From: Aliiroseovarius salicola
GTDB taxonomy: Bacteria > Pseudomonadota > Alphaproteobacteria > Rhodobacterales > Rhodobacteraceae
Reading direction: 5' to 3'
DNA length: 64,000 nucleotides
NCBI RefSeq assembly: GCF_027891095.1
Contig: NZ_JAQIIO010000005.1
Span: 124,001-188,000 of the forward strand
Under the pieces are notes generated by a model that did not search any database, was not told where the DNA came from, and was given only the letters and a program-made list of their open reading frames with translations. Made by a program: the position numbers and the translations under genes. Every line of letters begins with the position of its first letter. Position 1 is the stretch's first letter. Shown here in pieces: positions 1 to 64,000 of this stretch.

Positions 1-3
1 TAA

Positions 4-954
4 TCAGCGATATTCGCCGGCAAACATCTCAACTTTCTCAAGCCCGTCTGCGGTAACAAAACCGGGGCCGGAGTTGATGTTGTTGCCCGGCAGAACACCG
101 TAGCGGTGATAGTTGGTCAAAACGACCACCGGCAGGTAGGCCTGCAGGAACGGCTGCTGGTCGATGCCCCAGTTGATGGTGCCTGCTTTGATGCCCTTCA
201 CGATATCTTCACCAAGGTCGAAGGTGCCAAAGTAGATTTCGCCAGCTAGACCTTCAGCGTCCAGAGCCAGCAAGGTCGGATCAGCCGATGTCGGTCCCAG
301 TGTCAGAACTGCATCCGTGTTGGGGTTGGCGGAAAGATAGGCCTGAACCTTGTTCTTGATTTCCGACGGGTCCTGCCCCGAATCGATCATCTGGTTACCC
401 AGATCCACGCCCAGACCGTCGGCAAAGCCCTGGCAACGCTCGGTCGACGATGGCGACGAGATATAGTGGTTCACGCAAAGGAACGAACCTACACCGTCGC
501 CTTTCGCACGCAGACCAGCTGCGTAACCTGCATCATATTCCGGCTGGCCCACATACATCAGAGCCCCCACTTCGCGGGCCTGTTCAGGTGTGCCGGAGTT
601 CATGATGATCACATCAACGCCGCTGTCGACGGCCGCCATGATCGGACCTGACAGAACGTCATAGTCGGACAGCGTGGTGATGATCCCATTTGGACCGGAT
701 GCCGCAGCCTGTTCGATGATACGCGCCATGTCAGCAAGGTCACCGGTGGGCGGGTTGCGATATTCAACTTCAACGCCCATCTGCTCACCAGCCAGTGCGA
801 TGCCGTTCTTGATGGTGTTCCACCAGCTGTCGCTGTCCGGTGCATGGCTGACCAGGATGTATTTTTCGCCCTCTGCGCTGGCCGTCGTGGCCGCCATAAG
901 GGGCGTTGCAACAAGTGCAGTAGCCAGTGCAAGTTTCTTCATCATCGATGTCAT
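4..954 (-). CDS. Sugar ABC transporter periplasmic binding protein (probably inositol/sugar)
   Basis: Periplasmic sugar-binding protein of the RbsB/peripla_BP_4 class, expected to deliver myo-inositol or a related sugar to an ABC importer. The start at 954 is chosen because GGAGG lies 8 nt upstream; a longer reading from 981 has no such site. Residues 1-27 form a signal peptide (MTSMMKKLALA, then a hydrophobic core ending in TASA). The mature part shows the family's alternating beta/alpha pattern, with segments such as YILVSHAPDSDSWWNTIKNG and GPNGIITTLSD. Total length is about 316 residues, normal for the family. It is divergent from the LacI-type regulator, with an operator-like palindrome between them. 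Permease and ATPase genes are not in the window and probably lie to the left. The inositol substrate is inferred from the neighbouring iol genes only. Confidence 0.85.
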   Translation of the reverse strand: MTSMMKKLALATALVATPLMAATTASAEGEKYILVSHAPDSDSWWNTIKNGIALAGEQMGVEVEYRNPPTGDLADMARIIEQAAASGPNGIITTLSDYDVLSGPIMAAVDSGVDVIIMNSGTPEQAREVGALMYVGQPEYDAGYAAGLRAKGDGVGSFLCVNHYISSPSSTERCQGFADGLGVDLGNQMIDSGQDPSEIKNKVQAYLSANPNTDAVLTLGPTSADPTLLALDAEGLAGEIYFGTFDLGEDIVKGIKAGTINWGIDQQPFLQAYLPVVVLTNYHRYGVLPGNNINSGPGFVTADGLEKVEMFAGEYR

Positions 955-1043
955 TAGATCTTCCTCCCAGTTTTCACCCATTTGCGGGTGATGAGCGGTT
1001 CCTCTCCGCCCTGCGACTCGTGTTAAAGCACATCACCACAAAT

Positions 1044-1061
1044 TTTGCAACCGGTTGCAAA
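1044..1061. promoter_or_regulatory. LacI-type operator, copy 1
   Basis: Perfect 18-bp palindrome TTTGCAACCGGTTGCAAA with a central CG, typical of LacI-family operators. It sits between the divergent binding-protein gene (start 954) and the regulator gene (start 1151), so it could control both, including autoregulation. The identical 18-mer recurs at 5443-5460. Confidence 0.8.
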
Positions 1062-1150
1062 TATGGAAATTACAGTTCATGCTGCACCTGCCCCCAGAAA
1101 CAGATAAAAAGGTCGGAACAGGATACCCAAGCTCCGGAAAGTGATCGAAT

Positions 1151-2158
1151 ATGGCCGTTACCCTGAAAGAAGTTGCCGAACGCGCGGGCGTATCACGCTC
1201 TGCCGTGTCACGCACTTTCACTGATGGCGCCTCGGTGTCCGACAAGATGCGGCGCAAGGTGGAAAAGGCGGCACGCGAGTTGGGTTATAGCCCCAATGCA
1301 CTGGCCTCGTCCCTCACCACCGGACGTACCAAACTGATCGGGCTGATCTCAGACAACTTTCACAACCCGTTTTTCCTGAAAGCCTTTGATGTCTTCACAT
1401 CGGGTCTTCAGGCCCGCGATCTGCGCCCGCTCTTGGTCAACCTGACCTCCATGCCCGATCCGGATGATGCGGTGCAGATGCTCAGGCAATATTCCGTGGA
1501 CGGGGTGATTGTTGCCTCTTCCACTGTTCCACCAAGCTTTGCGACATTATTCGAAAAGGCCAATATCCCCGCGGTATTTGCCTTTGCCCGCTATCGTGGC
1601 AGCGCCAATTCCAATGTTGTCGGCATCGACAACGAATTTGCAGGCGCATTTGCCGCCCGCACCCTGATCGAACGCGGATATCGCAACATCGCCTATCTCG
1701 GCGGCCCTCAGGCGGCGGTCTCAACCACGGATCGCCTAAAAGGGTTTTCCGCAGAAATGGCCAGCCATGGGCTTGGCTTCACCCACACATTTTCTGGTAA
1801 GTATTCTTTTCAGGCGGGGCGGACTGAAATGCTACGCCTCATCGATCAGGGGGATTTAGCCGAGGTCTATTTTGGCGCGGATGACATCATTTCCATCGGT
1901 GCGCTCAGCGCGCTGGAAAGCCGCGGCATTCGGGTACCAGAAGATGTCGGAATTCTCGGCCTCAACGACCTGGAAATGGCCGGATGGGAAAACATCAACC
2001 TGACCACAATCCGTCAGCCCATCGGGCAGATTGCGTCGGCGTCTGTCGACCTTATGGTGTCACTGCTTGATGAACCCGGGCGCCACCCCGAAGCACGACT
2101 TTTCCCCTGCACGCTAATTGAACGGGGCACGTTAAAACCTTTAAAGATTGGCGCCTGA
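1151..2158 (+). CDS. LacI-family transcriptional regulator (probable inositol-cluster repressor)
   Basis: DNA-binding repressor of 335 residues. The N-terminal LacI helix-turn-helix is clear (residues 3-25, TLKEVAERAGVSRSAVSRTF), followed by the hinge helix (SPNALASSLTTGRT) and a periplasmic-binding-protein-like effector domain to the C-terminus (for example RGYRNIAYLGG and ILGLNDLEMAGW). The gene stands alone on the plus strand between the binding-protein gene and convergent catabolic genes. Two identical 18-bp CG-centred palindromes in the flanking divergent promoter regions are its likely operators, so it probably represses the inositol genes until an inducer, perhaps an inositol intermediate, binds. 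The Shine-Dalgarno is weak (GGAAAG well upstream). The regulon assignment is inferred from position and operators. Confidence 0.9.
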   Translation: MAVTLKEVAERAGVSRSAVSRTFTDGASVSDKMRRKVEKAARELGYSPNALASSLTTGRTKLIGLISDNFHNPFFLKAFDVFTSGLQARDLRPLLVNLTSMPDPDDAVQMLRQYSVDGVIVASSTVPPSFATLFEKANIPAVFAFARYRGSANSNVVGIDNEFAGAFAARTLIERGYRNIAYLGGPQAAVSTTDRLKGFSAEMASHGLGFTHTFSGKYSFQAGRTEMLRLIDQGDLAEVYFGADDIISIGALSALESRGIRVPEDVGILGLNDLEMAGWENINLTTIRQPIGQIASASVDLMVSLLDEPGRHPEARLFPCTLIERGTLKPLKIGA

Positions 2159-2212
2159 GATCTTTAAAGAGTTTAAACTTTGACCGTTTGACCTCTTACA
2201 AACTTTAAAGAA

Positions 2213-2236
2213 CTGGGGGCGGATGACCGCCCCCAG
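2213..2236 (-). terminator. Hairpin terminator of the minus-strand inositol operon
   Basis: Perfect 10-bp stem (CTGGGGGCGG / CCGCCCCCAG) with a 4-base loop, immediately downstream of the dehydrogenase stop at 2243. On the minus strand it is followed by TTCTTTAAAGTTTG, a weak T-tract. The gene converging from the left ends at 2158, so it may act in both directions. Confidence 0.65.
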
Positions 2237-2242
2237 ATGTGA

Positions 2243-3376
2243 TCAGCGAAACATCGGTGGACGCGCATCCACCCAGGCCCCATCCTGTTTGGCCGATTGA
2301 ACGGCTCCAGAAACAGCAGCCATGGATCGCACGCCGTCTTCCGCATTGGGCAGCCCATCACGGCTATCGCCCCGGATGGCATCCGCCAGATCGCAATAGA
2401 TATTTGCAACGGCCAGAGGGAACCCTTCCGGGTGAGCGATTGCCACACGAGACAGGCGTGCTGCCTCTTCATACAGCCCCCCTTCGCCCTTTTCGATGAT
2501 TTGGGTGCGACCGGAAACTGGAGTATAAATCAACTGGTTAGGTTGTTCTGACGCCCAACGTAGACCACCGGTTTCGCCGAAGACCTGGATATCGAATCCG
2601 TGTTGGCGACCGATGGCAACGGACGAGGTCCAGAGCCGCCCAACCGTGCCGCCTGCCATACGAAAATTAACCATCGCGTCATCCTCCAGCACACGGGATG
2701 GGATGGTCGACGCGAAATCTGCGGACAGGCGCTCCACGTTATCATCACAAATGAAGCTCGCCATGTGCAGCGCATGGATTCCGCAATCAGCAAATTGCCC
2801 GGAAATCCCAGCCATTTCAGGGTCATAGCGCCAACGCACCCGCGGGTTATCTGCATCCGTGGCATCGCCATGGTGGCCATGGCTGAAGTTCGTGACCACC
2901 AGACGCACCTTGCCAATCTCGCCGTTGCGCACCATTGCACGCGCCTGGCGCACCATTGGATAGGCCGAGTAGCAATAGTTGACCGCGCAGATTTTCCCTG
3001 ACTTTTCAGCCACTTTCACGATCTCTTCACCCTCTTCCACAGTCATGGTCATGGGTTTTTCGCAGAGAACGTTGAAACCTGCTTCGAGGAACGATTTGGT
3101 AATCTCGAAATGGGTCGAGTTGGGCGTGGCAACAGTCACCAGATCGATCCGATCCTCCCGGTCTCGCTCACCGGCAAGCATTTCTGTCCAATCGCCATAG
3201 GCACGATCTTCAGCGATTCCGAGGCGTTGTGCGTATTCGCGCCCGACGTCCGGGCGGTGATCCAGCGCACCTGCACTGAGTTCGAACAAACCGTCCGCCA
3301 GAGCACCAAGCCGGTGCGCAGGTCCGATCTGACTGCCTTCACCGCCACCAATCATGCCCCATTTCAATTTCGCCAT
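2243..3376 (-). CDS. Gfo/Idh/MocA family oxidoreductase (inositol dehydrogenase-like)
   Basis: NAD(P)-dependent dehydrogenase of 377 residues. The N-terminal Rossmann fold begins MAKLKWGMIGGGEGSQIG, and the family's catalytic-lysine motif is present as CEKP in NVLCEKPMTMTVEEGE. The C-terminal alpha/beta domain contains GISGQFADCGIHALHMASF. The start at 3376 was chosen over ATG 3382 because AGGAGG is 7 nt upstream of the former and directly abuts the latter. It is the last gene of a minus-strand operon after iolE (gap 12 nt) and another Gfo/Idh/MocA gene, and ends at a strong hairpin. It probably oxidises an inositol isomer or handles a downstream keto-inositol. The exact substrate cannot be read from sequence. 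Confidence 0.85.
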   Translation of the reverse strand: MAKLKWGMIGGGEGSQIGPAHRLGALADGLFELSAGALDHRPDVGREYAQRLGIAEDRAYGDWTEMLAGERDREDRIDLVTVATPNSTHFEITKSFLEAGFNVLCEKPMTMTVEEGEEIVKVAEKSGKICAVNYCYSAYPMVRQARAMVRNGEIGKVRLVVTNFSHGHHGDATDADNPRVRWRYDPEMAGISGQFADCGIHALHMASFICDDNVERLSADFASTIPSRVLEDDAMVNFRMAGGTVGRLWTSSVAIGRQHGFDIQVFGETGGLRWASEQPNQLIYTPVSGRTQIIEKGEGGLYEEAARLSRVAIAHPEGFPLAVANIYCDLADAIRGDSRDGLPNAEDGVRSMAAVSGAVQSAKQDGAWVDARPPMFR

Positions 3377-3388
3377 GGCCATCCCTCC

Positions 3389-4282
3389 TCAGATAAAGCC
3401 AATAGATTCAAGATATTCGCGGTTTTTCTTCGCATCCCCCACCGGGTCGGGATCAAGGGTCGGATCACAGTCCTGTTCAACCGTGCACCAACCTTCAAAC
3501 CCAGCATCAAGCAACACCTGCCGCACTGAGGAGAAATCCACATCGCCGTCACCCAGATTGCAGAAGATCCCCTGCCCACAGGCGTCATAAAACCCAGTGC
3601 GGTTTTCGATCACATCCGCTTTCACCTTCGGATCGATATCCTTGAAATGCATGTAGGAAATCCGTCCCACGTGTTTCTTCATGAAGGCCACCGGATCAAA
3701 TCCAGCATAGGAGTGATGCCCTGTGTCAAAACAGATTTTCAGAATGTTTTCATCGACTTCGTCAAGCAGGCGCTCCAGCTCGGGTTCAAAATCCATGAAG
3801 CCCGCTGCATGGGCATGAATGCCCACAGTCAGACCGTATTCCTCTGCCCCGATGCGCGCGCTTTCGGCAATGCGGTCGCGGTAAGCAACCCATTCCGCCT
3901 TGCCCATCTGTTCGGCTTCACCGGCCCGCCCTGCGGTGGGTGCACGACGCGGAGAAATACTGTCGATCAGCACAAGATGCTGCGCTCCATGCGCTTTCAG
4001 GGCCTTGGCGGTGCGATGCGTGGCATCAAGCACATCGTCCCACGCGTCTGGGTCATGATAGGCACGGAACACCACGCCACCGATGAGCTGCAATTCATGT
4101 TCAGCAAGCGCATCACCCAGCACGGCAGGGTCTTCGGGCATGAAACCAACCGGTCCCAGCTCAATCCCTTTGTAGCCCGCTGCGGCACAGTCTTTCAGCA
4201 CCGATTGCCAAGTTGGATTGCGCGGATCATCCGCAAATTCCACACCCCAGGAACAGGGGGCATTGCCAATTTTGATAGTCAT
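3389..4282 (-). CDS. iolE: Inosose dehydratase IolE
   Basis: Xylose-isomerase-like TIM-barrel enzyme of 297 residues, expected to dehydrate 2-keto-myo-inositol (inosose) to the diketone used by IolD. The N-terminus IGNAPCSWGVEF and the C-terminal half (CFDTGHHSYAGFDPVAFMKK, then MHFKDIDPKV and GDGDVDF) follow the IolE pattern, including metal-site residues in DTGHH and HFKD. The length fits the family (about 300). ATG 4282 is preferred to an in-frame TTG at 4297 because GGAAAGG is 6 nt upstream. It lies between two Gfo/Idh/MocA genes on the minus strand, opposite iolDCB. An IolI-type isomerase role is a less likely alternative. Confidence 0.82.
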   Translation of the reverse strand: MTIKIGNAPCSWGVEFADDPRNPTWQSVLKDCAAAGYKGIELGPVGFMPEDPAVLGDALAEHELQLIGGVVFRAYHDPDAWDDVLDATHRTAKALKAHGAQHLVLIDSISPRRAPTAGRAGEAEQMGKAEWVAYRDRIAESARIGAEEYGLTVGIHAHAAGFMDFEPELERLLDEVDENILKICFDTGHHSYAGFDPVAFMKKHVGRISYMHFKDIDPKVKADVIENRTGFYDACGQGIFCNLGDGDVDFSSVRQVLLDAGFEGWCTVEQDCDPTLDPDPVGDAKKNREYLESIGFI

Positions 4283-4300
4283 CCTTTGCCTTTCCAAAGC

Positions 4301-5416
4301 TCAGAAGTCGTTGATATTTTGCCAGTTTTTATCCTGCGAAGACGCCATGACAGCCGCCACAACGCGGTTCACTTCATGCCCATCACGGAAGGTCGGCCAG
4401 ACGGCTTCGCCGGTTTCTATCGCACGCAGGAAATCGCGTGCTTCGATGATGATCTGGTCCTGATAGCCCGTGCCATGCCCCGGTCCCTGACAGAAAGGCA
4501 GATAGTCGGGATGCGCCGGACCGGTCAGGATCTTGCGAAAACCCCGGACCTCTTCCGGATCGTCCATCTTGTAGAGCCAAAGCGCGTTCTGATCTTCCTG
4601 ATCAAATCGGATTGCGCCCTTTGTTCCCGTGATTTCATAGACATAGCCCATTTTGCGCCCCGTCGCGATGCGCGAGAAATATAGGTGCCCCATGGACCCG
4701 TTTTCAAAACGGCACATCATCTGGGCATGATCGTCATTGGTGACATCGCCACCCGGACGAGAGGGGTGAACCGTTTCGACCTCTCCCATCACGCTGGAAA
4801 TAGGTCCGATCAGCGCGAGCGCCGCGTTGATCATATGGGGCGCCAGATCCCCCATCGTGCCATTGGCATCCCCCGATGTGCGCCACGTCGCAGGGGCGTC
4901 TGGATCGGCATAGAAGTCCTCGGTATGTTCGCCGCGGAACCAGGTGATGTCGCCGATCACGCCATCTGCGATCAGCTGCCGAGCAAACTGGCTGGCGGGG
5001 GTTCGGATATAGTTGAAACCGACCATATTCGGAAGGCCCGATGCTTCGGCCGCCGCCACCATTGCGGCACTTTCCTCAAGCGATGCGCCCAGAGGCTTTT
5101 CGCAAAAGACGGGTTTACCCAGGGCAAAAGCCGCTTCGGCAATGGCGCGATGGGTCGTCTGCGGGCTGGCAATGACAATTGCCTCGACCTTCGGATCGTT
5201 GACCAGCTCTTGCCAGTCATGCGTTCCTCGCAAAAACCCATAGGCCGAACGATACGCCTCAGCGCTTTTCTGCGATGAGGCACAGACCATTTCAAGGCGT
5301 GGTCGTAACGTGGTATCGAACACTGCACCAACCGAGGACATTGCCACCGCATGAGCCTTACCCATGTAGCCACCGCCCACGATGCCAATGCCGATCTCTG
5401 TACCGATCTGGGCCAT
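4301..5416 (-). CDS. Gfo/Idh/MocA family oxidoreductase (IolG-like inositol dehydrogenase)
   Basis: NAD-dependent dehydrogenase of 371 residues and first gene of the minus-strand operon, facing iolD. The Rossmann motif GIVGGGYMGKAHA is at the N-terminus, and the catalytic-lysine motif CEKP occurs in GKPVFCEKPLGASLEE. The C-terminal substrate domain includes GTMGDLAPHMINAALALIG, placing the conserved Asp/His pair. The start at 5416 has AGAGGTGGGAT upstream. A longer reading to 5545 would run through the operator at 5443-5460 and adds a basic, unrelated N-terminus, so it is rejected. It probably oxidises myo- or scyllo-inositol to inosose. The window has two such dehydrogenases, and which is the true IolG is not decidable here. 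Confidence 0.85.
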   Translation of the reverse strand: MAQIGTEIGIGIVGGGYMGKAHAVAMSSVGAVFDTTLRPRLEMVCASSQKSAEAYRSAYGFLRGTHDWQELVNDPKVEAIVIASPQTTHRAIAEAAFALGKPVFCEKPLGASLEESAAMVAAAEASGLPNMVGFNYIRTPASQFARQLIADGVIGDITWFRGEHTEDFYADPDAPATWRTSGDANGTMGDLAPHMINAALALIGPISSVMGEVETVHPSRPGGDVTNDDHAQMMCRFENGSMGHLYFSRIATGRKMGYVYEITGTKGAIRFDQEDQNALWLYKMDDPEEVRGFRKILTGPAHPDYLPFCQGPGHGTGYQDQIIIEARDFLRAIETGEAVWPTFRDGHEVNRVVAAVMASSQDKNWQNINDF

Positions 5417-5442
5417 ATCCCACCTCTCATTCGGAATTACGG

Positions 5443-5460
5443 TTTGCAACCGGTTGCAAA
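5443..5460. promoter_or_regulatory. LacI-type operator, copy 2
   Basis: The 18-bp palindrome TTTGCAACCGGTTGCAAA, identical to the copy at 1044-1061. It lies 26 bp upstream of the IolG-like gene start (5416) and about 78 bp upstream of iolD (5539), so one bound repressor could shut both divergent operons. Confidence 0.8.
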
Positions 5461-5538
5461 ACTTGTATCGTGGGATTCGAAATCTCGCAAGCTGAATCCG
5501 GTATGGTGCCGGAAATTCCCAAAGAGGCTCACGCTGAC

Positions 5539-7407
5539 ATGACATCTGAAAATCGCACCATTCGCCTAACCACGGCGCAGGCCATAATCCGCTGGCTGGA
5601 AAACCAGTTCATCATGATCGACGGACAGGAAATGCGCCTGTGTGGCGGGGGATTTGGCATCTTTGGCCATGGCAATGTGACCTGTTTGGGTGAGGCCCTG
5701 TATAACGCGCAAGACAGTCTGCCGCTATATCGCGGGCAGAACGAACAGAGCATGGGGTTTGCAGCTGCGGGCTATGCCAAACAATGGTTGCGCCAGCGGT
5801 TCATGTTCTGCACGGCGTCTGCCGGACCGGGCACCTCAAACCTGCTCACCTCTGCGGCTCTGGCCCACGCCAATCGCCTGCCGATGCTGCTTTTGTGTGG
5901 CGACGCCTTTATCACCCGCCTGCCCGACCCGGTCTTGCAGCAGATGGAAAACTTCAATGATCCAACCTTCGGTGTGAACGACGCGTTCAAGCCTGTCGTG
6001 CGTTATTGGGACCGGATCACCCACCCTGCGCAGATCATTCAATCCCTGCCCAACGCCATCGCCACCATGCTTGATCCCGGCGATTGCGGCCCGGCCTTTC
6101 TTGGCCTGCCGCAGGATGTTCAAGGCTGGACCTATGACTATCCGGAAGAGTTCTTTGCCAAAAAGATTCATCGCATTCGCCGGGTAACACCGGATGCAGA
6201 CGAAATCACCGATGCCATGCGCGCACTTGCGGGCGCCAAACGTCCGATGATCATCGCGGGTGGCGGGGTGCAATACTCCCGCGCTGTAGAGGAGCTCACT
6301 ACCTTTGCCGAAACCCACCAGATCCCGGTGGTCGAGACGATTGCGGGCCGCGCCAACATGCTGGCCACCCACCCGCTCAATATTGGTCCCATCGGTGTGA
6401 CGGGATCGGACAGCGCCAATGCCATTGCCGAAAAGGCTGACGTGATTGTCGCAGTGGGCACGCGGCTTCAGGATTTCACCACCGGATCATGGACCGCCTT
6501 TGACCGCGACGCTCAGTTCATCTCGATCAACGCTGCGCGCCATGACGCAGGTAAGCACCGCAGCCTGCCGGTTGTGGGGGATGCCAAGCTTTCCTTGTCC
6601 GCCCTGACCAACGCTCTGGACTATACCGCACCCTCTGATTGGGTGACTTTGGCGCAGTCAGAGCGCAAAAGCTGGGATGCCTACGTGGCGGAAAATGTGT
6701 CTTACGGCAATCGCCCCAACTCCTACGCGCAGGCCATCGGTGTGGTGAATGATCTCTGCGACCCACGCGACCGGGTGGTGGCTGCTGCTGGTGGGCTGCC
6801 GGCCGAGGTCACTGCCAACTGGCGCACATTGGACATTGGTACCGTTGATGTAGAATTCGGCTTTTCCTGCATGGGCTATGAGATCGCCGGGGCTTGGGGC
6901 GCGCGCATTGCGCAAGCCGAGCGAGAGGCCGACAAGGACACAATCGTCTTTGTTGGCGACGGGTCTTACATGATGCTGAACTCCGACATCTATTCCTCGG
7001 TCCTGACTGGCAAAAAGCTGATCATCCTCGTGCTCGATAATGGCGGGTTTGCTGTGATCAACAAGCTGCAGAACAACACTGGCAACGAAAGCTTTAACAA
7101 CCTGATTGCCGACTGCCCAACGGTGCCTGAACCCTTTGCAGTGGATTTCGAGGCACATGCCCGTGCACAGGGCGCCATTGCCGAGACCGTTTCAAACCTG
7201 GCCGAGCTGGGTGAGGTGTTCAAACGCGCTAAGGAGAGCGACCGCACCCATGTGATCGTGATGAATGTCGACCCCTACGAGGGCTGGACCACCGAAGGCC
7301 ACGCCTGGTGGGAGGTTGGCACCCCGCATATCACCGAAAGCGACCGTGTGCGTGAGGCCCATGTCGACTGGGAAAGCACCCGCCCCAAACAGCGCAAAGG
7401 GGTGTGA
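5539..7407 (+). CDS. iolD: 3D-(3,5/4)-trihydroxycyclohexane-1,2-dione acylhydrolase IolD
   Basis: Thiamine-diphosphate enzyme of 622 residues that opens the ring of the diketo-inositol to 5-deoxy-glucuronate. Domain order is the usual one: an N-terminal PYR domain (RGQNEQSMGFAAAGYAKQ, with the cofactor Glu), a central domain (MIIAGGGVQYSRAVEE) and a C-terminal ThDP/Mg domain with the GDG...N motif (VGDGSYMMLNSDIY, then LVLDNGGFAVIN). ATG 5539 gives the family length. The longer open frame back to 5275 overlaps the divergent gene and the operator and is rejected. AGAGG lies about 11 nt upstream. It is first in the plus-strand operon iolD-iolC-iolB-aldolase and probably controlled by the operator at 5443. 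Confidence 0.95.
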   Translation: MTSENRTIRLTTAQAIIRWLENQFIMIDGQEMRLCGGGFGIFGHGNVTCLGEALYNAQDSLPLYRGQNEQSMGFAAAGYAKQWLRQRFMFCTASAGPGTSNLLTSAALAHANRLPMLLLCGDAFITRLPDPVLQQMENFNDPTFGVNDAFKPVVRYWDRITHPAQIIQSLPNAIATMLDPGDCGPAFLGLPQDVQGWTYDYPEEFFAKKIHRIRRVTPDADEITDAMRALAGAKRPMIIAGGGVQYSRAVEELTTFAETHQIPVVETIAGRANMLATHPLNIGPIGVTGSDSANAIAEKADVIVAVGTRLQDFTTGSWTAFDRDAQFISINAARHDAGKHRSLPVVGDAKLSLSALTNALDYTAPSDWVTLAQSERKSWDAYVAENVSYGNRPNSYAQAIGVVNDLCDPRDRVVAAAGGLPAEVTANWRTLDIGTVDVEFGFSCMGYEIAGAWGARIAQAEREADKDTIVFVGDGSYMMLNSDIYSSVLTGKKLIILVLDNGGFAVINKLQNNTGNESFNNLIADCPTVPEPFAVDFEAHARAQGAIAETVSNLAELGEVFKRAKESDRTHVIVMNVDPYEGWTTEGHAWWEVGTPHITESDRVREAHVDWESTRPKQRKGV

Positions 7408-8387
7408 TGGGCATGCTTCTCGATGGAATCAAGAAAAACAACTTCGTGGTGTTCGGCCGCGCGGGCATGGATATGTTCGCAGGCCCCGTGGGCGCAAAGT
7501 CGGAACATGCCGAAATGTTTCACGCCGATCTGGGCGGATCATCCGCCAACATCTGCGCGGGGCTGGTGAAACTTGGCGCGCAATCCGCGCTTGTTACATC
7601 TGTCTCTGACGACGCAATCGGACGGTTCTGCATCAATCGGCTGAACCACTACGGCGTCGATACGGGATATGTGCGTTCAGTGGGGGGCGAGGCCCGCACC
7701 TCTCTGGCCATCTATGAAAGCGTTCTGGAGGATTTCCAGAACGTGATTTACCGCAATGGGGCTGCCGATTTCGAGGTCACTGATGCGGATGTGGATCTGG
7801 TTGACTATACGCGTTTCGGCGTCCTGATCACTGCCGGCACGGTGTTTGCAGCGGAACCGTCACGGGGCTCTACCTTCCACGCCATGGAGCGTGCCCGTAC
7901 AATCGGGATGCCGGTGATCTTCGACATCGACTACCGCCCTTATAGCTGGCCATCGCCAGACGTGGCCGCAGACGTGCTCTCGCGCGCTGGAGAGGCCAGC
8001 GATATGATCGTCGGCAACGACGAAGAGTTCGGCTTCATGGCAGGCGGCATCGAGAAGGGTCTTGATAAGGCGCGGGAACTCGCCGCCAAGGGCAAGTTTA
8101 TCATCTACAAGATGGGGCACGAAGGGGCGATCACCCTCTTTGAGGGGCAGGAAATGCGCACCGGCATCTATCCTGTGACCGCCGTGAAACCCAATGGCGC
8201 GGGGGACAGTTTTATGGCTGGTCTGCTGGCCTCGATTGCGGATGGGCATGACCTGCGCAACGCCGTACTTCGCGGGTCGGCCTGTGCCTCGATTGTGGTT
8301 AGCCAACCGGGCTGCGCCCCTGCCATGCCGACCACGGAAGAACTGGATGCCTTCCTCGCGCAACATCCCGGCGCGACCACCGCCTGA
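7407..8387 (+). CDS. iolC: 5-dehydro-2-deoxygluconokinase IolC
   Basis: PfkB-family kinase of 326 residues that phosphorylates 2-deoxy-5-keto-gluconate. Signature regions are present: LGGSSANICAGLVKLGAQSA near the N-terminus and the catalytic PfkB motif NGAGDSFMAG near the C-terminus, with Asp as the general base. It is the short form, without the DUF2090/aldolase-like extension found in some proteobacterial IolC proteins; an independent aldolase gene follows two genes later. The start is ATG 7407, sharing one base with the iolD stop; GTG 7404 is an alternative. The overlap suggests coupled translation with iolD. Confidence 0.93.
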   Translation: MGMLLDGIKKNNFVVFGRAGMDMFAGPVGAKSEHAEMFHADLGGSSANICAGLVKLGAQSALVTSVSDDAIGRFCINRLNHYGVDTGYVRSVGGEARTSLAIYESVLEDFQNVIYRNGAADFEVTDADVDLVDYTRFGVLITAGTVFAAEPSRGSTFHAMERARTIGMPVIFDIDYRPYSWPSPDVAADVLSRAGEASDMIVGNDEEFGFMAGGIEKGLDKARELAAKGKFIIYKMGHEGAITLFEGQEMRTGIYPVTAVKPNGAGDSFMAGLLASIADGHDLRNAVLRGSACASIVVSQPGCAPAMPTTEELDAFLAQHPGATTA

Positions 8388-8409
8388 CCGTACGCCAAAA
8401 GGATCAAAC

Positions 8410-9252
8410 ATGCATATCGCCCCATATGACAACCAGAACAAACCGATCGTGGATGCTGATCACGAACTGGTACCGCTCAATTATTTCAACATCGTCAAAC
8501 TGAAGAAGGGTGAGCATTTCGACTATTCCGTTCCCGGTTACGAAACCTGCATCGCACCCGCGACGGGCACTGTCGATGTGAATGTTGAAGGCGCAAGCTT
8601 TCCTACCCTTGGCAATCGCGGCGTTGACGTCTGGGATGGCGAGCCAGAAGGGGTCTATGTTCCGGTTGGGGCCATGGCGCGGATCACATGTGTCTCTGAC
8701 GCGACCGAAATATTCATCGCCGGGGCGAAATACGACAAGGTGCTCGAGCCGTTTGATGTGCGCGAAGCAGATATTGACCTGGTGCAATACGGGTCGGACG
8801 ACACCAAAACACACCGCAAGATCAAACACATCCTTGGGGCAAATCAGCATGACAAAGTGGGCCGCCTTCTGGTGAGCGAACTTTACACCGTGGGCGCGGG
8901 TGGCTGGTCTGGCTTCCCGTCACACAAGCATGACACGGATCGCCTGCCGGACGAGACCCGCCATGACGAGACGTACAATTTTCGCTTCAAACCGAATTAT
9001 GGCTCGGGGTTGCAGATGCTTCAGCGCGAGGATGGCAAGCCCGGGGACGCCTATCACATCGTCGATGGTTCAACGATGCTGATCGACAAGGGCTATCACC
9101 CCTGCGCGGTGCTGCCGGGATATGAGATGTACTATTTCACAATCCTCGGCGGTCTCAGCCAGCGTTCGCTCAAGCAATATTTCCAGCCGACCCATGCGGA
9201 ACAGCTGCACACAATCCCCGGGATCATGGACATGGTGGCAAAGTTCAAATGA
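8410..9252 (+). CDS. iolB: 5-deoxy-glucuronate isomerase IolB
   Basis: Cupin-fold isomerase of 280 residues that converts 5-deoxy-glucuronate to 2-deoxy-5-keto-gluconate. The second cupin carries the likely metal ligands in SGFPSHKHDTDRLPDE and DETYNFRF. The C-terminal GYHPCAVLPGYEMYYF is also characteristic. The start at 8410 is preceded by AAAGGATCAAAC and is 22 nt after iolC; a longer frame from 8194 lies inside iolC and is rejected. Third gene of the iolDCB-aldolase operon. Confidence 0.93.
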   Translation: MHIAPYDNQNKPIVDADHELVPLNYFNIVKLKKGEHFDYSVPGYETCIAPATGTVDVNVEGASFPTLGNRGVDVWDGEPEGVYVPVGAMARITCVSDATEIFIAGAKYDKVLEPFDVREADIDLVQYGSDDTKTHRKIKHILGANQHDKVGRLLVSELYTVGAGGWSGFPSHKHDTDRLPDETRHDETYNFRFKPNYGSGLQMLQREDGKPGDAYHIVDGSTMLIDKGYHPCAVLPGYEMYYFTILGGLSQRSLKQYFQPTHAEQLHTIPGIMDMVAKFK

Positions 9253-10079
9253 GTTTGGTGACACTGGCAGAAGCCCTGCAACCCGCTCTTCGTGGAAACT
9301 ATGCCGTGGCCGGTCTGGTCACACTCGGGTGGGAAGATATGCGCGCCTATGTGGCGGCCGCCGAAGCCGAAAATTGCCCGGTGATCCTGCAGGCAGGGCC
9401 GTCCTGCCGCGAGCACACACCCCTTCCCGTACTGGGAAAAATGTTTCGGTACCTCGCTGAAAACGCCTCGGTTCCGGTCGTGGCACATTTGGATCATGGC
9501 TATACGGCAGACGAGTGCCGTATGGCGATCGACAGCGGGTTCTCCTCGGTGATGTTCGACGGATCACGCAAACCGCTTGCAGAAAACATCGCTGAAACCC
9601 GCGCCATCGTGGAAATGGCCCATGCGGCGGGGGTGTCTTGCGAGGGTGAGATCGGCTTTGTCGGCTATTCCGGCGGCGAAGGATCGGCAGGAACCGACCC
9701 GGAAGAGGCTGCGCAATTTGCCCGCGAAACCGGGGTTGATGCAATGGCCATTTCCGTGGGGAACGTGCATTTGCAACAGGACAAGGAAGGCGGGCTTGAT
9801 GAGCCGCGCATCCGCGCCATCGAAACGCTGACAGATGTGCCCTTGGTGATCCATGGCGGGTCCGGCGTACCGGTGGCACAGCGCACCGCGCTTGCCCGAG
9901 GATCGAAGATCTGCAAGTTCAACATCGGCACCGAGCTGCGCATGGCTTTTGGTCACGCGCTGCGGGACGCGGTAAACGCTGATCCTGATCGGTTCGACCG
10001 TGTGCAAATCCTGAAAGAAACGCATGATCCCGTGGAAGCAGCGGCCCGTCGGGTGCTGTCGGCCTTCAAACCGGGGTAG
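9249..10079 (+). CDS. Class II aldolase, likely 6-phospho-5-dehydro-2-deoxy-D-gluconate aldolase (IolJ role)
   Basis: Class II fructose-bisphosphate-aldolase-fold protein of 276 residues. Visible zinc-site elements are the catalytic region VVAHLDHGYT, the second site CEGEIGFVGY, AISVGNVHL and the C-terminal HGGSG, followed by KFNIGTELR. It overlaps the iolB stop by 4 nt (ATGA), so it is tightly coupled to the inositol operon. In that setting it most likely splits the IolC product into dihydroxyacetone phosphate and malonate semialdehyde. A fructose- or tagatose-bisphosphate aldolase cannot be excluded from sequence alone. It supplies the step that lacks an IolC-fused aldolase. Confidence 0.85.
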   Translation: MSLVTLAEALQPALRGNYAVAGLVTLGWEDMRAYVAAAEAENCPVILQAGPSCREHTPLPVLGKMFRYLAENASVPVVAHLDHGYTADECRMAIDSGFSSVMFDGSRKPLAENIAETRAIVEMAHAAGVSCEGEIGFVGYSGGEGSAGTDPEEAAQFARETGVDAMAISVGNVHLQQDKEGGLDEPRIRAIETLTDVPLVIHGGSGVPVAQRTALARGSKICKFNIGTELRMAFGHALRDAVNADPDRFDRVQILKETHDPVEAAARRVLSAFKPG

Positions 10080-10300
10080 GATTGGGGGCCCTTGCAGCCG
10101 CCCTTACTTTGACCAGAGATTGCCCCGATCAGAACCAGCGTAGCTGCTGGATCGCCCGTCTTGTGGAGATGGGAGCTTGAGCTGGGACTGCGCGAGAGTA
10201 GAACCTGATGTGGTCAACAAGCCCTCCCTGCCCCTACGCCCCCGGTCGGGGAGGCATTACCGGCGATCTCATAAAGCACCAGATTTACACAAACTCACGC

Positions 10301-11242
10301 TCAAATGTCCAATTCTGAGACCCAAGGCGGATTGGCCCCAGCGCGGGACACTGTGATTGCAGCCACACGCGCGCCATAAGAAAGCGCTTTTTCCATGTTC
10401 TCAGGAGAGACTTTCCGGATCCCTGTCTTGCTCAGGCATCCCAACGATGAGAGCATCGCCAAAACTCCTGCGTTGAACGTGTCTCCTGCCCCAACGGTGT
10501 CCACCACTGTGGCTGGCACAGCAGATACATGTACTTCCTGCCCGTCGCGCAGTCGCGCCATGGCGCCGTCGCCGCCTTTTGTCATAAGCACAACAGACGG
10601 GCCCATTGATTGCACTTTCTCAAGTTTTTTAGCCTGTGCCATGTCTTCTGGAATGAACCAATCGAGATCTTCATCGGAAACCTTGACGATATCGGCAACG
10701 GTCAGCAGTCGTGTCAATCGCTCTCGAAAACGCTCCTCGTCTTCGATGAACCCAGGCCGGATATTCGGGTCAAGCATTACCACCCGTGAGGTGCCTTCAC
10801 GTTCCGCAAGAGCTGCATAAGCGTCCGCCCCCGGCTCGCAGGCCAGACTGATCCCACCAAAAAACAACGCGGATATCTTTTGGTCCAGGACGGGCATGTC
10901 GCTAGGCAAAAGCATCCGCCCCGCCGAGTTTTCATCAAAGAAAGAATAGCTTGCGTGCCCATCTGACAGGTGAACAAACGCCAACGTGGTTGGCCGATCC
11001 GTATGAACAATATGCGTCACATCTACCTGGCTTGCAGCGAGGTCTGCGGCGAGTTGTTGGCCAAACATGTCACTGGACAACCCGGTCAGAAGACCTGCCC
11101 GCACGCCCAATCGCCCCAAAGCAATGGCGGTATTGAAAACAGCGCCACCAGTGTGTGGAACGAATCCCTCACCACCGCCCTCAACAGCGCTTGGGATCAT
11201 GTCAATCAGGGCTTCTCCGCAGCACAAGATTTCCAGCGGCAT
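10301..11242 (-). CDS. PfkB-family carbohydrate kinase (fructokinase-like)
   Basis: Sugar kinase of 313 residues. The N-terminus ILCCGEALIDMIPS, the GGAVFNTAIALGRLG segment and the C-terminal DTVGAGDTFNAGVLAML are classic PfkB/ribokinase signatures; the last contains the catalytic Asp. AAGG lies 8 nt upstream of ATG 11242. It faces the isomerase gene at 11364, so the pair could form a short route in which an aldose is isomerised to fructose and phosphorylated. No operator like that of the iol genes is seen in the 121-bp gap, so regulation is probably separate. Confidence 0.85.
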   Translation of the reverse strand: MPLEILCCGEALIDMIPSAVEGGGEGFVPHTGGAVFNTAIALGRLGVRAGLLTGLSSDMFGQQLAADLAASQVDVTHIVHTDRPTTLAFVHLSDGHASYSFFDENSAGRMLLPSDMPVLDQKISALFFGGISLACEPGADAYAALAEREGTSRVVMLDPNIRPGFIEDEERFRERLTRLLTVADIVKVSDEDLDWFIPEDMAQAKKLEKVQSMGPSVVLMTKGGDGAMARLRDGQEVHVSAVPATVVDTVGAGDTFNAGVLAMLSSLGCLSKTGIRKVSPENMEKALSYGARVAAITVSRAGANPPWVSELDI

Positions 11243-11363
11243 CTTTTCATCCTTAGTTGGTGCTTGATTTTCAGACGCGATAGAGCTTTGTTAGCGCCAA
11301 CATTACGCATAGACAAGCTAATCCCGATTTTATCCATGAGGGTTCGGCCAAGGTGAGGAAAAG

Positions 11364-12047
11364 ATGAAACGATCACGGATCAATCAGATCATGGCAGAGG
11401 CGGATGACATGATCCGCAGCTTTGGATTTGCCCTGCCCTCTTTTGCCTATTGGACACCGGAGGATTTCAAAGCCCGATCTTCAGATGCGGCGCACTTGAT
11501 CTCCTCTCGTTGCGGTTGGGACATTACCGATTATGGTGCAGGCCGATTTGACCAGATGGGATTGTTTCTTTTCACTCTGCGCAATGGGCGGCTTGCCGAT
11601 CTGCAAAGGGGCGGCGGCATGTGTTATGCGGAAAAACTGCTGATCTCGCGTCAGGATCAAATTTCCCCGATGCATACACATGTGATCAAGGCCGAAGACA
11701 TCATCAATCGTGGAGGGGCCACGCTTGTGGTGGAGTTGTTCGGGTCTGACGATCAGGGAGGCTTTGCCGAAGATCGCGGGGGCACCGTCTGGTGCGATGG
11801 GATCGAACGTCGCTTTGCGTCGGGCGAAAAGCTGCGTTTAGCACCGGGCGAAAGCGTCACACTGATGCCCGGTGACTGGCACGCGTTCTGGGGCGAAGGT
11901 GGCGATGTTTTGATCGGTGAAGTCTCAACCGTGAATGACGATGAGACCGACAATATCTTTCGCGACCCGATTGGCCGCTTTGCTTCGATCGAGGAAGATG
12001 AGCGTCCACGCCACCTGCTTGTGAGCGATTACGCCAGCTGGCTTTGA
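11364..12047 (+). CDS. D-lyxose/D-mannose-type ketol-isomerase (cupin)
   Basis: Cupin-fold protein of 227 residues resembling D-lyxose ketol-isomerase. Likely metal ligands lie in QISPMHTHVIKAEDI (two His and a Glu) and in MPGDWHAFWGE. The N-terminal FALPSFAYWTPEDFK segment is also family-like. The start is preceded by GGTGAGGAAAAG. It is divergent from the fructokinase-like gene. Conversion of D-mannose to fructose or of D-lyxose to xylulose is plausible; the adjacent kinase favours a hexose ketose product. Substrate is inferred. Confidence 0.75.
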   Translation: MKRSRINQIMAEADDMIRSFGFALPSFAYWTPEDFKARSSDAAHLISSRCGWDITDYGAGRFDQMGLFLFTLRNGRLADLQRGGGMCYAEKLLISRQDQISPMHTHVIKAEDIINRGGATLVVELFGSDDQGGFAEDRGGTVWCDGIERRFASGEKLRLAPGESVTLMPGDWHAFWGEGGDVLIGEVSTVNDDETDNIFRDPIGRFASIEEDERPRHLLVSDYASWL

Positions 12048-12671
12048 GGCGTTATCAGCCGCCCTTGGCTGCTCGAACAAAAATCAATTCACCAGATTTT
12101 CACCGCGACCGCCGATGAGATTTGGTACAGGTCGGTCACTCATATTCTTCAATTTGCATAACAAATATCCCCACACAATAGGGGCTTACCGCGTTTACCC
12201 GAAAACATGTCACGGGCGAATTCCCTGATCACACGAAAGTGTTGGGGTGATTGTGGAAAAGTCGACAGCGCACGCCAATCTATAAATCACACCGCCACCG
12301 GCAAAAAGAAATGGAAATTTGCCGGATTTTACAGTAGTATAAGCTTATGCGGATCCCGTGCGCACCGCGCTGAGCCAGACGGAAGAATACTCGGCTCAAT
12401 CCGTATCGAACCGAGCTTGGACAGTTGGAAGAAACCCCGACGAAGGCTGCTCTTCGGCAATTGATCCCGCATGTCACCGGGCAATAGAACCCGGCTTAAA
12501 ACGGGTTCAAATCAAGATGTAAGAAACAACAGAGCAGCTCTCAGGGAACTCGGCACGTCGGAGACCTTCGTGATTTGCGAGGCGGCGTGCTGGACGTGAT
12601 TGGAAAAGTCCGGGCGTTTCGCCCCTGTTACTCAGGCCCCGCGAAACGCCTCAATTGCAGGAGGTTATCGC
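12048..12671. promoter_or_regulatory. 624-bp leader/promoter region of prkA
   Basis: No convincing gene. It holds a perfect 7-bp hairpin (GAACCCG / CGGGTTC, 12487-12508, 8-base loop) and a smaller ACAC-GAAA-GTGT hairpin at 12231-12242. The upstream sequence TTGCCGG...TAGTAT around 12320-12340 could be a promoter but the match is weak. The unusually long region suggests complex control of the prkA operon. Confidence 0.4.
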
Positions 12672-14606
12672 ATGGACGACATTATCGAGCTGTTTACAGA
12701 ACACCACGCCAAGGCCCGTGACAATGAAATGCCTCTGGGTGCATATCTCGAGGCGTGTCGCGATGATCCGAGCATGTACGCCGGCGTCGCCGAACGCATG
12801 TTGGCGGCCATTGGTCCCGAAGAGTTGATTGAAACATCGAAAGATCCCCGCCTTGGGTTGATCTTTCAGAACCGCACCTTGAAACGCTATAGTGCCTTTG
12901 ACGAATTTTACGGCATGGAAGACACGATCGAGCGGATCGTGGGATATTTCCGCTACGCCGCCCAGGGCCTCGAAGAGCGCAAACAGATCCTCTATCTGCT
13001 TGGCCCCGTGGGGGGTGGCAAATCTTCTCTGGCGGAACGACTGAAGCGGTTGTTGGAAGACCAGCCGATTTATGTGCTAAAAGCCGGCGATCAGATCAGC
13101 CCGATATTTGAAAGCCCGCTGGGTCTGTTCGATCCCAACAAGATGGGAGACATCCTGCTGGACCGTTACGGCATCGCCAAACACCGTCTTCCGGGGTTGA
13201 TGAGCCCTTGGGCAGTCAAGCGGCTGGATGAGTTTGGCGGCGACATCAGCAAGTTCACCGTCATCCGCATGGTCCCATCGCGTCTTCGTCAGGTTGCCAT
13301 CGCCAAGGTGGAACCGGGGGACGAGAACAATCAGGACATTTCCACCCTTGTCGGCAAGGTCGACATTCGCCAGTTGGAGCATTTCAGCCAGAACGATCCC
13401 GATGCCTACAGCTTCTCTGGCGGCATGAACCGCACCACGCAGGGGCTGATGGAATTCGTCGAGATGTTCAAGGCGCCAATCAAGATGTTGCACCCGATGC
13501 TGACCGCCACACAGGAAGGCAACTATATGGGGACGGAAAGCTTTGGCGCGATCCCCTATCGCGGTACGATCCTCGCCCACTCGAACGAAAGCGAGTGGCA
13601 GCAGTTCAAGAACAACAAGAACAACGAAGCTTTCATTGACCGGGTGTCGATTGTGAAAGTGCCCTATTGCCTTCGCGTGACGGAAGAGGCGCAGATTTAT
13701 GAGAAGCTGTTGGAGAACAGCGAGCTCAAGGATGCCTCTTGCGCACCAGAAACGCTCAAGATCCTGGCGCGTTTCTCTGTTTTGACGCGGCTCACCCCGC
13801 ATGAAAACTCCAACCTCTATTCAAAGATGCGGGTTTATGATGGGGAAACCCTGAAAGACACCGACCCCAAGGCCAAGACCGTGCAGGAATATCAGGATAT
13901 GGCCGGGGTGGATGAAGGCATGACCGGGATTTCCACTCGGTTCGCCTTCAAGGTCCTGAGCTCGGTCTTCAACTACGACACCGAAGAGGTCGCCGCTGAT
14001 CCGGTTCACCTGATGTATCTTCTGGAACAGCTGATCAAACGCGAGCAATTCCCGCCAGAAACCGAAGCCACCTATCTGGAGTTCATCAAGACCGAGCTCG
14101 CGCCACGCTATGGCGAATTCATCGGCAATGAGATCCAGAAAGCCTATCTGGAAAGCTATTCGGAATATGGTCAGAACGTATTTGACCGCTACATCGCCTA
14201 TGCGGATGCTTGGATCGAGGAACAGGATTATAAGGATCCCGACACCGGCCAGCTTTACAACCGCGAGATCCTGAATGCAGAGCTGACCAAGATCGAAAAA
14301 CCGGTTGGCATCTCCAATCCCAAAGATTTCCGCAATGAAGTGGTCAAGTTTGCCCTGCGCCATCGCGCCAATACCGGGCAGAATCCCGCTTGGAACTCGT
14401 ATGAGAAACTGCGCGATGTGATCGAAAAGCACATGTTCAGCCAGGTCGAAGAGCTTCTGCCTGTGATCAGTTTTGGGTCGAAAAAAGACAGCGAGACTGA
14501 AGGCAAACATCTGGAGTTCGTCGATCGAATGAAAGGCCACGGATATACCGGCCGACAAGTGCGGCGACTGGTTGAATGGTACATGCGGGTCAATAAAGCC
14601 GGATAA
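12672..14606 (+). CDS. prkA: PrkA-type serine protein kinase (YeaG family)
   Basis: Cytoplasmic protein of 644 residues, the usual PrkA/YeaG length. The N-terminal AAA-like domain shows a Walker A motif YLLGPVGGGKSSLAERL around residue 110, and the C-terminal PrkA kinase domain follows (LLPVISFGSKKDSETEGKH). AGGAGG is 7 nt before ATG 12672; the upstream extension to 12600 is rejected. It starts the operon prkA-yeaH-spoVR. In enterobacteria the YeaG/YeaH pair supports survival of nitrogen starvation and stationary phase; a similar stress role here is inferred. Confidence 0.93.
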   Translation: MDDIIELFTEHHAKARDNEMPLGAYLEACRDDPSMYAGVAERMLAAIGPEELIETSKDPRLGLIFQNRTLKRYSAFDEFYGMEDTIERIVGYFRYAAQGLEERKQILYLLGPVGGGKSSLAERLKRLLEDQPIYVLKAGDQISPIFESPLGLFDPNKMGDILLDRYGIAKHRLPGLMSPWAVKRLDEFGGDISKFTVIRMVPSRLRQVAIAKVEPGDENNQDISTLVGKVDIRQLEHFSQNDPDAYSFSGGMNRTTQGLMEFVEMFKAPIKMLHPMLTATQEGNYMGTESFGAIPYRGTILAHSNESEWQQFKNNKNNEAFIDRVSIVKVPYCLRVTEEAQIYEKLLENSELKDASCAPETLKILARFSVLTRLTPHENSNLYSKMRVYDGETLKDTDPKAKTVQEYQDMAGVDEGMTGISTRFAFKVLSSVFNYDTEEVAADPVHLMYLLEQLIKREQFPPETEATYLEFIKTELAPRYGEFIGNEIQKAYLESYSEYGQNVFDRYIAYADAWIEEQDYKDPDTGQLYNREILNAELTKIEKPVGISNPKDFRNEVVKFALRHRANTGQNPAWNSYEKLRDVIEKHMFSQVEELLPVISFGSKKDSETEGKHLEFVDRMKGHGYTGRQVRRLVEWYMRVNKAG

Positions 14607-14625
14607 CCGGGAAAGGTTCGAGCAG

Positions 14626-15969
14626 ATGCATCATTTCATCGACCGACGCCAAAACCCGAAAGGGAAAAGCCTCGGCAATCGTCAGCGGTTCCTGCGCCGG
14701 GTGCGCGGCCGCGTAAAAGAGATGGTCGACAAATCGGTCCGTGACCGGTCGATCCGCGACAACAGTGCAAAAGGCCTTGAAGGCGGCGAGCGCGTGACGA
14801 TCCCCACCAAGGGGATCAAAGAACCGCGGTTCATCCTGTCCGGCGATACGGGTGCGCGTGATCGTGTGTTGCCTGGCAACAAGGAATTTATCGTCGGCGA
14901 CAGTTTCAAACGCCCCCAAGGGGGCAGCGGCGAAGGTGGGCGCAAGGCCTCAGAGGATGGCGAAGGAGAAGATCAATTTTCCTTCACCCTGACCCGTGAC
15001 GAATACCTCGACCTTCTGTTTGATGGATTGGAACTGCCTGATCTCGCGAAGAAAAACGTGGTTGAAACAGAAACAGTCGGGCGCCGCCGTGCCGGGTTGA
15101 CCACATCGGGCACACCCTCAAACCTCAATCTTGTGCGCACCATGCGCAATTCTCTCGGGCGCAGGCTCGCCTTGCGGCGCCCGTCGCTCTCGGCAATGGA
15201 AAAACTCCGGGATGAGATAGAAGCGCTGGAAGAGATAAAAGCCCCCAGCCCGCAAGAAATTGCTTTGCTGGAAGAGTTGCGAGACAAGCTGGCCCGTATG
15301 GAACGCAAGCGCAAGATTGTAGGTTATATTGACCCGCTGGACCTGCGCTTTGACACGCATGTGCCTGAAGTCGTGCGAAATTCCAAAGCCGTGGTGTTCT
15401 GCCTTATGGATGTATCGGGGTCCATGCAGGAACGCGAAAAGGACCTTGCCAAACGGTTCTTCATCTTGCTGCATCTCTTTCTGGAACGGCGCTACAAACG
15501 CACGGATATCGTCTTTATCCGCCACACTCATCTGGCGCAGGAAGTGGACGAGGAAACCTTTTTCTACGCCAAGGAAAGCGGGGGGACCATCGTCAGCACG
15601 GCGCTTGAGAAGATGCATGAGGTCATCCTCGACCGTTATCCCACCGATGAATGGAACATCTATGGGGCACAGGCCTCTGACGGGGATAATTTTGGCAGCG
15701 ACTCCGACAAGTGCAAGTCCCTGCTAAATGAGAAGTTGCTGCCAATCTGTCAGTATTACGCCTATGTGGAAATCGCACCTGTTGATCAGGATGGCAGCCT
15801 GCCCCCAGGAGCGCGAGGCGCGGATCTCTGGGAGACTTATCGCGAGGTTCAGGGGGACTGGCCCAATTTTCAGATGCGACATGTGGCGCATCCCGCCCAG
15901 ATCTATCCTGTATTCCGCGGCCTATTTGCTCCCGGTAAAAAAGCAGCCCGGAAAGGGGTGTCAGCATGA
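14626..15969 (+). CDS. DUF444 family protein (YeaH/YhbH-like)
   Basis: 447-residue protein of the YeaH/YhbH family. Visible features are the basic N-terminus MHHFIDRRQNPKGKSLGNRQ, an acidic and glycine-rich linker (RPQGGSGEGGRKASEDGEGE) and a C-terminal von Willebrand A-like fold with the MIDAS-type segment FCLMDVSGSMQEREKDLAKR. The start at 14626 has AAAGG upstream; a 14572 start overlaps prkA and is less likely. It sits 19 nt after prkA and overlaps the spoVR-like gene by 4 nt. It probably works with PrkA; its molecular activity is not established. Confidence 0.9.
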   Translation: MHHFIDRRQNPKGKSLGNRQRFLRRVRGRVKEMVDKSVRDRSIRDNSAKGLEGGERVTIPTKGIKEPRFILSGDTGARDRVLPGNKEFIVGDSFKRPQGGSGEGGRKASEDGEGEDQFSFTLTRDEYLDLLFDGLELPDLAKKNVVETETVGRRRAGLTTSGTPSNLNLVRTMRNSLGRRLALRRPSLSAMEKLRDEIEALEEIKAPSPQEIALLEELRDKLARMERKRKIVGYIDPLDLRFDTHVPEVVRNSKAVVFCLMDVSGSMQEREKDLAKRFFILLHLFLERRYKRTDIVFIRHTHLAQEVDEETFFYAKESGGTIVSTALEKMHEVILDRYPTDEWNIYGAQASDGDNFGSDSDKCKSLLNEKLLPICQYYAYVEIAPVDQDGSLPPGARGADLWETYREVQGDWPNFQMRHVAHPAQIYPVFRGLFAPGKKAARKGVSA

Positions 15970-17513
15970 CAGAGACAGCCACCGCCTCTGCCCCGTTATT
16001 TAATGGTCCCGATTGGACATTTGAACTTCTGGGAACCGTGCATGATGCCATCGAAGAGATCGCATTGAACGAACTTGGCCTAGACGTCTATCCCAACCAG
16101 ATCGAAATCATCTCGTCTGAACAGATGCTTGACGCCTATTCCTGTGTCGGCCTGCCGCTGATGTATCAGCACTGGTCCTTCGGCAAGCATTTCGTGCGCG
16201 ATGAGACCTACTACCGAAAGGGTCTGACGGGTCTCGCCTATGAGATCGTGATCAATTCAAACCCCTGTATCAGCTACAATATGGAAGAGAACTCCATGGC
16301 GATGCAGACCCTGGTCATGGCGCATGCGGCCTTTGGACATAACCACTTTTTCAAGAACAACTACCTGTTTCGCGACTGGACCGATGCAAGCGGCATTCAC
16401 GACTATCTGGCGTTTGCCAAGAACTTCGTCGCCCGCTGCGAGGAACGGTATGGCGTGGATGAGGTCGAGGCGATCCTTGATGCGGCACATGCATTGCGCG
16501 ATCAGGGCGTGTTTCGATATGGTCGACCGCCTCGCCCCACGTCGCAGGAGTTACAGGCCATGCAGCAACGGCGGGACGAACATGCCAGTCAGCAAAGCGT
16601 TCTGGACCTGTGGACCGACAGCACAATGGGCGTTGCTGAAGATACCGAAGACACACATCTCCAGGCCCGTCAGATACGGCAGGAGGACCTGAACCTCCCA
16701 CAAGAGAACCTTTTGTATTTCCTTGAGAAAAACAGCCCAACATTGCAGCCATGGCAGCGGGAAATCGTTCGGATTGTGCGTTTCCTGGCGCAATATCTCT
16801 ATCCGCAGAAACAGACCAAGGTGATGAATGAAGGCTGCGCCACCTTTGTGCATTACTACATTGTGAACCGGCTTTACGAAAAAGGGCTGATCACCCAAGG
16901 CGCGCTAATGGAGATACTGCACAGCCATACCAGTGTTGTGATGCAACCCGACTTTAACGACCCGCGCTTTTCCGGTCTCAACCCCTATGCGCTTGGGTTT
17001 GCAATGATGCAGGACATTCGTCGGATCTGCGAGGAACCAACTGACGAAGACCGTGAATGGTTTCCTGAGATCGCTGGTCATTCAGATTGGAAAGCAGTGC
17101 TGCGCGAAGCGTGGTCCAACTATCGGGACGAAAGTTTCATCCTGCAATTCCTGTCGCCCCATCTGATCCGTAAATTCAAACTGTTTGTGCTAACGGATGA
17201 CACCAAACATCCCGAGCTGGTGGTCAGCCAAATTCACAACGCATCAGGTTATCGCAGAATTCGACAGGTCTTGGCGCAATCCTATGACATCGCGCAGGTC
17301 GAGCCAGACATTCAGGTGGTCGACGTGGATCTGAAGGGGGATCGTGAATTGAAACTCTGCCATAACATTCAAGATGGTATTCAATTAGATCAAACCGGAT
17401 GCGCCGAGGTGCTCAAACATGTGAAACAATTGTGGGGGTATGAGGTCAGCCTGAAAGGACGAGACCACAGCAGCGATACTGTGGCCTATGAACTCTCGAC
17501 AAAACCCAGCTGA
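15966..17513 (+). CDS. SpoVR family protein (YcgB-like)
   Basis: 515-residue soluble protein of the SpoVR/YcgB family. Typical segments are MAHAAFGHNHFFKNNYLF and NEGCATFVHYYIVNRLY near the middle, which resemble a metal-site HxxH/E arrangement, then NPYALGFAMMQDIRRI. ATGA overlap with the DUF444 gene and AAAGGGG 7 nt before ATG 15966 support this start. The prkA-DUF444-spoVR trio is conserved across many proteobacteria. The gene is convergent with the Hint-domain gene; a weak GAGGG/CCCTC hairpin at 17570-17587 lies between them. Confidence 0.92.
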   Translation: MTETATASAPLFNGPDWTFELLGTVHDAIEEIALNELGLDVYPNQIEIISSEQMLDAYSCVGLPLMYQHWSFGKHFVRDETYYRKGLTGLAYEIVINSNPCISYNMEENSMAMQTLVMAHAAFGHNHFFKNNYLFRDWTDASGIHDYLAFAKNFVARCEERYGVDEVEAILDAAHALRDQGVFRYGRPPRPTSQELQAMQQRRDEHASQQSVLDLWTDSTMGVAEDTEDTHLQARQIRQEDLNLPQENLLYFLEKNSPTLQPWQREIVRIVRFLAQYLYPQKQTKVMNEGCATFVHYYIVNRLYEKGLITQGALMEILHSHTSVVMQPDFNDPRFSGLNPYALGFAMMQDIRRICEEPTDEDREWFPEIAGHSDWKAVLREAWSNYRDESFILQFLSPHLIRKFKLFVLTDDTKHPELVVSQIHNASGYRRIRQVLAQSYDIAQVEPDIQVVDVDLKGDRELKLCHNIQDGIQLDQTGCAEVLKHVKQLWGYEVSLKGRDHSSDTVAYELSTKPS

Positions 17514-17590
17514 GCGGCGTGACATCCCCTGATAGAGCCTTAGAAAGAGCGCAGGTCGGTTCTGTGGAAGAGGGCGAGTTCACCCTCTAC

Positions 17591-18301
17591 TCAAACTGCA
17601 AATGCAGCGGCCCGCTCCCAACCGTCACGCTGAGTGTTCTGCACGGTTTCCTCCCAAGACGGATCATTTGAAATATGCTCAAGCAAAAGCTTTGCCTCGG
17701 AATGGCTCAACGGGATATAGGGTTTCGCTTTCAGTTCTCCATCAGCAAACGCATCAGTGGCCGTTCCGGCAATGTAGGACGGACAAAAGATTAAGCTACT
17801 GCCTTCGGCATAGATAACTTCGTCCTTTTCAAAGTGCAGAGTGACCACCTCATAAGGAGCACAATGATCCAGATGTCTCACGCCCTTAAATCCAGGAAGA
17901 GCAGCACTGGGGATAAGGCTGAAGGGATCGCCGAACAGTTTTTCACCTGCATCACTTTCCACAATCACACATTGCTCAGGCAGCAGGACAATGGGTCGAC
18001 TGTTGCCGAACACCCGTACTGGAATTTCCAGTGGCAAGATCACTCCGTCCTGCCTGCTTTGGCTTCCGAAATTTCGGCCGCGCGTCACGGCTTCGACCCT
18101 TTGCATGCCATTGTCGAATGTCATGACAAAATCGCCAACAGCAATGGCCTCAACCGGACGCCATCCCAAATGACTGCCGATCTGGGTCCCCGCATAAAAC
18201 CCATGCAGATGTTCGATGGCGGTATCATCTAAGTTCTCACGAAGATCATTCCGGTCGTTGTTATTCCTGGTCCCAAACCCATTTCGACCAAAAAACTGCA
18301 T
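17591..18301 (-). CDS. Hint-domain protein lacking the N-terminal catalytic Cys
   Basis: 236-residue protein with a Hedgehog/intein (Hint) fold: GTQIGSHLGWRPVEAIAVGD matches the block that opens these domains, followed by VMTFDNGMQRVEAV and the central PIVLLPEQCVIVES. Proteins of this kind usually have a nucleophilic Cys just before the opening block; here that place reads GFYAG, so splicing or autocleavage is doubtful. The start at 18301 (MQFFGRNGFG) is chosen because GGGAG lies 7 nt upstream; 18349 is an alternative. There is no signal peptide. Such proteins are common in Rhodobacterales and often relate to secreted RTX/T1SS proteins. Function unknown. Confidence 0.7.
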   Translation of the reverse strand: MQFFGRNGFGTRNNNDRNDLRENLDDTAIEHLHGFYAGTQIGSHLGWRPVEAIAVGDFVMTFDNGMQRVEAVTRGRNFGSQSRQDGVILPLEIPVRVFGNSRPIVLLPEQCVIVESDAGEKLFGDPFSLIPSAALPGFKGVRHLDHCAPYEVVTLHFEKDEVIYAEGSSLIFCPSYIAGTATDAFADGELKAKPYIPLSHSEAKLLLEHISNDPSWEETVQNTQRDGWERAAAFAV

Positions 18302-18607
18302 TGGACATCTCCCAAATGAGTTTCCACCCAGCATAGTTTTAGGTGGCAAACTTCCCCAAGTTGAATCAATTTTTCAGATAACGCTGGCCACCAGTTGGAC
18401 CGGCTTGTGACAACATCATGGCAGTGTTTATTCAGTCTAAACAATGACCTACTTGCTGTGCGTTTGTTATGCAGATGAGATCTATAGGAACATCTTTTGA
18501 GTGGGTTAGCCTCACCAATCCGAACCTCTCTGAGAGAGAGGCAGCCGTCACAAGGCCGGCCATAACCACAATTTTTCCGAGTAAGAGTTATACCCAAAAT
18601 AGCAAAA

Positions 18608-18629
18608 CCCGCGGAACCGCGGGCCATTT
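18608..18629. terminator. GC-rich hairpin with T/A tracts on both sides
   Basis: CCCGCGGAACCGCGGG (18608-18623) followed by CCATTTTT on the plus strand and by GGTTTTGC on the minus strand. It could end transcripts in either direction; the nearest candidates are the small minus-strand genes ending at 18787. The 18350-18786 stretch otherwise holds nothing recognisable. Confidence 0.5.
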
Positions 18630-18786
18630 TTCGAAAGATCTGTTGGCTTGGGCAAAAATTGGGAACCACCCATCAACCATTTGTCGCCTTAGCTACAAGC
18701 AAAATGAGGCATGATCGAATTGCACCCGAATTTTCATTCTTGCTGCAAGAAGGATCGACCATGCCCCTGCCTGTTATGAAACTGCC

Positions 18787-18984
18787 TCAGGCTGCCAAAC
18801 AGTGTCCCTGCGTTTTTTCGCGTTGGGAGGTAAACTGGATATTCGGTCTGTCGGTTGTTTCCGGCATATCGAGACCGAACTGAAAGATATCGTTCTCAGG
18901 CTTTTTGTTTTTGTAGGGGGAGTTCAGGGTTTCAAGGGCTGCAAGACGCCCGGCACGTGCTTTTTCGAGAAATGAGGTAGCCAT
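18787..18984 (-). CDS. Small protein of unknown function (65 aa)
   Basis: Candidate 65-residue gene. The main evidence is a perfect GGAGG 5 nt upstream of ATG 18984. The product starts MATSFLEKARAGRLAALETL, a short amphipathic helix, then a polar tail with GLDMPETTDRPNIQF. There is no signal peptide, membrane segment or Cys pair. It lies 31 nt downstream of another small gene in the same direction, as an operon would, and upstream of the hairpin at 18608. No family is recognised. The reading could still be spurious. Confidence 0.5.
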   Translation of the reverse strand: MATSFLEKARAGRLAALETLNSPYKNKKPENDIFQFGLDMPETTDRPNIQFTSQREKTQGHCLAA

Positions 18985-19015
18985 ATTAGCCTCCATCCTA
19001 AGAGTTCAATTACGT

Positions 19016-19198
19016 TCAGGCGATATCGCCGGTTGTGCACAGCACATTAGTGACTAAGAACACGCCCTGCGGTGTACGCAGTGGATGAAAGGCTTTTTTC
19101 CAAGCACTCATCGCCACGACATTGGTTTGGATCATGGATTTGGCATTGGTCGAACGAGCGACCGTGGAGCCTCTGAATGCTATGATGTTGGACTTCAT
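19016..19198 (-). CDS. Small protein of unknown function (60 aa)
   Basis: Candidate 60-residue gene with AAGGGGG 8 nt upstream of ATG 19198. The product is MKSNIIAFRGSTVARSTNAK and onwards, basic and polar, with a hydrophobic stretch GVFLVTNVL near the C-terminus. It is followed by the 65-residue gene at 18984. No homologous family is recognised. Kept because of the strong ribosome site and tandem arrangement. Confidence 0.4.
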   Translation of the reverse strand: MKSNIIAFRGSTVARSTNAKSMIQTNVVAMSAWKKAFHPLRTPQGVFLVTNVLCTTGDIA

Positions 19199-19687
19199 TT
19201 TGTGTTCCCCCTTCTAGGTCACAAATGGCCATTCCTGGCCGTTTGGCAGTTTGTACAAAGCTGTATGCGCCTGACGCATTGCTCTGCGTTTTATTGTTGG
19301 CATCAGGGACCGGCAGCGGTCTCTAGCGCACCCGACACTTCAACCTACACGTGCTCACCGTACGTTTGCGTATCTTGCAAGCAATCATATTTACGACAGT
19401 TAGAGATCTGTTTTAATTGAGTTTTTGGCAGACTTTTCTGCCCTCTTGTCGTAGTAAGTCTTTGTGACAATTTAATATTTCGCCACAATTGGGGCGGGAA
19501 TTTTGCCGGAATGTGTCATTTCAGCGGCATTTTAGGTTTTTGCCACATGAAGTTTATACAATCTTCCCATTTCTGACACAGCGCCACCAAGATCCGGGTC
19601 GTTCTGGTCAAAAATGGGGAATAATTTGGACGCTGTGATTCTTTAATATTGCTTTGGTGAAACAGGACCTTCTGGCGCTGCGGACAC
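19199..19687. other. Intergenic region without recognised gene
   Basis: About 490 bases between the small genes and the terminator of the Hpt gene. Several short frames occur on both strands, but none has a good ribosome site or a recognisable product. It presumably carries the promoter of the small genes. No repeat or RNA motif was recognised. Confidence 0.4.
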
Positions 19688-19711
19688 AAAAAAACCGCCC
19701 TTGAAGGACGG
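19688..19711 (-). terminator. Rho-independent terminator after the Hpt gene
   Basis: On the minus strand CCGTCC-TTCAA-GGGCGG (one G-U pair) is followed by seven T residues. It lies 27 bp beyond the Hpt gene stop and should end the receiver/receiver/Hpt transcript. Confidence 0.85.
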
Positions 19712-19738
19712 CCCCACCACACCATGTCAGCTGCACCG

Positions 19739-20107
19739 TCATGGAGCAACCTGCTTGCTGCATGCATCGCACACTTGGCTGTAAAGCGCACCGATGGCTT
19801 CCAGCAATTCAGTGCTCAGCCCTTCTCCGGAGGTGTCGATAACAGCTTCATCAACCAGCTTTTCGGTTCTCGCCGCAATCAATCCCAATTCAGAGAGCTG
19901 CATGGTCGCAGCAACACCAGCAATCTTGTGCGCGATCCAACCAACCTGACTAAGACACGCAAAAACATTTTGGTTATTCAATATTCCTTCCACCATTTCC
20001 CCCAGGTTGTCCCTGTGTTCACGGAGATTGACGAGGAAGGAAATCCGGATCTTGGAAATTGTAGCTTCGAATTGGCTGAGGCTGTCAGCATCGGGGCCTG
20101 AACGCAT
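19739..20107 (-). CDS. Hpt domain phosphotransfer protein
   Basis: 122-residue stand-alone histidine phosphotransfer protein. The motif WIAHKIAGVAATMQLSELG places the probable phospho-accepting His at residue 60, within a helical sequence typical of Hpt four-helix bundles. ATG 20107 has AAGGTG 6 nt upstream; GTG 20116 is an alternative. It follows the REC/decayed-GGDEF gene by 10 nt and ends at a strong terminator. It probably moves phosphate between the nearby kinases and receivers, but the kinases here lack an attached receiver, so the exact direction of flow is inferred. Confidence 0.82.
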   Translation of the reverse strand: MRSGPDADSLSQFEATISKIRISFLVNLREHRDNLGEMVEGILNNQNVFACLSQVGWIAHKIAGVAATMQLSELGLIAARTEKLVDEAVIDTSGEGLSTELLEAIGALYSQVCDACSKQVAP

Positions 20108-20117
20108 TTTATTCACC

Positions 20118-21110
20118 TTAAATATTCAACACCGGACTAGAGCAATTGGTTGCGTTTTTCATTGAATTCGCAGCGGATCGGAAGGGTGAGTTTTGACCCT
20201 CACTGGCTTCGAGGGCCTTCTCGATCAGCTTTGATGGAGTTGAAGACGTCCAAAGTGAATGTTTCGCCGGTTTCCCGATCAGTACGGTAGGCTTACACGG
20301 CGTGGTATCTTCAAACCGCATGTTCAATCGCGCCAGTCGCGAGTTGATCTGGCGGGTGTGCCCTCCACTCGTCATGGTACTTGTCTTCTTTGAAATGCAG
20401 ATGAATTCGCCATAACCATTATAGCTGATCAAGGGTGCAGTACGCTCAAGGCTGTCCGCAATGACTTTCGCGACCTCACGAAGGACCGCATAGGCAAAAG
20501 CCGGGCTGGCTTTGCGATATATCTCATCAAATTCATTAATCGCAAGGATGGAAACCACATCGTTTTTGCATCCGTCGCCCTGGCTCTCCAGGTAATTTTC
20601 AAGAGCAACAGAGCTGATCACACGGTTTAGCCCAAAGATGGGAACGGGATCTTCGATGGTAAAATTCGGAAAACGCTCCTCAGCTTCAAAACTGTGCCGA
20701 CGCGGCACATCCTGCTTTTTGCGCTCTCGCTCTTCCAGAACCAGTTTTTCCGCGATGCTGACACGAACACCAATTTCCTGCGGGTCGATTGGCTTTGAGA
20801 CATAGTCTACTGCGCCCACCGCATAAGCTGTGTTCACGCTGATCCGGTCCGACGCTGCGGTGACGAAAATGATAGGAGTGGCCTTATATTCTGGAAAAGC
20901 CCGGAGGCGCGCGCAAAGGTCTACGCCATCCACTTCCGGCATCCGATAGTCCAAAAGGAAGCAATCAAAGGGCTGTTCAGCATGTTTGATCGCATAAAAC
21001 GCCTCGCGGGCAGATGAGGCCAAAGTGATATGTTTAAACCCGTATAGATTAAGAGCGGCCTCGAGCAGGGAAAGGGCGGTGAGGTCATCATCTACCACAA
21101 GAATTTTCAC
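20118..21110 (-). CDS. Response regulator with degenerate GGDEF-like output domain
   Basis: 330 residues. The N-terminal receiver (MKILVVDDDLTALSLLEAAL) has the phospho-acceptor Asp54 in FLLDYRMP and Lys106 in YVSKPIDP. After a linker comes a domain whose pattern (FGLNRVISSVALENYLESQ, then ILAINEFDEIYR, then SYNGYGEFICIS) resembles a diguanylate cyclase core, but the GGDEF signature reads NGYGEF (residues 230-235), so cyclase activity is unlikely. It may bind a nucleotide or a protein partner. It is paralogous to the neighbouring gene ending at 21171 (60-bp gap) and upstream of the Hpt gene. Confidence 0.8.
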   Translation of the reverse strand: MKILVVDDDLTALSLLEAALNLYGFKHITLASSAREAFYAIKHAEQPFDCFLLDYRMPEVDGVDLCARLRAFPEYKATPIIFVTAASDRISVNTAYAVGAVDYVSKPIDPQEIGVRVSIAEKLVLEERERKKQDVPRRHSFEAEERFPNFTIEDPVPIFGLNRVISSVALENYLESQGDGCKNDVVSILAINEFDEIYRKASPAFAYAVLREVAKVIADSLERTAPLISYNGYGEFICISKKTSTMTSGGHTRQINSRLARLNMRFEDTTPCKPTVLIGKPAKHSLWTSSTPSKLIEKALEASEGQNSPFRSAANSMKNATNCSSPVLNI

Positions 21111-21170
21111 GTCTTTACTCCAAAAATACTTCTGTCAAATGCCCCTACCCAGATTCAGCGTTTCACGGTT

Positions 21171-22280
21171 TTAGCGATTCACGGTCCGAGTTGATTTCGG
21201 AAATTCACCTAGGGTCTCGTATTCTTCCAATGCCGCCTTCAGCAATTCGTCATATTCCACGCGCAATTCCTGCTCATCCTGAGCCTGTCTCGTGGGCGGC
21301 CAGACATCATCAAAAGTTTCCACCTTATTGGCAGACTCAGCAGTTTTCTTTTCCTTGGCTTTTTTTTCAACATTCGCAATTGCTGAGTGAAGGTTTTCAA
21401 GAGAACCAGGGCGTGCCAAGAATTTGGCAACAACCGGCTCACCTACAATAAGAATTGCACTCTCTGGCAGTTCTGGCGGTGCCATCGGATCGTCAGCTTG
21501 AAGGTCAACGTTGATTTCATCGCCCAGCGAAGCCAATTCCTTAGCTCCATTGCGCGGCTGGATTCCCACGAATACGCCATCGCCCCGATAGGTCAGGAAG
21601 GTATCGAATTCTTCCAGTTTATCCAAAATCACTTTTGCGGATCTGCGCAATACTTCCTTGAATTCCAGAGGAGGAAGACAAGCGTGCAACGTTTCGGCGT
21701 CGCGTAATTTGATCGCAAACATACTGCTCATGTGGAAAACCCCACGCGACAGCTGCGTCAGGTAGTTTTCGAAGGCTGGGTAGTTCAGCACATTCTCCAC
21801 GCCTCTCAATTCGATCGGCGCATCAAGACCGTGACGTGTTGCCTTATCCAACTCCTTGATCAGAAGCTCGATGACGCTTGTACTTTCCGAAACCGCGCGA
21901 CGTTCTCCGGACAGTTTTTCAACCAATCCAATACGCGCACCGACTTCAAACACCGCATAGGGTTTCGTCAGATAATCCGTCGCACCAGCCGCAAAAGCTT
22001 GGTCAATATACCTTTTTTCCGACATCGCGGTGACCATTATAATCGGGACTTCGTCATATTCATGCAGGCCACGCACCTCTTTACAGAGATCGATGCCGCT
22101 CATACCAGGCATCTGCACGTCGAAGAGGAAACAATCGAAATGATCAAGGTCATCCAGAATGAGCTCAAATGCTTTTGCGCCGGAATCGCAGGTCACAACA
22201 TCGTCGTAACCGCAACTCGACAGAGCTTCCTCGAGAAGCTGCAGAGCAATTTTATCATCATCAACAGCAAGAATCTTCAT
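21171..22280 (-). CDS. Response regulator with degenerate GGDEF-like output domain (paralogue)
   Basis: About 369 residues. The receiver begins MKILAVDDDKIALQLLEEAL, with Asp54 in FLFDVQMPG and Lys106 in YLTKPYAV. The second domain mirrors its neighbour: ELRGVENVLNYPAFENYLTQ, and in place of GGDEF the sequence RGDGVF (232-237), so it is probably not a cyclase. A charged C-terminal tail (KKAKEKKTAE, then DEQELRVEYDELL) is extra relative to the paralogue. The start at 22280 matches the neighbour's N-terminus; ATG 22289 is possible, and the frame open to 22487 lacks support. It is followed 60 bp later by the paralogue. Confidence 0.78.
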   Translation of the reverse strand: MKILAVDDDKIALQLLEEALSSCGYDDVVTCDSGAKAFELILDDLDHFDCFLFDVQMPGMSGIDLCKEVRGLHEYDEVPIIMVTAMSEKRYIDQAFAAGATDYLTKPYAVFEVGARIGLVEKLSGERRAVSESTSVIELLIKELDKATRHGLDAPIELRGVENVLNYPAFENYLTQLSRGVFHMSSMFAIKLRDAETLHACLPPLEFKEVLRRSAKVILDKLEEFDTFLTYRGDGVFVGIQPRNGAKELASLGDEINVDLQADDPMAPPELPESAILIVGEPVVAKFLARPGSLENLHSAIANVEKKAKEKKTAESANKVETFDDVWPPTRQAQDEQELRVEYDELLKAALEEYETLGEFPKSTRTVNR

Positions 22281-22525
22281 TTCCGGCATCCCTTCGATAT
22301 CCACCTCGCTGCCGGGTCCCAAGCTGCTTTCCAAGCACATTGGTAACCGGTCGGAACGAAGTAGTTCCCGATAAGAATTCGGTGACAAAATCGGCAATTT
22401 CAGGGCAACAGTGGGGCTTTTCCTAAACATTAAAGAGAAGCTTGCCGCCCACTGTTTCCAAAGCGCGCACAATCGAGCGCCCCGCACCCGTTAAGACTTG
22501 GTCGAGTGACCACTTGAGTATTCTG

Positions 22526-23275
22526 TTAGTGGAAGGATTTACGAATTGTGAACAGCGCCGCCTGACTGGACGTCCTGTCGATCTTAAATTTGGATCCCAC
22601 GGCCACCGCACTCAAATTCAACCGGCGCAACCAGCGAGAAAAGACATAGGGCACAATGCCGATGACGTGGTTCGCTCCGAGTTCGTAAGCGGATTTGCTC
22701 ATGGCATCCATCAAAATACTCTGTATGCCGTGTCGCCTTTGCGCCGGAACGTCGGACGCAATGAAAAGTCGCGATGCTTCCCAGATCTTCTCATCAACCG
22801 GAGCTTCGAAATACAGGACATCCGTTGGAATGTTGTCCAACAACCCCAACTGCGCGTCACGTAGCATGTAGGTGTAAATTCCGCATTTAGCAGTGGTAGG
22901 CGCCAACCGCACCCCACCCAATACTTCGCCGTATTCATGGACGATAACCCAACGGCATTCCGGCGTATCATATTGGTCGAACTCCATCCCTTCGGTCTCG
23001 GGAAGATCCCAACCAAGCTGATCGATGAAAACAGCTTTTCTCGCCTTCAGACAGTTCACATACAATTCACCATGCTGGTGAATTGTGGAAAATGATAACG
23101 TGGTTGTTTTGACATGCGCCTCTGTTTTGGGAATTGGAAAATCAAAATTCCCAGAGGATTTGGAAACTGGTTTCGCTTCGGAAATTTGCGTAACACCACC
23201 ATCGGCCGGCTCCAGTTCAGGAAATACCGACCATGCCGGAAACACTCCAGCTGTCTTGACTCGTTCTTGCCCCAT
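22526..23275 (-). CDS. LuxI-family autoinducer (acyl-homoserine lactone-type) synthase
   Basis: 249-residue GNAT-fold protein with the LuxI-family invariant residues: Arg79 and Phe83 in ARKAVFIDQLGW, Trp89, Glu98, Asp100 and Asp103 in MEFDQYD, Arg123 in GGVRL, and Glu166/Arg169 in WEASR. It would make an acyl-homoserine lactone or related acyl-amino compound from an acyl carrier and S-adenosylmethionine. Unusual points are a 55-60 residue N-terminal extension, a divergent sequence between the blocks, and no luxR gene nearby. ATG 23275 has AAGG upstream and no internal Met could replace it. It is divergent from the membrane histidine kinase and in line with the two receiver genes. Confidence 0.78.
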   Translation of the reverse strand: MGQERVKTAGVFPAWSVFPELEPADGGVTQISEAKPVSKSSGNFDFPIPKTEAHVKTTTLSFSTIHQHGELYVNCLKARKAVFIDQLGWDLPETEGMEFDQYDTPECRWVIVHEYGEVLGGVRLAPTTAKCGIYTYMLRDAQLGLLDNIPTDVLYFEAPVDEKIWEASRLFIASDVPAQRRHGIQSILMDAMSKSAYELGANHVIGIVPYVFSRWLRRLNLSAVAVGSKFKIDRTSSQAALFTIRKSFH

Positions 23276-23576
23276 AACCTGCCTTTAGGGTTATTTTTGT
23301 TTGTTTTCAGTATTAAGCTAGAGGTTGACTCGTTCGTCCAGATAGATCTCACAATTTCAACAAAATTTTGCCAATTTTTTTCCTTAAATGGTATTTCAGG
23401 CACAATTTGCATCTCATTTTTTGGGATTTTGGCTTAAATATCGCCACTTAACCCCAAGGAAAGCTTTCCGAAAATATGAAAATTGTCCCAAAAAATCCAC
23501 AATAACGACTGAAAATCATCCTATCTGCGGTGTTACAACTTCACGATGAGTTTCCAATCAGGGGAATGGCAGCAAC
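23276..23576. promoter_or_regulatory. Divergent promoter region, autoinducer synthase / histidine kinase
   Basis: 301 bp, AT-rich, presumably with promoters in both directions. TTAA...TTAAC half-sites occur near 23432-23452, but their 10-base spacing does not fit the CtrA consensus. No convincing operator palindrome seen. Confidence 0.4.
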
Positions 23577-24941
23577 ATGGCATCCGCAGGCCAATCAGAA
23601 GCTACTGAAAACAACTGGTACAGCAGCGAACGTCTGGAAAGGCAGCTGCGGGACTATATTGCCATCACCACCAAACTCATCTGGCAACGTCAGGCTATTT
23701 TCATCGCAGCAACACTGCTGGCAGCCGCTTATTTCGATCCTGCACAAGCTTTTGCGTGCTACGCGGGGGTTGTTTTCACCGAAGTACTCGACCTCACGCT
23801 TTCCCGTCACATGAACAATTGGAAGTCCGGTAGCTTTGCCCAGGCTCGACGGTTTTTGTGGTGGGTGATGATCAACACTGCCCTCAGTGCCGGAGCCATT
23901 GCGTTATTCGTTATAACCATTGCAATTCAACAAGGATCAGGTGGGCACTTCACTCCGCTTTTCTTCCTGTTCGCTGCTGCACTTTTTGCCGCAATGAACA
24001 ACCACCAGCTGGTTCCAGCACTGGTGCTGAGGCTTGCGATTTATGGTGCCACATTTCTGTTCATTGCACTTCTGGATATCATTCGCTGGTCCCCTCCGAT
24101 TTCGTCTAACGCCTGGTTGGAATTCTTTACCGTCGTCTTTGTGGTCTATTTTATTGTCGACTGTTCGTTTGTTTATCTTCGGCTTTATCGACAGGGCCTG
24201 CGCCAATACGAAGCCCTGAAACAGGAACACCAGCGCACTCTGGTGGCCTATGAATTGAAGTCTCAGTTCCTTTCAACAGTCAGCCACGAGCTGCGCACCC
24301 CACTGACCTCTATCAAAGGCTCGCTGGATCTGATCAACAGCAATTCCCTTGGAGAAGTCCCGAAAGAGATTGCTCCGGTCTTGAAGATCGCCGGGAAAAA
24401 CAGTGTTCGCCTCGCCAATCTGATCGATGACCTGCTCGACCTGCAGAAGATTGAAACAGGCGATATGTCATTCGATTTCGACACGATGGATGTGCGCAAA
24501 CTTGTTCGGGAATCTGTCGATGCAAGCAAAGGGTATGCTGATGCCCTCGGCATGTCTCTTGACGTTGAACTGCCCCAAGAAGAAGCCCTGATCGAGGGTG
24601 ATCACACTCGCCTCACGCAGGTCATGGAAAACCTGCTTTCCAATGCCCTCAAGTTTTCACCTGAAGGCAGCAAGGTAAAGGTGAGCGTTCAAATCGACGA
24701 AAACGCAGTGAAAATCGCCGTTGAGGATAGTGGGATTGGCATACCTGATGGAGCGGAAGATAAGGTATTTGGTCGCTTCAGCCAAGTTGATGGTTCCGAC
24801 CAGCGCAAAGTTGGAGGCACGGGTTTGGGCATGAGCATTACCAAAGGGATCATAGACCGCCACAAAGGTCATATCGACTACGAGAGTGTCCTGGGTGAGG
24901 GCACGACCTTCCTTGCTGTGTTTAACCGGGTAAAAGCCTGA
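23577..24941 (+). CDS. Membrane sensor histidine kinase
   Basis: 454 residues. The N-terminal half (about 40-205) carries five or six hydrophobic segments and no large periplasmic loop, so it probably senses a membrane or membrane-permeant signal. A HisKA domain follows with the phospho-His237 in FLSTVSHELRTPLTSIKGSL, then a HATPase domain with the N box (ENLLSNALKF), G1 (EDSGIGIP) and G2 (GGTGLGMSI). It has no receiver domain. It is divergent from the autoinducer synthase and upstream of a soluble kinase with an almost identical His box. A possible role is sensing the synthase's product; that is inference. Confidence 0.88.
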   Translation: MASAGQSEATENNWYSSERLERQLRDYIAITTKLIWQRQAIFIAATLLAAAYFDPAQAFACYAGVVFTEVLDLTLSRHMNNWKSGSFAQARRFLWWVMINTALSAGAIALFVITIAIQQGSGGHFTPLFFLFAAALFAAMNNHQLVPALVLRLAIYGATFLFIALLDIIRWSPPISSNAWLEFFTVVFVVYFIVDCSFVYLRLYRQGLRQYEALKQEHQRTLVAYELKSQFLSTVSHELRTPLTSIKGSLDLINSNSLGEVPKEIAPVLKIAGKNSVRLANLIDDLLDLQKIETGDMSFDFDTMDVRKLVRESVDASKGYADALGMSLDVELPQEEALIEGDHTRLTQVMENLLSNALKFSPEGSKVKVSVQIDENAVKIAVEDSGIGIPDGAEDKVFGRFSQVDGSDQRKVGGTGLGMSITKGIIDRHKGHIDYESVLGEGTTFLAVFNRVKA

Positions 24942-25030
24942 GGTCATGGCCTGCCAACCCTAAAAGCAGGCGACGAGAGTTTTTGAATTTACGCGGTAAT
25001 TTTGACCGCAATGTAAGTAAAGGTAATAAC

Positions 25031-26095
25031 ATGTATGATTTACACCGCACTCCCGCCCCAGATTTTCTGGCTGGAATATTTGCCTGTCTAAGTGACGAAA
25101 TCTATGTTTACGACCAAACTGATCTAACGCTGGTCTACGCCAACCCTTCTGCGTGCGAAAAGCGCAACTGGGACCAGAATGATTTGAATGGAAAATGTAT
25201 TTCTGACGTTTCCGGCCGGATGACAGCTCCGCTGGTTCGCAGGCATCTGGAACCATTGAGCAAAGGCCATGCAAACATCGCGCATGTCAGCATCAATGTG
25301 GACGGATCGCCTTTCCAAATCACCTCGCATATTGCCACCTTCCCCGGCGTTGGGAATGTTTATGTGAGCATCCTTCGCTCTTCCACCGTAACATTCGGAA
25401 ATCCGGATGACGAATGGGGGGCCATCTCTGAACTGAGCCACGAAATGCGCACGCCGCTGACCTCGATCAAGGGCGCAATTGGCCTGCTCGAAAGCAAAGC
25501 AGTGTGCGATCTCCCCCCCAGCGCCCAATCTGTCTTGCAGGTTGCCTCCCGCAACAGCGACCGCCTTTTGTCGATGGTCAATCGCATATTGGATTTCAGC
25601 GCGGTCTCTTCTCGGAAGATCGAAAAGGAACACATTCCCGTGGATCTGGTCAGCCTCGTCAAAACCTCTGTAACCGAAATGCAGGGGTTCGCATTCGAGC
25701 ATGATGTCAATGTCAAAGTCACGCAGGTCCCGGACCGTGCGCTTGTGATCGGGAATTCCGAGCAACTGACAAGCGTTCTGATCAACCTTCTGTCAAACGC
25801 AATTAAGCATGCCCCGAAGGACAGCACTGTAAAAGCGGGTGTGACCTACGCTGAAAATAGCTGGCGCGTAAGTGTATTCGACAGCGGCTCCGGTATTCCC
25901 GAAGCCTCCCGAGGCCGGATCTTCGAGTGTTATGCCAAGGGGCAGTCGAAAAAAGGCAAGCGCGGCAGCAGTACCGGGCTTGGCCTGGCCATCGCGAAGA
26001 AGATTGTGACATTGCACAATGGCTTAATAGACTTTATCTTCACCCAAAACGTGGGTACCGAGTTTTACTTCGAAATTCCTAAACATTCAGCTTGA
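25031..26095 (+). CDS. PAS-domain histidine kinase (soluble)
   Basis: 354 residues, no membrane segment. The N-terminal PAS-like domain spans about 10-120 (IYVYDQTDLTLVYANPSACE). HisKA follows with His137 in ELSHEMRTPLTSIKGAIG, then HATPase with INLLSNAIKHAP, FDSGSGIPE and STGLGLAIAKK. AAAGG lies 7 nt before ATG 25031; an upstream TTG frame from 24983 is rejected. It follows the membrane kinase by 89 bp. The two His boxes are almost the same, so both may act on the same Hpt or receiver proteins. Confidence 0.87.
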   Translation: MYDLHRTPAPDFLAGIFACLSDEIYVYDQTDLTLVYANPSACEKRNWDQNDLNGKCISDVSGRMTAPLVRRHLEPLSKGHANIAHVSINVDGSPFQITSHIATFPGVGNVYVSILRSSTVTFGNPDDEWGAISELSHEMRTPLTSIKGAIGLLESKAVCDLPPSAQSVLQVASRNSDRLLSMVNRILDFSAVSSRKIEKEHIPVDLVSLVKTSVTEMQGFAFEHDVNVKVTQVPDRALVIGNSEQLTSVLINLLSNAIKHAPKDSTVKAGVTYAENSWRVSVFDSGSGIPEASRGRIFECYAKGQSKKGKRGSSTGLGLAIAKKIVTLHNGLIDFIFTQNVGTEFYFEIPKHSA

Positions 26096-26108
26096 TGGCT
26101 GAAAAAGG

Positions 26109-26126
26109 AAAGCCCCGCCGGGGTTT
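26109..26126 (+). terminator. Weak hairpin after the PAS kinase
   Basis: CCCC-GCC-GGGG followed by TTTCG, between the kinase stop (26095) and the receiver start (26166). A short stem and T-tract; it may only attenuate. Confidence 0.4.
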
Positions 26127-26165
26127 CGAACGGTAACGTTGATTTCCAATTCACGGGTGGATCAA

Positions 26166-26549
26166 ATGGAACAGCTTGAGCGCATACTGCATGTTGACGA
26201 TGACGATGACATTCGGCAGATCGCCAAATTAACCCTTGAATTAATTGGGAAATTCACGGTTGAGCAATACGCATCTGGCCAGGAAGCCATCGATAATGCG
26301 CAGGCATTTGCCCCGCAGCTCATTCTGCTTGACGTCATGATGCCTGAGATGAATGGCGAAGCAACCATGACCCATCTTCGCAAGATCCCCGGATTGGAAG
26401 AGGTTCCAGTGGTGTTCATGACGGCAAAAGCCGAAGCGCAGTATGCTGAAAAACTGATCAGACTTGGGGCTATCAAAGTGATCACAAAACCGTTTGATCC
26501 ACAAAACCTGTGTGACCAGGTTCAGGACGCCTGGGCGTCACGTAAGTAA
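26166..26549 (+). CDS. Single-domain response regulator (CheY-like)
   Basis: 127 residues consisting of one receiver domain: acidic pocket in LHVDDDDDIRQIAK, phospho-acceptor Asp56 in LLDVMMPEMNG, Thr/Lys in FMTAKAE and VITKPFDP. There is no output domain, so it probably acts as a phosphate shuttle or sink, or by protein contact. ATG 26166 is preferred to TTG 26139; GGGTGG is upstream. It is third in the plus-strand row of kinases and a plausible partner of the stand-alone Hpt protein. Confidence 0.85.
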   Translation: MEQLERILHVDDDDDIRQIAKLTLELIGKFTVEQYASGQEAIDNAQAFAPQLILLDVMMPEMNGEATMTHLRKIPGLEEVPVVFMTAKAEAQYAEKLIRLGAIKVITKPFDPQNLCDQVQDAWASRK

Positions 26550-26835
26550 TCACGACCCGGCATCATGGATCGCAATCCTGATGTGATCAAGGAATGCCAC
26601 CCCCCATCCTCTATCTCGATCCCCCACCCTCTCGAGCAAATGCAAAAGGCGCCAGGCTGTCCATTCCGATCAGCCCGACCGACGATGACCAGACGAGAGC
26701 AGCCCCCCACATAGCGGCGTAGAATTTCTTAATTTCTCCGCACAAGTTCCTTTACCAAAACAGAAATTATGTATTGCAATGCTGGATGAGGGCTGGTTCA
26801 CTCGTTGAATAAGTTATTTTTCTGATGAAACGATT

Positions 26836-28551
26836 ATGTCGACAAAAGACTCCAAACACCTTTCCCTAGCCTTGGCCCAAGGCCGTGGGCTGCTTCGACT
26901 GTCCTTTTTCTTCAGTCTCTTTACCAATCTGCTGATGCTGACTGGTCCCTTATTCATGCTTCAAGTGTATGATCGAGTGCTCGGATCCCGGTCCGAGGAA
27001 ACCCTCGTTGCACTATTGGGTCTCGTGACCCTGTTATTTGCACTCTACGGACTTCTTGAATTTGCCCGAGGACGATTGATGGCGCGTGTGGGCGCACGCT
27101 TTCAATCGATCATCGGGCCACGTGCCTTTGATGCACTGCTGGAGGCCCATGCCTTCAAAACCACCAGTGCACAGCCAAAATGCTCGCTGCACGATGTTGA
27201 GGCAATCCGAAATTTCTATGCTTCCCCGGTTTTGCTGGCAATCTTTGATCTACCGTGGACACCGGTATTTATAGCAGCGATCTTTATCTTCCACCCCACA
27301 TTGGGGTGGATGGCTGTCGCGGGTGGCGGCATCCTGATCGTGACCGCCATTCTCAATCAGATTTTGACCCATCGGAAAATCCATGACGCTCAGGGCCTGT
27401 CTACAAGCGCAAACAGTTTTGCGATGCAGGTCCAGAACGGTGCGCAATTCGTCTGGGCACAGGGCATGGGTCGGACGCTTGGGGAACGTTGGCAACGTCG
27501 CCAGAAAGATGCGCTTTTGCGGACGATCGTCGCCAATGACTGGACTGGATCTTTCAGCGCCTTCACCAAAGCTTTCCGGTTTTTCCTGCAATCGGCAATG
27601 CTTGGGGTCGGTGCATGGTACGTATTGCAGAACGAACTGACCGCAGGGGCCATGATTGCAAGCTCCATTCTTCTGGGCCGCGCGCTGGCACCGGTCGAGC
27701 AGGGTCTGCCGCAATGGCCAATCGCACAGCGCGCGCGCACCAGCTGGCGTAACCTTTCTGCCTTGTTTGAAGCCATTCAAAAGCAAGCAGAACCAACGCG
27801 CCTGCCGCCCCCATCAGCCTCACTCAACGCTCGAAATGTCACGCTGATGTTGCCAGACACCGACAGGCCCGTTCTGCATGGCATCACATTCTTTGTCGCC
27901 CCCGGAGAAGCCCTGGGGGTCATCGGAAAAAGCGGATCGGGCAAAACAACTCTTGCACGCTTGCTGCTTGGTCTGATGGTTCCAACCCGCGGAGAAGTGC
28001 GGCTTGGAGGCGCCACCCTTCCTCAATATGGCGCAGAGCGATTGGGAGAGCTTGTCGGCTATCTGCCACAGGAAATACAGTTTTTTGAGGGAACAATCGC
28101 CGAAAACATTGCTCGAATGTCCCTTGAACCCGACGCCGCTCAAGTGGTGGAAGCCGCCAAAAAAGCACGGGTACACGATGTAATCCTGGGTCTTCCCAAA
28201 GGATATGACACACTCATCGGTCCAACTGATACGCAGCTTTCAGGTGGGCAAAAGCAGCGGTTGGCGCTTGCCCGGGCGCTCTATGGCAATCCAATTGTCG
28301 TGGTGTTGGATGAACCCAATTCTGCCTTGGATGCAGAAGGGTCTGAAGCTCTCAACAAAGCAATCGAAGACATGAAAGCCAGCGACAAAGCCGTAGTGGT
28401 CATGACCCACCGACCACGCGCCATCGCGCTTTGCGACCACCTCTTCGTGTTGGAAAACGGCCAGGCCGCAGGCTATGGCCCACGCGACGAAATTATCCAG
28501 TCCATGATCAAGAATGCGGACAATGTGAAGTCCGCTATTAAACAGGGGTGA
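26836..28551 (+). CDS. Type I secretion ABC transporter (permease/ATPase)
   Basis: 571-residue fused ABC exporter of the PrtD/HasD class. The N-terminal membrane domain (LFTNLLMLTGPLFMLQVYDR, with further segments to about 300) is followed by the ATPase: Walker A GVIGKSGSGKTTLARLLLG, Q loop GYLPQEIQFF, signature LSGGQKQRLALARA and Walker B VVVLDEPNS. It has no C39 peptidase-like extension. ATG 26836 has a poor ribosome site. The adaptor gene follows within 5 bp; the outer-membrane TolC-like partner is absent from the window. The likely cargo is the 1307-residue adhesin at 32890, which lacks a signal peptide. Confidence 0.92.
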   Translation: MSTKDSKHLSLALAQGRGLLRLSFFFSLFTNLLMLTGPLFMLQVYDRVLGSRSEETLVALLGLVTLLFALYGLLEFARGRLMARVGARFQSIIGPRAFDALLEAHAFKTTSAQPKCSLHDVEAIRNFYASPVLLAIFDLPWTPVFIAAIFIFHPTLGWMAVAGGGILIVTAILNQILTHRKIHDAQGLSTSANSFAMQVQNGAQFVWAQGMGRTLGERWQRRQKDALLRTIVANDWTGSFSAFTKAFRFFLQSAMLGVGAWYVLQNELTAGAMIASSILLGRALAPVEQGLPQWPIAQRARTSWRNLSALFEAIQKQAEPTRLPPPSASLNARNVTLMLPDTDRPVLHGITFFVAPGEALGVIGKSGSGKTTLARLLLGLMVPTRGEVRLGGATLPQYGAERLGELVGYLPQEIQFFEGTIAENIARMSLEPDAAQVVEAAKKARVHDVILGLPKGYDTLIGPTDTQLSGGQKQRLALARALYGNPIVVVLDEPNSALDAEGSEALNKAIEDMKASDKAVVVMTHRPRAIALCDHLFVLENGQAAGYGPRDEIIQSMIKNADNVKSAIKQG

Positions 28552-28555
28552 TGTG

Positions 28556-29866
28556 ATGCAAGATGCCGATCAAGCCCGAGAATGGAGCGCCCGATGGCCC
28601 GCACTGATCGGCTTTCTGGCGGTTCTGATCCTTTTTGGTGGCGTTTGGGGCTGGGCAGTTGGCACGGAAATTGCTGGTGCGGTCATCGCAAATGGTACCG
28701 TGAAGGTCGAATCCGACAGACAGGTGGTTCAGCACCCTGATGGCGGCGTTGTGGGGGAAATCCTGGCTCAGGATGGTGACCTGGTCAAAGCCGGCGATAT
28801 TCTTATTCGCTTTGACGACACTTTCTTGCGCTCGGAGCTGGAAATCATTGAACGCCAATTGCTCGAGATTTTTGCTCGCCGATCCCGGTTGGAAGCGGAA
28901 CGTGATGAGCAGGACATGTTGAAACTTTCCCCGCCCCCTGATTACGCTCATCTGGATGCGGGTTGGGTCGAGAACCAGCTCAATGGTCAGGTGAATCTGT
29001 TCACTGCGCGCCTGGCATCACTCAGTCAGGGAAGAGCCCAACTGGCCGAACAGATTGGTCAGATTGAAAGTCAGATAGAGGGGTTATCGGCACAGCTTGA
29101 CGCCCTGAACGAGGAACGTGATCTGGTCGAAGCAGAACTTGTCGATCAAATGACATTGTTTGAAAAGCAGCTTGTTTCCGCAACGCGTGTGAATGAGTTG
29201 AAAAAAGAACGGGCAAGGCTGTTGGGGCAGATTGGCAAGCTCAAAGCCTCTTCCAGCGAAGCCAGAACACAGATTTCCAGTGTACGTATTGAGATGCTGA
29301 AACTTATGGATCAGCGGCGAGAAGATGCCATCGGGCGGCTTCGAGATCTTCGCTACAGCGAAATCGAACTTGCAGAGAGACAGCTAAGCCTTCGCGAACA
29401 GCTCGGCCGCATGGATGTACGCGCGCCCGCCGATGGTATCATCTACGGCTCTTTGGTCAGGACTGATAAGTCGGTGGTCCGCGCCGCAGAACCAATGATG
29501 TATATCGTGCCAAGCGGTCGCCCGGTCCAAATCTCTGCAAAGGTTGATCCCGTTCATATCGATCAGGTCCATGCAGGTCAGGTTGCATCGCTCCGGTTTT
29601 CCACGTTCAATCAGCGCAACACACCGGAAATCTCCGGCTATGTGCTACGCGTATCCCCCGACACAATCCTTGATGAACCCACCGGGACAACCTTTTACGA
29701 AGCCATTGTTTTGCCGGATGATCTGGCAGTGGCCGAATTGGTCGATCTCGAAATCATACCCGGAATGCCGGTAGAAGTGTTTCTCAAGACCGACAAGCGC
29801 ACCCCACTTAGCTATCTTGTCAAACCATTGACCGATTATTTCCGTCGAGCGTTCAGGGAAAGCTGA
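28556..29866 (+). CDS. HlyD-family type I secretion membrane fusion protein
   Basis: 436 residues. A cytosolic N-tail precedes one membrane segment (LIGFLAVLILFGGVWGWAV), then lipoyl-like halves (VQHPDGGVVGEILAQDGD and VRAPADGIIYGSLVR) flank a long coiled coil (about 100-290, rich in Glu/Gln/Leu heptads). The C-terminal region GMPVEVFLKTDKRTPLSYLV is typical of PrtE/HlyD adaptors. It follows the ABC gene with a 4-bp gap; ATG 28556 is chosen (GTG 28553 is one codon upstream), with AGGGG before it. It bridges the inner-membrane ABC protein to a TolC-type channel. Confidence 0.92.
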   Translation: MQDADQAREWSARWPALIGFLAVLILFGGVWGWAVGTEIAGAVIANGTVKVESDRQVVQHPDGGVVGEILAQDGDLVKAGDILIRFDDTFLRSELEIIERQLLEIFARRSRLEAERDEQDMLKLSPPPDYAHLDAGWVENQLNGQVNLFTARLASLSQGRAQLAEQIGQIESQIEGLSAQLDALNEERDLVEAELVDQMTLFEKQLVSATRVNELKKERARLLGQIGKLKASSSEARTQISSVRIEMLKLMDQRREDAIGRLRDLRYSEIELAERQLSLREQLGRMDVRAPADGIIYGSLVRTDKSVVRAAEPMMYIVPSGRPVQISAKVDPVHIDQVHAGQVASLRFSTFNQRNTPEISGYVLRVSPDTILDEPTGTTFYEAIVLPDDLAVAELVDLEIIPGMPVEVFLKTDKRTPLSYLVKPLTDYFRRAFRES

Positions 29867-30084
29867 TTTCTTATCCTGTCACATCGACATGCGATGGGGC
29901 GGCTTTCGTCAGAACCACACTTGTGAATTGAGGTTTTGGGCATACGCCATCAGCCCCCTCCCCCTTTAACAAATCCGATCTGACATTTGCCGAGCTTCCT
30001 GCACCACGGCAGCGCGAGTTCCTATGATGTCTGGAGATCCTTAAATGCCATTGCCGAGTCCGAAGCTGCCAAATCTAATGTGAC

Positions 30085-31293
30085 TTAGTTCGGCAACGAA
30101 ACGCTGTGAAATTCGACAACATCCCCCGGCAAAAGCTCTGTATCAAAGCCCGCATCCATCCGATCAATTTCTCCACTGTTACGGCGGTAGATATAAATCA
30201 AACTGTCTGACTGAGTTTTCAACGCTTTTGAGGGATCAAGATAGGCCAGCCTTGAACTCAGAACAGCAAGTTGCGCTTCCAGATCCTGTACCCGATCTAT
30301 TTCATTCATCAATTGAGCAAGTATCTCCAAGCGCGTCTCGGACAACTCTACCTGGGATTTTGCCGCCAGTTGTGACATGTCGACCTTGAGCCTGTGAGAT
30401 GCACCGGAAATCTCCAGCACGCGGCTGGAGAATGACAACATACCGCGTTCGGCCTCAGCAGCGGCGTTCGCGGTTGCAACCCCCCGTTCAGCAAGCTCAG
30501 AGACACGTGCAAACTCATCTTCGTAAGTTTGAAGAACCTCAGTGTTTACCGCTTCCAGCTGTCCCAAAATCTGCAATCTCTCTTCCATTTTTTCCAAGGA
30601 CAAATCGGTGGCTGTCGCTTCAAGATCCCGCAGTTTCGAGCGCGTTGTTAACCATTCCACCTCATCGGGCGTCAAAGCCTCCTGGTTTGAGCTTTCTGAC
30701 GTGGCGGGGGCAATGGCCTCCTGTGCGGAGAGCTCCAGCTTAAGACGCTTAACATCCCCACGCGCATGTTCCAGCCTTGCTGAAACCAGCATGTGATCAG
30801 AGAGTGCTCTTCCGAATTCAGAAGCGGTATTATCCGGCAGCAACACAGTCATCCCACCAGCGCTCGCCAATGCCTGACGGACCGATGTCCCCGGCCGAAA
30901 CGCAAGGGGACCTACATTCTCAACATCACCGGTGACATATATGGGCCGGTACTCTGCCACCGAGACAAAAACCTTTGTTGCGTCAACTTGAATCCACTGA
31001 GTTCCAGTATCGCTTTCAATTTGGAATGGGGCTCGACTCAGGCCCGCGGCGATTTCCTCCTGAAGATCCAGAATTGACCGATCCTCGACATTGACCTGAC
31101 CAATGATTGGCAGCCTGATCGTTCCATCAGTAGAAACCAATATTTCGCTTTCCAGCTCTGGCAGGCCAATAACTTTTAAGGAAATCCTGTCACCGGCCGC
31201 CAAATAGATTTCAGCGTTGGCAGGCAGCGCCCCCAATCCACTGACGAATGCTCCGCAAAACAAGAGCATCATTGTCGAGATTAGTTTTTTCAA
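30085..31293 (-). CDS. Polysaccharide export protein (Wza/OPX-like)
   Basis: 402 residues. An N-terminal signal peptide (MKKLISTMMLLFCGAFVSGL, ending PANA) precedes the export domain (AAGDRISLKVIGLPELE, STDGTIRLPIIGQVNVE) and an SLBB-like segment (IYVTGDVENVGPLAFRPGTS). The C-terminal half is a long coiled coil (about 180-340) rather than a Wza-type transmembrane helix, as in ExoF-like proteins. No lipobox Cys follows the signal peptide. It is probably cotranscribed after the priming transferase (68-bp gap) and carries polymer across the periplasm or outer membrane. Confidence 0.85.
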   Translation of the reverse strand: MKKLISTMMLLFCGAFVSGLGALPANAEIYLAAGDRISLKVIGLPELESEILVSTDGTIRLPIIGQVNVEDRSILDLQEEIAAGLSRAPFQIESDTGTQWIQVDATKVFVSVAEYRPIYVTGDVENVGPLAFRPGTSVRQALASAGGMTVLLPDNTASEFGRALSDHMLVSARLEHARGDVKRLKLELSAQEAIAPATSESSNQEALTPDEVEWLTTRSKLRDLEATATDLSLEKMEERLQILGQLEAVNTEVLQTYEDEFARVSELAERGVATANAAAEAERGMLSFSSRVLEISGASHRLKVDMSQLAAKSQVELSETRLEILAQLMNEIDRVQDLEAQLAVLSSRLAYLDPSKALKTQSDSLIYIYRRNSGEIDRMDAGFDTELLPGDVVEFHSVSLPN

Positions 31294-31360
31294 ACCGTTT
31301 CCTTTGTAAGATGCTTAAGTATTCCCAAAGTATATAACAATTTGGTCGCTAAATAATCCC

Positions 31361-32065
31361 TCAATATCCTGTACCGTGCAAAACGACTTTCACCGTTGAC
31401 AGAATGACCAAGATGTCAGTTTTTATGGACACCCTTTTGGCATATTTACGGTCATGATCAGAGCGTGCCGCAAATGAGCTTTCATTGCGGTCCGACACTT
31501 GCCAAAACCCGGTCAGACCGGGGCGGAACCGATAATAGCTGCGTCCAGGATATAGTGAACGTTGTTCGGGCATCATCGGGCGCGGCCCAACGATGCTCAT
31601 TTCGCCGCGCAGCACATTCCATATCTGTGGAAGTTCATCGACAGAAAACTTTCGGATGTAGTGCCCAAACCAGGTAATTCTTGGATCGTTTTTGAGCTTC
31701 TGGTTTTTTTCCCACTCCAAGCGCGCCGCCCGATCTTTATTAAGAACCCGGGACAGGGTTTCCTTGGCGTTCGGTACCATGCTCCTCAGCTTCCACATCC
31801 AAAAGACTTTATTTCCACGCCCCACTCTTTTCTGAGCATAAAATGGATTTGAACCATCGAGCATGACAACACATGCCGATATCGCAATTATCGGAAGAAC
31901 CAACGGCAAGCTCACCAGCACAATGAAAATGTCGAGCACCCTCTTTCCAAACCGAGAGTAATATCCCGCTTCCGGTTTTGGTAAATCTTCAACGGCGTCT
32001 CTATGCGAGATTTGTCTGTGTGAGATTTGATTGTGAAATCTTCTGTATTCAACAGTCATCGTCAC
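31361..32065 (-). CDS. Priming sugar transferase (ExoY/WbaP-type polyprenyl-phosphate sugar-1-phosphate transferase)
   Basis: 234 residues. A hydrophilic N-tail is followed by one membrane hairpin/segment (LDIFIVLVSLPLVLPIIAIS) and a cytosolic catalytic domain with the family motifs KLRSMVPNA, DELPQIWNVLRGEMSIVGPR and PGLTGFWQVS. It transfers a sugar-1-phosphate to undecaprenyl phosphate, starting repeat-unit assembly for the polysaccharide made by this cluster. The short single-membrane-segment form is like ExoY rather than the longer WbaP. It lies upstream of the export gene; the region on its other side is long and AT-rich. Confidence 0.9.
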   Translation of the reverse strand: MTMTVEYRRFHNQISHRQISHRDAVEDLPKPEAGYYSRFGKRVLDIFIVLVSLPLVLPIIAISACVVMLDGSNPFYAQKRVGRGNKVFWMWKLRSMVPNAKETLSRVLNKDRAARLEWEKNQKLKNDPRITWFGHYIRKFSVDELPQIWNVLRGEMSIVGPRPMMPEQRSLYPGRSYYRFRPGLTGFWQVSDRNESSFAARSDHDRKYAKRVSIKTDILVILSTVKVVLHGTGY

Positions 32066-32735
32066 CCCAATCGTCTTAATTCAAACGCGGGCGACGTCGC
32101 TGTTTAATTAACAGACCTGTCAACAATCACCTTAATTCTGCCATATTTTTGCCATATTCTCGACAACGTGGTTTAAAATGTCAAGTAGACTGTAAGAATT
32201 TCATTCCATGCAAAACTCCATCCTTGGATATTGATCCATGGGTCTAGGATTTGACTGAATCTTTCAGAATTTTTTTCCGAAATGGAGAGAATTGACTATT
32301 AACTGGGGAACCCATTCAATTAGCCACAATAGAATTGATTAGCCCCTCTGATACAAAGCTATTTTATTGCAATATCACAGCGAAATTCTGACATGGCTCA
32401 CCCACGGAAATCTTCGACAAAACAACGCTCTGTCTTTCATCAATCCAGGCGATCAATTCCCTCCGACGACTGAAGTGACCACGGCTAAGCAGAAGCTCAT
32501 AAGCCCGAGCGGCTTCAACTGAGATCAATAGAGATCAGCCTCTTAAAGCACTAAAAAATATTAATTTTTTACACTATCTGCTTTATCAAGACATATTGGA
32601 CAAGCCCTTCTTATTGCGCTGGTCAAAACGTTTATTGACCATAAGGCTTACCCCCGCCCCACTATTTGCAGTGGGTGAAATATGGTATGTTATTTTTTTA
32701 CTCTTGAGGAGGAAAGTCGTTAACAGGGGGATAAA
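32066..32735. promoter_or_regulatory. 670-bp AT-rich divergent promoter region
   Basis: Separates the priming transferase (minus strand) from the adhesin operon (plus strand). It holds no convincing gene. A CCCACT/AGTGGG hairpin at 32658-32675 is followed by a T-rich run at 32690-32700, which could act as a terminator or attenuator ahead of the small gene at 32736. Poly-A/T tracts are common, as seen in H-NS-like-silenced or phase-controlled surface loci; whether that applies here is unknown. Confidence 0.45.
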
Positions 32736-32897
32736 ATGACAAGTCTTGGAAAGGCATTATTTGCCAGGCTGAAAGCTTGGCCCATCATTATTTTCCGTTC
32801 GATTACAACCAGTAAACGCGTCTATTTCCACGCGCCCCCAAGTGCAAAAATCTCCGATTTTTCTTTTGAAATAGAAATGGTTAATCCTGATGTCTGA
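32736..32897 (+). CDS. Putative 53-aa leader protein overlapping the adhesin start
   Basis: Open frame of 53 codons with GGGGGATAAA directly before ATG 32736, overlapping the adhesin start (32890) by 8 bases. The adhesin itself has a poor ribosome site, so translation of this frame could deliver ribosomes to it. The product begins MTSLGKALFARLKAWPIIIF, a basic start with a short hydrophobic run, and ends EMVNPDV. No family recognised. It could be a real small protein, a coupling leader, or chance. Confidence 0.4.
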   Translation: MTSLGKALFARLKAWPIIIFRSITTSKRVYFHAPPSAKISDFSFEIEMVNPDV

Positions 32898-35800
32898 TCT
32901 CATCATTAGCTTATACGACACAACCACAGATGAATTACTGTCCCCCCTGGAAGACGGGGCCATTCTGTCATCTTCCACTCTGACAGACACCACGACAATC
33001 GTGGTCGAGATTGATCCGGACGGTAGTCTGATCGGACGCAAACGCAGCCTGGTGATGACATTGACAGATGGAACCACCACCTACACCCGGCGGGACAACA
33101 ATGTTCCATATACACAGTTTGGTGATAGTGGAGACGATCTCCTGAATGGGATTGAGCTTGATCCAGGAGAGTATGAATTTGTGGTGGAAGTTTATTCCAA
33201 GCCCGGCAAGAAGGGAGAATTGCTGGGCACATATACCTACACTTTCACAGTGGAAGAGGCTGCCAACACGCCGCCGGTGGCGAATGATGATGGCTATGCG
33301 GTAGATGAGGACACGCCCCTTGCGGTGGCGGCGATCTCTGGCGTGCTGGCCAATGATACCGACGCGGACGGCAATCCGTTGACCGCGACGCTGCTGAGTG
33401 ATGTGTCCAATGGCACGCTCACGCTTAATCCGGATGGGTCGTTCAACTACACGCCGGACGCCAATTTCAACGGCAATGACAGCTTCACCTACACGCTGTC
33501 TGACGGCAATGGCGGCACCAACACCGCAACTGTCACCCTCACCGTCAATCCGGTCAATGATGACCCGGTGGCGGTGAATGACAGTGGCTACAACACCCCG
33601 TTCGAGACCCCATTGCAGATCACCGAAGCCACGCTCTTGGCCAATGACACCGATACGGAGAATGATCCGCTGTCGATCACCGCGGTGGGCAATGCCTCTG
33701 GCGGCACCGTGGTGCTGGTCAGCGGGGTGATCACCTTCACCCCCACCGCCGGCTATTCCGGCCCGGCCAGCTTCACCTATGACATCTCGGACGGCAATGG
33801 CGGCACAGCTACAGCGACGGTCTCGCTCACAGTCGGGAACAACACGCCGCCGGTGGCGAATGATGATGGCTATGCGGTAGATGAGGACACGCCCCTTGCA
33901 GTGGCGGCGATCTCTGGCGTGCTGGCCAATGATACCGACGCGGACGGCAATCCGTTGACCGCAACGCTGCTGAGTGATGTGTCCAATGGCACGCTCATTC
34001 TCAATGGCGATGGTTCTTTCAATTACACGCCGGACGCCAATTTCTACGGCAATGACAGCTTCACCTACACGCTGTCTGACGGCAATGGCGGCTCCAGCAC
34101 CGCAACTGTCACCCTCACCGTCAATCCGGTCAATGATGACCCGGTGGCGGTGGATGACAGCGGGTTTACCACCCCGTTCGAGACCCCGATCGACATCACG
34201 GAAGCCACGCTCTTGGCCAATGACACCGATACGGAGAATGATCCGCTGTCGATCACCGCGGTGGGCAATGCCTCTGGCGGCACCGTGGTGCTGGTCAGCG
34301 GGGTGATCACCTTCACCCCCACCGCCGGCTATTCCGGCCCGGCCAGCTTCACCTATGACATCGCCGACGGCAATGGCGGCACAGCTACAGCGACGGTCTC
34401 GCTCACAGTCGGGAACAACACGCCGCCGGTGGCGAATGATGATGGCTATGCGGTGGATGAGGACACGCCCCTTGCGGTGGCGGCGATCTCTGGCGTGCTG
34501 GCCAATGACACGGATGCGGACGGCAATCCGTTGACTGCAACGCTGCTGAGTGATGTGTCCAATGGCACGCTCATTCTCAATGGCGATGGTTCTTTCAATT
34601 ACACGCCGGACGCCAATTTCTACGGCAATGACAGCTTCACCTACACGCTGTCTGACGGCAATGGCGGCTCCAGCACCGCAACCGTCACACTCGCGGTCAG
34701 TCCGGTCAATGATGACCCGGTGGCTACGGATGACAGCGCCACAACGGGTGAAAATACGGCAGTTGTGATCGATGTGTTGGCCAATGACAGCGATGTTGAA
34801 GACGGGGCGCCTGACGCAACTTCCGTTGAGATCGAGAATGCGGATGATGCCAGCGGCAAACTAAAAACTGTTGTGGGTGAAGGTATCTGGAGCGTCGATT
34901 CCGTTACAGGTGAGATCACTTTCACTCCTGAAACGGGGTATACCGGCCCCGTCACACCAATCAGTTATACCGTGGCTGATAGCGACGGATTGCGATCAGC
35001 ACCTGCAAATGTGAGCGTATCCATCACGCCGACCTCAGAACCAAAGGTCGTCTCCATATCCTTCCGGCTGGGAGCAAATGGCTATGATGGTGTTCTGGAT
35101 ACCGGGATCCGCGAAAAATACCCTGATCAAACATATGAAAATGCATTCACTTTACGGGTCGATTCAGGGTCCGGTAACGATGTTCAGGCGCTTCTTTGGT
35201 TTGCCAATCTATTTGGTTCCGGTCCAGGCCAAATCCCTCTGGACGCAGTGATATCATCAGCGACACTCACCTTCGAGGTGTCGAACAGTTCGAACAACGG
35301 TGGGACCGTGCACCGCATGCTGACCGACTGGGATGGTTCGAGCAACTGGGACACGATGGATAATGGCATCCAGACTGACAATATAGAGGCGGTATCCACT
35401 GCCGACTATACATTTGGGTCGGTTGAACTTGGCACGCTCAATGTGGATGTTACGGCAAGCTTGCTGGCCTGGGCTGCGGCTGGTGCTACATCAGAAGAAC
35501 AGAATGCTGCCAATTTGGGGTGGCTGTTCACCACACCAAGCACCAATGCCTGGGATTTTGAATCGTCTGAAAACGTCAATGGCCCATTGCTGGTGATCAG
35601 TTACACTTTAGATGGCTCCGCTCCTCCTTCGTCCACCCCAAATGTGTCGATATCTGAGGGCGTGCCCAATCCGCAAACGGAAGGCAGCACTGCGACGGTC
35701 TCATTCATGATCACGCTTGATCAAGCCGGAACCGACACCGTAACCGTCAACTACAGCACAGTTGATGGCACGGCCAAGGCTGGGAGCGATTTTATCGGGG

Positions 35801-36813
35801 TGACAAATGGGACGATAACGTTCCTGCCGGGCGAGACATCAAAAACCATCGTCATCGCCTTGCTTGATGACAGCGTGGTGGAAAGCCCCGAGGTATTCAC
35901 GGTACAGATCAACTCTGCCACAAACGCCCTGATTGATACAGCGAGTGCGATCTCTGACATTCTCGACGATGACGGCAGCTATCTCCCGCCTCCGACGCTC
36001 CAACCTTCTGTGGTCGATATCATCGATTTGACATCTTCTGCTTTCGCCAGTGTGGATGAGACGGGTTATGGCAGCGGCGATCCCTCAGGGCTGGCCTATG
36101 TGCCAAGCTTGCAAACCTTGTTCATCGCGGATTCAGAGCATAACGAAGGCCCCTACTACAGTGACACCAACATGTTCTCGATCGGACCAGGCGGCCTTGT
36201 GCAGGGACACAGCCTGAAGGACTTTAGCAAAGAACCAACCGGGTTGGGCTATAATAGCGGGAACGGTTTTCTTTACGTGTCTGATGATGACAAGCAAGAG
36301 ATCTATTGGGTCGATCCAAGCAATCCCTCTGTCAAACTGGGTTCTTTTGACACCGCAAGTGCTGGCCTGACGGATACGGAGGATCTGGTTTACGATCCGG
36401 CAACCGGACATCTGTTTGTTCTCGACGGCGCCATTAAGAAAATTCTTGAGTTTACCGACACTGGCGAGGTGGTAAATTTCATCTCACTTCCGTCGATCAT
36501 GCTGGACGGTGAGGCGCTGGCATACGATTCTACACATGACGTATTTTATGTCGCGTCTGGCCGGGTGCCTACCATCTGGCAAATAGACCGTAGCGGCGAC
36601 ATTCTGGCTACAATCGACCTTTTGGATGATGACATCTATCTCAATCCGATCAGCGGCGTGAGCCCAACCATCAAAGGGCTTGAACTGGCCCCCAGCAGCG
36701 ACCCGAATGACGGGGATAAGCTAAGCCTGTATGTGGCAGATTACGGTGTCGACCAAGAGAATGATGGCCGGTTGTTCGAGATTGATCTCGGTTCCGAGTT
36801 GCTGTTTGCCTAA
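32890..36813 (+). CDS. Large repetitive adhesin: cadherin-like repeats, DNRLRE-like and Calx-beta domains, C-terminal beta-propeller-like domain
   Basis: 1307 residues without a signal peptide, so probably exported by the nearby type I system. Residues 1-123 form a unique head. About 124-620 are tandem cadherin-like domains (PPVANDDGYAVDEDTPLAV, then VNPVNDDPVAVNDSGY) encoded by nearly identical 576-bp units; one more divergent domain follows. About 718-905 resembles a DNRLRE domain (GVLDTGIREKYPDQTYENAF). About 918-1030 is a Calx-beta domain (VNYSTVDGTAKAGSDF). About 1039-1307 is propeller-like, with repeats such as GLAYVPSLQTLFIADSEH and GLGYNSGNGFLYVSDDD. Many Asp-rich turns suggest calcium binding. 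The end (GSELLFA) is hydrophobic, compatible with a T1SS signal. Role: probably surface or biofilm adhesion. Confidence 0.88.
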   Translation: MSDLIISLYDTTTDELLSPLEDGAILSSSTLTDTTTIVVEIDPDGSLIGRKRSLVMTLTDGTTTYTRRDNNVPYTQFGDSGDDLLNGIELDPGEYEFVVEVYSKPGKKGELLGTYTYTFTVEEAANTPPVANDDGYAVDEDTPLAVAAISGVLANDTDADGNPLTATLLSDVSNGTLTLNPDGSFNYTPDANFNGNDSFTYTLSDGNGGTNTATVTLTVNPVNDDPVAVNDSGYNTPFETPLQITEATLLANDTDTENDPLSITAVGNASGGTVVLVSGVITFTPTAGYSGPASFTYDISDGNGGTATATVSLTVGNNTPPVANDDGYAVDEDTPLAVAAISGVLANDTDADGNPLTATLLSDVSNGTLILNGDGSFNYTPDANFYGNDSFTYTLSDGNGGSSTATVTLTVNPVNDDPVAVDDSGFTTPFETPIDITEATLLANDTDTENDPLSITAVGNASGGTVVLVSGVITFTPTAGYSGPASFTYDIADGNGGTATATVSLTVGNNTPPVANDDGYAVDEDTPLAVAAISGVLANDTDADGNPLTATLLSDVSNGTLILNGDGSFNYTPDANFYGNDSFTYTLSDGNGGSSTATVTLAVSPVNDDPVATDDSATTGENTAVVIDVLANDSDVEDGAPDATSVEIENADDASGKLKTVVGEGIWSVDSVTGEITFTPETGYTGPVTPISYTVADSDGLRSAPANVSVSITPTSEPKVVSISFRLGANGYDGVLDTGIREKYPDQTYENAFTLRVDSGSGNDVQALLWFANLFGSGPGQIPLDAVISSATLTFEVSNSSNNGGTVHRMLTDWDGSSNWDTMDNGIQTDNIEAVSTADYTFGSVELGTLNVDVTASLLAWAAAGATSEEQNAANLGWLFTTPSTNAWDFESSENVNGPLLVISYTLDGSAPPSSTPNVSISEGVPNPQTEGSTATVSFMITLDQAGTDTVTVNYSTVDGTAKAGSDFIGVTNGTITFLPGETSKTIVIALLDDSVVESPEVFTVQINSATNALIDTASAISDILDDDGSYLPPPTLQPSVVDIIDLTSSAFASVDETGYGSGDPSGLAYVPSLQTLFIADSEHNEGPYYSDTNMFSIGPGGLVQGHSLKDFSKEPTGLGYNSGNGFLYVSDDDKQEIYWVDPSNPSVKLGSFDTASAGLTDTEDLVYDPATGHLFVLDGAIKKILEFTDTGEVVNFISLPSIMLDGEALAYDSTHDVFYVASGRVPTIWQIDRSGDILATIDLLDDDIYLNPISGVSPTIKGLELAPSSDPNDGDKLSLYVADYGVDQENDGRLFEIDLGSELLFA
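33265..34731 (+). repeat. 576-bp tandem repeat, about 2.5 copies, inside the adhesin gene
   Basis: Units begin at 33265, 33841 and 34417 with AACACGCCGCCGGTGGCGAA, so the period is exactly 576 bp (192 codons, two cadherin-like domains). Copies differ at few positions (for example one stretch encoding LTLNPDG against LILNGDG). The third copy is cut after about half a unit and runs into divergent sequence near 34731. High DNA identity implies recent duplication or gene conversion. Confidence 0.95.
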
Positions 36814-36938
36814 CATCTGATGGTTTAAACGTGAATGCCAATCAGAGCGTGACAGGCTTCATTGGCCAATGATCCAGCCTGAAGCGGTTGCAGATCCAGA
36901 CGACGCTTTGAAAGCCGTATACCACTGGGGTTGGCCAA

Positions 36939-38255
36939 TCAGGAGCCGAGTGTCGTTTCAGTTCTGAAATCAGTTTTCCGCTGCTCAGACGTTGCCCAAA
37001 GGAAGACGACAAAGCAAATTCCGTTGTTTATGAAAATCACCACCACCGCGGCGATCGCTGCGCCAATTCCACCAAAATATTGCGCAAGAATGTAGCATCC
37101 GATGCCATTAAGAACGACGGTGGACCCGGTTAGAATGCTGTAGAATTTCTCGCGACCAATCATCAAAAGGGCCGTCCCACACGGACCCACCGCGGCGGAT
37201 GCGAGATACCCAAGACCCAGAATGCGCAAGATAGGGGCGCTTTCCTCAAAACCTTCTCCGAACCAGCTCAGCACCCACTGAGGGAAAAGCCAAAACAAGA
37301 GAACAAACGGGAGCGCCCCGACAAATGCCAGCCCGCACAGGCGCCAGTATATCGCCCGCAGCTCTTCCCATTTTCCAGCATGGAATAATACGCTGATTTT
37401 GGGCGCAGCAACCGGTGTCAGCACGCGCAGAACAAAAACCGTCATGAGTGAGAGCCGTGCCGCCACCTGGTAAAGACCTGCGTCAATCTCGTTGCCGAGA
37501 CCACCAAGAACAAGCACCGCCATGCGCACAGATAATTCATGACCTGCAGCGCCAACGAGCATCGCAAACGCGGTCAATACCCATTGGCGCGTTCGAAACT
37601 CTGGCTTGCTAGTCCAGAGTGATCCTGGCAAGCGGCTAACAATCGAAATTGTAGAAAGCAGGACAAGGGCCGCAACAATAGTGGAATAGACATGAATCGC
37701 GCGGCCGACTTCCACAATCGACAACGCCCAGATTGCGATTGCGGAAATGGCTGGTAGCAGAAGAAACGGGTACAGCTCTCCGACATCACCGGCGTTCAAT
37801 CCTCTCAACACAAATCGGTTCAGCTCAAGAAATGCGAGCCCGGCCGCCAATGGTAAAATGAACATGTAGGCTTCATGGAGTGTGAGTAACTCGAAGCTAA
37901 CCACTGCGACACCCAACACAACCGCTGCGAAAGCAATGCCAAGCCAGGTCGCAACAATTGCAACAACAAGGCTTCCTTTAAGCAACTCATAACTCATTGT
38001 ACTTATGAATACGCTGACGAGTCGCGTTGTCGCATTCAGCCATCCCAGCGACGCAAGGCGGGAAACCACGACTGCAATCGCAAGCAAAAAGCTGAAGCTC
38101 CCATAACCGGCAACACCGAGTGAACGAGCAAGCGCAATTTCAAATCCGAGCAAGGCGACGATACCCAAGCTGCGAATTATGAAAACACCGATTAAACGTG
38201 AATTCATTTTTCCAAACCAAGGTGGCGCGTTTTCTTCCTCTTCAGATTTCCTCAT
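36939..38255 (-). CDS. Polysaccharide flippase-like membrane protein (Wzx/MOP superfamily)
   Basis: 438 residues with about 12-14 hydrophobic segments along the whole length (for example IGVFIIRSLGIVALLGFEIA, then ARSLGVAGYGSFSFLLAIAV), as in Wzx-type oligosaccharide flippases. GAGGAG sits 7 nt before ATG 38255; the GTG at 38276 is less likely. It overlaps the upstream polymerase-like gene by 14 bp, so they are coupled. It probably turns lipid-linked repeat units to the periplasmic face. It is convergent with the adhesin gene, which ends 125 bp away. Confidence 0.85.
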   Translation of the reverse strand: MRKSEEEENAPPWFGKMNSRLIGVFIIRSLGIVALLGFEIALARSLGVAGYGSFSFLLAIAVVVSRLASLGWLNATTRLVSVFISTMSYELLKGSLVVAIVATWLGIAFAAVVLGVAVVSFELLTLHEAYMFILPLAAGLAFLELNRFVLRGLNAGDVGELYPFLLLPAISAIAIWALSIVEVGRAIHVYSTIVAALVLLSTISIVSRLPGSLWTSKPEFRTRQWVLTAFAMLVGAAGHELSVRMAVLVLGGLGNEIDAGLYQVAARLSLMTVFVLRVLTPVAAPKISVLFHAGKWEELRAIYWRLCGLAFVGALPFVLLFWLFPQWVLSWFGEGFEESAPILRILGLGYLASAAVGPCGTALLMIGREKFYSILTGSTVVLNGIGCYILAQYFGGIGAAIAAVVVIFINNGICFVVFLWATSEQRKTDFRTETTLGS

Positions 38256-39675
38256 AAGAGCTCTCCTCGCGCCCACTCGCAGGCATCTTTTCCGTGCTCA
38301 TTGGTCGGTGCGACCGACCCCCAACTTGCACACGCAAACCCTGTTCAATAAAGGCCCACGAAATAAAGATTAGCAACGCTGCAGAGGCAGGAGCATCGAT
38401 ATCCTCGAAACACATCCAGACCCAAATTGCGATTTGAAGGTTTAATAGAATTCGCAACTCAGCCTTTGATCTTCTGATTTTGTCAGTGGGAACCGCGATG
38501 ATTACAAACCATCGTAGCAATGGCGTAAGCACAAAAAATGCTACGACAAGACTGAATGCGATCCCCCCCCCTTTTGTGAAGAAGGACACAAATGTTGAGT
38601 GGGATCCGACGGCAATATGCTTGCCGGCTTCGCGCGGCTTGATCCCAAGACCGAAAACCGGATTTTCGTGGAAGGTTTTTTCAACTGCGTAGAGATAGTT
38701 CTCAAAGCGACTTTCAGAACTATAGGCTCGATACTCAAGGGCTTTGCCTGTGTCCTGAGCATAGGGCACAGCGATCAGCGCACATATAAGGGCCGCGCTG
38801 GCAAGGATACGACGAATTGGCGTTCCGAATATTAAGTTGGCAACAATCGCCCCCATAACCCAACCACCAAGGACTGATCGTGTGAGTGTTGTGGCGATTG
38901 TAACTATAAGCAATATTTCGAAAGCAGGGACGGAAAATCTACGCCAACGACCATGCTTTTGAAGGAACAGCAACGCCATGGATCCCAGCACCGCAACAGT
39001 AGCAGCGGTGGCGGTCGGATACGGACCATAAACAGATATACGCGGCATTGGGACGCCGGGCAGACCCCAATCAGGTCTGGTAAAGGTGAGTACCGTGGAA
39101 TCTCTGATCAACGGTGCGGAATCCGGAACAATTCGTCCAAACAGAAGCCCAAATAAACTCGGCACCTCCAATGCGAACTGGTTCAATGCATAGGCAATCA
39201 CCACACATGACCAAACAACCGCCGTCATACCAACAAATGCGATGAAACAGCATTTGAGGAGCATCCTGGACACGGCATCGCTCTTGATCTGCTCGCGGAC
39301 CGCTTTCAGCATTATGAAACCGGACGTCAAGATGAACAGATTATATATCGCCGCAAGGAACCGTGTTGGCTTACCCCCGATCAGCAGTCCGTTGATGTAG
39401 GCTGTCAACAATAGGCACACAATCAATGCCAGCATCAGATAGTCCGAGGCCACAAAGCGGCTGTAGGTCGAAAGAGAACAAAAAACCAGACAAGCGGCCA
39501 ACAGCGGGGCAAAAGCCCAGTCAAGGCCCAACATCCACCAAAGCGGAAGTCCAAGTACAAAGAGCTGTATAAGCACGCGCGAGCGCACAAGCCCCAGTCC
39601 AGTATCGGACGCCACCCCCGACATCAGCGGGCCGCCCATGCTGTTTACTCCGGTGTCAACTTGCAACTGACCCAT
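38242..39675 (-). CDS. O-antigen ligase/polymerase-like membrane protein (Wzy/WaaL family)
   Basis: 477 residues with 10-12 hydrophobic segments and one long loop between them. The region ENPVFGLGIKPREAGKHIAV and the following SHSTFVSFFTKGG match the conserved GxGxxxF/H-N-x-F-like part of O-antigen ligases and polymerases. GGAGGG is 10 nt before ATG 39675. It lies between the Wzc-like gene (193-bp gap) and the flippase (overlap). It is the likely polymerase of the cluster; ligase activity is the alternative. Confidence 0.82.
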   Translation of the reverse strand: MGQLQVDTGVNSMGGPLMSGVASDTGLGLVRSRVLIQLFVLGLPLWWMLGLDWAFAPLLAACLVFCSLSTYSRFVASDYLMLALIVCLLLTAYINGLLIGGKPTRFLAAIYNLFILTSGFIMLKAVREQIKSDAVSRMLLKCCFIAFVGMTAVVWSCVVIAYALNQFALEVPSLFGLLFGRIVPDSAPLIRDSTVLTFTRPDWGLPGVPMPRISVYGPYPTATAATVAVLGSMALLFLQKHGRWRRFSVPAFEILLIVTIATTLTRSVLGGWVMGAIVANLIFGTPIRRILASAALICALIAVPYAQDTGKALEYRAYSSESRFENYLYAVEKTFHENPVFGLGIKPREAGKHIAVGSHSTFVSFFTKGGGIAFSLVVAFFVLTPLLRWFVIIAVPTDKIRRSKAELRILLNLQIAIWVWMCFEDIDAPASAALLIFISWAFIEQGLRVQVGGRSHRPMSTEKMPASGREESSYEEI

Positions 39676-39868
39676 GGATCAACCGCCCTCCCCCAGAAAT
39701 ACTCACAATTCCGTAGTGATTGCCCCAACCAGGCAAATCGGATCTGGCCACGGCCTCCCAAATCACCACGTGTTTCAGTCTATAACCTGATCGAATACAT
39801 GGGCCTCGAAAGGCGGATCGAAGTGGAAACAGACGATAGGGTTGAAGATAATCGTTCATGGCTCACAC

Positions 39869-42112
39869 TCAGGCCGAATGGTAACGCTTGAACTGGTCAC
39901 CGTATTGAACGCCATCACCCCGCCCGTAAAGCGACTGTCTTTTTGCGTCGACTTTGGTAAGCACCGCTCCTACAACCTGAGCCTTTGACTGCATCAAGGT
40001 CTGGAGCGCAGATGACGCAACATCGCGCCTCGTCGTGCCCCAACGGATCGCAAGCAGCGCCGCATCCGCATAATAGGCAAGGCGACGCGCATCGCTCACA
40101 CCAAGGAGCGGAGGGGCGTCGATAATGACCATATCGTATTGCTTGCGCAAATCATCAATCAGCCCCGAAACAGCCCCAGACCCGCTCAACTCGACCCCAC
40201 CGGTCAGGCGCTTGCCAACAGGAAACACGTCCACGCCCGTCTCAGGGTCGCTTCTCGCAATGTCTTTCAGTGTGAAGGAGTGAGACGTGTCATGGCGTAG
40301 CATGTCGGAAATACCCGGAGTATCGTTCCGATCCACCAAACCTTCTTCCCGTGAACACCAAAGATCAAAATCCACCAAAGCTGTTAGCATCCCGTCTGAC
40401 TGATAGGCACAGCAGGCGAGATTTTCAGCAAGAGAACTCGATCCCTCATTCGGCAAAGCAGAGGTGACGAGAACCACCTTCGCCGTAGGCAATGCGATCT
40501 GCATCTGCGCCCAAACCGCTCCGACTGATTGGGCAAACGATGACCTCGGCGCCCGGAGAACAAGTGGTGTTTGCCCTGCGGGTTGGTCGCCGATTTCTGG
40601 TATGAGTCCCAGACAGGCAACACCCAGTTCCTTTTCAACCTGACGATTGCTGCGCAGGCTGCCATCCATCTGCTCGCGCAGAAACGCCAGAAGCAATGCC
40701 AACACAAGGGCAACGCCGAAACCCGCCAACACGATTTTTGCTGGCGATGGAGTGCTCATTTCCAAAGGAGCCGCCGCCGCTGACATAAGGCGCACATCTG
40801 GCGTCAGCCAACGCTCCTGAACCTTTGCCTCTTCCTGACGTTGTAAAAGCGCCTCATAGATGGTGCGCTTTGCAATAACGTCACTTTCCGCATTTTCAAG
40901 GCGGGTGGCCGTAACGCTTTCCAGGGCGCTAAGTTCTTCAGCCTCTGCAAGTTGTCGCTCAAGATCAATGATCTGATTGGCGATGATCGTGGCTTCATGT
41001 TCCACCCCTCCATAGATGCGGCCAACCTCTTCGAACAACTTCCTGTCTGTGGTCTCCAGCTCTTTTCGTATGGTGTTGGTAAGCGCATGCTGCTCTCCGT
41101 AGGTCGCAGAAGCCTCTTGCAACCGCGCTTCAATATCCACGATGTGAAGACGAAGCTGGCCAACGACCGGAGAGGATGTAACCTCTGCCAGATCCTCGAC
41201 CCCTGTTTTATTGGCTTGTATCGCGGCAATGACCTCCAACTTGGCTTTGACCAAAGCATAATTCGCCCGGGTTTGAACAAGGGTGCGTGCGATCTCAGCC
41301 GTTTGCATATGAGACACCGGTCCCACGCTTGCAGAAAGAATATTGTGCCCGCGCCGAATTTCTTCGACGGCCTGTTCAGCGCGCCTCAAAGCCAGTTCGG
41401 CCACACCCAGTTGGCCCGAAATACCCGCAATTGCCCGCTGAACGGCCGCAGATTTCTCGGCCAATTGCATATCGATAAATTGTTGGGCGACACTATTGGC
41501 GATCAAAGCGGCCTTATTGGGATCCTGAGAGGTAAAGTTGATCCGGATCACGTAGGATTGGCTTTGGGGACTGACCTGAAGACGCTCATCAAAGACGGCC
41601 ATTGGCTCTAGCCGATCAATCGCAAGTATTGTTGCATTCTGGGGATCTTCAGACGACCCACTGCCACTGGGGCTTGGCAGACCAACATTGCCAGATATTG
41701 GAATGGCATTGGGGACAAACTCCGGGTCAGAGAACAGCCCAAGGGTTTCCATTATTTGCGACGTGAACGCACTTGAGCGGATCACACTTGCCATGGTCTC
41801 AAGATATGCCGGATCAGGTCGCTGGGCTGCTGTCGACACATCTGCAAGCGGATTAATCAGCGGGAGCGGTTCGACCAGAACCGAGGCCACAGCCGTGTAT
41901 TTCTGCTCTAACCAATACGCAATAAGAGCAACCGGCGCCGTCAGAATGGCAACCACAATTAGTATGAACCGAAGCTGCCTTTGAAATATCCGCAACAGCT
42001 CTCTTAAAGAAATCTCTGCTTCACCATCATTGCTGTTGATAGGGGGTGGCATATCACCCAGATCCACCGGTGTGCTTCTGATGAGCCGTTGGCGTAAGAA
42101 TTCCGTTTTCAT
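39869..42112 (-). CDS. Wzc-like polysaccharide co-polymerase with altered Walker A motif
   Basis: 747 residues. The Wzz domain has its first membrane segment at about 48-67, a long periplasmic coiled coil (200-420) and a second segment near 455-475. The C-terminal tyrosine-autokinase-like domain keeps Walker A-prime (LVDFDLW) and Walker B (MVIIDAPP), but Walker A reads TSALPNEGSSSLAEN, with Ser at residue 558 where the nucleotide-binding Lys is expected (codon TCG, 40439-40441 minus strand). The tail has three Tyr (SLYGRGDGVQYGDQFKRYHS). It probably controls chain length; kinase activity is doubtful. It overlaps the APH-like gene by 4 bp. Confidence 0.88.
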   Translation of the reverse strand: MKTEFLRQRLIRSTPVDLGDMPPPINSNDGEAEISLRELLRIFQRQLRFILIVVAILTAPVALIAYWLEQKYTAVASVLVEPLPLINPLADVSTAAQRPDPAYLETMASVIRSSAFTSQIMETLGLFSDPEFVPNAIPISGNVGLPSPSGSGSSEDPQNATILAIDRLEPMAVFDERLQVSPQSQSYVIRINFTSQDPNKAALIANSVAQQFIDMQLAEKSAAVQRAIAGISGQLGVAELALRRAEQAVEEIRRGHNILSASVGPVSHMQTAEIARTLVQTRANYALVKAKLEVIAAIQANKTGVEDLAEVTSSPVVGQLRLHIVDIEARLQEASATYGEQHALTNTIRKELETTDRKLFEEVGRIYGGVEHEATIIANQIIDLERQLAEAEELSALESVTATRLENAESDVIAKRTIYEALLQRQEEAKVQERWLTPDVRLMSAAAAPLEMSTPSPAKIVLAGFGVALVLALLLAFLREQMDGSLRSNRQVEKELGVACLGLIPEIGDQPAGQTPLVLRAPRSSFAQSVGAVWAQMQIALPTAKVVLVTSALPNEGSSSLAENLACCAYQSDGMLTALVDFDLWCSREEGLVDRNDTPGISDMLRHDTSHSFTLKDIARSDPETGVDVFPVGKRLTGGVELSGSGAVSGLIDDLRKQYDMVIIDAPPLLGVSDARRLAYYADAALLAIRWGTTRRDVASSALQTLMQSKAQVVGAVLTKVDAKRQSLYGRGDGVQYGDQFKRYHSA

Positions 42113-43476
42113 TTGCCCCCCCCATTTCCCGATACATTCCAGTCTTCGCCACCGCTCAGGACACGTGAAAGCGACTGCGGGCGCGCAGGCTGCATCTGTT
42201 CAGTGTCAGCGGCCCTTGGCGCATAGATGTTCGGTTTTTCCATTTCTGAGATAAAAAGCTCCAATGCGCGTGCAAATTCATTGTCTTTCACCTCACGACG
42301 CCCCGCCAAACGGGCTTCGCCATACCAAAGCAGCGACCGCAAAAGGCTCAGCGGTGCCAGCAGATATACCAACTCCGGATTCACCCCCTGCCCTTCAAGC
42401 GCACGCCGCCCATGGGTGATCACATGTTGCACTAGATCGGCTGAGACGCCTCGTTTGCGAAGCTCTACGAACAAGATGAACTGGAGAGTATCAACGCCAC
42501 GCGGCGCATCCGGTTCGCTTCGCTCCCAATCCCAGACGCTAAACGTGCCATCACGGTGTTTAGAAATATTCGGTGGAATCCAATCCCCATGGCTTAAACC
42601 GTTTAACATTTCAACTTCCCCCCACCTCTTTTCAATGGCCCTGCGCGCCGATAGCAAATGCTGCCCCGTATCTTCATCGATATGCGGCGCCGTGCGCTCA
42701 ATCTCTGCCGATACCCGATGCCAAAAGGCGCTTTCACCAAGACGCTCAGGGATTTCAGATCCACGTCCCGGCAATGTCATAGAGGCTTCGATTGAAATGT
42801 CGGTGGTTTGCCATGGCGTTGTCCCTTTGGGGTTCACCGGCGCAACCACAAGCACCTCCAGCCCATTCCAATCCCGCGAACAAAGAATGCGCGGCACGCT
42901 AATCTTGCGGCCTGACGCCAGTGACGCCAGTTCGCTCAAAGTCTTGGCCTCATTTCGGATCAACCGTTTGGTCAGGCTCTCCCAACCAAACTTTGCATAA
43001 GCAAGCACCTCACCTTCGGATGAAACAACCTGAACGACAGGCTTGCTGTTCGGGCGACCAGGAGCGAGACGGAAATTCGTGAAAACGTCGTTTCGCCCCA
43101 GAACCTCTGCAAGAAACAAATGCAGCGGTGCTTCGCTGTGCTGCGCTTCCGAGACAATAGCGATGCGATCTCTGAACAGCACATCGCGCAGGCCAAAGAA
43201 ACTCGTGACCTGAAGCGCACGGGCAATCATTCGGGCTGATCGGCTGGCCGCGCCACGGGCGTGCGGTTCAAGTGCGGCACGCCATGCCGGGGGAGGAGCG
43301 TCCAGAGCAAACAAGGCACGCGGATTGTTGAGAGTTGGAATGGCCGCAAAACGAGCGACAACCTGCGCCCCGGCGCGGTTGTTGTCGTGTACCAACGTAA
43401 AACGCGTGCTATCGCCCCCGGCGAGAACGCGCAACGCTGGCGCAAATGTGGTGGCCACTTCCGCCAGTTCTTTCAT
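42109..43476 (-). CDS. Aminoglycoside-phosphotransferase-fold kinase of unknown substrate
   Basis: 455 residues (477 if started at GTG 43542). The C-terminal half shows the APH/choline-kinase catalytic loop LSHGDWIPPNI (Asp, Asn) and the metal motif VWDWERSEPD. The N-terminal part has no clear domain. ATG 43476 is preferred because AAAGG stands 6 nt upstream; the GTG start would overlap the preceding gene by 16 bp. It lies in the polysaccharide operon directly before wzc, so it may phosphorylate a sugar, a lipid carrier or a polymer end rather than an antibiotic. The substrate is unknown. Confidence 0.65.
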   Translation of the reverse strand: MKELAEVATTFAPALRVLAGGDSTRFTLVHDNNRAGAQVVARFAAIPTLNNPRALFALDAPPPAWRAALEPHARGAASRSARMIARALQVTSFFGLRDVLFRDRIAIVSEAQHSEAPLHLFLAEVLGRNDVFTNFRLAPGRPNSKPVVQVVSSEGEVLAYAKFGWESLTKRLIRNEAKTLSELASLASGRKISVPRILCSRDWNGLEVLVVAPVNPKGTTPWQTTDISIEASMTLPGRGSEIPERLGESAFWHRVSAEIERTAPHIDEDTGQHLLSARRAIEKRWGEVEMLNGLSHGDWIPPNISKHRDGTFSVWDWERSEPDAPRGVDTLQFILFVELRKRGVSADLVQHVITHGRRALEGQGVNPELVYLLAPLSLLRSLLWYGEARLAGRREVKDNEFARALELFISEMEKPNIYAPRAADTEQMQPARPQSLSRVLSGGEDWNVSGNGGGK

Positions 43477-43526
43477 TTCCAGCCTTTCAAGCCCTTCATT
43501 CGGCTCTGCTCTGGCCTCTGGTTTTT

Positions 43527-45071
43527 TTACATCGCGCCCCACACGGCCTTCATCGCATCAACACTCGTATCTTCGATTGATTGAGCGGTGTTAATGGCGA
43601 CAACAGGTATACCCGCGTAGTGGATGTCCTGTTCCAGCGACCAGCGCCGCCTGACTGAATTTGCATCTGGTCCACCAGTTTTTTGACGTGTCCCATCCCT
43701 CTGAAGTGCAACCTCGATAGGGGCTTGCAACCGCAACACTAGGTCCGGCTTGGGCACATCCTGATACATCCGCTTTTCCAGTTTCATCAGATACCGTTTG
43801 AATGCGGATCCTTCCTGAGCAATCGCTTCACTGTCAAAGCGATTGCTGTCGATTGCCCCGGCCTGATCCGATGGGTATCTATCTGAAATCACAATGGTTC
43901 CGCGTGTGGCATAACGTAAAGCTTTCCGAAGCAAGCTGCGTCTCTCATAAGCAAGCAAAGTCATGCGCAAGATGTAAAAAATGGAATATCGCTTTTTCTT
44001 GCGACGCTCCGGTTTTTCGTATTCGCGCAATCTTTCATGTGGCAACAACCGTCTGGCGATGGGCAACAGAAGACGCGGCAGAAAGCCGATCACGGTGACA
44101 GGTGGCTTTCCGGCATGAATGCGGATCACGTCCAGGTGCCGACCAAGCCGCTTGGCAAGAGCGTTGGATAGGGTTGATTTTCCTGTCGCCTTCGGCCCAA
44201 CAAGCGCGATGATCAGACCGCCGGAATGTAAAACACGATCTTTGCGTTTTTGAAATCGAGCGAGCGTGTAGGCCGCCAAACGCCTCACATGTGAGAGCAA
44301 ACTTAGCGCAGACCCCAAGCGCCGAATATTTCGGAGTTGCCACGCAACACGTACCCCAACACCAAATCTACGTGCCATCGCGTTCTTGGCTGCGACAGCT
44401 TCTTCTGCTTCGCGGAACAAGTTCTCGCTGACAGAAGGAAACCACTCCGCGCGCAAGGCCTCGACCCCTTCCCTGTCCGCACGGGTTCTAAGCCAGTTTA
44501 TTTCATCAACGACGATCCCGTATTTTAGGTTCGCCTTCAGAATTTCGACAGGTGCGACGCTCTTGAGAACTATCCGCAGTACAAACAGTAGATATTCCGC
44601 CTCGGGGGACGGCACCGGAACACCAAGAAACCTTTGCCGCCCTTCAAGCAGCGGCTCCACCACCGGAAATCGAAAATTTTTCACGAAACTGTCACCACTT
44701 AACACCCAGTGATGCGCGTGAACATCCACAACCTCACCCAATGCCTCATCTAGACCAAGCGCGTGGAATATACCTGGATGATCAGTACCAAATCTCGATT
44801 TTGCTAACTTAAAATCGTGTTTGCTAAGTTCCGACAGGAAATCAACCGCGTCGCGCCGATCTACAAGCAAATCGATATCTTCGCGCCCCGCCAACGTATC
44901 CGCCAGACGAATATTGCTTTTCCAGTGGCAAAATCGAATACCCTCAGCCTCAAGCTCTTGTAAGATTTGGTACGTATATGTGGCTGTTGAAATGACATTT
45001 TCGCCTTCCACCAGTTCCGGTGTTGTTGGCGAAAGTGTCTCAATCGGCATGTCGGTCCAGGATGCGCTCAT
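43527..45071 (-). CDS. Nucleotidyltransferase-like / P-loop kinase-like fusion protein
   Basis: 514 residues with two recognisable parts. Residues about 30-230 resemble a nucleotidyltransferase-fold domain (RFCHWKSNIRLADTLAGRED and the acidic pair in DIDLLVDRR). Residues about 285-514 form a P-loop nucleoside-kinase-like domain: Walker A LVGPKATGKSTLSNALAKRL, then ISDRYPSDQAGAID and the LID-like QKTGGPDANSVRRRW. ATG 45071 has AAGGGGGGG before it; the longer frame to 45155 is rejected. It is the first gene of the minus-strand polysaccharide operon. It may activate or phosphorylate a sugar or terminal modification; its substrate is unknown. Confidence 0.65.
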   Translation of the reverse strand: MSASWTDMPIETLSPTTPELVEGENVISTATYTYQILQELEAEGIRFCHWKSNIRLADTLAGREDIDLLVDRRDAVDFLSELSKHDFKLAKSRFGTDHPGIFHALGLDEALGEVVDVHAHHWVLSGDSFVKNFRFPVVEPLLEGRQRFLGVPVPSPEAEYLLFVLRIVLKSVAPVEILKANLKYGIVVDEINWLRTRADREGVEALRAEWFPSVSENLFREAEEAVAAKNAMARRFGVGVRVAWQLRNIRRLGSALSLLSHVRRLAAYTLARFQKRKDRVLHSGGLIIALVGPKATGKSTLSNALAKRLGRHLDVIRIHAGKPPVTVIGFLPRLLLPIARRLLPHERLREYEKPERRKKKRYSIFYILRMTLLAYERRSLLRKALRYATRGTIVISDRYPSDQAGAIDSNRFDSEAIAQEGSAFKRYLMKLEKRMYQDVPKPDLVLRLQAPIEVALQRDGTRQKTGGPDANSVRRRWSLEQDIHYAGIPVVAINTAQSIEDTSVDAMKAVWGAM

Positions 45072-45500
45072 TGCCCCCCCTTGCTGACAAGCAAACGGCA
45101 CCCAATTCCTGCCCATCTGCAAGTCCTGCGCCAACTCCACAGCGTTCAAAATCAATAGCCTAGCGCAATTTGGTTTAAATTACGTTCCATTAAGCCGCAA
45201 AGCGGGAGGAAACGCACTACATCATCGTGACAGCGAAAATACTAACCATAATGAATATGAGGCTCACATCATACCTCCTATCATGGGCCACCGTTTATCT
45301 TATTCGTTTCCTGTCAACGGCGTGCTAGCTTGATTTAATAAAGCAAAATTCTTTTCGATTTCATTATCACCAATGGAAAACGGGTCTCATCAGATTTGAG
45401 GCCAATGCACCTTTGGTGAGCTAAATCGCAAACCACAGACGCCTATCGTCAGTGTCTCAGCAGCGACCTGAGAGCTTCCTTGTTTGAAATGGGGTATGAC
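45072..45500. promoter_or_regulatory. 429-bp AT-rich divergent promoter region
   Basis: Lies between the minus-strand kinase/wzc operon and the plus-strand WecB-like gene. No gene seen. It presumably carries promoters for both. No clear palindrome was recognised. Confidence 0.4.
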
Positions 45501-46304
45501 ATGAATACCAATTTCCATCCAAAATCACAGCTCTTGCCGGAATTTCCCGTGGAAACAATCGGGGGGATGACAATTGCCGCACTGGATCGACAAGAAACGG
45601 CCAGGGTCATGATTGATGCCGTGAAAGCGGCCAGAAGTATTTCCGCACCTCCTTTGTTGTTCAGCTCGAGCAATGGCCAGATCATTTCTCAGGTTTCTGG
45701 CGCGTCAGACCGGACCCCCTCCGAACTCATGAAGACTGTAGACCTGATCAGCGCTGATGGTCAGTCGCTGGTTTTTGCATCTCGGCTATTTGGGCGAGGC
45801 GGCATTCGAGAGCGTTGTGCAACCACTGACCTGTTTCACGATGTAGCTCGGATCGCTTGTGACGAAGAGGTGACATTTTATATCCTCGGCGCAACTCAAG
45901 AGGAAAATGAACTTGCCGTAAGAAACGTGCACCAGCTTTATCCTCAGCTGAAGATCGTCGGTTCCCACCACGGATATTTTTCGGGCCAAGATGACGAGGA
46001 AGAAACCATTCAGGAAATCAACGGCTTGAAACCAGACATTGTATGGATCGGAATGGGTTTTCCCCGGCAACTGGAGTTTTGCGCCCGCTGGAGAGATTCT
46101 CTGAGAAATGTCGGCGCGATAAAAACCTGCGGCGGGCTGCTGAATTTCCTGTCGCAATCAAGGTCCCGCGCACCGCGGTGGATGCAATCTGCTGGACTGG
46201 AGTGGTGCTATCGCCTCGCGCTTGAGCCAAGGCGACTGCTTTACAGATACTTCATAACAAATATACATGCGACTTGGCTTCTCATCAGCCGCACCAGCCG
46301 CTAA
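45501..46304 (+). CDS. WecB/TagA/CpsF family glycosyltransferase
   Basis: 267 residues. It shows the family pattern: FSSSNGQIIS, then DLISADGQSLVFASRLFG, then FYILGATQEENELAVRN, KPDIVWIGMGFPRQLEF and the C-terminal GGLLNFLSQSRSRAPRWMQ, followed by GLEWCYRLALEPRRLLYRY. It transfers a UDP-activated amino sugar or sugar to a lipid-linked acceptor. The start at ATG 45501 has GGGG 6 nt upstream; ATG 45489 is possible. It is the only conventional glycosyltransferase visible in the polysaccharide region besides the priming enzyme. Confidence 0.9.
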   Translation: MNTNFHPKSQLLPEFPVETIGGMTIAALDRQETARVMIDAVKAARSISAPPLLFSSSNGQIISQVSGASDRTPSELMKTVDLISADGQSLVFASRLFGRGGIRERCATTDLFHDVARIACDEEVTFYILGATQEENELAVRNVHQLYPQLKIVGSHHGYFSGQDDEEETIQEINGLKPDIVWIGMGFPRQLEFCARWRDSLRNVGAIKTCGGLLNFLSQSRSRAPRWMQSAGLEWCYRLALEPRRLLYRYFITNIHATWLLISRTSR

Positions 46305-46696
46305 CCCACGATAAGCCATTGTTTTTGCTACCAACCTCTTAGCGTTTCGTACATCCATGTCTTCAAGCAATCAGCCTCACCGTCTAAGTATAGCTTGTGA
46401 TAACGCCCCCGCTCACCCGCAATACACTGCCTTAAATAGGCGCTTGATCAGAACGAAGTTCCTCGCATTTCCCGAGCCAATGGAATGCAATAGCAACGAC
46501 AACCCAGGTCGGAAGGGTGGCTGTTACGATCAGCAAGAACAAGCGTGTCCAGATTTTCGGAACAACGAGACCCCATAACTGTTTCATTTTGTGATCAGGA
46601 AAGGAAATATCCAGCTAGCATCGCCCCATCGTCACTTAGGTCATTGATGCAATTTAAGTCCTGACAAAACCGTACACCAACATCGGGTGAGATGCG
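46305..46696. other. Intergenic region without recognised gene
   Basis: About 390 bases between the WecB-like gene and the ABC permease, which converge here. A short frame at 46357-46578 has no ribosome site and no recognisable product. No clear terminator seen. Confidence 0.4.
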
Positions 46697-47485
46697 TCAC
46701 TCACGCACCTTTCTCATGAACATGGATTTTCTGGGATCGTACCCCCACAGACTGAGAAGGAAGAAGCCAATGGTACAAGTGCAAACCCATATCAGGGCAT
46801 TGAATTCAAGCTTTTGGTACAGAGCAAAGCGAACAAGCTCGATTGCGTAGGTGAAGGGATTCCACTCCACGACCGAAGCAATATGCGGAGCATTTTCCTG
46901 CATACGCCAAAGCGGATATAGCGCGGTCGACAGGAAAAACATTGGAAAGATCACGAAATTCATAACCCCGGCAAAATTTTGAAGCCGAGTGATCATGGAC
47001 GATAGGAACAGACCCATCGCGGCCAGCATCAAACCAATAAGGAGAAGCGCGGGAAGCGCTGCGATATAGCCACCTGGTGGCATACGAATATCAAACGCAT
47101 AGGCAATGGCGAGAAAGACAATACACTGCAAAACCGAGACAAAGGCGCTCGCAACGAGTTTCGCAAGCAGGATCCACCAGCGCGGCACAGGTGCGGTCAG
47201 CAGCAGGCGCATGGACCCCATTTCCCGATCATAGACCATCGAAAGCGAAGACTGCATTGCATTGAACAGCACAATCATCGCGCAAAGCCCCGGCACAATG
47301 TAGGTCTCGTACCGAATGTAGGTCTCGTACGGGGGGATGATCGAAAGACCGAGAGCTGCGCGAAAACCTGCGCCAAAGATAAACAACCAGACCAGTGGCC
47401 GAACGAGAGCAGCAAGGAACCTTTCGCGTTGGTGCAGAAAGCGCAGCAACTCACGGATCACAATGGCTTTGAAACTTGTAATCAT
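46697..47485 (-). CDS. ABC-2 type permease of the PQQ/lanthanide-associated transporter (LutF/PedC-like)
   Basis: 262 residues with six hydrophobic segments (PLVWLFIFGAGFRAALGL, AALPALLLIGLMLAAMGLFL). The ABC-2 signature is in GSMRLLLTAPVPRWWILLAK. It is the last gene of a five-gene minus-strand row with ATPase, Asp-rich periplasmic protein, beta-propeller and binding protein. That gene set is associated with PQQ alcohol dehydrogenases; M. extorquens lutABEF and P. putida pedA1A2BC are linked to lanthanide uptake. ABC-2 permeases are usually exporters, which makes direction of transport uncertain. It overlaps the ATPase by 4 bp. Confidence 0.85.
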   Translation of the reverse strand: MITSFKAIVIRELLRFLHQRERFLAALVRPLVWLFIFGAGFRAALGLSIIPPYETYIRYETYIVPGLCAMIVLFNAMQSSLSMVYDREMGSMRLLLTAPVPRWWILLAKLVASAFVSVLQCIVFLAIAYAFDIRMPPGGYIAALPALLLIGLMLAAMGLFLSSMITRLQNFAGVMNFVIFPMFFLSTALYPLWRMQENAPHIASVVEWNPFTYAIELVRFALYQKLEFNALIWVCTCTIGFFLLSLWGYDPRKSMFMRKVRE

Positions 47486-48192
47486 AGCTGAGGCCTTTCA
47501 TGGCCTGCATAGTGCCGCGACAATCCGGTGGCTCCACCAAGATCGGCAAAGCTGCCATGGCTTACGACATTGCCAGACTGCATGACGATAACGTCATCAT
47601 CTGGCCATAGCTCATCAAGCAAATGCGTGATCCAAAGAACCGTCACCCCCTGGGCACTCATCGCGTGGACCGCATCAACAATGGCTTGCTTCGACGCTGG
47701 ATCCAATCCTGTGGTGGGTTCATCAAGCAACAGGATCTCTGGGCTGGGCAGCAGCGCGCGGGCGATCTCAAGGCGGCGGCGGTGACCGCCATTCAAATCG
47801 CGTACGGAGCTGTTTTCGCGCCCTTCAAGTCCGAACTGCGAAAGTAGGCGTTCAATCTCAGCTCCGGGTTTCTTCATTCCGTGCAACCCGGCAAAGTAGC
47901 GAAGGTTTTGAACAACCGACAGTTCGAGATCCAGAGCAGATTGCTGAAACACCATACCGACATGGCGCAATCCGGCACGGGAGGTTTTGGTCGAGTTGCC
48001 CATCACGCGAACGTCCCCGTTATCAGGGAGCAACAGACCTGCAATCAGGTTGAATACAGTGGATTTCCCTGCCCCGTTGGGACCGAGAAGTGCCGAAAAT
48101 GACCCCACTCCAAGTTTTAGCGAAAACTTGGAAAGAACAGCCCGAGAACCATAGCTCAGGTCTACGCCGTCAAGGGTCACCGCATCAGTCAT
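47482..48192 (-). CDS. ABC transporter ATP-binding protein (LutE/PedB-like)
   Basis: 236 residues with full motifs: Walker A LLGPNGAGKSTVFNLIAG, Q loop GMVFQQSALDLELS, a signature that reads LNGGHRRRLEIARAL (Asn-Gly-Gly in place of LSGGQ) and Walker B ILLLDEPTTGLD. The altered signature is common in this ABC-2 subgroup. It overlaps the permease and the upstream small periplasmic gene by 4 bp each, so the three are coupled. It probably energises lanthanide- or PQQ-related transport. Confidence 0.88.
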   Translation of the reverse strand: MTDAVTLDGVDLSYGSRAVLSKFSLKLGVGSFSALLGPNGAGKSTVFNLIAGLLLPDNGDVRVMGNSTKTSRAGLRHVGMVFQQSALDLELSVVQNLRYFAGLHGMKKPGAEIERLLSQFGLEGRENSSVRDLNGGHRRRLEIARALLPSPEILLLDEPTTGLDPASKQAIVDAVHAMSAQGVTVLWITHLLDELWPDDDVIVMQSGNVVSHGSFADLGGATGLSRHYAGHERPQL

Positions 48193-48626
48193 TTAATCTC
48201 GATCTCGATCCTTTGGCTTTCACCCGTGCTTCCCGGAATGCGCAATTCGTATCGGCCCGGTTTGATCGCAACAAACCCGATTTCCATAGTACCCGCGTCA
48301 TCAAACTCAATTGAATGCAGCGCATAGGGGCGGGTTTCCAATCCCTCAATGACGATCTCATCCACCCAGATAGCCCGGAAAAAATCACTGCCAGACAACC
48401 CGATTTCCCCTGATCCATCCGCGGTGATCTCGACCTCGTAGTATTTGCCGGATTTCAGTTCCCATGGCGCATCCGCCAGCGGCTCACCAACTGACAGAAT
48501 GACCTCTGGCAAATCTACTTTGTTCGAACCAGACAGCAGTCCAGCCATGCCCAGACCATCATCATCGTCATCCGCAAATGCGGGGCTTGCGGCAAGCAGA
48601 CCGGCGAGGATTATTGCTTTTCTCAT
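48189..48626 (-). CDS. Small periplasmic protein with Asp-rich mature N-terminus
   Basis: 145 residues. A clear signal peptide (MRKAIILAGLLAASPAFA) is followed at once by DDDDDGLGM, then an all-beta-like sequence (YYEVEITADGSGEIGLSGSD, RYELRIPGSTGE). The consecutive Asp residues would lie at the extreme mature N-terminus and could bind a hard metal ion; lanthanides are an obvious candidate from context. AAGGAG is 6 nt before ATG 48626. It sits between the propeller gene and the ABC ATPase and resembles proteins of unknown role found in this position in other PQQ/lanthanide loci. Confidence 0.75.
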   Translation of the reverse strand: MRKAIILAGLLAASPAFADDDDDGLGMAGLLSGSNKVDLPEVILSVGEPLADAPWELKSGKYYEVEITADGSGEIGLSGSDFFRAIWVDEIVIEGLETRPYALHSIEFDDAGTMEIGFVAIKPGRYELRIPGSTGESQRIEIEIK

Positions 48627-48636
48627 TGTGAACTCC

Positions 48637-49605
48637 TTAATTGGTCGGACGGGCAACCGCTCCCCAAGGGAAACGACCTACTTTGATAGATTTGATGGCT
48701 TTGTTGGTTGCGAGGTCGACAACACTCACATCTCCGGAAACACCGTTTGTGGTGAAGAGTTTGGTTCCGTCAGGCGAAAAGGCCATGTGCCAGACCCGAC
48801 GCCCCACAAGAATGTAATCAAGCACGTCATAGGTCGCGGTATCCACCACGGCGACGTGGTTGGACGGTCCAAGCGCCACATAAGCCAGACTATTGTCAGC
48901 ATTCAGCTCAACACCAACCGGTTGTACCTTATCAGGGTGAACCCCGGTGATTTCAAATTCGACCTTGGCAATCTGACTTTGGTCGGCTGTATTGAAAACC
49001 CCCACAGTCCCGCCAATCTCTGAACTGACCCAGAGCTTTGATCCGTCTGCCGTGAACTCGGCGTGACGCGGACGAGCATCAACCAAAGAGTTGGCGTAGA
49101 TTGCGTTGGTCTCAGTGTCGATCCAATGCGCCATATTGGTGGTCTCAGACGTGGTTATCGTGGTCTTGCCATCGGGACTGACAGCCATGCCTTCCGGTTC
49201 CACACCCACGTTGATTTGGGCAATAACGTGATGGCTTTCGGTATCAACAACGGTTGTCACCGCATCATCTTCATTGGCGATATAAAGCAGCTTGCCATCT
49301 GGATGCAGCGCGAACTGCTCAGGATCTTCACCTGATGGCAGTTCGTGGATAATCTTGCCGGCCTCTACATCGAACACCTGCACAGCATCGGAATCAGATG
49401 CGCATATGTAGAGATATTTGAAGTCGTTTGAGAACAGAATACCGCGCGGACGTTCTCCGACTTCAAACTCTTTCACGACCTCCAATTGATCAATATCGAT
49501 GACAGAAATTGTGTCACTTTTTTCGTTTGATACCCAAATCTCATCACCAAAAGCGGCAGCCGGGATCAGTGCGCTCAGCATCATCAAACATGTACGTATC
49601 TTCAT
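48637..49605 (-). CDS. Periplasmic YVTN-type beta-propeller protein, PQQ-associated
   Basis: 322 residues with signal peptide (MKIRTCLMMLSALIPAAAFG). About seven repeats of roughly 42 residues follow: EIWVSNEKSDTISVIDID, YLYICASDSDAVQVFDVE, LLYIANEDDAVTTVVDTE and so on, to LFTTNGVSGDVSVVDLA. Such YVTN/NHL-like propellers accompany PQQ dehydrogenase ABC systems. The start at 49605 has GGAG upstream and follows the binding-protein stop by 4 bp. Propellers bind proteins or small ligands; its partner here is unknown. Confidence 0.88.
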   Translation of the reverse strand: MKIRTCLMMLSALIPAAAFGDEIWVSNEKSDTISVIDIDQLEVVKEFEVGERPRGILFSNDFKYLYICASDSDAVQVFDVEAGKIIHELPSGEDPEQFALHPDGKLLYIANEDDAVTTVVDTESHHVIAQINVGVEPEGMAVSPDGKTTITTSETTNMAHWIDTETNAIYANSLVDARPRHAEFTADGSKLWVSSEIGGTVGVFNTADQSQIAKVEFEITGVHPDKVQPVGVELNADNSLAYVALGPSNHVAVVDTATYDVLDYILVGRRVWHMAFSPDGTKLFTTNGVSGDVSVVDLATNKAIKSIKVGRFPWGAVARPTN

Positions 49606-49609
49606 GGCA

Positions 49610-50797
49610 CTATTCTCCAAATGCAGTGCAGTGGCTTTCCGGTGCATCAACACCAAGACTGTCAAGTTCGTTGCCAGCGTGAAGGAAACCTTCAAGTGGA
49701 GCCATCGCGACAAGCGCGGATGCATGGGTCAACCCGACTGGCTGTCGCATCTGTCCATTCCAGTTTCTGAAGGACAGCGGGCGCCCCTTGAAACCCGCCA
49801 GTTCGACACCATCGAGCAAAAAGCCGCGAATATCTTCGGGGCTTGCGAAATTGGTTCGAAGCTGCGCTTCATCCACGGCGCGCAATGCGGCCCAGGCGGC
49901 GTAGTCAATATCTTGCATGTTGCGACCTGCCATCTCTTGAAACCGGCTTTGCAATTGGGCCGCGCCCCATTGCTCATTCACCCGATCCCAACCCGTCGCA
50001 CGCAACCCGTCGCCACCCAGCACAGGCCGGGCACGCCATGTATTGTAAATAAGGTAGCGGGCAAAATCATTGTGCTCATCAGCTACAAAAAGCACATCGT
50101 AGTCGCCGAGCTTTTGGGTCAGCAAAGGCACCTCGGCTCCCGCCTGTCGGCGCAGGTCTCCATCGAGAACCCACTGCTCTTCTGTCGCAAAGCTCATGCC
50201 GAACTTGCGAGATGATTTGCGAAGCGCATCTGCGAAATTTTTGTCTTCAGGAGTATTCCCAACAACAAGCGCCATCTCGCCCCAGCGCTTTTTCAACACG
50301 AACTGCATAAGCGCGTCTGCGCGCATCGAGTAGCTTGGTAACGTATGCAGAAGCGATGCACGGCACCCATCTGCCCTGAGACTGTCATCATAGGAACGCA
50401 CATTGAAAAAGAGTTGTGTCTCATTGCCGTCTACAAGGCTCATGATCTCTTCTGCGTTCATGTCTAGAACAACATACGGCGCATTGCTGGAACGCAACGC
50501 CTGCCGTGCGCCATCCAGATCACCCTCTTCCAGATCAACTGCCTCCATGACAAAGCGATATCCCATGAAGCTACCGGTTGTATTGTTGTCATCTAGTGCA
50601 AGTTTGGCACCTGTGAGGCCAAGATCTTCGGGAATTGGATCAAGATTTGAATAGGTCGGGCGTTCAGGTGTCGCGATCCTCAGATAGAGAATTTCAACGT
50701 CGCGCAATTCACTTGCCATGCTCACGCACGTTGAAAGCATCAACGCAACAAAAGCGCCCAGAAACACCTTCAACTTGTTCGCCATCTGATCCGTCAT
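49610..50797 (-). CDS. ABC transporter substrate-binding protein, PQQ-dependent alcohol dehydrogenase system (LutA/PedA-like)
   Basis: 395 residues. A signal peptide (MANKLKVFLGAFVALMLST, ending SMAS) is followed by a type I periplasmic-binding fold (VEILYLRIATPERPTY, LTGAKLALDDNNTTG, MALVVGNTPEDKNFADAL, DYDVLFVADEHNDFARYL). It matches the substrate-binding component of the PQQ-associated ABC set. GGGAGG is 5 nt before ATG 50797. It is the first gene of the five-gene minus-strand operon and divergent from the cytochrome gene (118-bp gap), so both may share control. The ligand is not proven; lanthanide or a lanthanide complex is inferred. Confidence 0.87.
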   Translation of the reverse strand: MTDQMANKLKVFLGAFVALMLSTCVSMASELRDVEILYLRIATPERPTYSNLDPIPEDLGLTGAKLALDDNNTTGSFMGYRFVMEAVDLEEGDLDGARQALRSSNAPYVVLDMNAEEIMSLVDGNETQLFFNVRSYDDSLRADGCRASLLHTLPSYSMRADALMQFVLKKRWGEMALVVGNTPEDKNFADALRKSSRKFGMSFATEEQWVLDGDLRRQAGAEVPLLTQKLGDYDVLFVADEHNDFARYLIYNTWRARPVLGGDGLRATGWDRVNEQWGAAQLQSRFQEMAGRNMQDIDYAAWAALRAVDEAQLRTNFASPEDIRGFLLDGVELAGFKGRPLSFRNWNGQMRQPVGLTHASALVAMAPLEGFLHAGNELDSLGVDAPESHCTAFGE

Positions 50798-50915
50798 CTA
50801 ATCCTCCCTTAGCGCAGCTTGGATCATCTGAGAGATTTCTAGAAGTTGGACCAAGGTCGAATAGTGCCGTCGCGATCCGCCGATTACAAAGTTGGAAAAG
50901 TTTGGAGGAGACGCG

Positions 50916-51623
50916 ATGAAACTCTCAATACAATCCCTCGTGCCACCATTTGTTCTGGCTTCCGCAGTTGCTTTTGCACATGGCGACGTTGCCCCGCAGG
51001 CCGTCGATACAGCCGGATTACCCAGTCTTGGTGAAGAATGGCTTGAAGAAAATCCCTGGCGGGACCCAGCCAATGAAAATTGGCAGACCGCCATCGATAT
51101 TGGTGCATCAGGTTACAACCAGAACTGTGCCCGCTGCCATGGGCTGGAAGTGGTCTCAGGTGGATTGGCACCGGATCTGCGTTACCTGAGTGCAGATTGG
51201 GACGGCGACGAGTGGTATCTTGAGCGTTTTCGTCATGGGATGACCCAAAATGGCATCACAAAGATGCCAGCCTTCGGTGATCTGCTTGGTCAGGAAGCCG
51301 CCTGGGCGATCCGAACCTATGTGGAAACCCGGCCGGACGATGGGGCTTTTGATGATCACCAACCCCGCCTCTCCGCGATCCGCGACCTGCTGACCAGTCG
51401 TGCAAATGAAATTCAGGCAGGCACGGATGTGGCCTCTCTGGGTGAAGAAGTAGCAGCGCTGAAGACCGAGCTGACAAGCATCAACGCGTCGGCAGTTACA
51501 GGATCTGATGCACCGGTTGCGGAATCCGCGGTATCCCGTGCGGCACTTGCGCTTGACGGCAGCGCCGAGAGCTTTGCAAAGGCAGCCGAACTCCTGACCA
51601 TCGGCTTGTCAGCGGCGCGCTGA
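50916..51623 (+). CDS. c-type cytochrome of the alcohol dehydrogenase system (XoxG/PedF-like)
   Basis: 235 residues. A signal peptide (MKLSIQSLVPPFVLASAVAF) is followed by one haem-c site CARCH and a probable Met ligand in KMPAFGD. The C-terminal third is an Ala/Glu-rich helical tail (SLGEEVAALKTELTSINASA) longer than in common single-haem cytochromes. GGAGGAG lies before ATG 50916; an upstream frame from 50892 is rejected. It probably takes electrons from the quinoprotein at 57971. It stands next to the XoxJ-like gene with a 5-bp gap. Confidence 0.88.
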   Translation: MKLSIQSLVPPFVLASAVAFAHGDVAPQAVDTAGLPSLGEEWLEENPWRDPANENWQTAIDIGASGYNQNCARCHGLEVVSGGLAPDLRYLSADWDGDEWYLERFRHGMTQNGITKMPAFGDLLGQEAAWAIRTYVETRPDDGAFDDHQPRLSAIRDLLTSRANEIQAGTDVASLGEEVAALKTELTSINASAVTGSDAPVAESAVSRAALALDGSAESFAKAAELLTIGLSAAR

Positions 51624-51628
51624 TCCTC

Positions 51629-52540
51629 ATGCGCTTAGGGTTTCATATCGCTTTGGTTCTTGGCCTGTTGGCGGGCTCTGCTCAGATGGCCTGGGCAAGG
51701 TGCGAAGACTTGGCCAAAGGCTATGGCGATGTGATCCCCAAGCGATCAGACACAAGGATCAATGTCGGTCAGGACTATGATACGATCCTTGAACGAGGTT
51801 TTCTGACCTTTGCTGTCTATGAGAACTTTGCCCCCTTCTCTTGGGAAGAGAACGGTAAACCCTTGGGGATCGACATTGAGGTCGCCCGCATCATCGCTCA
51901 GGATATTGGAGTCGAGGCCCGTTTCAACTTTGTGGCTGCAGACGAGAACGTGGATGCCGATCTGCGCAATCAGATCTGGAAAGGTCCGTTGATCGGTGGA
52001 CAGGTCTCTAATATTATGATGCACGTCCCCTATAGCAAGGACCTGCAATGCCGGAATGAATTTGTCGTTTTGAACGGCCAGTACTTCAACGAAACACTCG
52101 CAACGGCTTATCGTCTCGAGGTATTTCCAGACGATCCACCAACAACCCCCTATTACCGGTTTCACAAAGTTGGCGTTGAAAACCACACGATATCGGACTT
52201 TTATCTGTCGAATTTCAATGGCGGCATGCTTCTGTCCAACATTTTGCACTATCCCGAGCACGAAGATGCTTTCACCGCAATGGAAGCGGGTGAAGTTGAT
52301 GCCGTGATGGGCGTCAAAAGTGTTTTGGAGCATCTGGACCAAAGCGATGAAATCGAGGTCGCCACTCCACCTTTGGTGAATTTTTCGCTCGACACATGGA
52401 CGTTGGGCATTGCAGTTCGTCACAACTTTCGCGAACTGTCTTACGCAGCTGATTACGCAATTTCCGATGCGATTGCTGATGGGCGTATCACAGAAATATT
52501 TAGGAGATATGGTGTAAGCCACGCCGCTCCCGACTATTAA
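51629..52540 (+). CDS. XoxJ/MoxJ-like periplasmic binding protein
   Basis: 303 residues. A signal peptide (MRLGFHIALVLGLLAGSAQM, ending AWA) precedes an SBP_bac_3-type two-domain fold (LTFAVYENFAPFSWEENG, PLGIDIEVARIIAQDIGV, and AMEAGEVDAVMGVKSVLE). This family sits beside XoxF and MxaF and is thought to help mature or activate the dehydrogenase rather than to feed a transporter. It follows the cytochrome gene directly. Its stop codon abuts that of the converging apbE gene with no bases between. Confidence 0.85.
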   Translation: MRLGFHIALVLGLLAGSAQMAWARCEDLAKGYGDVIPKRSDTRINVGQDYDTILERGFLTFAVYENFAPFSWEENGKPLGIDIEVARIIAQDIGVEARFNFVAADENVDADLRNQIWKGPLIGGQVSNIMMHVPYSKDLQCRNEFVVLNGQYFNETLATAYRLEVFPDDPPTTPYYRFHKVGVENHTISDFYLSNFNGGMLLSNILHYPEHEDAFTAMEAGEVDAVMGVKSVLEHLDQSDEIEVATPPLVNFSLDTWTLGIAVRHNFRELSYAADYAISDAIADGRITEIFRRYGVSHAAPDY

Positions 52541-53425
52541 TCACACCCTGTTTTTGGTGACCACACCATTTTCGTCTTCCAGCCAAACCTTTGTTACCCC
52601 AAGGGATTTCAGGTCGAGACGATCGATCTGCGACTTGGGCATGAGCGTGAGCGCAGTGGAAAGCCCGTCTGCCATTGCTGAACTCCGTGCTTCAATTGAT
52701 ACCGTTGACCACATTGGCGCTTTACCAAACGGATGGATAATATGAGCTTCGCCGTTTGCTCGTGTCAAAGCGCTCGGTGAACTCGTCGCCAAGCCGAGGT
52801 TTTGCAGATCTGTATGTGCCAATCTTTGAGCCTGATCGTTTTCGATTGCCAGTCGCCAGGCGCCTTCACCAGCAGCAAATTCACCCAGATTTATCAGGTG
52901 CTCCGAGTGACCGTGACGATGCAACATTTGTGCCAGGCGATCACTTGCGTAACCCTGAGCGATCCCGTTGAGCGTGAGAGCCATGCCGGCGTCCCGGAAG
53001 CGGATTAAATCCTTTCGAATTTCTACGTTCTCAAACCCTAACACTGCGTTCCGAGCGGGCTGATTTACACGCCAGACAGATTGAACGGTTGGGTCAAACA
53101 GCCCTTCCGTTGTCGACCAGATCAGGCGGGACAGCTCAAGCACCTCGACCAGTTCAACTGGCGGATCATCCAATGTCCCGTCGCGGTTCAACTGAGAGAG
53201 GGATGAGTGTGGGCGAAACAAGCTGAACACATCTTCGAGCCGATCAACCTCGTGTTCAATTTCGGCAAAGGTTTGCTCCGTGTCTCCACCACTGTCATGG
53301 AAGGTTACGGATAGGTCAGAGCCAAAGCCCCTGCCCTTCCAAACCCGACGACTGGGTTCATATCCCACCAGCGCCATCGCGCCCAGTGCCGCCGTTCCCA
53401 ATCTGAGAAGAGTTCGTCTTTGCAT
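52541..53425 (-). CDS. apbE: FAD:protein FMN transferase ApbE
   Basis: 294 residues. The N-terminal MQRRTLLRLGTAALGAMAL is a twin-arginine-like signal. The ApbE fold shows the motifs FSLFRPHSSLSQLNRDG, GLFDPTVQSVWRV, LNGIAQGYASDRLAQML and the metal-site region SSAMADGLSTAL. It covalently attaches FMN to Thr in periplasmic flavoproteins. ATG 53425 shares one base with the stop of the NosR-like gene, whose product carries an ApbE target motif, so that protein is the likely substrate. Placement in the alcohol dehydrogenase locus is notable. Confidence 0.9.
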   Translation of the reverse strand: MQRRTLLRLGTAALGAMALVGYEPSRRVWKGRGFGSDLSVTFHDSGGDTEQTFAEIEHEVDRLEDVFSLFRPHSSLSQLNRDGTLDDPPVELVEVLELSRLIWSTTEGLFDPTVQSVWRVNQPARNAVLGFENVEIRKDLIRFRDAGMALTLNGIAQGYASDRLAQMLHRHGHSEHLINLGEFAAGEGAWRLAIENDQAQRLAHTDLQNLGLATSSPSALTRANGEAHIIHPFGKAPMWSTVSIEARSSAMADGLSTALTLMPKSQIDRLDLKSLGVTKVWLEDENGVVTKNRV

Positions 53426-55506
53426 CACGCCACCCGAGCCTTGCGTTTCTCAGAGACAACCAGCGGGACACATTTGTTGCGGTCTACATAAATGTCGACG
53501 CAATCCAAACAGCCGAAACACTCCGAATAGTCGATGGCCCCTGAGGTTTTGATAGCGCCGTAGTCGCATTTGACTTTACACAGCTGACAAGGCGATCCGC
53601 ATTCACCTCGGCGCTTGATCCAAGGCGACAGGCGAAGCCATCCGCCGATAGCCATCAACGCACCAAGTGGGCAGAGGTATCGGCAATAGGCTTTGAAAAC
53701 GACCGATGATGCGAGCAAGCAAAAGACAGCGTAAAAGACAAAATACCATTCGCGTTGGAAGAAAACCGAGATTGCTGTTTTGAAAGGCTCAACCTCGGTG
53801 GCAGCCTCCACATGTTCCGGAGCATCCAGTACAATGAGAAACAGACCACTCAGCACCAGATATTTTACCACCTTCAGACGCTGATCCCACCTATCAGAGA
53901 TCTTGATCTGCTTTATACCAAACCGCCGCGCTACAAGGCCTACGAACTCCTGCATGGCGCCAAAGGGGCAAAGCCAGCCGCAATACAGGGCACGACCCCA
54001 AATAAGAAAACCAATGATAGCTGCGCCCCAGAGGACAAGCGAAAATGGATCATAAAGCAGGAAGCTAAGTGACTTCCCCGCGAGCATGGCAGTCAGGGTC
54101 GCAATCGGTGTCAGGATTGAAAGTTGACCCTGCCCCCACCAGCCTACAAATCCCAATGTGATTACAAGAACTGTATATCGCATAAGGCGATATCTGCGAT
54201 GTCTCACAAAACTTCGGTTTAACACCATAATGGTGCACACGAGCACAATAAATCCCGCGAGAAGAACGAGGTCGGTGCGCCGATTTAGCACCGTACTCTC
54301 GAACGGTGAGAGCGGTTTAGGCGGGATCAAAACATCAAAAAATCTCTCATCCGATTTGACCGTCCAGGTGAACCGTGCCTGTCCTTCTTCGGGCTGGAGC
54401 ATCCCGTGATGGCGAACGGCCAGCAGACTAAGCTGCCAATCGCGTACCGGATTAAAACCCAGACGACGATCGAGCCTTATGACCATCGCCTTTCCATCTG
54501 GCACATCTTCTTTCAGATCAATTAACAGATCTGCATCTCTTGATGAAACAGGGAATTCATCCTGAGTGACTTCAATCCATGATGGGGCGGTATTGCGAAT
54601 AAAATTTTCAGATACAAGACCGTGATCCCCAGCTTCAATCAAAAGAATGGTCTGGTCGTCGGGGGAAATGTCGCCAAGTCGTTGCCAATCGCGATACATC
54701 CGGTCGTTCATGATTGCCCGCGCGATGGATGGGGCCGTGACATCCAATATCCACAGATCAATAAAGTGATCATCATCCGCTGCATCGGGAAAAGGGTCAT
54801 CACTCTGCCACAAAGTTCCGGAAAATTTTGCCCGCACTTCGCCATGTGTGGTCTTCACTTGCCTGGCATTGCCCTGCTCGACCAATTCATCCCATGTGAG
54901 AGAAAGCTCTAACCCTTGCTTTGGAACAACTTTCACTTGCGGACGCGCAATACCCTTGAGCTTTTGACGCGCCACCTCGCGTGCCGCTGCCATGATACTC
55001 TCATGGGCGATCCTGACGGATGCGGTCGCCTTGGTCACGCCATCCAGATAGACCAAGGATCCACTGCCGCCTGAGCCGTAGCTGCTTCCAATGGTGATCG
55101 GTGTATTGATCGACAATCCGCGATATTGCTCAAGGAATCGGCGCAATGGAGCTTCACCCAAACCGGATACAAAAATGGGCTCGCTTTGGTTCAAAAGCTT
55201 CACGTCAATGAAGCCCCCCTCAAGATCCAGCAACACCATCATATTGATTACCGCACCCGAGAAACCAGGAAGCGGTGAGATGGCTTCTGACTGAATAACA
55301 TACCCCTCTTGCGCACCACTGCCATTCAACAGCTGCCAAACCCCAGCGATATCCGTTGGGCTCCCAAGACTATATGGGGCAATTACTGCATCCTTTAGCT
55401 CGGTTTCATCGACAAGTTCTGCTGCCGCCTGAGGCGTGCACGCAAAGACCAAGAGCAAAGCAATGATGGATGTAAAAGCTAGATCAATACATCCTCTCCA
55501 GATCAT
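53425..55506 (-). CDS. NosR/NirI-like membrane flavo-iron-sulfur protein
   Basis: 693 residues. After a signal-like segment comes a periplasmic FMN-binding domain with the ApbE-target motif DGVTKATAS (FMN-bearing Thr161). About 400-600 holds membrane segments and 12Fe-like Cys loops CGWLCPFGAMQEF and CRYLCPLGALMAIG. The C-terminus has ferredoxin-type 4Fe-4S sites: CGSPCQLCKVKC and CFGCLDCVDIY. It resembles NosR and NirI, which pass electrons across the membrane, but no nos or nir gene is nearby. It overlaps the ABC ATPase by 4 bp and apbE by 1 bp. It probably links cytoplasmic or quinol electrons to a periplasmic acceptor of this locus. Confidence 0.88.
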   Translation of the reverse strand: MIWRGCIDLAFTSIIALLLVFACTPQAAAELVDETELKDAVIAPYSLGSPTDIAGVWQLLNGSGAQEGYVIQSEAISPLPGFSGAVINMMVLLDLEGGFIDVKLLNQSEPIFVSGLGEAPLRRFLEQYRGLSINTPITIGSSYGSGGSGSLVYLDGVTKATASVRIAHESIMAAAREVARQKLKGIARPQVKVVPKQGLELSLTWDELVEQGNARQVKTTHGEVRAKFSGTLWQSDDPFPDAADDDHFIDLWILDVTAPSIARAIMNDRMYRDWQRLGDISPDDQTILLIEAGDHGLVSENFIRNTAPSWIEVTQDEFPVSSRDADLLIDLKEDVPDGKAMVIRLDRRLGFNPVRDWQLSLLAVRHHGMLQPEEGQARFTWTVKSDERFFDVLIPPKPLSPFESTVLNRRTDLVLLAGFIVLVCTIMVLNRSFVRHRRYRLMRYTVLVITLGFVGWWGQGQLSILTPIATLTAMLAGKSLSFLLYDPFSLVLWGAAIIGFLIWGRALYCGWLCPFGAMQEFVGLVARRFGIKQIKISDRWDQRLKVVKYLVLSGLFLIVLDAPEHVEAATEVEPFKTAISVFFQREWYFVFYAVFCLLASSVVFKAYCRYLCPLGALMAIGGWLRLSPWIKRRGECGSPCQLCKVKCDYGAIKTSGAIDYSECFGCLDCVDIYVDRNKCVPLVVSEKRKARVA

Positions 55507-56108
55507 ATCGCTACAAGCTCCGCGCTTTTCTTCTTTTCACTGAAAAGCTGAAAACACCTTGCGCCCAGTGCAATTGCCTCATCGTGAGAATGAGTGACCA
55601 GGACCATGGTGCTATTTGATTGATCCAGAAATTCTCGCGTGAGCGACAGCATCTCACTTCGCAGGCTTGGATCAAGAGAGGTGAAGGGTTCGTCTAGCAA
55701 CACAAGAGGTGCAGCGGTCAAAAAGCAGCGCGCCAGCGCAAGGCGCCTCTGTTGCCCCACAGAAAGCTGCTGGGGATAGTGGCTGGCTTTCTCTTCCAAT
55801 CCGACTTGCTTGAGTGCCTGTCGCACCTCACGTTCGCCAGCATCAGGATGAAATATTCGTAGATTTTCCTCGGCCGTGCGCCAATTCAACAGAGTTGGAT
55901 TTTGAAACATCAACGCAATCTCATCGGGCGTTTTCCGGACACCGCGAAACCGAGTGTCTAACCCCGCGATAATTCTGAGCAGCGTTGTTTTTCCAATGCC
56001 TGAGGGACCCATGACGGCAACCCGATCACCTTGGCGTAGGTCCAGATGAATGTCTTCCAGAACGGAATGCCCAGCAAATGATTTACAAAGAAGATCAAGC
56101 TTTAGCAT
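55503..56108 (-). CDS. ABC importer ATPase (SsuB/TauB-like)
   Basis: 201 residues, slightly short for the family. Motifs: Walker A VMGPSGIGKTTLLRIIAG, Q loop IALMFQNPTLLNW, signature LSVGQQRRLALARCFL and Walker B LVLLDEPFTSLD. ATG 56108 overlaps the permease gene end by 14 bp. With the permease and binding protein it forms a nitrate/sulfonate/taurine-type importer. Its substrate is unknown; the coupling to the NosR-like and ApbE genes is unusual. Confidence 0.85.
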   Translation of the reverse strand: MLKLDLLCKSFAGHSVLEDIHLDLRQGDRVAVMGPSGIGKTTLLRIIAGLDTRFRGVRKTPDEIALMFQNPTLLNWRTAEENLRIFHPDAGEREVRQALKQVGLEEKASHYPQQLSVGQQRRLALARCFLTAAPLVLLDEPFTSLDPSLRSEMLSLTREFLDQSNSTMVLVTHSHDEAIALGARCFQLFSEKKKSAELVAI

Positions 56109-56853
56109 TGGCCCGCCACCTTCCCATACGCTTTTCACTGGGCTGCATGATCGCGAATTCGATGAAGAGAATGCAGACAACAAAGCTCAGTGCGTAGGCA
56201 AGAACACCCGTGACATCGAAGAGAGAGAACTGCGTGTGAATCTGCCGGCCAATACCGTTCGGGCGTCCCAGAAACTCAACGACTAGAACAATCTTCCAAA
56301 TCACGGAAAAACCCGTTCTTGCGGCCGAGACTATATGGGGGAACAATTCAGGCAAAATGATGTGGCGCAACCTGGTCAACGCCGGCAGACGATACACAGT
56401 TGCCAGATCGCGCAATTCCCAAGAGGCGTTTCGCGCACCTTCCCGGATGATTGTAGTGGTCATCGGTACCTTGCTTAGGGTAACCGCTAACACCGCAGCA
56501 AATTCATTCAGTCCAACCCAAAGATAACAAAGCACAATCAGGACGAGGGCTGGAAGGTTCAGAAAGATGATCAACCAGGGATCCAGCCAGGCATCCAACT
56601 CATCGGACTTGCCCATCACATATCCAAACGCGCCACCAATGATCATCGCCAGCCCAAATGCGGCAAAGACGCGCCAGCCGGTCGCAATGAGGTTTTCCTG
56701 CAGCTTGCCCTTTTGCCACAGCGCGCTCATCTCCATTAGAACTTGTGATGGTGACGGTAGGATCTGTGGGTCACTCAAAAAGGCTGAAAGGCTGCCCCAG
56801 AACAACAGGAACAGCCCCAGAGAGAAAATGCGTATGCCCGTATCCCGGCGCAT
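56095..56853 (-). CDS. ABC importer permease (SsuC/TauC-like)
   Basis: 252 residues with six hydrophobic segments. The EAA-like cytoplasmic loop is in GARNASWELRDLATVYRLPA, followed by LTRLRHIILPELFPHIVSAA, as in SsuC/NrtB-type permeases. It follows the binding-protein gene by 8 bp and overlaps the ATPase gene. The membrane part of the same importer. Confidence 0.87.
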   Translation of the reverse strand: MRRDTGIRIFSLGLFLLFWGSLSAFLSDPQILPSPSQVLMEMSALWQKGKLQENLIATGWRVFAAFGLAMIIGGAFGYVMGKSDELDAWLDPWLIIFLNLPALVLIVLCYLWVGLNEFAAVLAVTLSKVPMTTTIIREGARNASWELRDLATVYRLPALTRLRHIILPELFPHIVSAARTGFSVIWKIVLVVEFLGRPNGIGRQIHTQFSLFDVTGVLAYALSFVVCILFIEFAIMQPSEKRMGRWRANAKA

Positions 56854-56861
56854 TGTCTGGC

Positions 56862-57821
56862 TTAGCTTCCGACGAATAGACCGGCAGGCACTGATGTCGC
56901 CTTGCCAACAAGCTCTTCCCCACCGAGTTGCCCCATGAGGCTGAGCATTTCTTCTACGGCATCAGAATCGATTTCAGCACTTTGAGGAATGCCTGCGATG
57001 AACCCGGCTTTCAGAGCATCAAACTGCGCATCAGACTTGGGTTTCATACGGGGGCGCACAACCTCCCAAGCCGCATCTTCTTCGCGCAGAATATCCTTGG
57101 CTGCCCGTGATGCTGTGTAAAGCGCATTGGCAAGATCCGGGTCCATGTCACCAGAGACAATATACCCCAAGAGTGGAGTTGTCGCACTCAGGCCGAGCGC
57201 TTCCGCCGCATCCTGTACCGAGACGAGTTCAACCAGTCCGGCAGCTTTGGCCTTAGCCTGGAAATGCCAAAAATTGATAACCGCATCGACTTCACCAGTG
57301 AGGGCCGATTTGAACATCAAGGGCGGCGCACCAAACTCTTGTTTCGATATTCCCTCAAGCTCGATGCCACTGGTTTTTTCTGCATAAGCCTGCAAAATAA
57401 GCCAGCTTTTATCGAGCGGACCTCCAGCGATACCAATTTTCTTGCCTTCCAACCCTGCAAGGTCGGTGATGCCACTTTCGGGCTTGACCATGATGCCACC
57501 AACCGCAGTTGAATAGGGAATGAATTTCAGGTCTCGCCCTTCTGCGCGCTGGCGTGCTGCCCACACTACATCCGATACCATTGCGTCAATCTCGCCGCCT
57601 AGAAATGCGATGTCTGAGGCGTTTCCACCCCCCATCGGTACGACCTCAAGCATAAAGCCATTCGCTTCGTCGAGGCCATTGTGCTTGATCGTATCAAGCT
57701 CCCAGTTGACGGTGCCGTAAGACAAGGCGCCAAGACGAATGACAGGCAAATCGGCAGCGACAGAAATCTGCGCCATGCAGGCGAGTGCGGCACCAAGCGC
57801 GACTTTCTTTATTCCAAACAT
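56862..57821 (-). CDS. ABC importer substrate-binding protein (NMT1/SsuA-like)
   Basis: 319 residues. A signal peptide (MFGIKKVALGAALACMAQIS, ending VAA) is followed by the SsuA/NMT1-like fold (LPVIRLGALSYGTVNWELD, then GLEGKKIGIAGGPLDKSWL and SALTGEVDAVINFWHFQ). GGGAGG is 6 nt before ATG 57821. It is divergent from xoxF with a 149-bp gap containing repeats, so it is probably co-regulated with alcohol oxidation. The ligand could be an organic cofactor precursor, a chelated metal or a substrate-derived compound; sequence does not decide. Confidence 0.85.
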   Translation of the reverse strand: MFGIKKVALGAALACMAQISVAADLPVIRLGALSYGTVNWELDTIKHNGLDEANGFMLEVVPMGGGNASDIAFLGGEIDAMVSDVVWAARQRAEGRDLKFIPYSTAVGGIMVKPESGITDLAGLEGKKIGIAGGPLDKSWLILQAYAEKTSGIELEGISKQEFGAPPLMFKSALTGEVDAVINFWHFQAKAKAAGLVELVSVQDAAEALGLSATTPLLGYIVSGDMDPDLANALYTASRAAKDILREEDAAWEVVRPRMKPKSDAQFDALKAGFIAGIPQSAEIDSDAVEEMLSLMGQLGGEELVGKATSVPAGLFVGS

Positions 57822-57913
57822 AACAGTCCTCCCTAGTTACCCAAAGCCTAAGCAAAGAGGGGGTGCGCAACATATACGACCAATTGGCAATACCGCTTAC
57901 CGCCACTTTCCGC

Positions 57914-57948
57914 GACGTTTCTTCACAACAGAAATCAGACGTTTCTGT
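57914..57948. promoter_or_regulatory. Paired repeats upstream of xoxF, candidate regulator site
   Basis: GACGTTTCT occurs at 57914-57922 and again at 57938-57946, 24 bp apart. The second copy lies in an inverted repeat ACAGAAA-7-TTTCTGT (57928-57948). The site sits 23-57 bp upstream of the xoxF start and in the divergent region with the ABC importer. It is a candidate for the LuxR-type response regulator encoded at 59797. Confidence 0.5.
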
Positions 57949-57970
57949 GGTCTCGGAATGGGAGGAAAGA

Positions 57971-59722
57971 ATGAACAAATTGCTACTGACGACGTCCGCG
58001 ATGTTGATCGCTGCGACGGCGTCGATCGCTGGCGTGACTGAAGAAGACATTGCCAATGATCAGACCATAACCAATCAAATTGTCACGAACGGGATGGGGC
58101 GTCACCTACAGCGCTTTAGTCCTTTGAAAATGATCAATAAAGATAATGTCCGACACCTGGTTCCGGCATGGTCATTTTCAATGGGTGGCGAGAAACAACG
58201 CGGTCAGGAAACGCAACCACTGATCTATGACGGGATCATGTATGTGACCGGTTCCTATTCGCGTCTTTATGCGATTGATGTCGAAACCGGTGAAGAGATT
58301 TGGCAGTATGATGCCCGGTTGCCTGAAGGTATCCTGCCATGCTGTGACGTGATCAACCGTGGCGGTGCGATTTATGGCGACAAGATTTATTTTGGCACCC
58401 TCGATGCCCGGATTGTCGCGCTTGACCTGAAAACGGGCGATGTGGTCTGGAAAGACAAAATCGCTGACTACAAAGCTGGTTACTCATATACTTCGGCCCC
58501 GCTTATCGTGGACGGTCTGGTGATCACCGGCAACTCAGGTGGTGAATTCGGAATTGTGGGCGAAGTGCAAGCGCGTGATTCTGAAACCGGCGACGTGGTA
58601 TGGACACGCCCTGTCATCGAAGGGCACATGGGCACGCTGAACGGCGAAGAAAGCACCATGACCGGCGAGCTGAACGCAACCTGGCCCGGTGATCTTTGGA
58701 AAACTGGTGGTGGTGCAACCTGGCTTGGTGGATCATACGACGCCGATACCGACACGCTTGTGTTCGGCGCTGGCAACCCTGCTCCGTGGAACTCTTGGTT
58801 GCGCGATGCAGGCGACAAAAACGACGGATCTGGTGATAACCTCTATGCTGCTTCGCGTATCGGGATCGACCCGGCGAACGGCGAGATCAAGTGGCACTTC
58901 CAGACCACCCCGCGCGAGGGTTGGGATTTTGACGGTGTGAATGAAGTTGTTCCCTTCGTCGACGCTGAGGGCAACAAGCGCTATGCCACAGCGGATCGTA
59001 ACGGCTTCTTCTACGTCCTGAACCGTGAAGATGGTGCGTTCGTGTCGGCTTCTCCTTTCGTGAAAGATATCACATGGGCGGAAGGCATCGATGAAAACGG
59101 TCGCCCGATCTACAACGAAGAAAATCGCCCCGGCAACCCGGCTGACGCTGCTGACGGTGGCAAAGGCAATGTGGTGTTCTCGGTTCCGTCCTTCTTGGGT
59201 GGTAAGAACTGGATGCCGATGGCGCACAGCCCGGATAATGGTCTGTTCTTCGTTCCATCGAACGAATGGGGCATGGATATCTGGAACGAGCCAGTCAGCT
59301 ACAAGGAAGGTGCTGCCTACCTTGGTTCCGGCTTTACGATCAAACCGATCTTCGAAGACTATATCGGCTCTCTGAAGGCGATTGACCCGAATACCGGCGA
59401 TATCAAATGGGAATACAAGAACGATGCACCGCTTTGGGGTGGCGTAATGGCAACCGCTGGTGGTCTTGTGTTTACCGGGACACCCGAAGGGTACCTGAAG
59501 GCATTTGATGCTGATTCAGGTGAAGAACTGTGGAAGTTCCAGACCGGTTCAGGCATCGTTGGGCAACCCGTAACCTGGGAACAAGACGGCCAGCAATATG
59601 TTTCCGTAGCCTCCGGTTGGGGCGGCGCCGTTCCGCTCTGGGGTGGTGAAGTGGCCAAAAAGGTCAACTTCCTCAACCAAGGGGGCTCGATCTGGGTCTT
59701 CAGAGTTCCGGTCATGAACTGA
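57971..59722 (+). CDS. PQQ-dependent lanthanide-type alcohol dehydrogenase (XoxF/ExaF family)
   Basis: 583-residue periplasmic quinoprotein with signal peptide ([20 protein letters not shown]). The eight-bladed propeller repeats are visible ([47 protein letters not shown]). The vicinal disulfide pair is Cys124-Cys125 (LPCCDV). Metal/active-site residues by pattern are Glu192 (GGEFG), Asn269 (GNPAPW), Asp319 and Asp321 in GWDFDGVNE. The extra Asp321 is the lanthanide hallmark; calcium MxaF has Ala there. GGAGGAAAGA precedes ATG 57971. Methanol, ethanol or longer alcohols are possible; the GNPAPWNSW and GSGDNLY segments are closer to ethanol-type enzymes. It feeds the cytochrome at 50916. Confidence 0.92.
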
Positions 59723-59735
59723 TCAGCAATTGCTT

Positions 59736-59768
59736 GCGGAGCCTGTACCTTGCAGGCTCCGCATTTTC
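59736..59768 (+). terminator. Rho-independent terminator after xoxF
   Basis: Perfect 10-bp stem GCGGAGCCTG / CAGGCTCCGC with a 7-base loop, then ATTTTCG. It separates xoxF from the regulator gene, so the two may be only partly cotranscribed. Confidence 0.9.
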
Positions 59769-59796
59769 GTTATTTAATTAGGAGGCGTTGGAGCAA

Positions 59797-60489
59797 ATGG
59801 CTGAGGTCGTCATGCCGATTGTCGGAGAAACAAACCAATTGAAGCTGTTGTTGATCGACGATCACCCGTTGTTTTGCGACGCCATGGCGATGACTGTCGG
59901 AGAGATATTCGACGCCCCCATCATCCAGACCGCCGCTACGCTTAAAGAAGCGCTGGTGAGAGTCGACCACACCTTGCCCGATCTCATTGTTCTGGATTTG
60001 AACCTGCCTGATGTAGATGGAATTGATGGTCTGATCAGGCTCAAACAAGCCTCGCCTGACGCGAAAATCGTCGTTGTTTCATCCATATCGGACAATCGCA
60101 TTACAACAAGTGTTCTTGATGCAGGTGCCGTTGGCTTCGTTCCTAAAGGCAGCCCGCGGAACGAGCTTGTTCGTGCGTTCCAACTTGTTGCCGACGGCGA
60201 AATTTACACTCCCGAAGATTTTGTGGTTCCTCAGGGTGGTTTACGATCGCAAGCAAGCCATGACGTCGTAGAGAAACTTGCAAGCCTTACACCGCAACAA
60301 TCCGTAATCCTGAACCTGATCTGCGAAGGCAAACTAAACAAGCAAATCGCCTTTGACCTTTCAATTGCCGAGACAACGGTGAAAGCCCACCTCACCGCGA
60401 TCATGCGCAAGCTTGGTGTCCAGAACAGAACGCAAGCGGTGTTGTTGGCTAAGAAAGTCAGTTATGCTTCTTTGTCAGGGGAGAGCTAA
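59797..60489 (+). CDS. LuxR/NarL-type response regulator (AgmR/ErbR-like)
   Basis: 230 residues. The receiver (LKLLLIDDHPLFCDAMAM) has its phospho-acceptor Asp67 in LIVLDLNLPDVDG. A C-terminal LuxR-type helix-turn-helix follows (LTPQQSVILNLICEGKLNKQ, then IAETTVKAHLTAIMRKLGV). GGAGG is upstream of ATG 59797; TTG 59788 is the alternative. It comes after xoxF and before the FIST and hybrid kinase genes. In pseudomonads such regulators (AgmR/ErbR) control PQQ ethanol oxidation; the same role is likely here. Confidence 0.9.
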   Translation: MAEVVMPIVGETNQLKLLLIDDHPLFCDAMAMTVGEIFDAPIIQTAATLKEALVRVDHTLPDLIVLDLNLPDVDGIDGLIRLKQASPDAKIVVVSSISDNRITTSVLDAGAVGFVPKGSPRNELVRAFQLVADGEIYTPEDFVVPQGGLRSQASHDVVEKLASLTPQQSVILNLICEGKLNKQIAFDLSIAETTVKAHLTAIMRKLGVQNRTQAVLLAKKVSYASLSGES

Positions 60490-60520
60490 AATAAGCCGGC
60501 TTTTCAGGGAGGAGTGTTGA

Positions 60521-61666
60521 TTGGACGAGCTTCACGCGCGCATTGTCGCAACCGTGTCTATCGATGTTACGGATGAAACGGATCCAGGTTCAAAACTGGT
60601 TGAGGCGTTAGGGGATACCCCCTTCGCCTGTGTGATTGTTTTGGCATCTCCAGACGTGGATCTGGAAGCTTTCACTGCAAATCTGCAAGGCAAAATCAAC
60701 GCCCCACACATCCTTGGTGCGCGGACCGCCGGAGAAATTTGCGACGAAGGATACAGCGAAAACAAAATCGTCGCCCTTGGCTTCCCGCAGACCCATTTCG
60801 CCGCAAGCGCCCGCATGTTTGAGGCCATTGATGACCCCGATGAAGTTGCAAGGGGTCGTGACGTTCTTGCGCTGCGCCACGCTGCCCAAGCGCAGCGGCA
60901 GGACTTCGAGAACGAATTTGCCTTCCTGCTTGTTGACGGCATGTCCCGACGCGAGGACGCATTTGTCCTGAATATCTCGACGGCCCTTGGTTCGACGCAA
61001 TTGTTTGGTGGTTCATCAGGAGATGGACTGCGGTTCGAAAGTGCGCCGGTATTTTACAACGGATTGATCAGGAACAACGCCGCAATTGTGCTGATCGTTC
61101 GCAGCAATTGTCGGTTTAAGGTTTTCCGAGAAGATCACTTCGAACCATCGGATAAACGGTTGGTAGTGACCGGTGCAATTCCGGAGCTGCGCCTTGTAAC
61201 TGAAATAAACGCAGAACCCGCGGCCCCCGAATACGCAAGGATCGTTGGTATCGATCCCAACCAATTGTCTCCGTTTATCTTTGCATCGCACCCGATTGTT
61301 GTTTCTGTGGGAGACCAACACCATGTGCGCGCCATCCAACGGGTCGAAGAAAACGGGCATCTCAGGTTCTTTGCTTCGATTGATGAGGGAATGGTTCTGA
61401 CTGTCGCGAATGCAAGTAGTATTACCGATCATCTTCAGTCAGTGCTCGAGAAGCTGTCCGAAGAACATGAACCTGAATTAATTTTTGCGTGCGACTGTAT
61501 CCTCAGGCGTCTGGAGGCCGAACAGAAACAAGAAATCATCAACATGTCCGCCCAGCTAAAGAAACACCGTGTCATTGGGTTCTCCACCTATGGGGAGCAG
61601 CATAACATGCTGCATGTGAACCAAACATTGACAGGGATCGCAATATACCCGCCAGCCTATGAGTGA
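60521..61666 (+). CDS. FIST-domain sensory protein
   Basis: 381 residues with FIST_N (ACVIVLASPDVDLEAFTANL, GARTAGEICDEGYSENKIVA) and FIST_C (FRFFASIDEGMVLTVANA-like region, then LIFACDCILRRLEAEQ and VIGFSTYGEQHNMLHVNQT). FIST domains are soluble sensory modules thought to bind small ligands. TTG 60521 with GGGAGGAG 6 nt upstream is the likely start; there is no nearby ATG. It overlaps the hybrid kinase by 8 bp, so the two probably act together, as in the P. aeruginosa ErcS-prime/PA1975 arrangement near ethanol oxidation genes. Confidence 0.87.
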   Translation: MDELHARIVATVSIDVTDETDPGSKLVEALGDTPFACVIVLASPDVDLEAFTANLQGKINAPHILGARTAGEICDEGYSENKIVALGFPQTHFAASARMFEAIDDPDEVARGRDVLALRHAAQAQRQDFENEFAFLLVDGMSRREDAFVLNISTALGSTQLFGGSSGDGLRFESAPVFYNGLIRNNAAIVLIVRSNCRFKVFREDHFEPSDKRLVVTGAIPELRLVTEINAEPAAPEYARIVGIDPNQLSPFIFASHPIVVSVGDQHHVRAIQRVEENGHLRFFASIDEGMVLTVANASSITDHLQSVLEKLSEEHEPELIFACDCILRRLEAEQKQEIINMSAQLKKHRVIGFSTYGEQHNMLHVNQTLTGIAIYPPAYE

Positions 61667-63896
61667 ACCACATTCCACAGATGGTCTTCTAAAGGCCTCC
61701 GATAGCCTTGAACGCGAAAATGAAAAACTCAAGGTGATCGTCGACAAGCTGATGTCGCGTGTTGAGCGCGAGACAGTGGACCGCGCGCAGGGTTTTATGC
61801 ATTTCGAGCGAGCAATTGCCTTGGAAGGTGAAGTGCAACAACGCACGCACAAACTCGAAGAAGCGCTTGATGTGCTCCATGCAACCAATGCAACGCTTGC
61901 GGTTGCTCAGCGGGAAGCCGAAAAAGCCAGACGAGATCTCTCAACATCAGTTGAATCTATTCAGGAAGGATTTGCGATCTTCGACGCCAACGAGAAGCTC
62001 GTGATGAAAAACTCGCGCTTCTCAGCCTTGTTCGAGGATGTCGTAAGTGAGATCAAACGGGGGATCAGCTTCGAAGACTACATCCGCCTGACCGCAAGCA
62101 GCGAGCATTTCTTCCGGCCGAAAAACCTGTCAGTGGAAAATTGGGTCAATCGGCGGATCGAGGTTCACAAAAGCAATTCTGTGAACTTCACACTCGAACT
62201 TAAAAATGACCTCTGGCTGCAAATCAGCGAGCAAAGCACCCCCGATGGGGGCACCATCGTCCTGCAAACCGACATCACCGACCACACGCGCCTTGAGCGA
62301 GAGGAGCGTGCAAAAATTCTGGATCAACAAGCAAAGATCGTCAAAGCGACGCTCGAACACATTGAACAGGGCGTTCTGATCTTCGATGCGGATTGCAAAC
62401 TTGTTGAGTGGAACCATGCAGCCATTGAAATCCTGAAAATACCCCGCCGCCTGGCACGTGCCGGAATGCGTTTGACCAGGTTCGAACATCTGTTTGTGCC
62501 GGGCTTTGTATTCTTCGCAGATAACCAGCCGCAGGTCGTGTTTGAATGGGCCTGTTTCGGGAAAGGGCGTGAAGTTCTACGTTGTGAATTAGAAGCCGTG
62601 AATGGCTTCCAATACGATGTGATGGGGCAGGAAATGGCGGACGGGTCTTTCCTGGTCTCCTTTAACGATGTCACCAAATTACGTCAGACCTACAAAGATC
62701 TGCATCAGGTCAACGAAACACTGGAACAGCGTGTTGTTGAACGAACCGACGAACTACGCGCTGCCCGTGATTTCGCAGAGCGTGCAAACGCGTCGAAATC
62801 GCGTTTCGTTGCAGCTGCCAGCCATGACTTGCTGCAGCCGGTGAATGCCGCAAAACTGTTCATTTCATCCCTGGAGCACACAGAGCTCGACCAGAAGCAG
62901 AACTCGATCGTAGGAAGAATATCAAAGAGTTTTCAATCAGTTGAGTCGATATTGGGTGCCCTACTGGATATTTCAAAGCTGGATTCCGGGCAGGTCAACC
63001 TCAATATTTCTGACTTTTCGCTGGATCAGATATTTGACCGGCTACTGGATGAGTTTTCTGACGCCGCAGCGGAAAAGGGGTTGAAACTGACAGTTGTACG
63101 CTCGTCGGCGCGTGTAAACTCTGATCCGGTTTATTTGCGCCGCATCCTGCAAAATCTTGTTTCAAATGCGATCAGATATACCGACACGGGTCGGGTATTG
63201 GTCGGCGTTCGCCACCACGCCGACAGGCTTGATGTGCATGTGATCGACACTGGCATCGGTATTGCACCCGAGGAGCAAGAGCTCGTATTCAAAGAATTTC
63301 ACAGATCCGATCCAAGCCAGTCCTCGGAATCTGCAATGGGTCTGGGGCTCGCGATCGTAGAGCGCGCCTGCCTGATGTTAGAACATGATCTGGCTTTGAC
63401 CTCAGTTGTCGGAGAAGGAACATCGATTTGTGTCACCGTCCCACATGCCAAGCAGGATGAACTTCCTGTCGACACCATAGAGCCAAACCGGGATCTCCCA
63501 AGCTCGCTCCAGAATGCTCTGATCATGGTGGTCGAAAACGATCCTTCGGTGCGCGATGCTATGGAACGAGTGCTTGAAACCTGGGGAGCTGCACCCATCA
63601 TTGCGGCCTCTCAGCAGGATGCCGAGGCGCAGATCGCCGAGCTGGGACTGATCCCGGATATATTTCTTGTAGATTACCATCTCGACGAGAACAAAAACGG
63701 GCTTGAGTTGATCAAGAACCTGCGTGCCCAGCACGGACCTTTGCTGGCCATTCTGCTGACTGCGGACCGCTCGACAGAATTGGAACGTAAAGCCCACAGC
63801 CAAGGTGTGTTTTTGCGCCACAAGCCTCTTGATATCGTGGACCTGCAAGAGCTTGTGGGAAGGCTCCTTGCACGCCGTACCCCCTCGCAGCCATAG
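61659..63896 (+). CDS. PAS-containing hybrid histidine kinase (ErcS-prime/NahK-like)
   Basis: 745 residues, no membrane segment. An N-terminal coiled coil spans about 15-95, with two PAS-like domains at about 96-210 and 230-345 (SIQEGFAIFDANEKLVMKN and HIEQGVLIFDADCKLVEWN). HisKA has His389 in AAASHDLLQPVNAAKLFIS. HATPase shows NLVSNAIRY, DTGIGIAPEE and MGLGLAIVERA. A C-terminal receiver has phospho-acceptor Asp672 in FLVDYHLDENKNG. It is coupled to the FIST gene and follows the LuxR-type regulator, its probable target. The SHDLLQPVNA box is characteristic of the NahK/ErcS-prime group. Confidence 0.9.
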   Translation: MSEPHSTDGLLKASDSLERENEKLKVIVDKLMSRVERETVDRAQGFMHFERAIALEGEVQQRTHKLEEALDVLHATNATLAVAQREAEKARRDLSTSVESIQEGFAIFDANEKLVMKNSRFSALFEDVVSEIKRGISFEDYIRLTASSEHFFRPKNLSVENWVNRRIEVHKSNSVNFTLELKNDLWLQISEQSTPDGGTIVLQTDITDHTRLEREERAKILDQQAKIVKATLEHIEQGVLIFDADCKLVEWNHAAIEILKIPRRLARAGMRLTRFEHLFVPGFVFFADNQPQVVFEWACFGKGREVLRCELEAVNGFQYDVMGQEMADGSFLVSFNDVTKLRQTYKDLHQVNETLEQRVVERTDELRAARDFAERANASKSRFVAAASHDLLQPVNAAKLFISSLEHTELDQKQNSIVGRISKSFQSVESILGALLDISKLDSGQVNLNISDFSLDQIFDRLLDEFSDAAAEKGLKLTVVRSSARVNSDPVYLRRILQNLVSNAIRYTDTGRVLVGVRHHADRLDVHVIDTGIGIAPEEQELVFKEFHRSDPSQSSESAMGLGLAIVERACLMLEHDLALTSVVGEGTSICVTVPHAKQDELPVDTIEPNRDLPSSLQNALIMVVENDPSVRDAMERVLETWGAAPIIAASQQDAEAQIAELGLIPDIFLVDYHLDENKNGLELIKNLRAQHGPLLAILLTADRSTELERKAHSQGVFLRHKPLDIVDLQELVGRLLARRTPSQP

Positions 63897-63928
63897 CGAA
63901 CCTGCAACTGCTATCGGGAACAAGAAAG

Positions 63929-63950
63929 CCCGCCTCCGAAGAGGCGGGTT
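63929..63950 (+). terminator. Terminator after the hybrid kinase
   Basis: Perfect 8-bp stem CCCGCCTC / GAGGCGGG with CGAA loop, then TTGG. Ends the regulator operon; the T-tract is short. Confidence 0.7.
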
Positions 63951-63957
63951 GGACAGT

Positions 63958-63992
63958 CTGTCACGGCAAGCGGGGAGAGAATTCCGTGACAG
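63958..63992. repeat. Inverted repeat CTGTCACGG / CCGTGACAG
   Basis: Two perfect 9-bp arms separated by 17 bases, just after the terminator at the window edge. It may be an operator for the next gene, or a hairpin; the context beyond 64000 is missing. Confidence 0.4.
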
Positions 63993-64000
63993 GTTGCGTC

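Follow-up and report, generated by a model that had tools for sequence, protein, structure and literature searches.

Within a 64,000-nucleotide stretch of the Aliiroseovarius salicola genome (hereafter, the window), a LuxI-type synthase gene with no luxR beside it diverges from a gene encoding a membrane histidine kinase, HK454. We propose, with a probability of roughly 0.7, that the two are a synthase-receptor pair in which HK454 would serve as the receptor for the product of the neighboring LuxI, an acyl-homoserine lactone (AHL). The receptor reading is well supported because the two genes are linked across relatives, the linked stretches hold no LuxR, and the synthase has been exchanged in sister loci. 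Together with LuxI and sensor distances that run parallel, these observations lend indirect support to the original prediction that the membrane kinase is a candidate sensor of the LuxI product. AHL signaling is taught as a LuxI synthase acting with a cytosolic LuxR; if our reading is true, LuxI plus a membrane kinase is a widespread alternative, which would change how AHL circuits are recognized in the roseobacters, a major marine group.

Organization of the luxI island

All named genes of the island are open reading frames with domain matches. On the minus strand, luxI (22526..23275, 249 aa; Pfam Autoind_synth, 57.2 bits against a cut-off of 24) is followed by the genes for the receiver proteins RR438 (21171..22289) and RR330 (20118..21110) and by that for an Hpt phosphotransfer protein (19739..20116) with the motif AHKIAG. 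On the plus strand, across a divergent intergenic region of 301 bp (23276..23576, no strand), lie HK454 (23577..24941; a six-helix membrane sensor domain with HisKA and HATPase_c), HK370 (24983..26095; a kinase that matches PAS weakly and lacks a strongly hydrophobic stretch), and REC136 (26139..26549), a single-domain CheY-like receiver assigned, like Hpt, by Pfam and motif. Pfam matched HisKA and HATPase_c in both kinases, the Hpt domain at 28.9 bits, and the three receivers at 88.1, 88.7, and 94.7 bits, and all six relay proteins carry His or Asp phosphorylation motifs. The start of RR438 was reassigned, since the position at which its receiver domain begins indicates that it probably starts at ATG 22289 and not at 22487.

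The relay set that had been predicted to accompany LuxI (two kinases, a CheY-like protein, an Hpt protein, and two receivers) is thus confirmed by open frames and Pfam domains. The predicted placement of LuxI between the two kinases was wrong: both kinases lie across the divergent region, and the receivers and Hpt are downstream of luxI. A CtrA-like site (TTAA-N7-TTAA) has one match in the divergent region, with one mismatch; we dropped this candidate because the window holds 5 such matches versus 10 expected.

Linkage of LuxI to the membrane kinase

The window protein has the LuxI-family residues claimed for it, with all nine of the conserved positions that we chose to check being intact, and from its family we infer that it makes an AHL. 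The 3.58-Mb genome contains three LuxI and four LuxR matches. Both of the other LuxI genes adjoin a LuxR (contigs C31 and C23), and the window LuxI adjoins none, leaving two of the four LuxR matches without a neighboring LuxI. No LuxR matched in the island, as had been predicted, and all four of the genome's LuxR are encoded elsewhere.

For comparison across relatives, we used a LuxI-seeded set of 40 stretches and a sensor-seeded set of named loci (the best 80 of 208), the sensor alignment itself having been seeded from LuxI-linked loci. With the window, these 120 loci make up a pooled set of 121 stretches. An HK454 relative is present in 27 of the LuxI-seeded stretches and missing from 13; a LuxR adjoins LuxI in 12 of those 13, and the remaining one (L061) is cut by a contig end. 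Among the best 80 of 208 sensor-seeded loci, 52 have LuxI, 23 have a FeeM-type synthase, and 5 have neither. The pooled set, which includes those 80, holds 108 sensor kinases: 80 with LuxI within 7 kb, 23 with FeeM, 5 with neither, and none with both. Because some genomes were taken twice from two collections (e.g., L056 and L143), we also give the distinct counts for this pool, namely 97 of the 108 kinases and 69 of the 80 that are LuxI linked. A LuxR match was found in none of the 80 pooled stretches with both kinase and LuxI (again including the best 80 of 208). Three of the five loci with neither synthase (L102, L120, and L173) sit near contig ends, and the other two, L101 (isolate MSM9) and L154 (Aliiroseovarius subalbicans), come from assemblies that also gave the LuxI-linked loci L096 and L143, respectively.

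These counts bear on the possibility that a LuxR encoded elsewhere reads the LuxI product, with the kinases and receivers controlling luxI expression or unrelated things. One of the four LuxR proteins, two of them unpaired, could indeed read the same AHL, and a roseobacter solo luxI that is active without a linked luxR, sscI of Ruegeria KLH11, is described in excerpts of PMC3907830. We nevertheless consider this alternative unlikely, since it leaves unexplained the kinase beside LuxI in 80 of 108 cases (best 80 of 208 included), the absence of LuxR from those linked stretches, and the occurrence of the same kinase beside FeeM without LuxI.

In addition, we drew 394 genomes of the family and obtained 54 sensor matches in 50 of them, scoring, in many genomes, only seven of the first-look candidates and settling unclear matches by scanning their stretches. 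By coordinates, 34 of these matches are LuxI linked, 7 are FeeM linked, 4 lie at contig ends or in fragments, and 9 have neither synthase nearby. Those nine count against the receptor pairing; one of them (L221) starts 2.2 kb from a contig end, with two LuxR-like genes lying downstream of it. Some LuxI match occurred anywhere in the genome in 46 of the 50 sensor genomes versus 223 of the 344 others. Among 337 class-wide genomes, the sensor was present in two, namely the window genome itself and another member of its family.

LuxI and sensor distances are correlated at 0.77 over the 69 distinct loci, a value reached in none of 2000 permutations. Over the same loci, the partial correlation between LuxI and the sensor is 0.50 given the kinase part, and that between LuxI and the kinase part is 0.27 given the sensor. 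As the distances were computed without a species tree, their parallel course may reflect joint inheritance. The neighborhood had been proposed as a point of comparison among relatives, and its conservation is partial: LuxI and the membrane kinase are kept together even though gene order and orientation vary, and the other neighbors change, with RR438/RR330-type proteins in 60, a REC136-like receiver in 29, and a detectable Hpt in 9 of the 80 stretches.

Mere clustering of these genes in a mobile island, with no shared circuit, is in our view highly improbable. It would account for the reduced G+C content at 18-24 kb of the window, for the presence of this LuxI type in the window genome only among 21 genomes of the genus (a comparison that used the LuxI core only), and for the varying gene order and orientation in relatives. 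It does not account for a LuxI-kinase pair that survives those rearrangements while other neighbors turn over, nor for the parallel distances. A SpoVR gene that flanks the island was found in only 2 of the 21 genus genomes, and we found no tRNA landmarks for an island.

Sensor domain, receivers, and proposed circuit

The sensor domain of HK454 (23622-24242, plus strand) was modeled with AlphaFold2 as six membrane helices (residues 20-37, 40-65, 72-104, 110-126, 131-156, and 163-206; pLDDT 85.7) that lead into HisKA. The best alignments of the model are with six-helix cyclase anchors of the Rv1625c type, with which it may share a fold. The only family matches in HK454 are HisKA and HATPase, with no receiver domain in the same protein. 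Judged by identity to the window protein (e.g., 76 versus 72% and 45 versus 51% for the sensor and kinase parts), the sensor part is conserved about as well as the kinase part.

RR438 and RR330 each combine a receiver with a dead GGDEF-like domain (YRGDGVF and YNGYGEF, respectively). An intact GG(D/E)EF was seen in none of the 90 and 57 matched rows of their respective relatives, and 68 and 45 of those rows have RGxGx(F/Y) at the site; the two proteins are very probably not diguanylate cyclases. A Pfam scan of eight proteins revealed no DNA-binding domain.

We infer a circuit from the AHL product and its binding by the kinase through to the direction of phosphotransfer, the role of the LuxI tag described below, and the output. 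LuxI would make an AHL, and this lipophilic product would reach, by way of the membrane, the six-helix sensor domain of HK454, which would replace LuxR. After autophosphorylating on His237, HK454 would pass the phosphate on to REC136, RR438, or RR330, perhaps by way of Hpt, and HK370 would provide a second, probably cytosolic, input. Because both RR438 and RR330 terminate in a dead GGDEF-like domain, the island's own output would probably be protein or nucleotide binding and not DNA binding or c-di-GMP synthesis.

An N-terminal tag on kinase-linked LuxI proteins

In the window, the frame upstream of the usual LuxI start, where LuxR-linked LuxI proteins begin, is open. Initiation at the usual core position was rejected on two grounds, namely a GTC codon there and conservation of the frame upstream; because of that codon, ATG 23275, giving 249 aa, is the most likely start. 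The protein would then consist of an N-terminal tag (about 23114-23275, minus strand) that contains SVFPELEPA and the LuxI core (22526-23113, minus strand).

The motif FP[ED][LI] occurs in the extension of 48 of 68 distinct kinase-linked LuxI proteins (57 by a looser pattern) and in none of 12 LuxR-linked ones. It lies exactly 16 residues past the start in 41 of the 54 LuxI proteins with a placed start (53 kinase linked, plus L061), a count favored by our having placed starts with the motif in view, at the nearest upstream ATG where available. The tag is under purifying selection: over codons 2-24, dN/dS is 0.18 in 14 close pairs (not all of them independent), and 151 of 261 differences fall at third positions. 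AlphaFold2 renders the tag as disordered (pLDDT about 48-58) and the core as mostly confident with some weaker stretches, so that in the model the tag looks like a flexible docking peptide, the role we would assign to it in the circuit. An ATG, GTG, or TTG codon is found at the usual start in 21 of the 68 distinct kinase-linked LuxI proteins, being ATG in 7. Six of the kinase-linked proteins are untagged and start at the usual place (L081, L085, L095, L149, L152, and L155). We considered RR438 as the docking partner, an idea left unsupported because these six sit in stretches with an RR438-type protein.

The tag also raises the possibility that the relay acts on the synthase, with the kinase and receivers setting LuxI activity or amount, for instance via the tag, upon some other input. 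The presence of the tag in most kinase-linked proteins and in none of the LuxR-linked ones, its selective constraint, its disorder resembling that of a docking peptide, and receivers lacking a DNA-binding output would all fit such control. We judge it quite unlikely, since the FeeM-linked kinases retain the sensor family in an unrelated synthase context and since the six untagged LuxI proteins occur despite an RR438-type protein.

Exchange of LuxI for FeeM in sister loci

In most kinase loci that lack LuxI, two conserved genes adjoin the kinase. Pfam identifies them as a FeeM-type N-acyl amino acid synthase (E 6e-38 to 3e-42 in four proteins scanned) and a SAM-dependent methyltransferase. Both lie beside the kinase in 23 of the 80 named loci (best 80 of 208), and all three genes are codirectional in all 24 distinct loci tested. 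Strong FeeM matches (E < 1e-30) occurred in 8 of the 394 genomes, within 2 kb of a matched sensor in 7; genome G030 has a strong FeeM without such a kinase, and 8 weaker FeeM matches are not near one. The window genome gave no FeeM (PF21926) match.

A second FeeM group (L231, L232, and L233; FeeM E 1e-33 to 3e-39) has a membrane methyltransferase of the ICMT/PEMT type, and the larger clade has a soluble one. In the sensor tree, a 27-member FeeM group stands next to L144 (support 0.99), and a 3-member FeeM group (support 1.0) falls within another LuxI-linked group (0.95; nearest-sister support 0.15). Because the two FeeM groups lie apart, the synthase has, by this tree, switched at least twice with the kinase being retained, and a methyltransferase arrived each time. 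Across 24 FeeM-linked loci, both partial correlations are 0.36, and the sensor is not favored.

Comparing 69 LuxI-linked with 23 FeeM-linked distinct sensors, we found the sharpest differences at six positions of HK454: 199 (V/I to K), 79 (V/I to S/A), 141 (N to Y), 143 (H to S), 30, and 201 (L to Y). As the 23-locus FeeM group is one clade, these differences also follow descent and are leads for specificity, not proof. Position 143 is already N or S in the LuxI-linked loci L113, L119, and L144, L058 is LuxI linked yet has Y at 141, and the LuxI of L144 has lost a conserved Trp. We rejected N141/H143 alone as a marker of a FeeM ligand, given this variation at 143 and the retention of NNHQ in the second FeeM clade.

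An Autoind_synth match was found somewhere in 25 of the 26 genomes behind LuxI-less named loci; several of these matches are strong LuxI, and some are FeeM proteins, which themselves weakly match Autoind_synth. Because several such genomes hold a strong LuxI, a FeeM-linked kinase could still read an AHL.

A possible link to N-acyl alanine methyl esters

The exchange points to the synthesis, and possibly the sensing, of N-acyl alanine methyl esters (NAMEs). These compounds are known from Roseovarius tolerans EL-164; esters related to them have been detected in Roseovarius sp. D12_1.68 and in three isolates of Loktanella (excerpts of PMC6296433; PMC4582587). According to excerpts of PMC11580390, NAMEs resemble AHLs and had been without any candidate synthase, and a lack of quorum-sensing activity in AHL systems has been reported (PMC4582587; excerpts of PMC11580390). 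The abstract of the latter, from 2024, favors an antibiotic role. No gene for NAME synthesis is named in PMC4582587 or in the excerpts of PMC11580390 and PMC6296433. A search of titles and abstract openings, with most subscription papers and preprints outside its scope, returned no paper naming FeeM and a methyltransferase for NAMEs.

FeeM-methyltransferase-kinase loci are present in R. tolerans DSM 11457 (L130), R. confluentis (L127), R. atlanticus (L165), and Loktanella sp. SALINAS62 (L142). The sister loci in R. tolerans and a Loktanella thus correspond to a species and a genus that bear such esters, although in R. tolerans the NAMEs are from EL-164 and the locus is from the type strain. 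In the soluble-methyltransferase clade, the exchange is accompanied by sensor changes at HK454 79, 141, 143, 199, and 201. We give even odds to the proposal that FeeM and the methyltransferase make up the NAME synthase that had been lacking and that the kinase next to them is the first receptor for these esters, in which case NAMEs would be true signals. The proposed NAME locus, with both genes beside the kinase, is absent from the window genome; the kinase family that we propose as an AHL receptor points to NAME genes and a possible NAME receptor.

Comparison with known systems

The island shares its synthase family with the LuxI-LuxR pair but differs from it in having no luxR adjacent to luxI. 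In the LuxM-LuxN-LuxU-LuxO system of Vibrio harveyi, a membrane kinase reads an AHL and feeds an Hpt relay. The proposed island circuit would be alike, running from an AHL through a membrane kinase to an Hpt relay. However, LuxM does not belong to the LuxI family, LuxN, unlike HK454, is a hybrid kinase with a receiver domain of its own, and LuxO binds DNA whereas the island receivers are separate proteins without a DNA-binding output. The island also differs from the CckA-ChpT-CtrA relay, as the eight proteins scanned include no CtrA-type DNA-binding output.

CqsA-CqsS of Vibrio likewise uses a six-helix membrane kinase as a quorum-sensing receptor, and in the cyclase Rv1625c the six-helix anchor can be swapped for CqsS (eLife 2016, excerpts of PMC4821796). 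CqsS reads CAI-1 and the window synthase is a LuxI; the likeness to HK454 is one of topology.

The closest precedent is that of Cude and Buchan (2013), who reported, in seven genomes, orphan luxI genes preceded by a kinase gene (topologies H, I, and J), proposed a two-component relay, and compared the kinases with LuxN (excerpts of PMC3824088). In their topology J, the upstream kinase runs in the opposite direction to the orphan luxI, as it does in the window. The original prediction held that the phosphorelay senses the LuxI signal or controls its synthesis; sensing by the membrane kinase gains indirect support here, but the core idea of an orphan luxI beside a kinase in a LuxN-like relay is not new, as it has been in print since 2013. 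The excerpts of PMC3824088 do not include the sensor-domain family, exclusion counts, tag, or FeeM exchange described here. As far as we have searched, the new elements are a dedicated family of sensor domains, a LuxI that carries a tag, receivers with a dead GGDEF domain, and the exchange of LuxI for FeeM.

Synthase exchange among relatives of the island kinase

In three stretches fetched from relatives' genomes, a gene for a kinase of the HK454 family is followed by two others, one for a membrane methyltransferase of the ICMT/PEMT type and one for a FeeM-type N-acyl amino acid synthase (L231, 8911-11805; L232, 8898-11741; L233, 6868-9842; stretch coordinates). By the sensor tree, this arrangement is a synthase exchange separate from that of the other FeeM-linked kinases. 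A FeeM-type synthase gene was also seen overlapping a class I methyltransferase gene, with the kinase absent (L228, 8847-10647).

One further locus, L144, carries a kinase (from 8941) that adjoins the FeeM-linked clade in the tree and has the sensor residues NNSQ, and its neighbor is a LuxI (13128-13853) in which Glu replaces a conserved Trp. The same assembly holds a FeeM-linked kinase (L124). The LuxI-kinase locus is possibly a decaying intermediate.

Elsewhere, two LuxR-like genes adjoin a kinase gene that is divergent within this family (L221, 2177-5045), and neither a LuxI nor a FeeM match was found within the 12 kb fetched.

Receivers and flanking genes

Receiver proteins of the RR438/RR330 type occur in 60 of the 80 stretches holding both kinase and LuxI, and their dead GGDEF signature is conserved across the fetched loci. 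In the window, the island adjoins a gene for a Hint_2-domain protein (17591-18349; 69.8 bits) and lies near what we take to be a PrkA-YeaH-SpoVR-type gene set (12672-17513); among 21 genomes from the genus, 2 have a match to the SpoVR protein of this set. From their translations, the genes at 26836-36813 presumably encode ABC and fusion components of type I secretion, exopolysaccharide-like functions, and a repetitive protein of 1307 aa; together they would form a secreted adhesin system, which the island may control.
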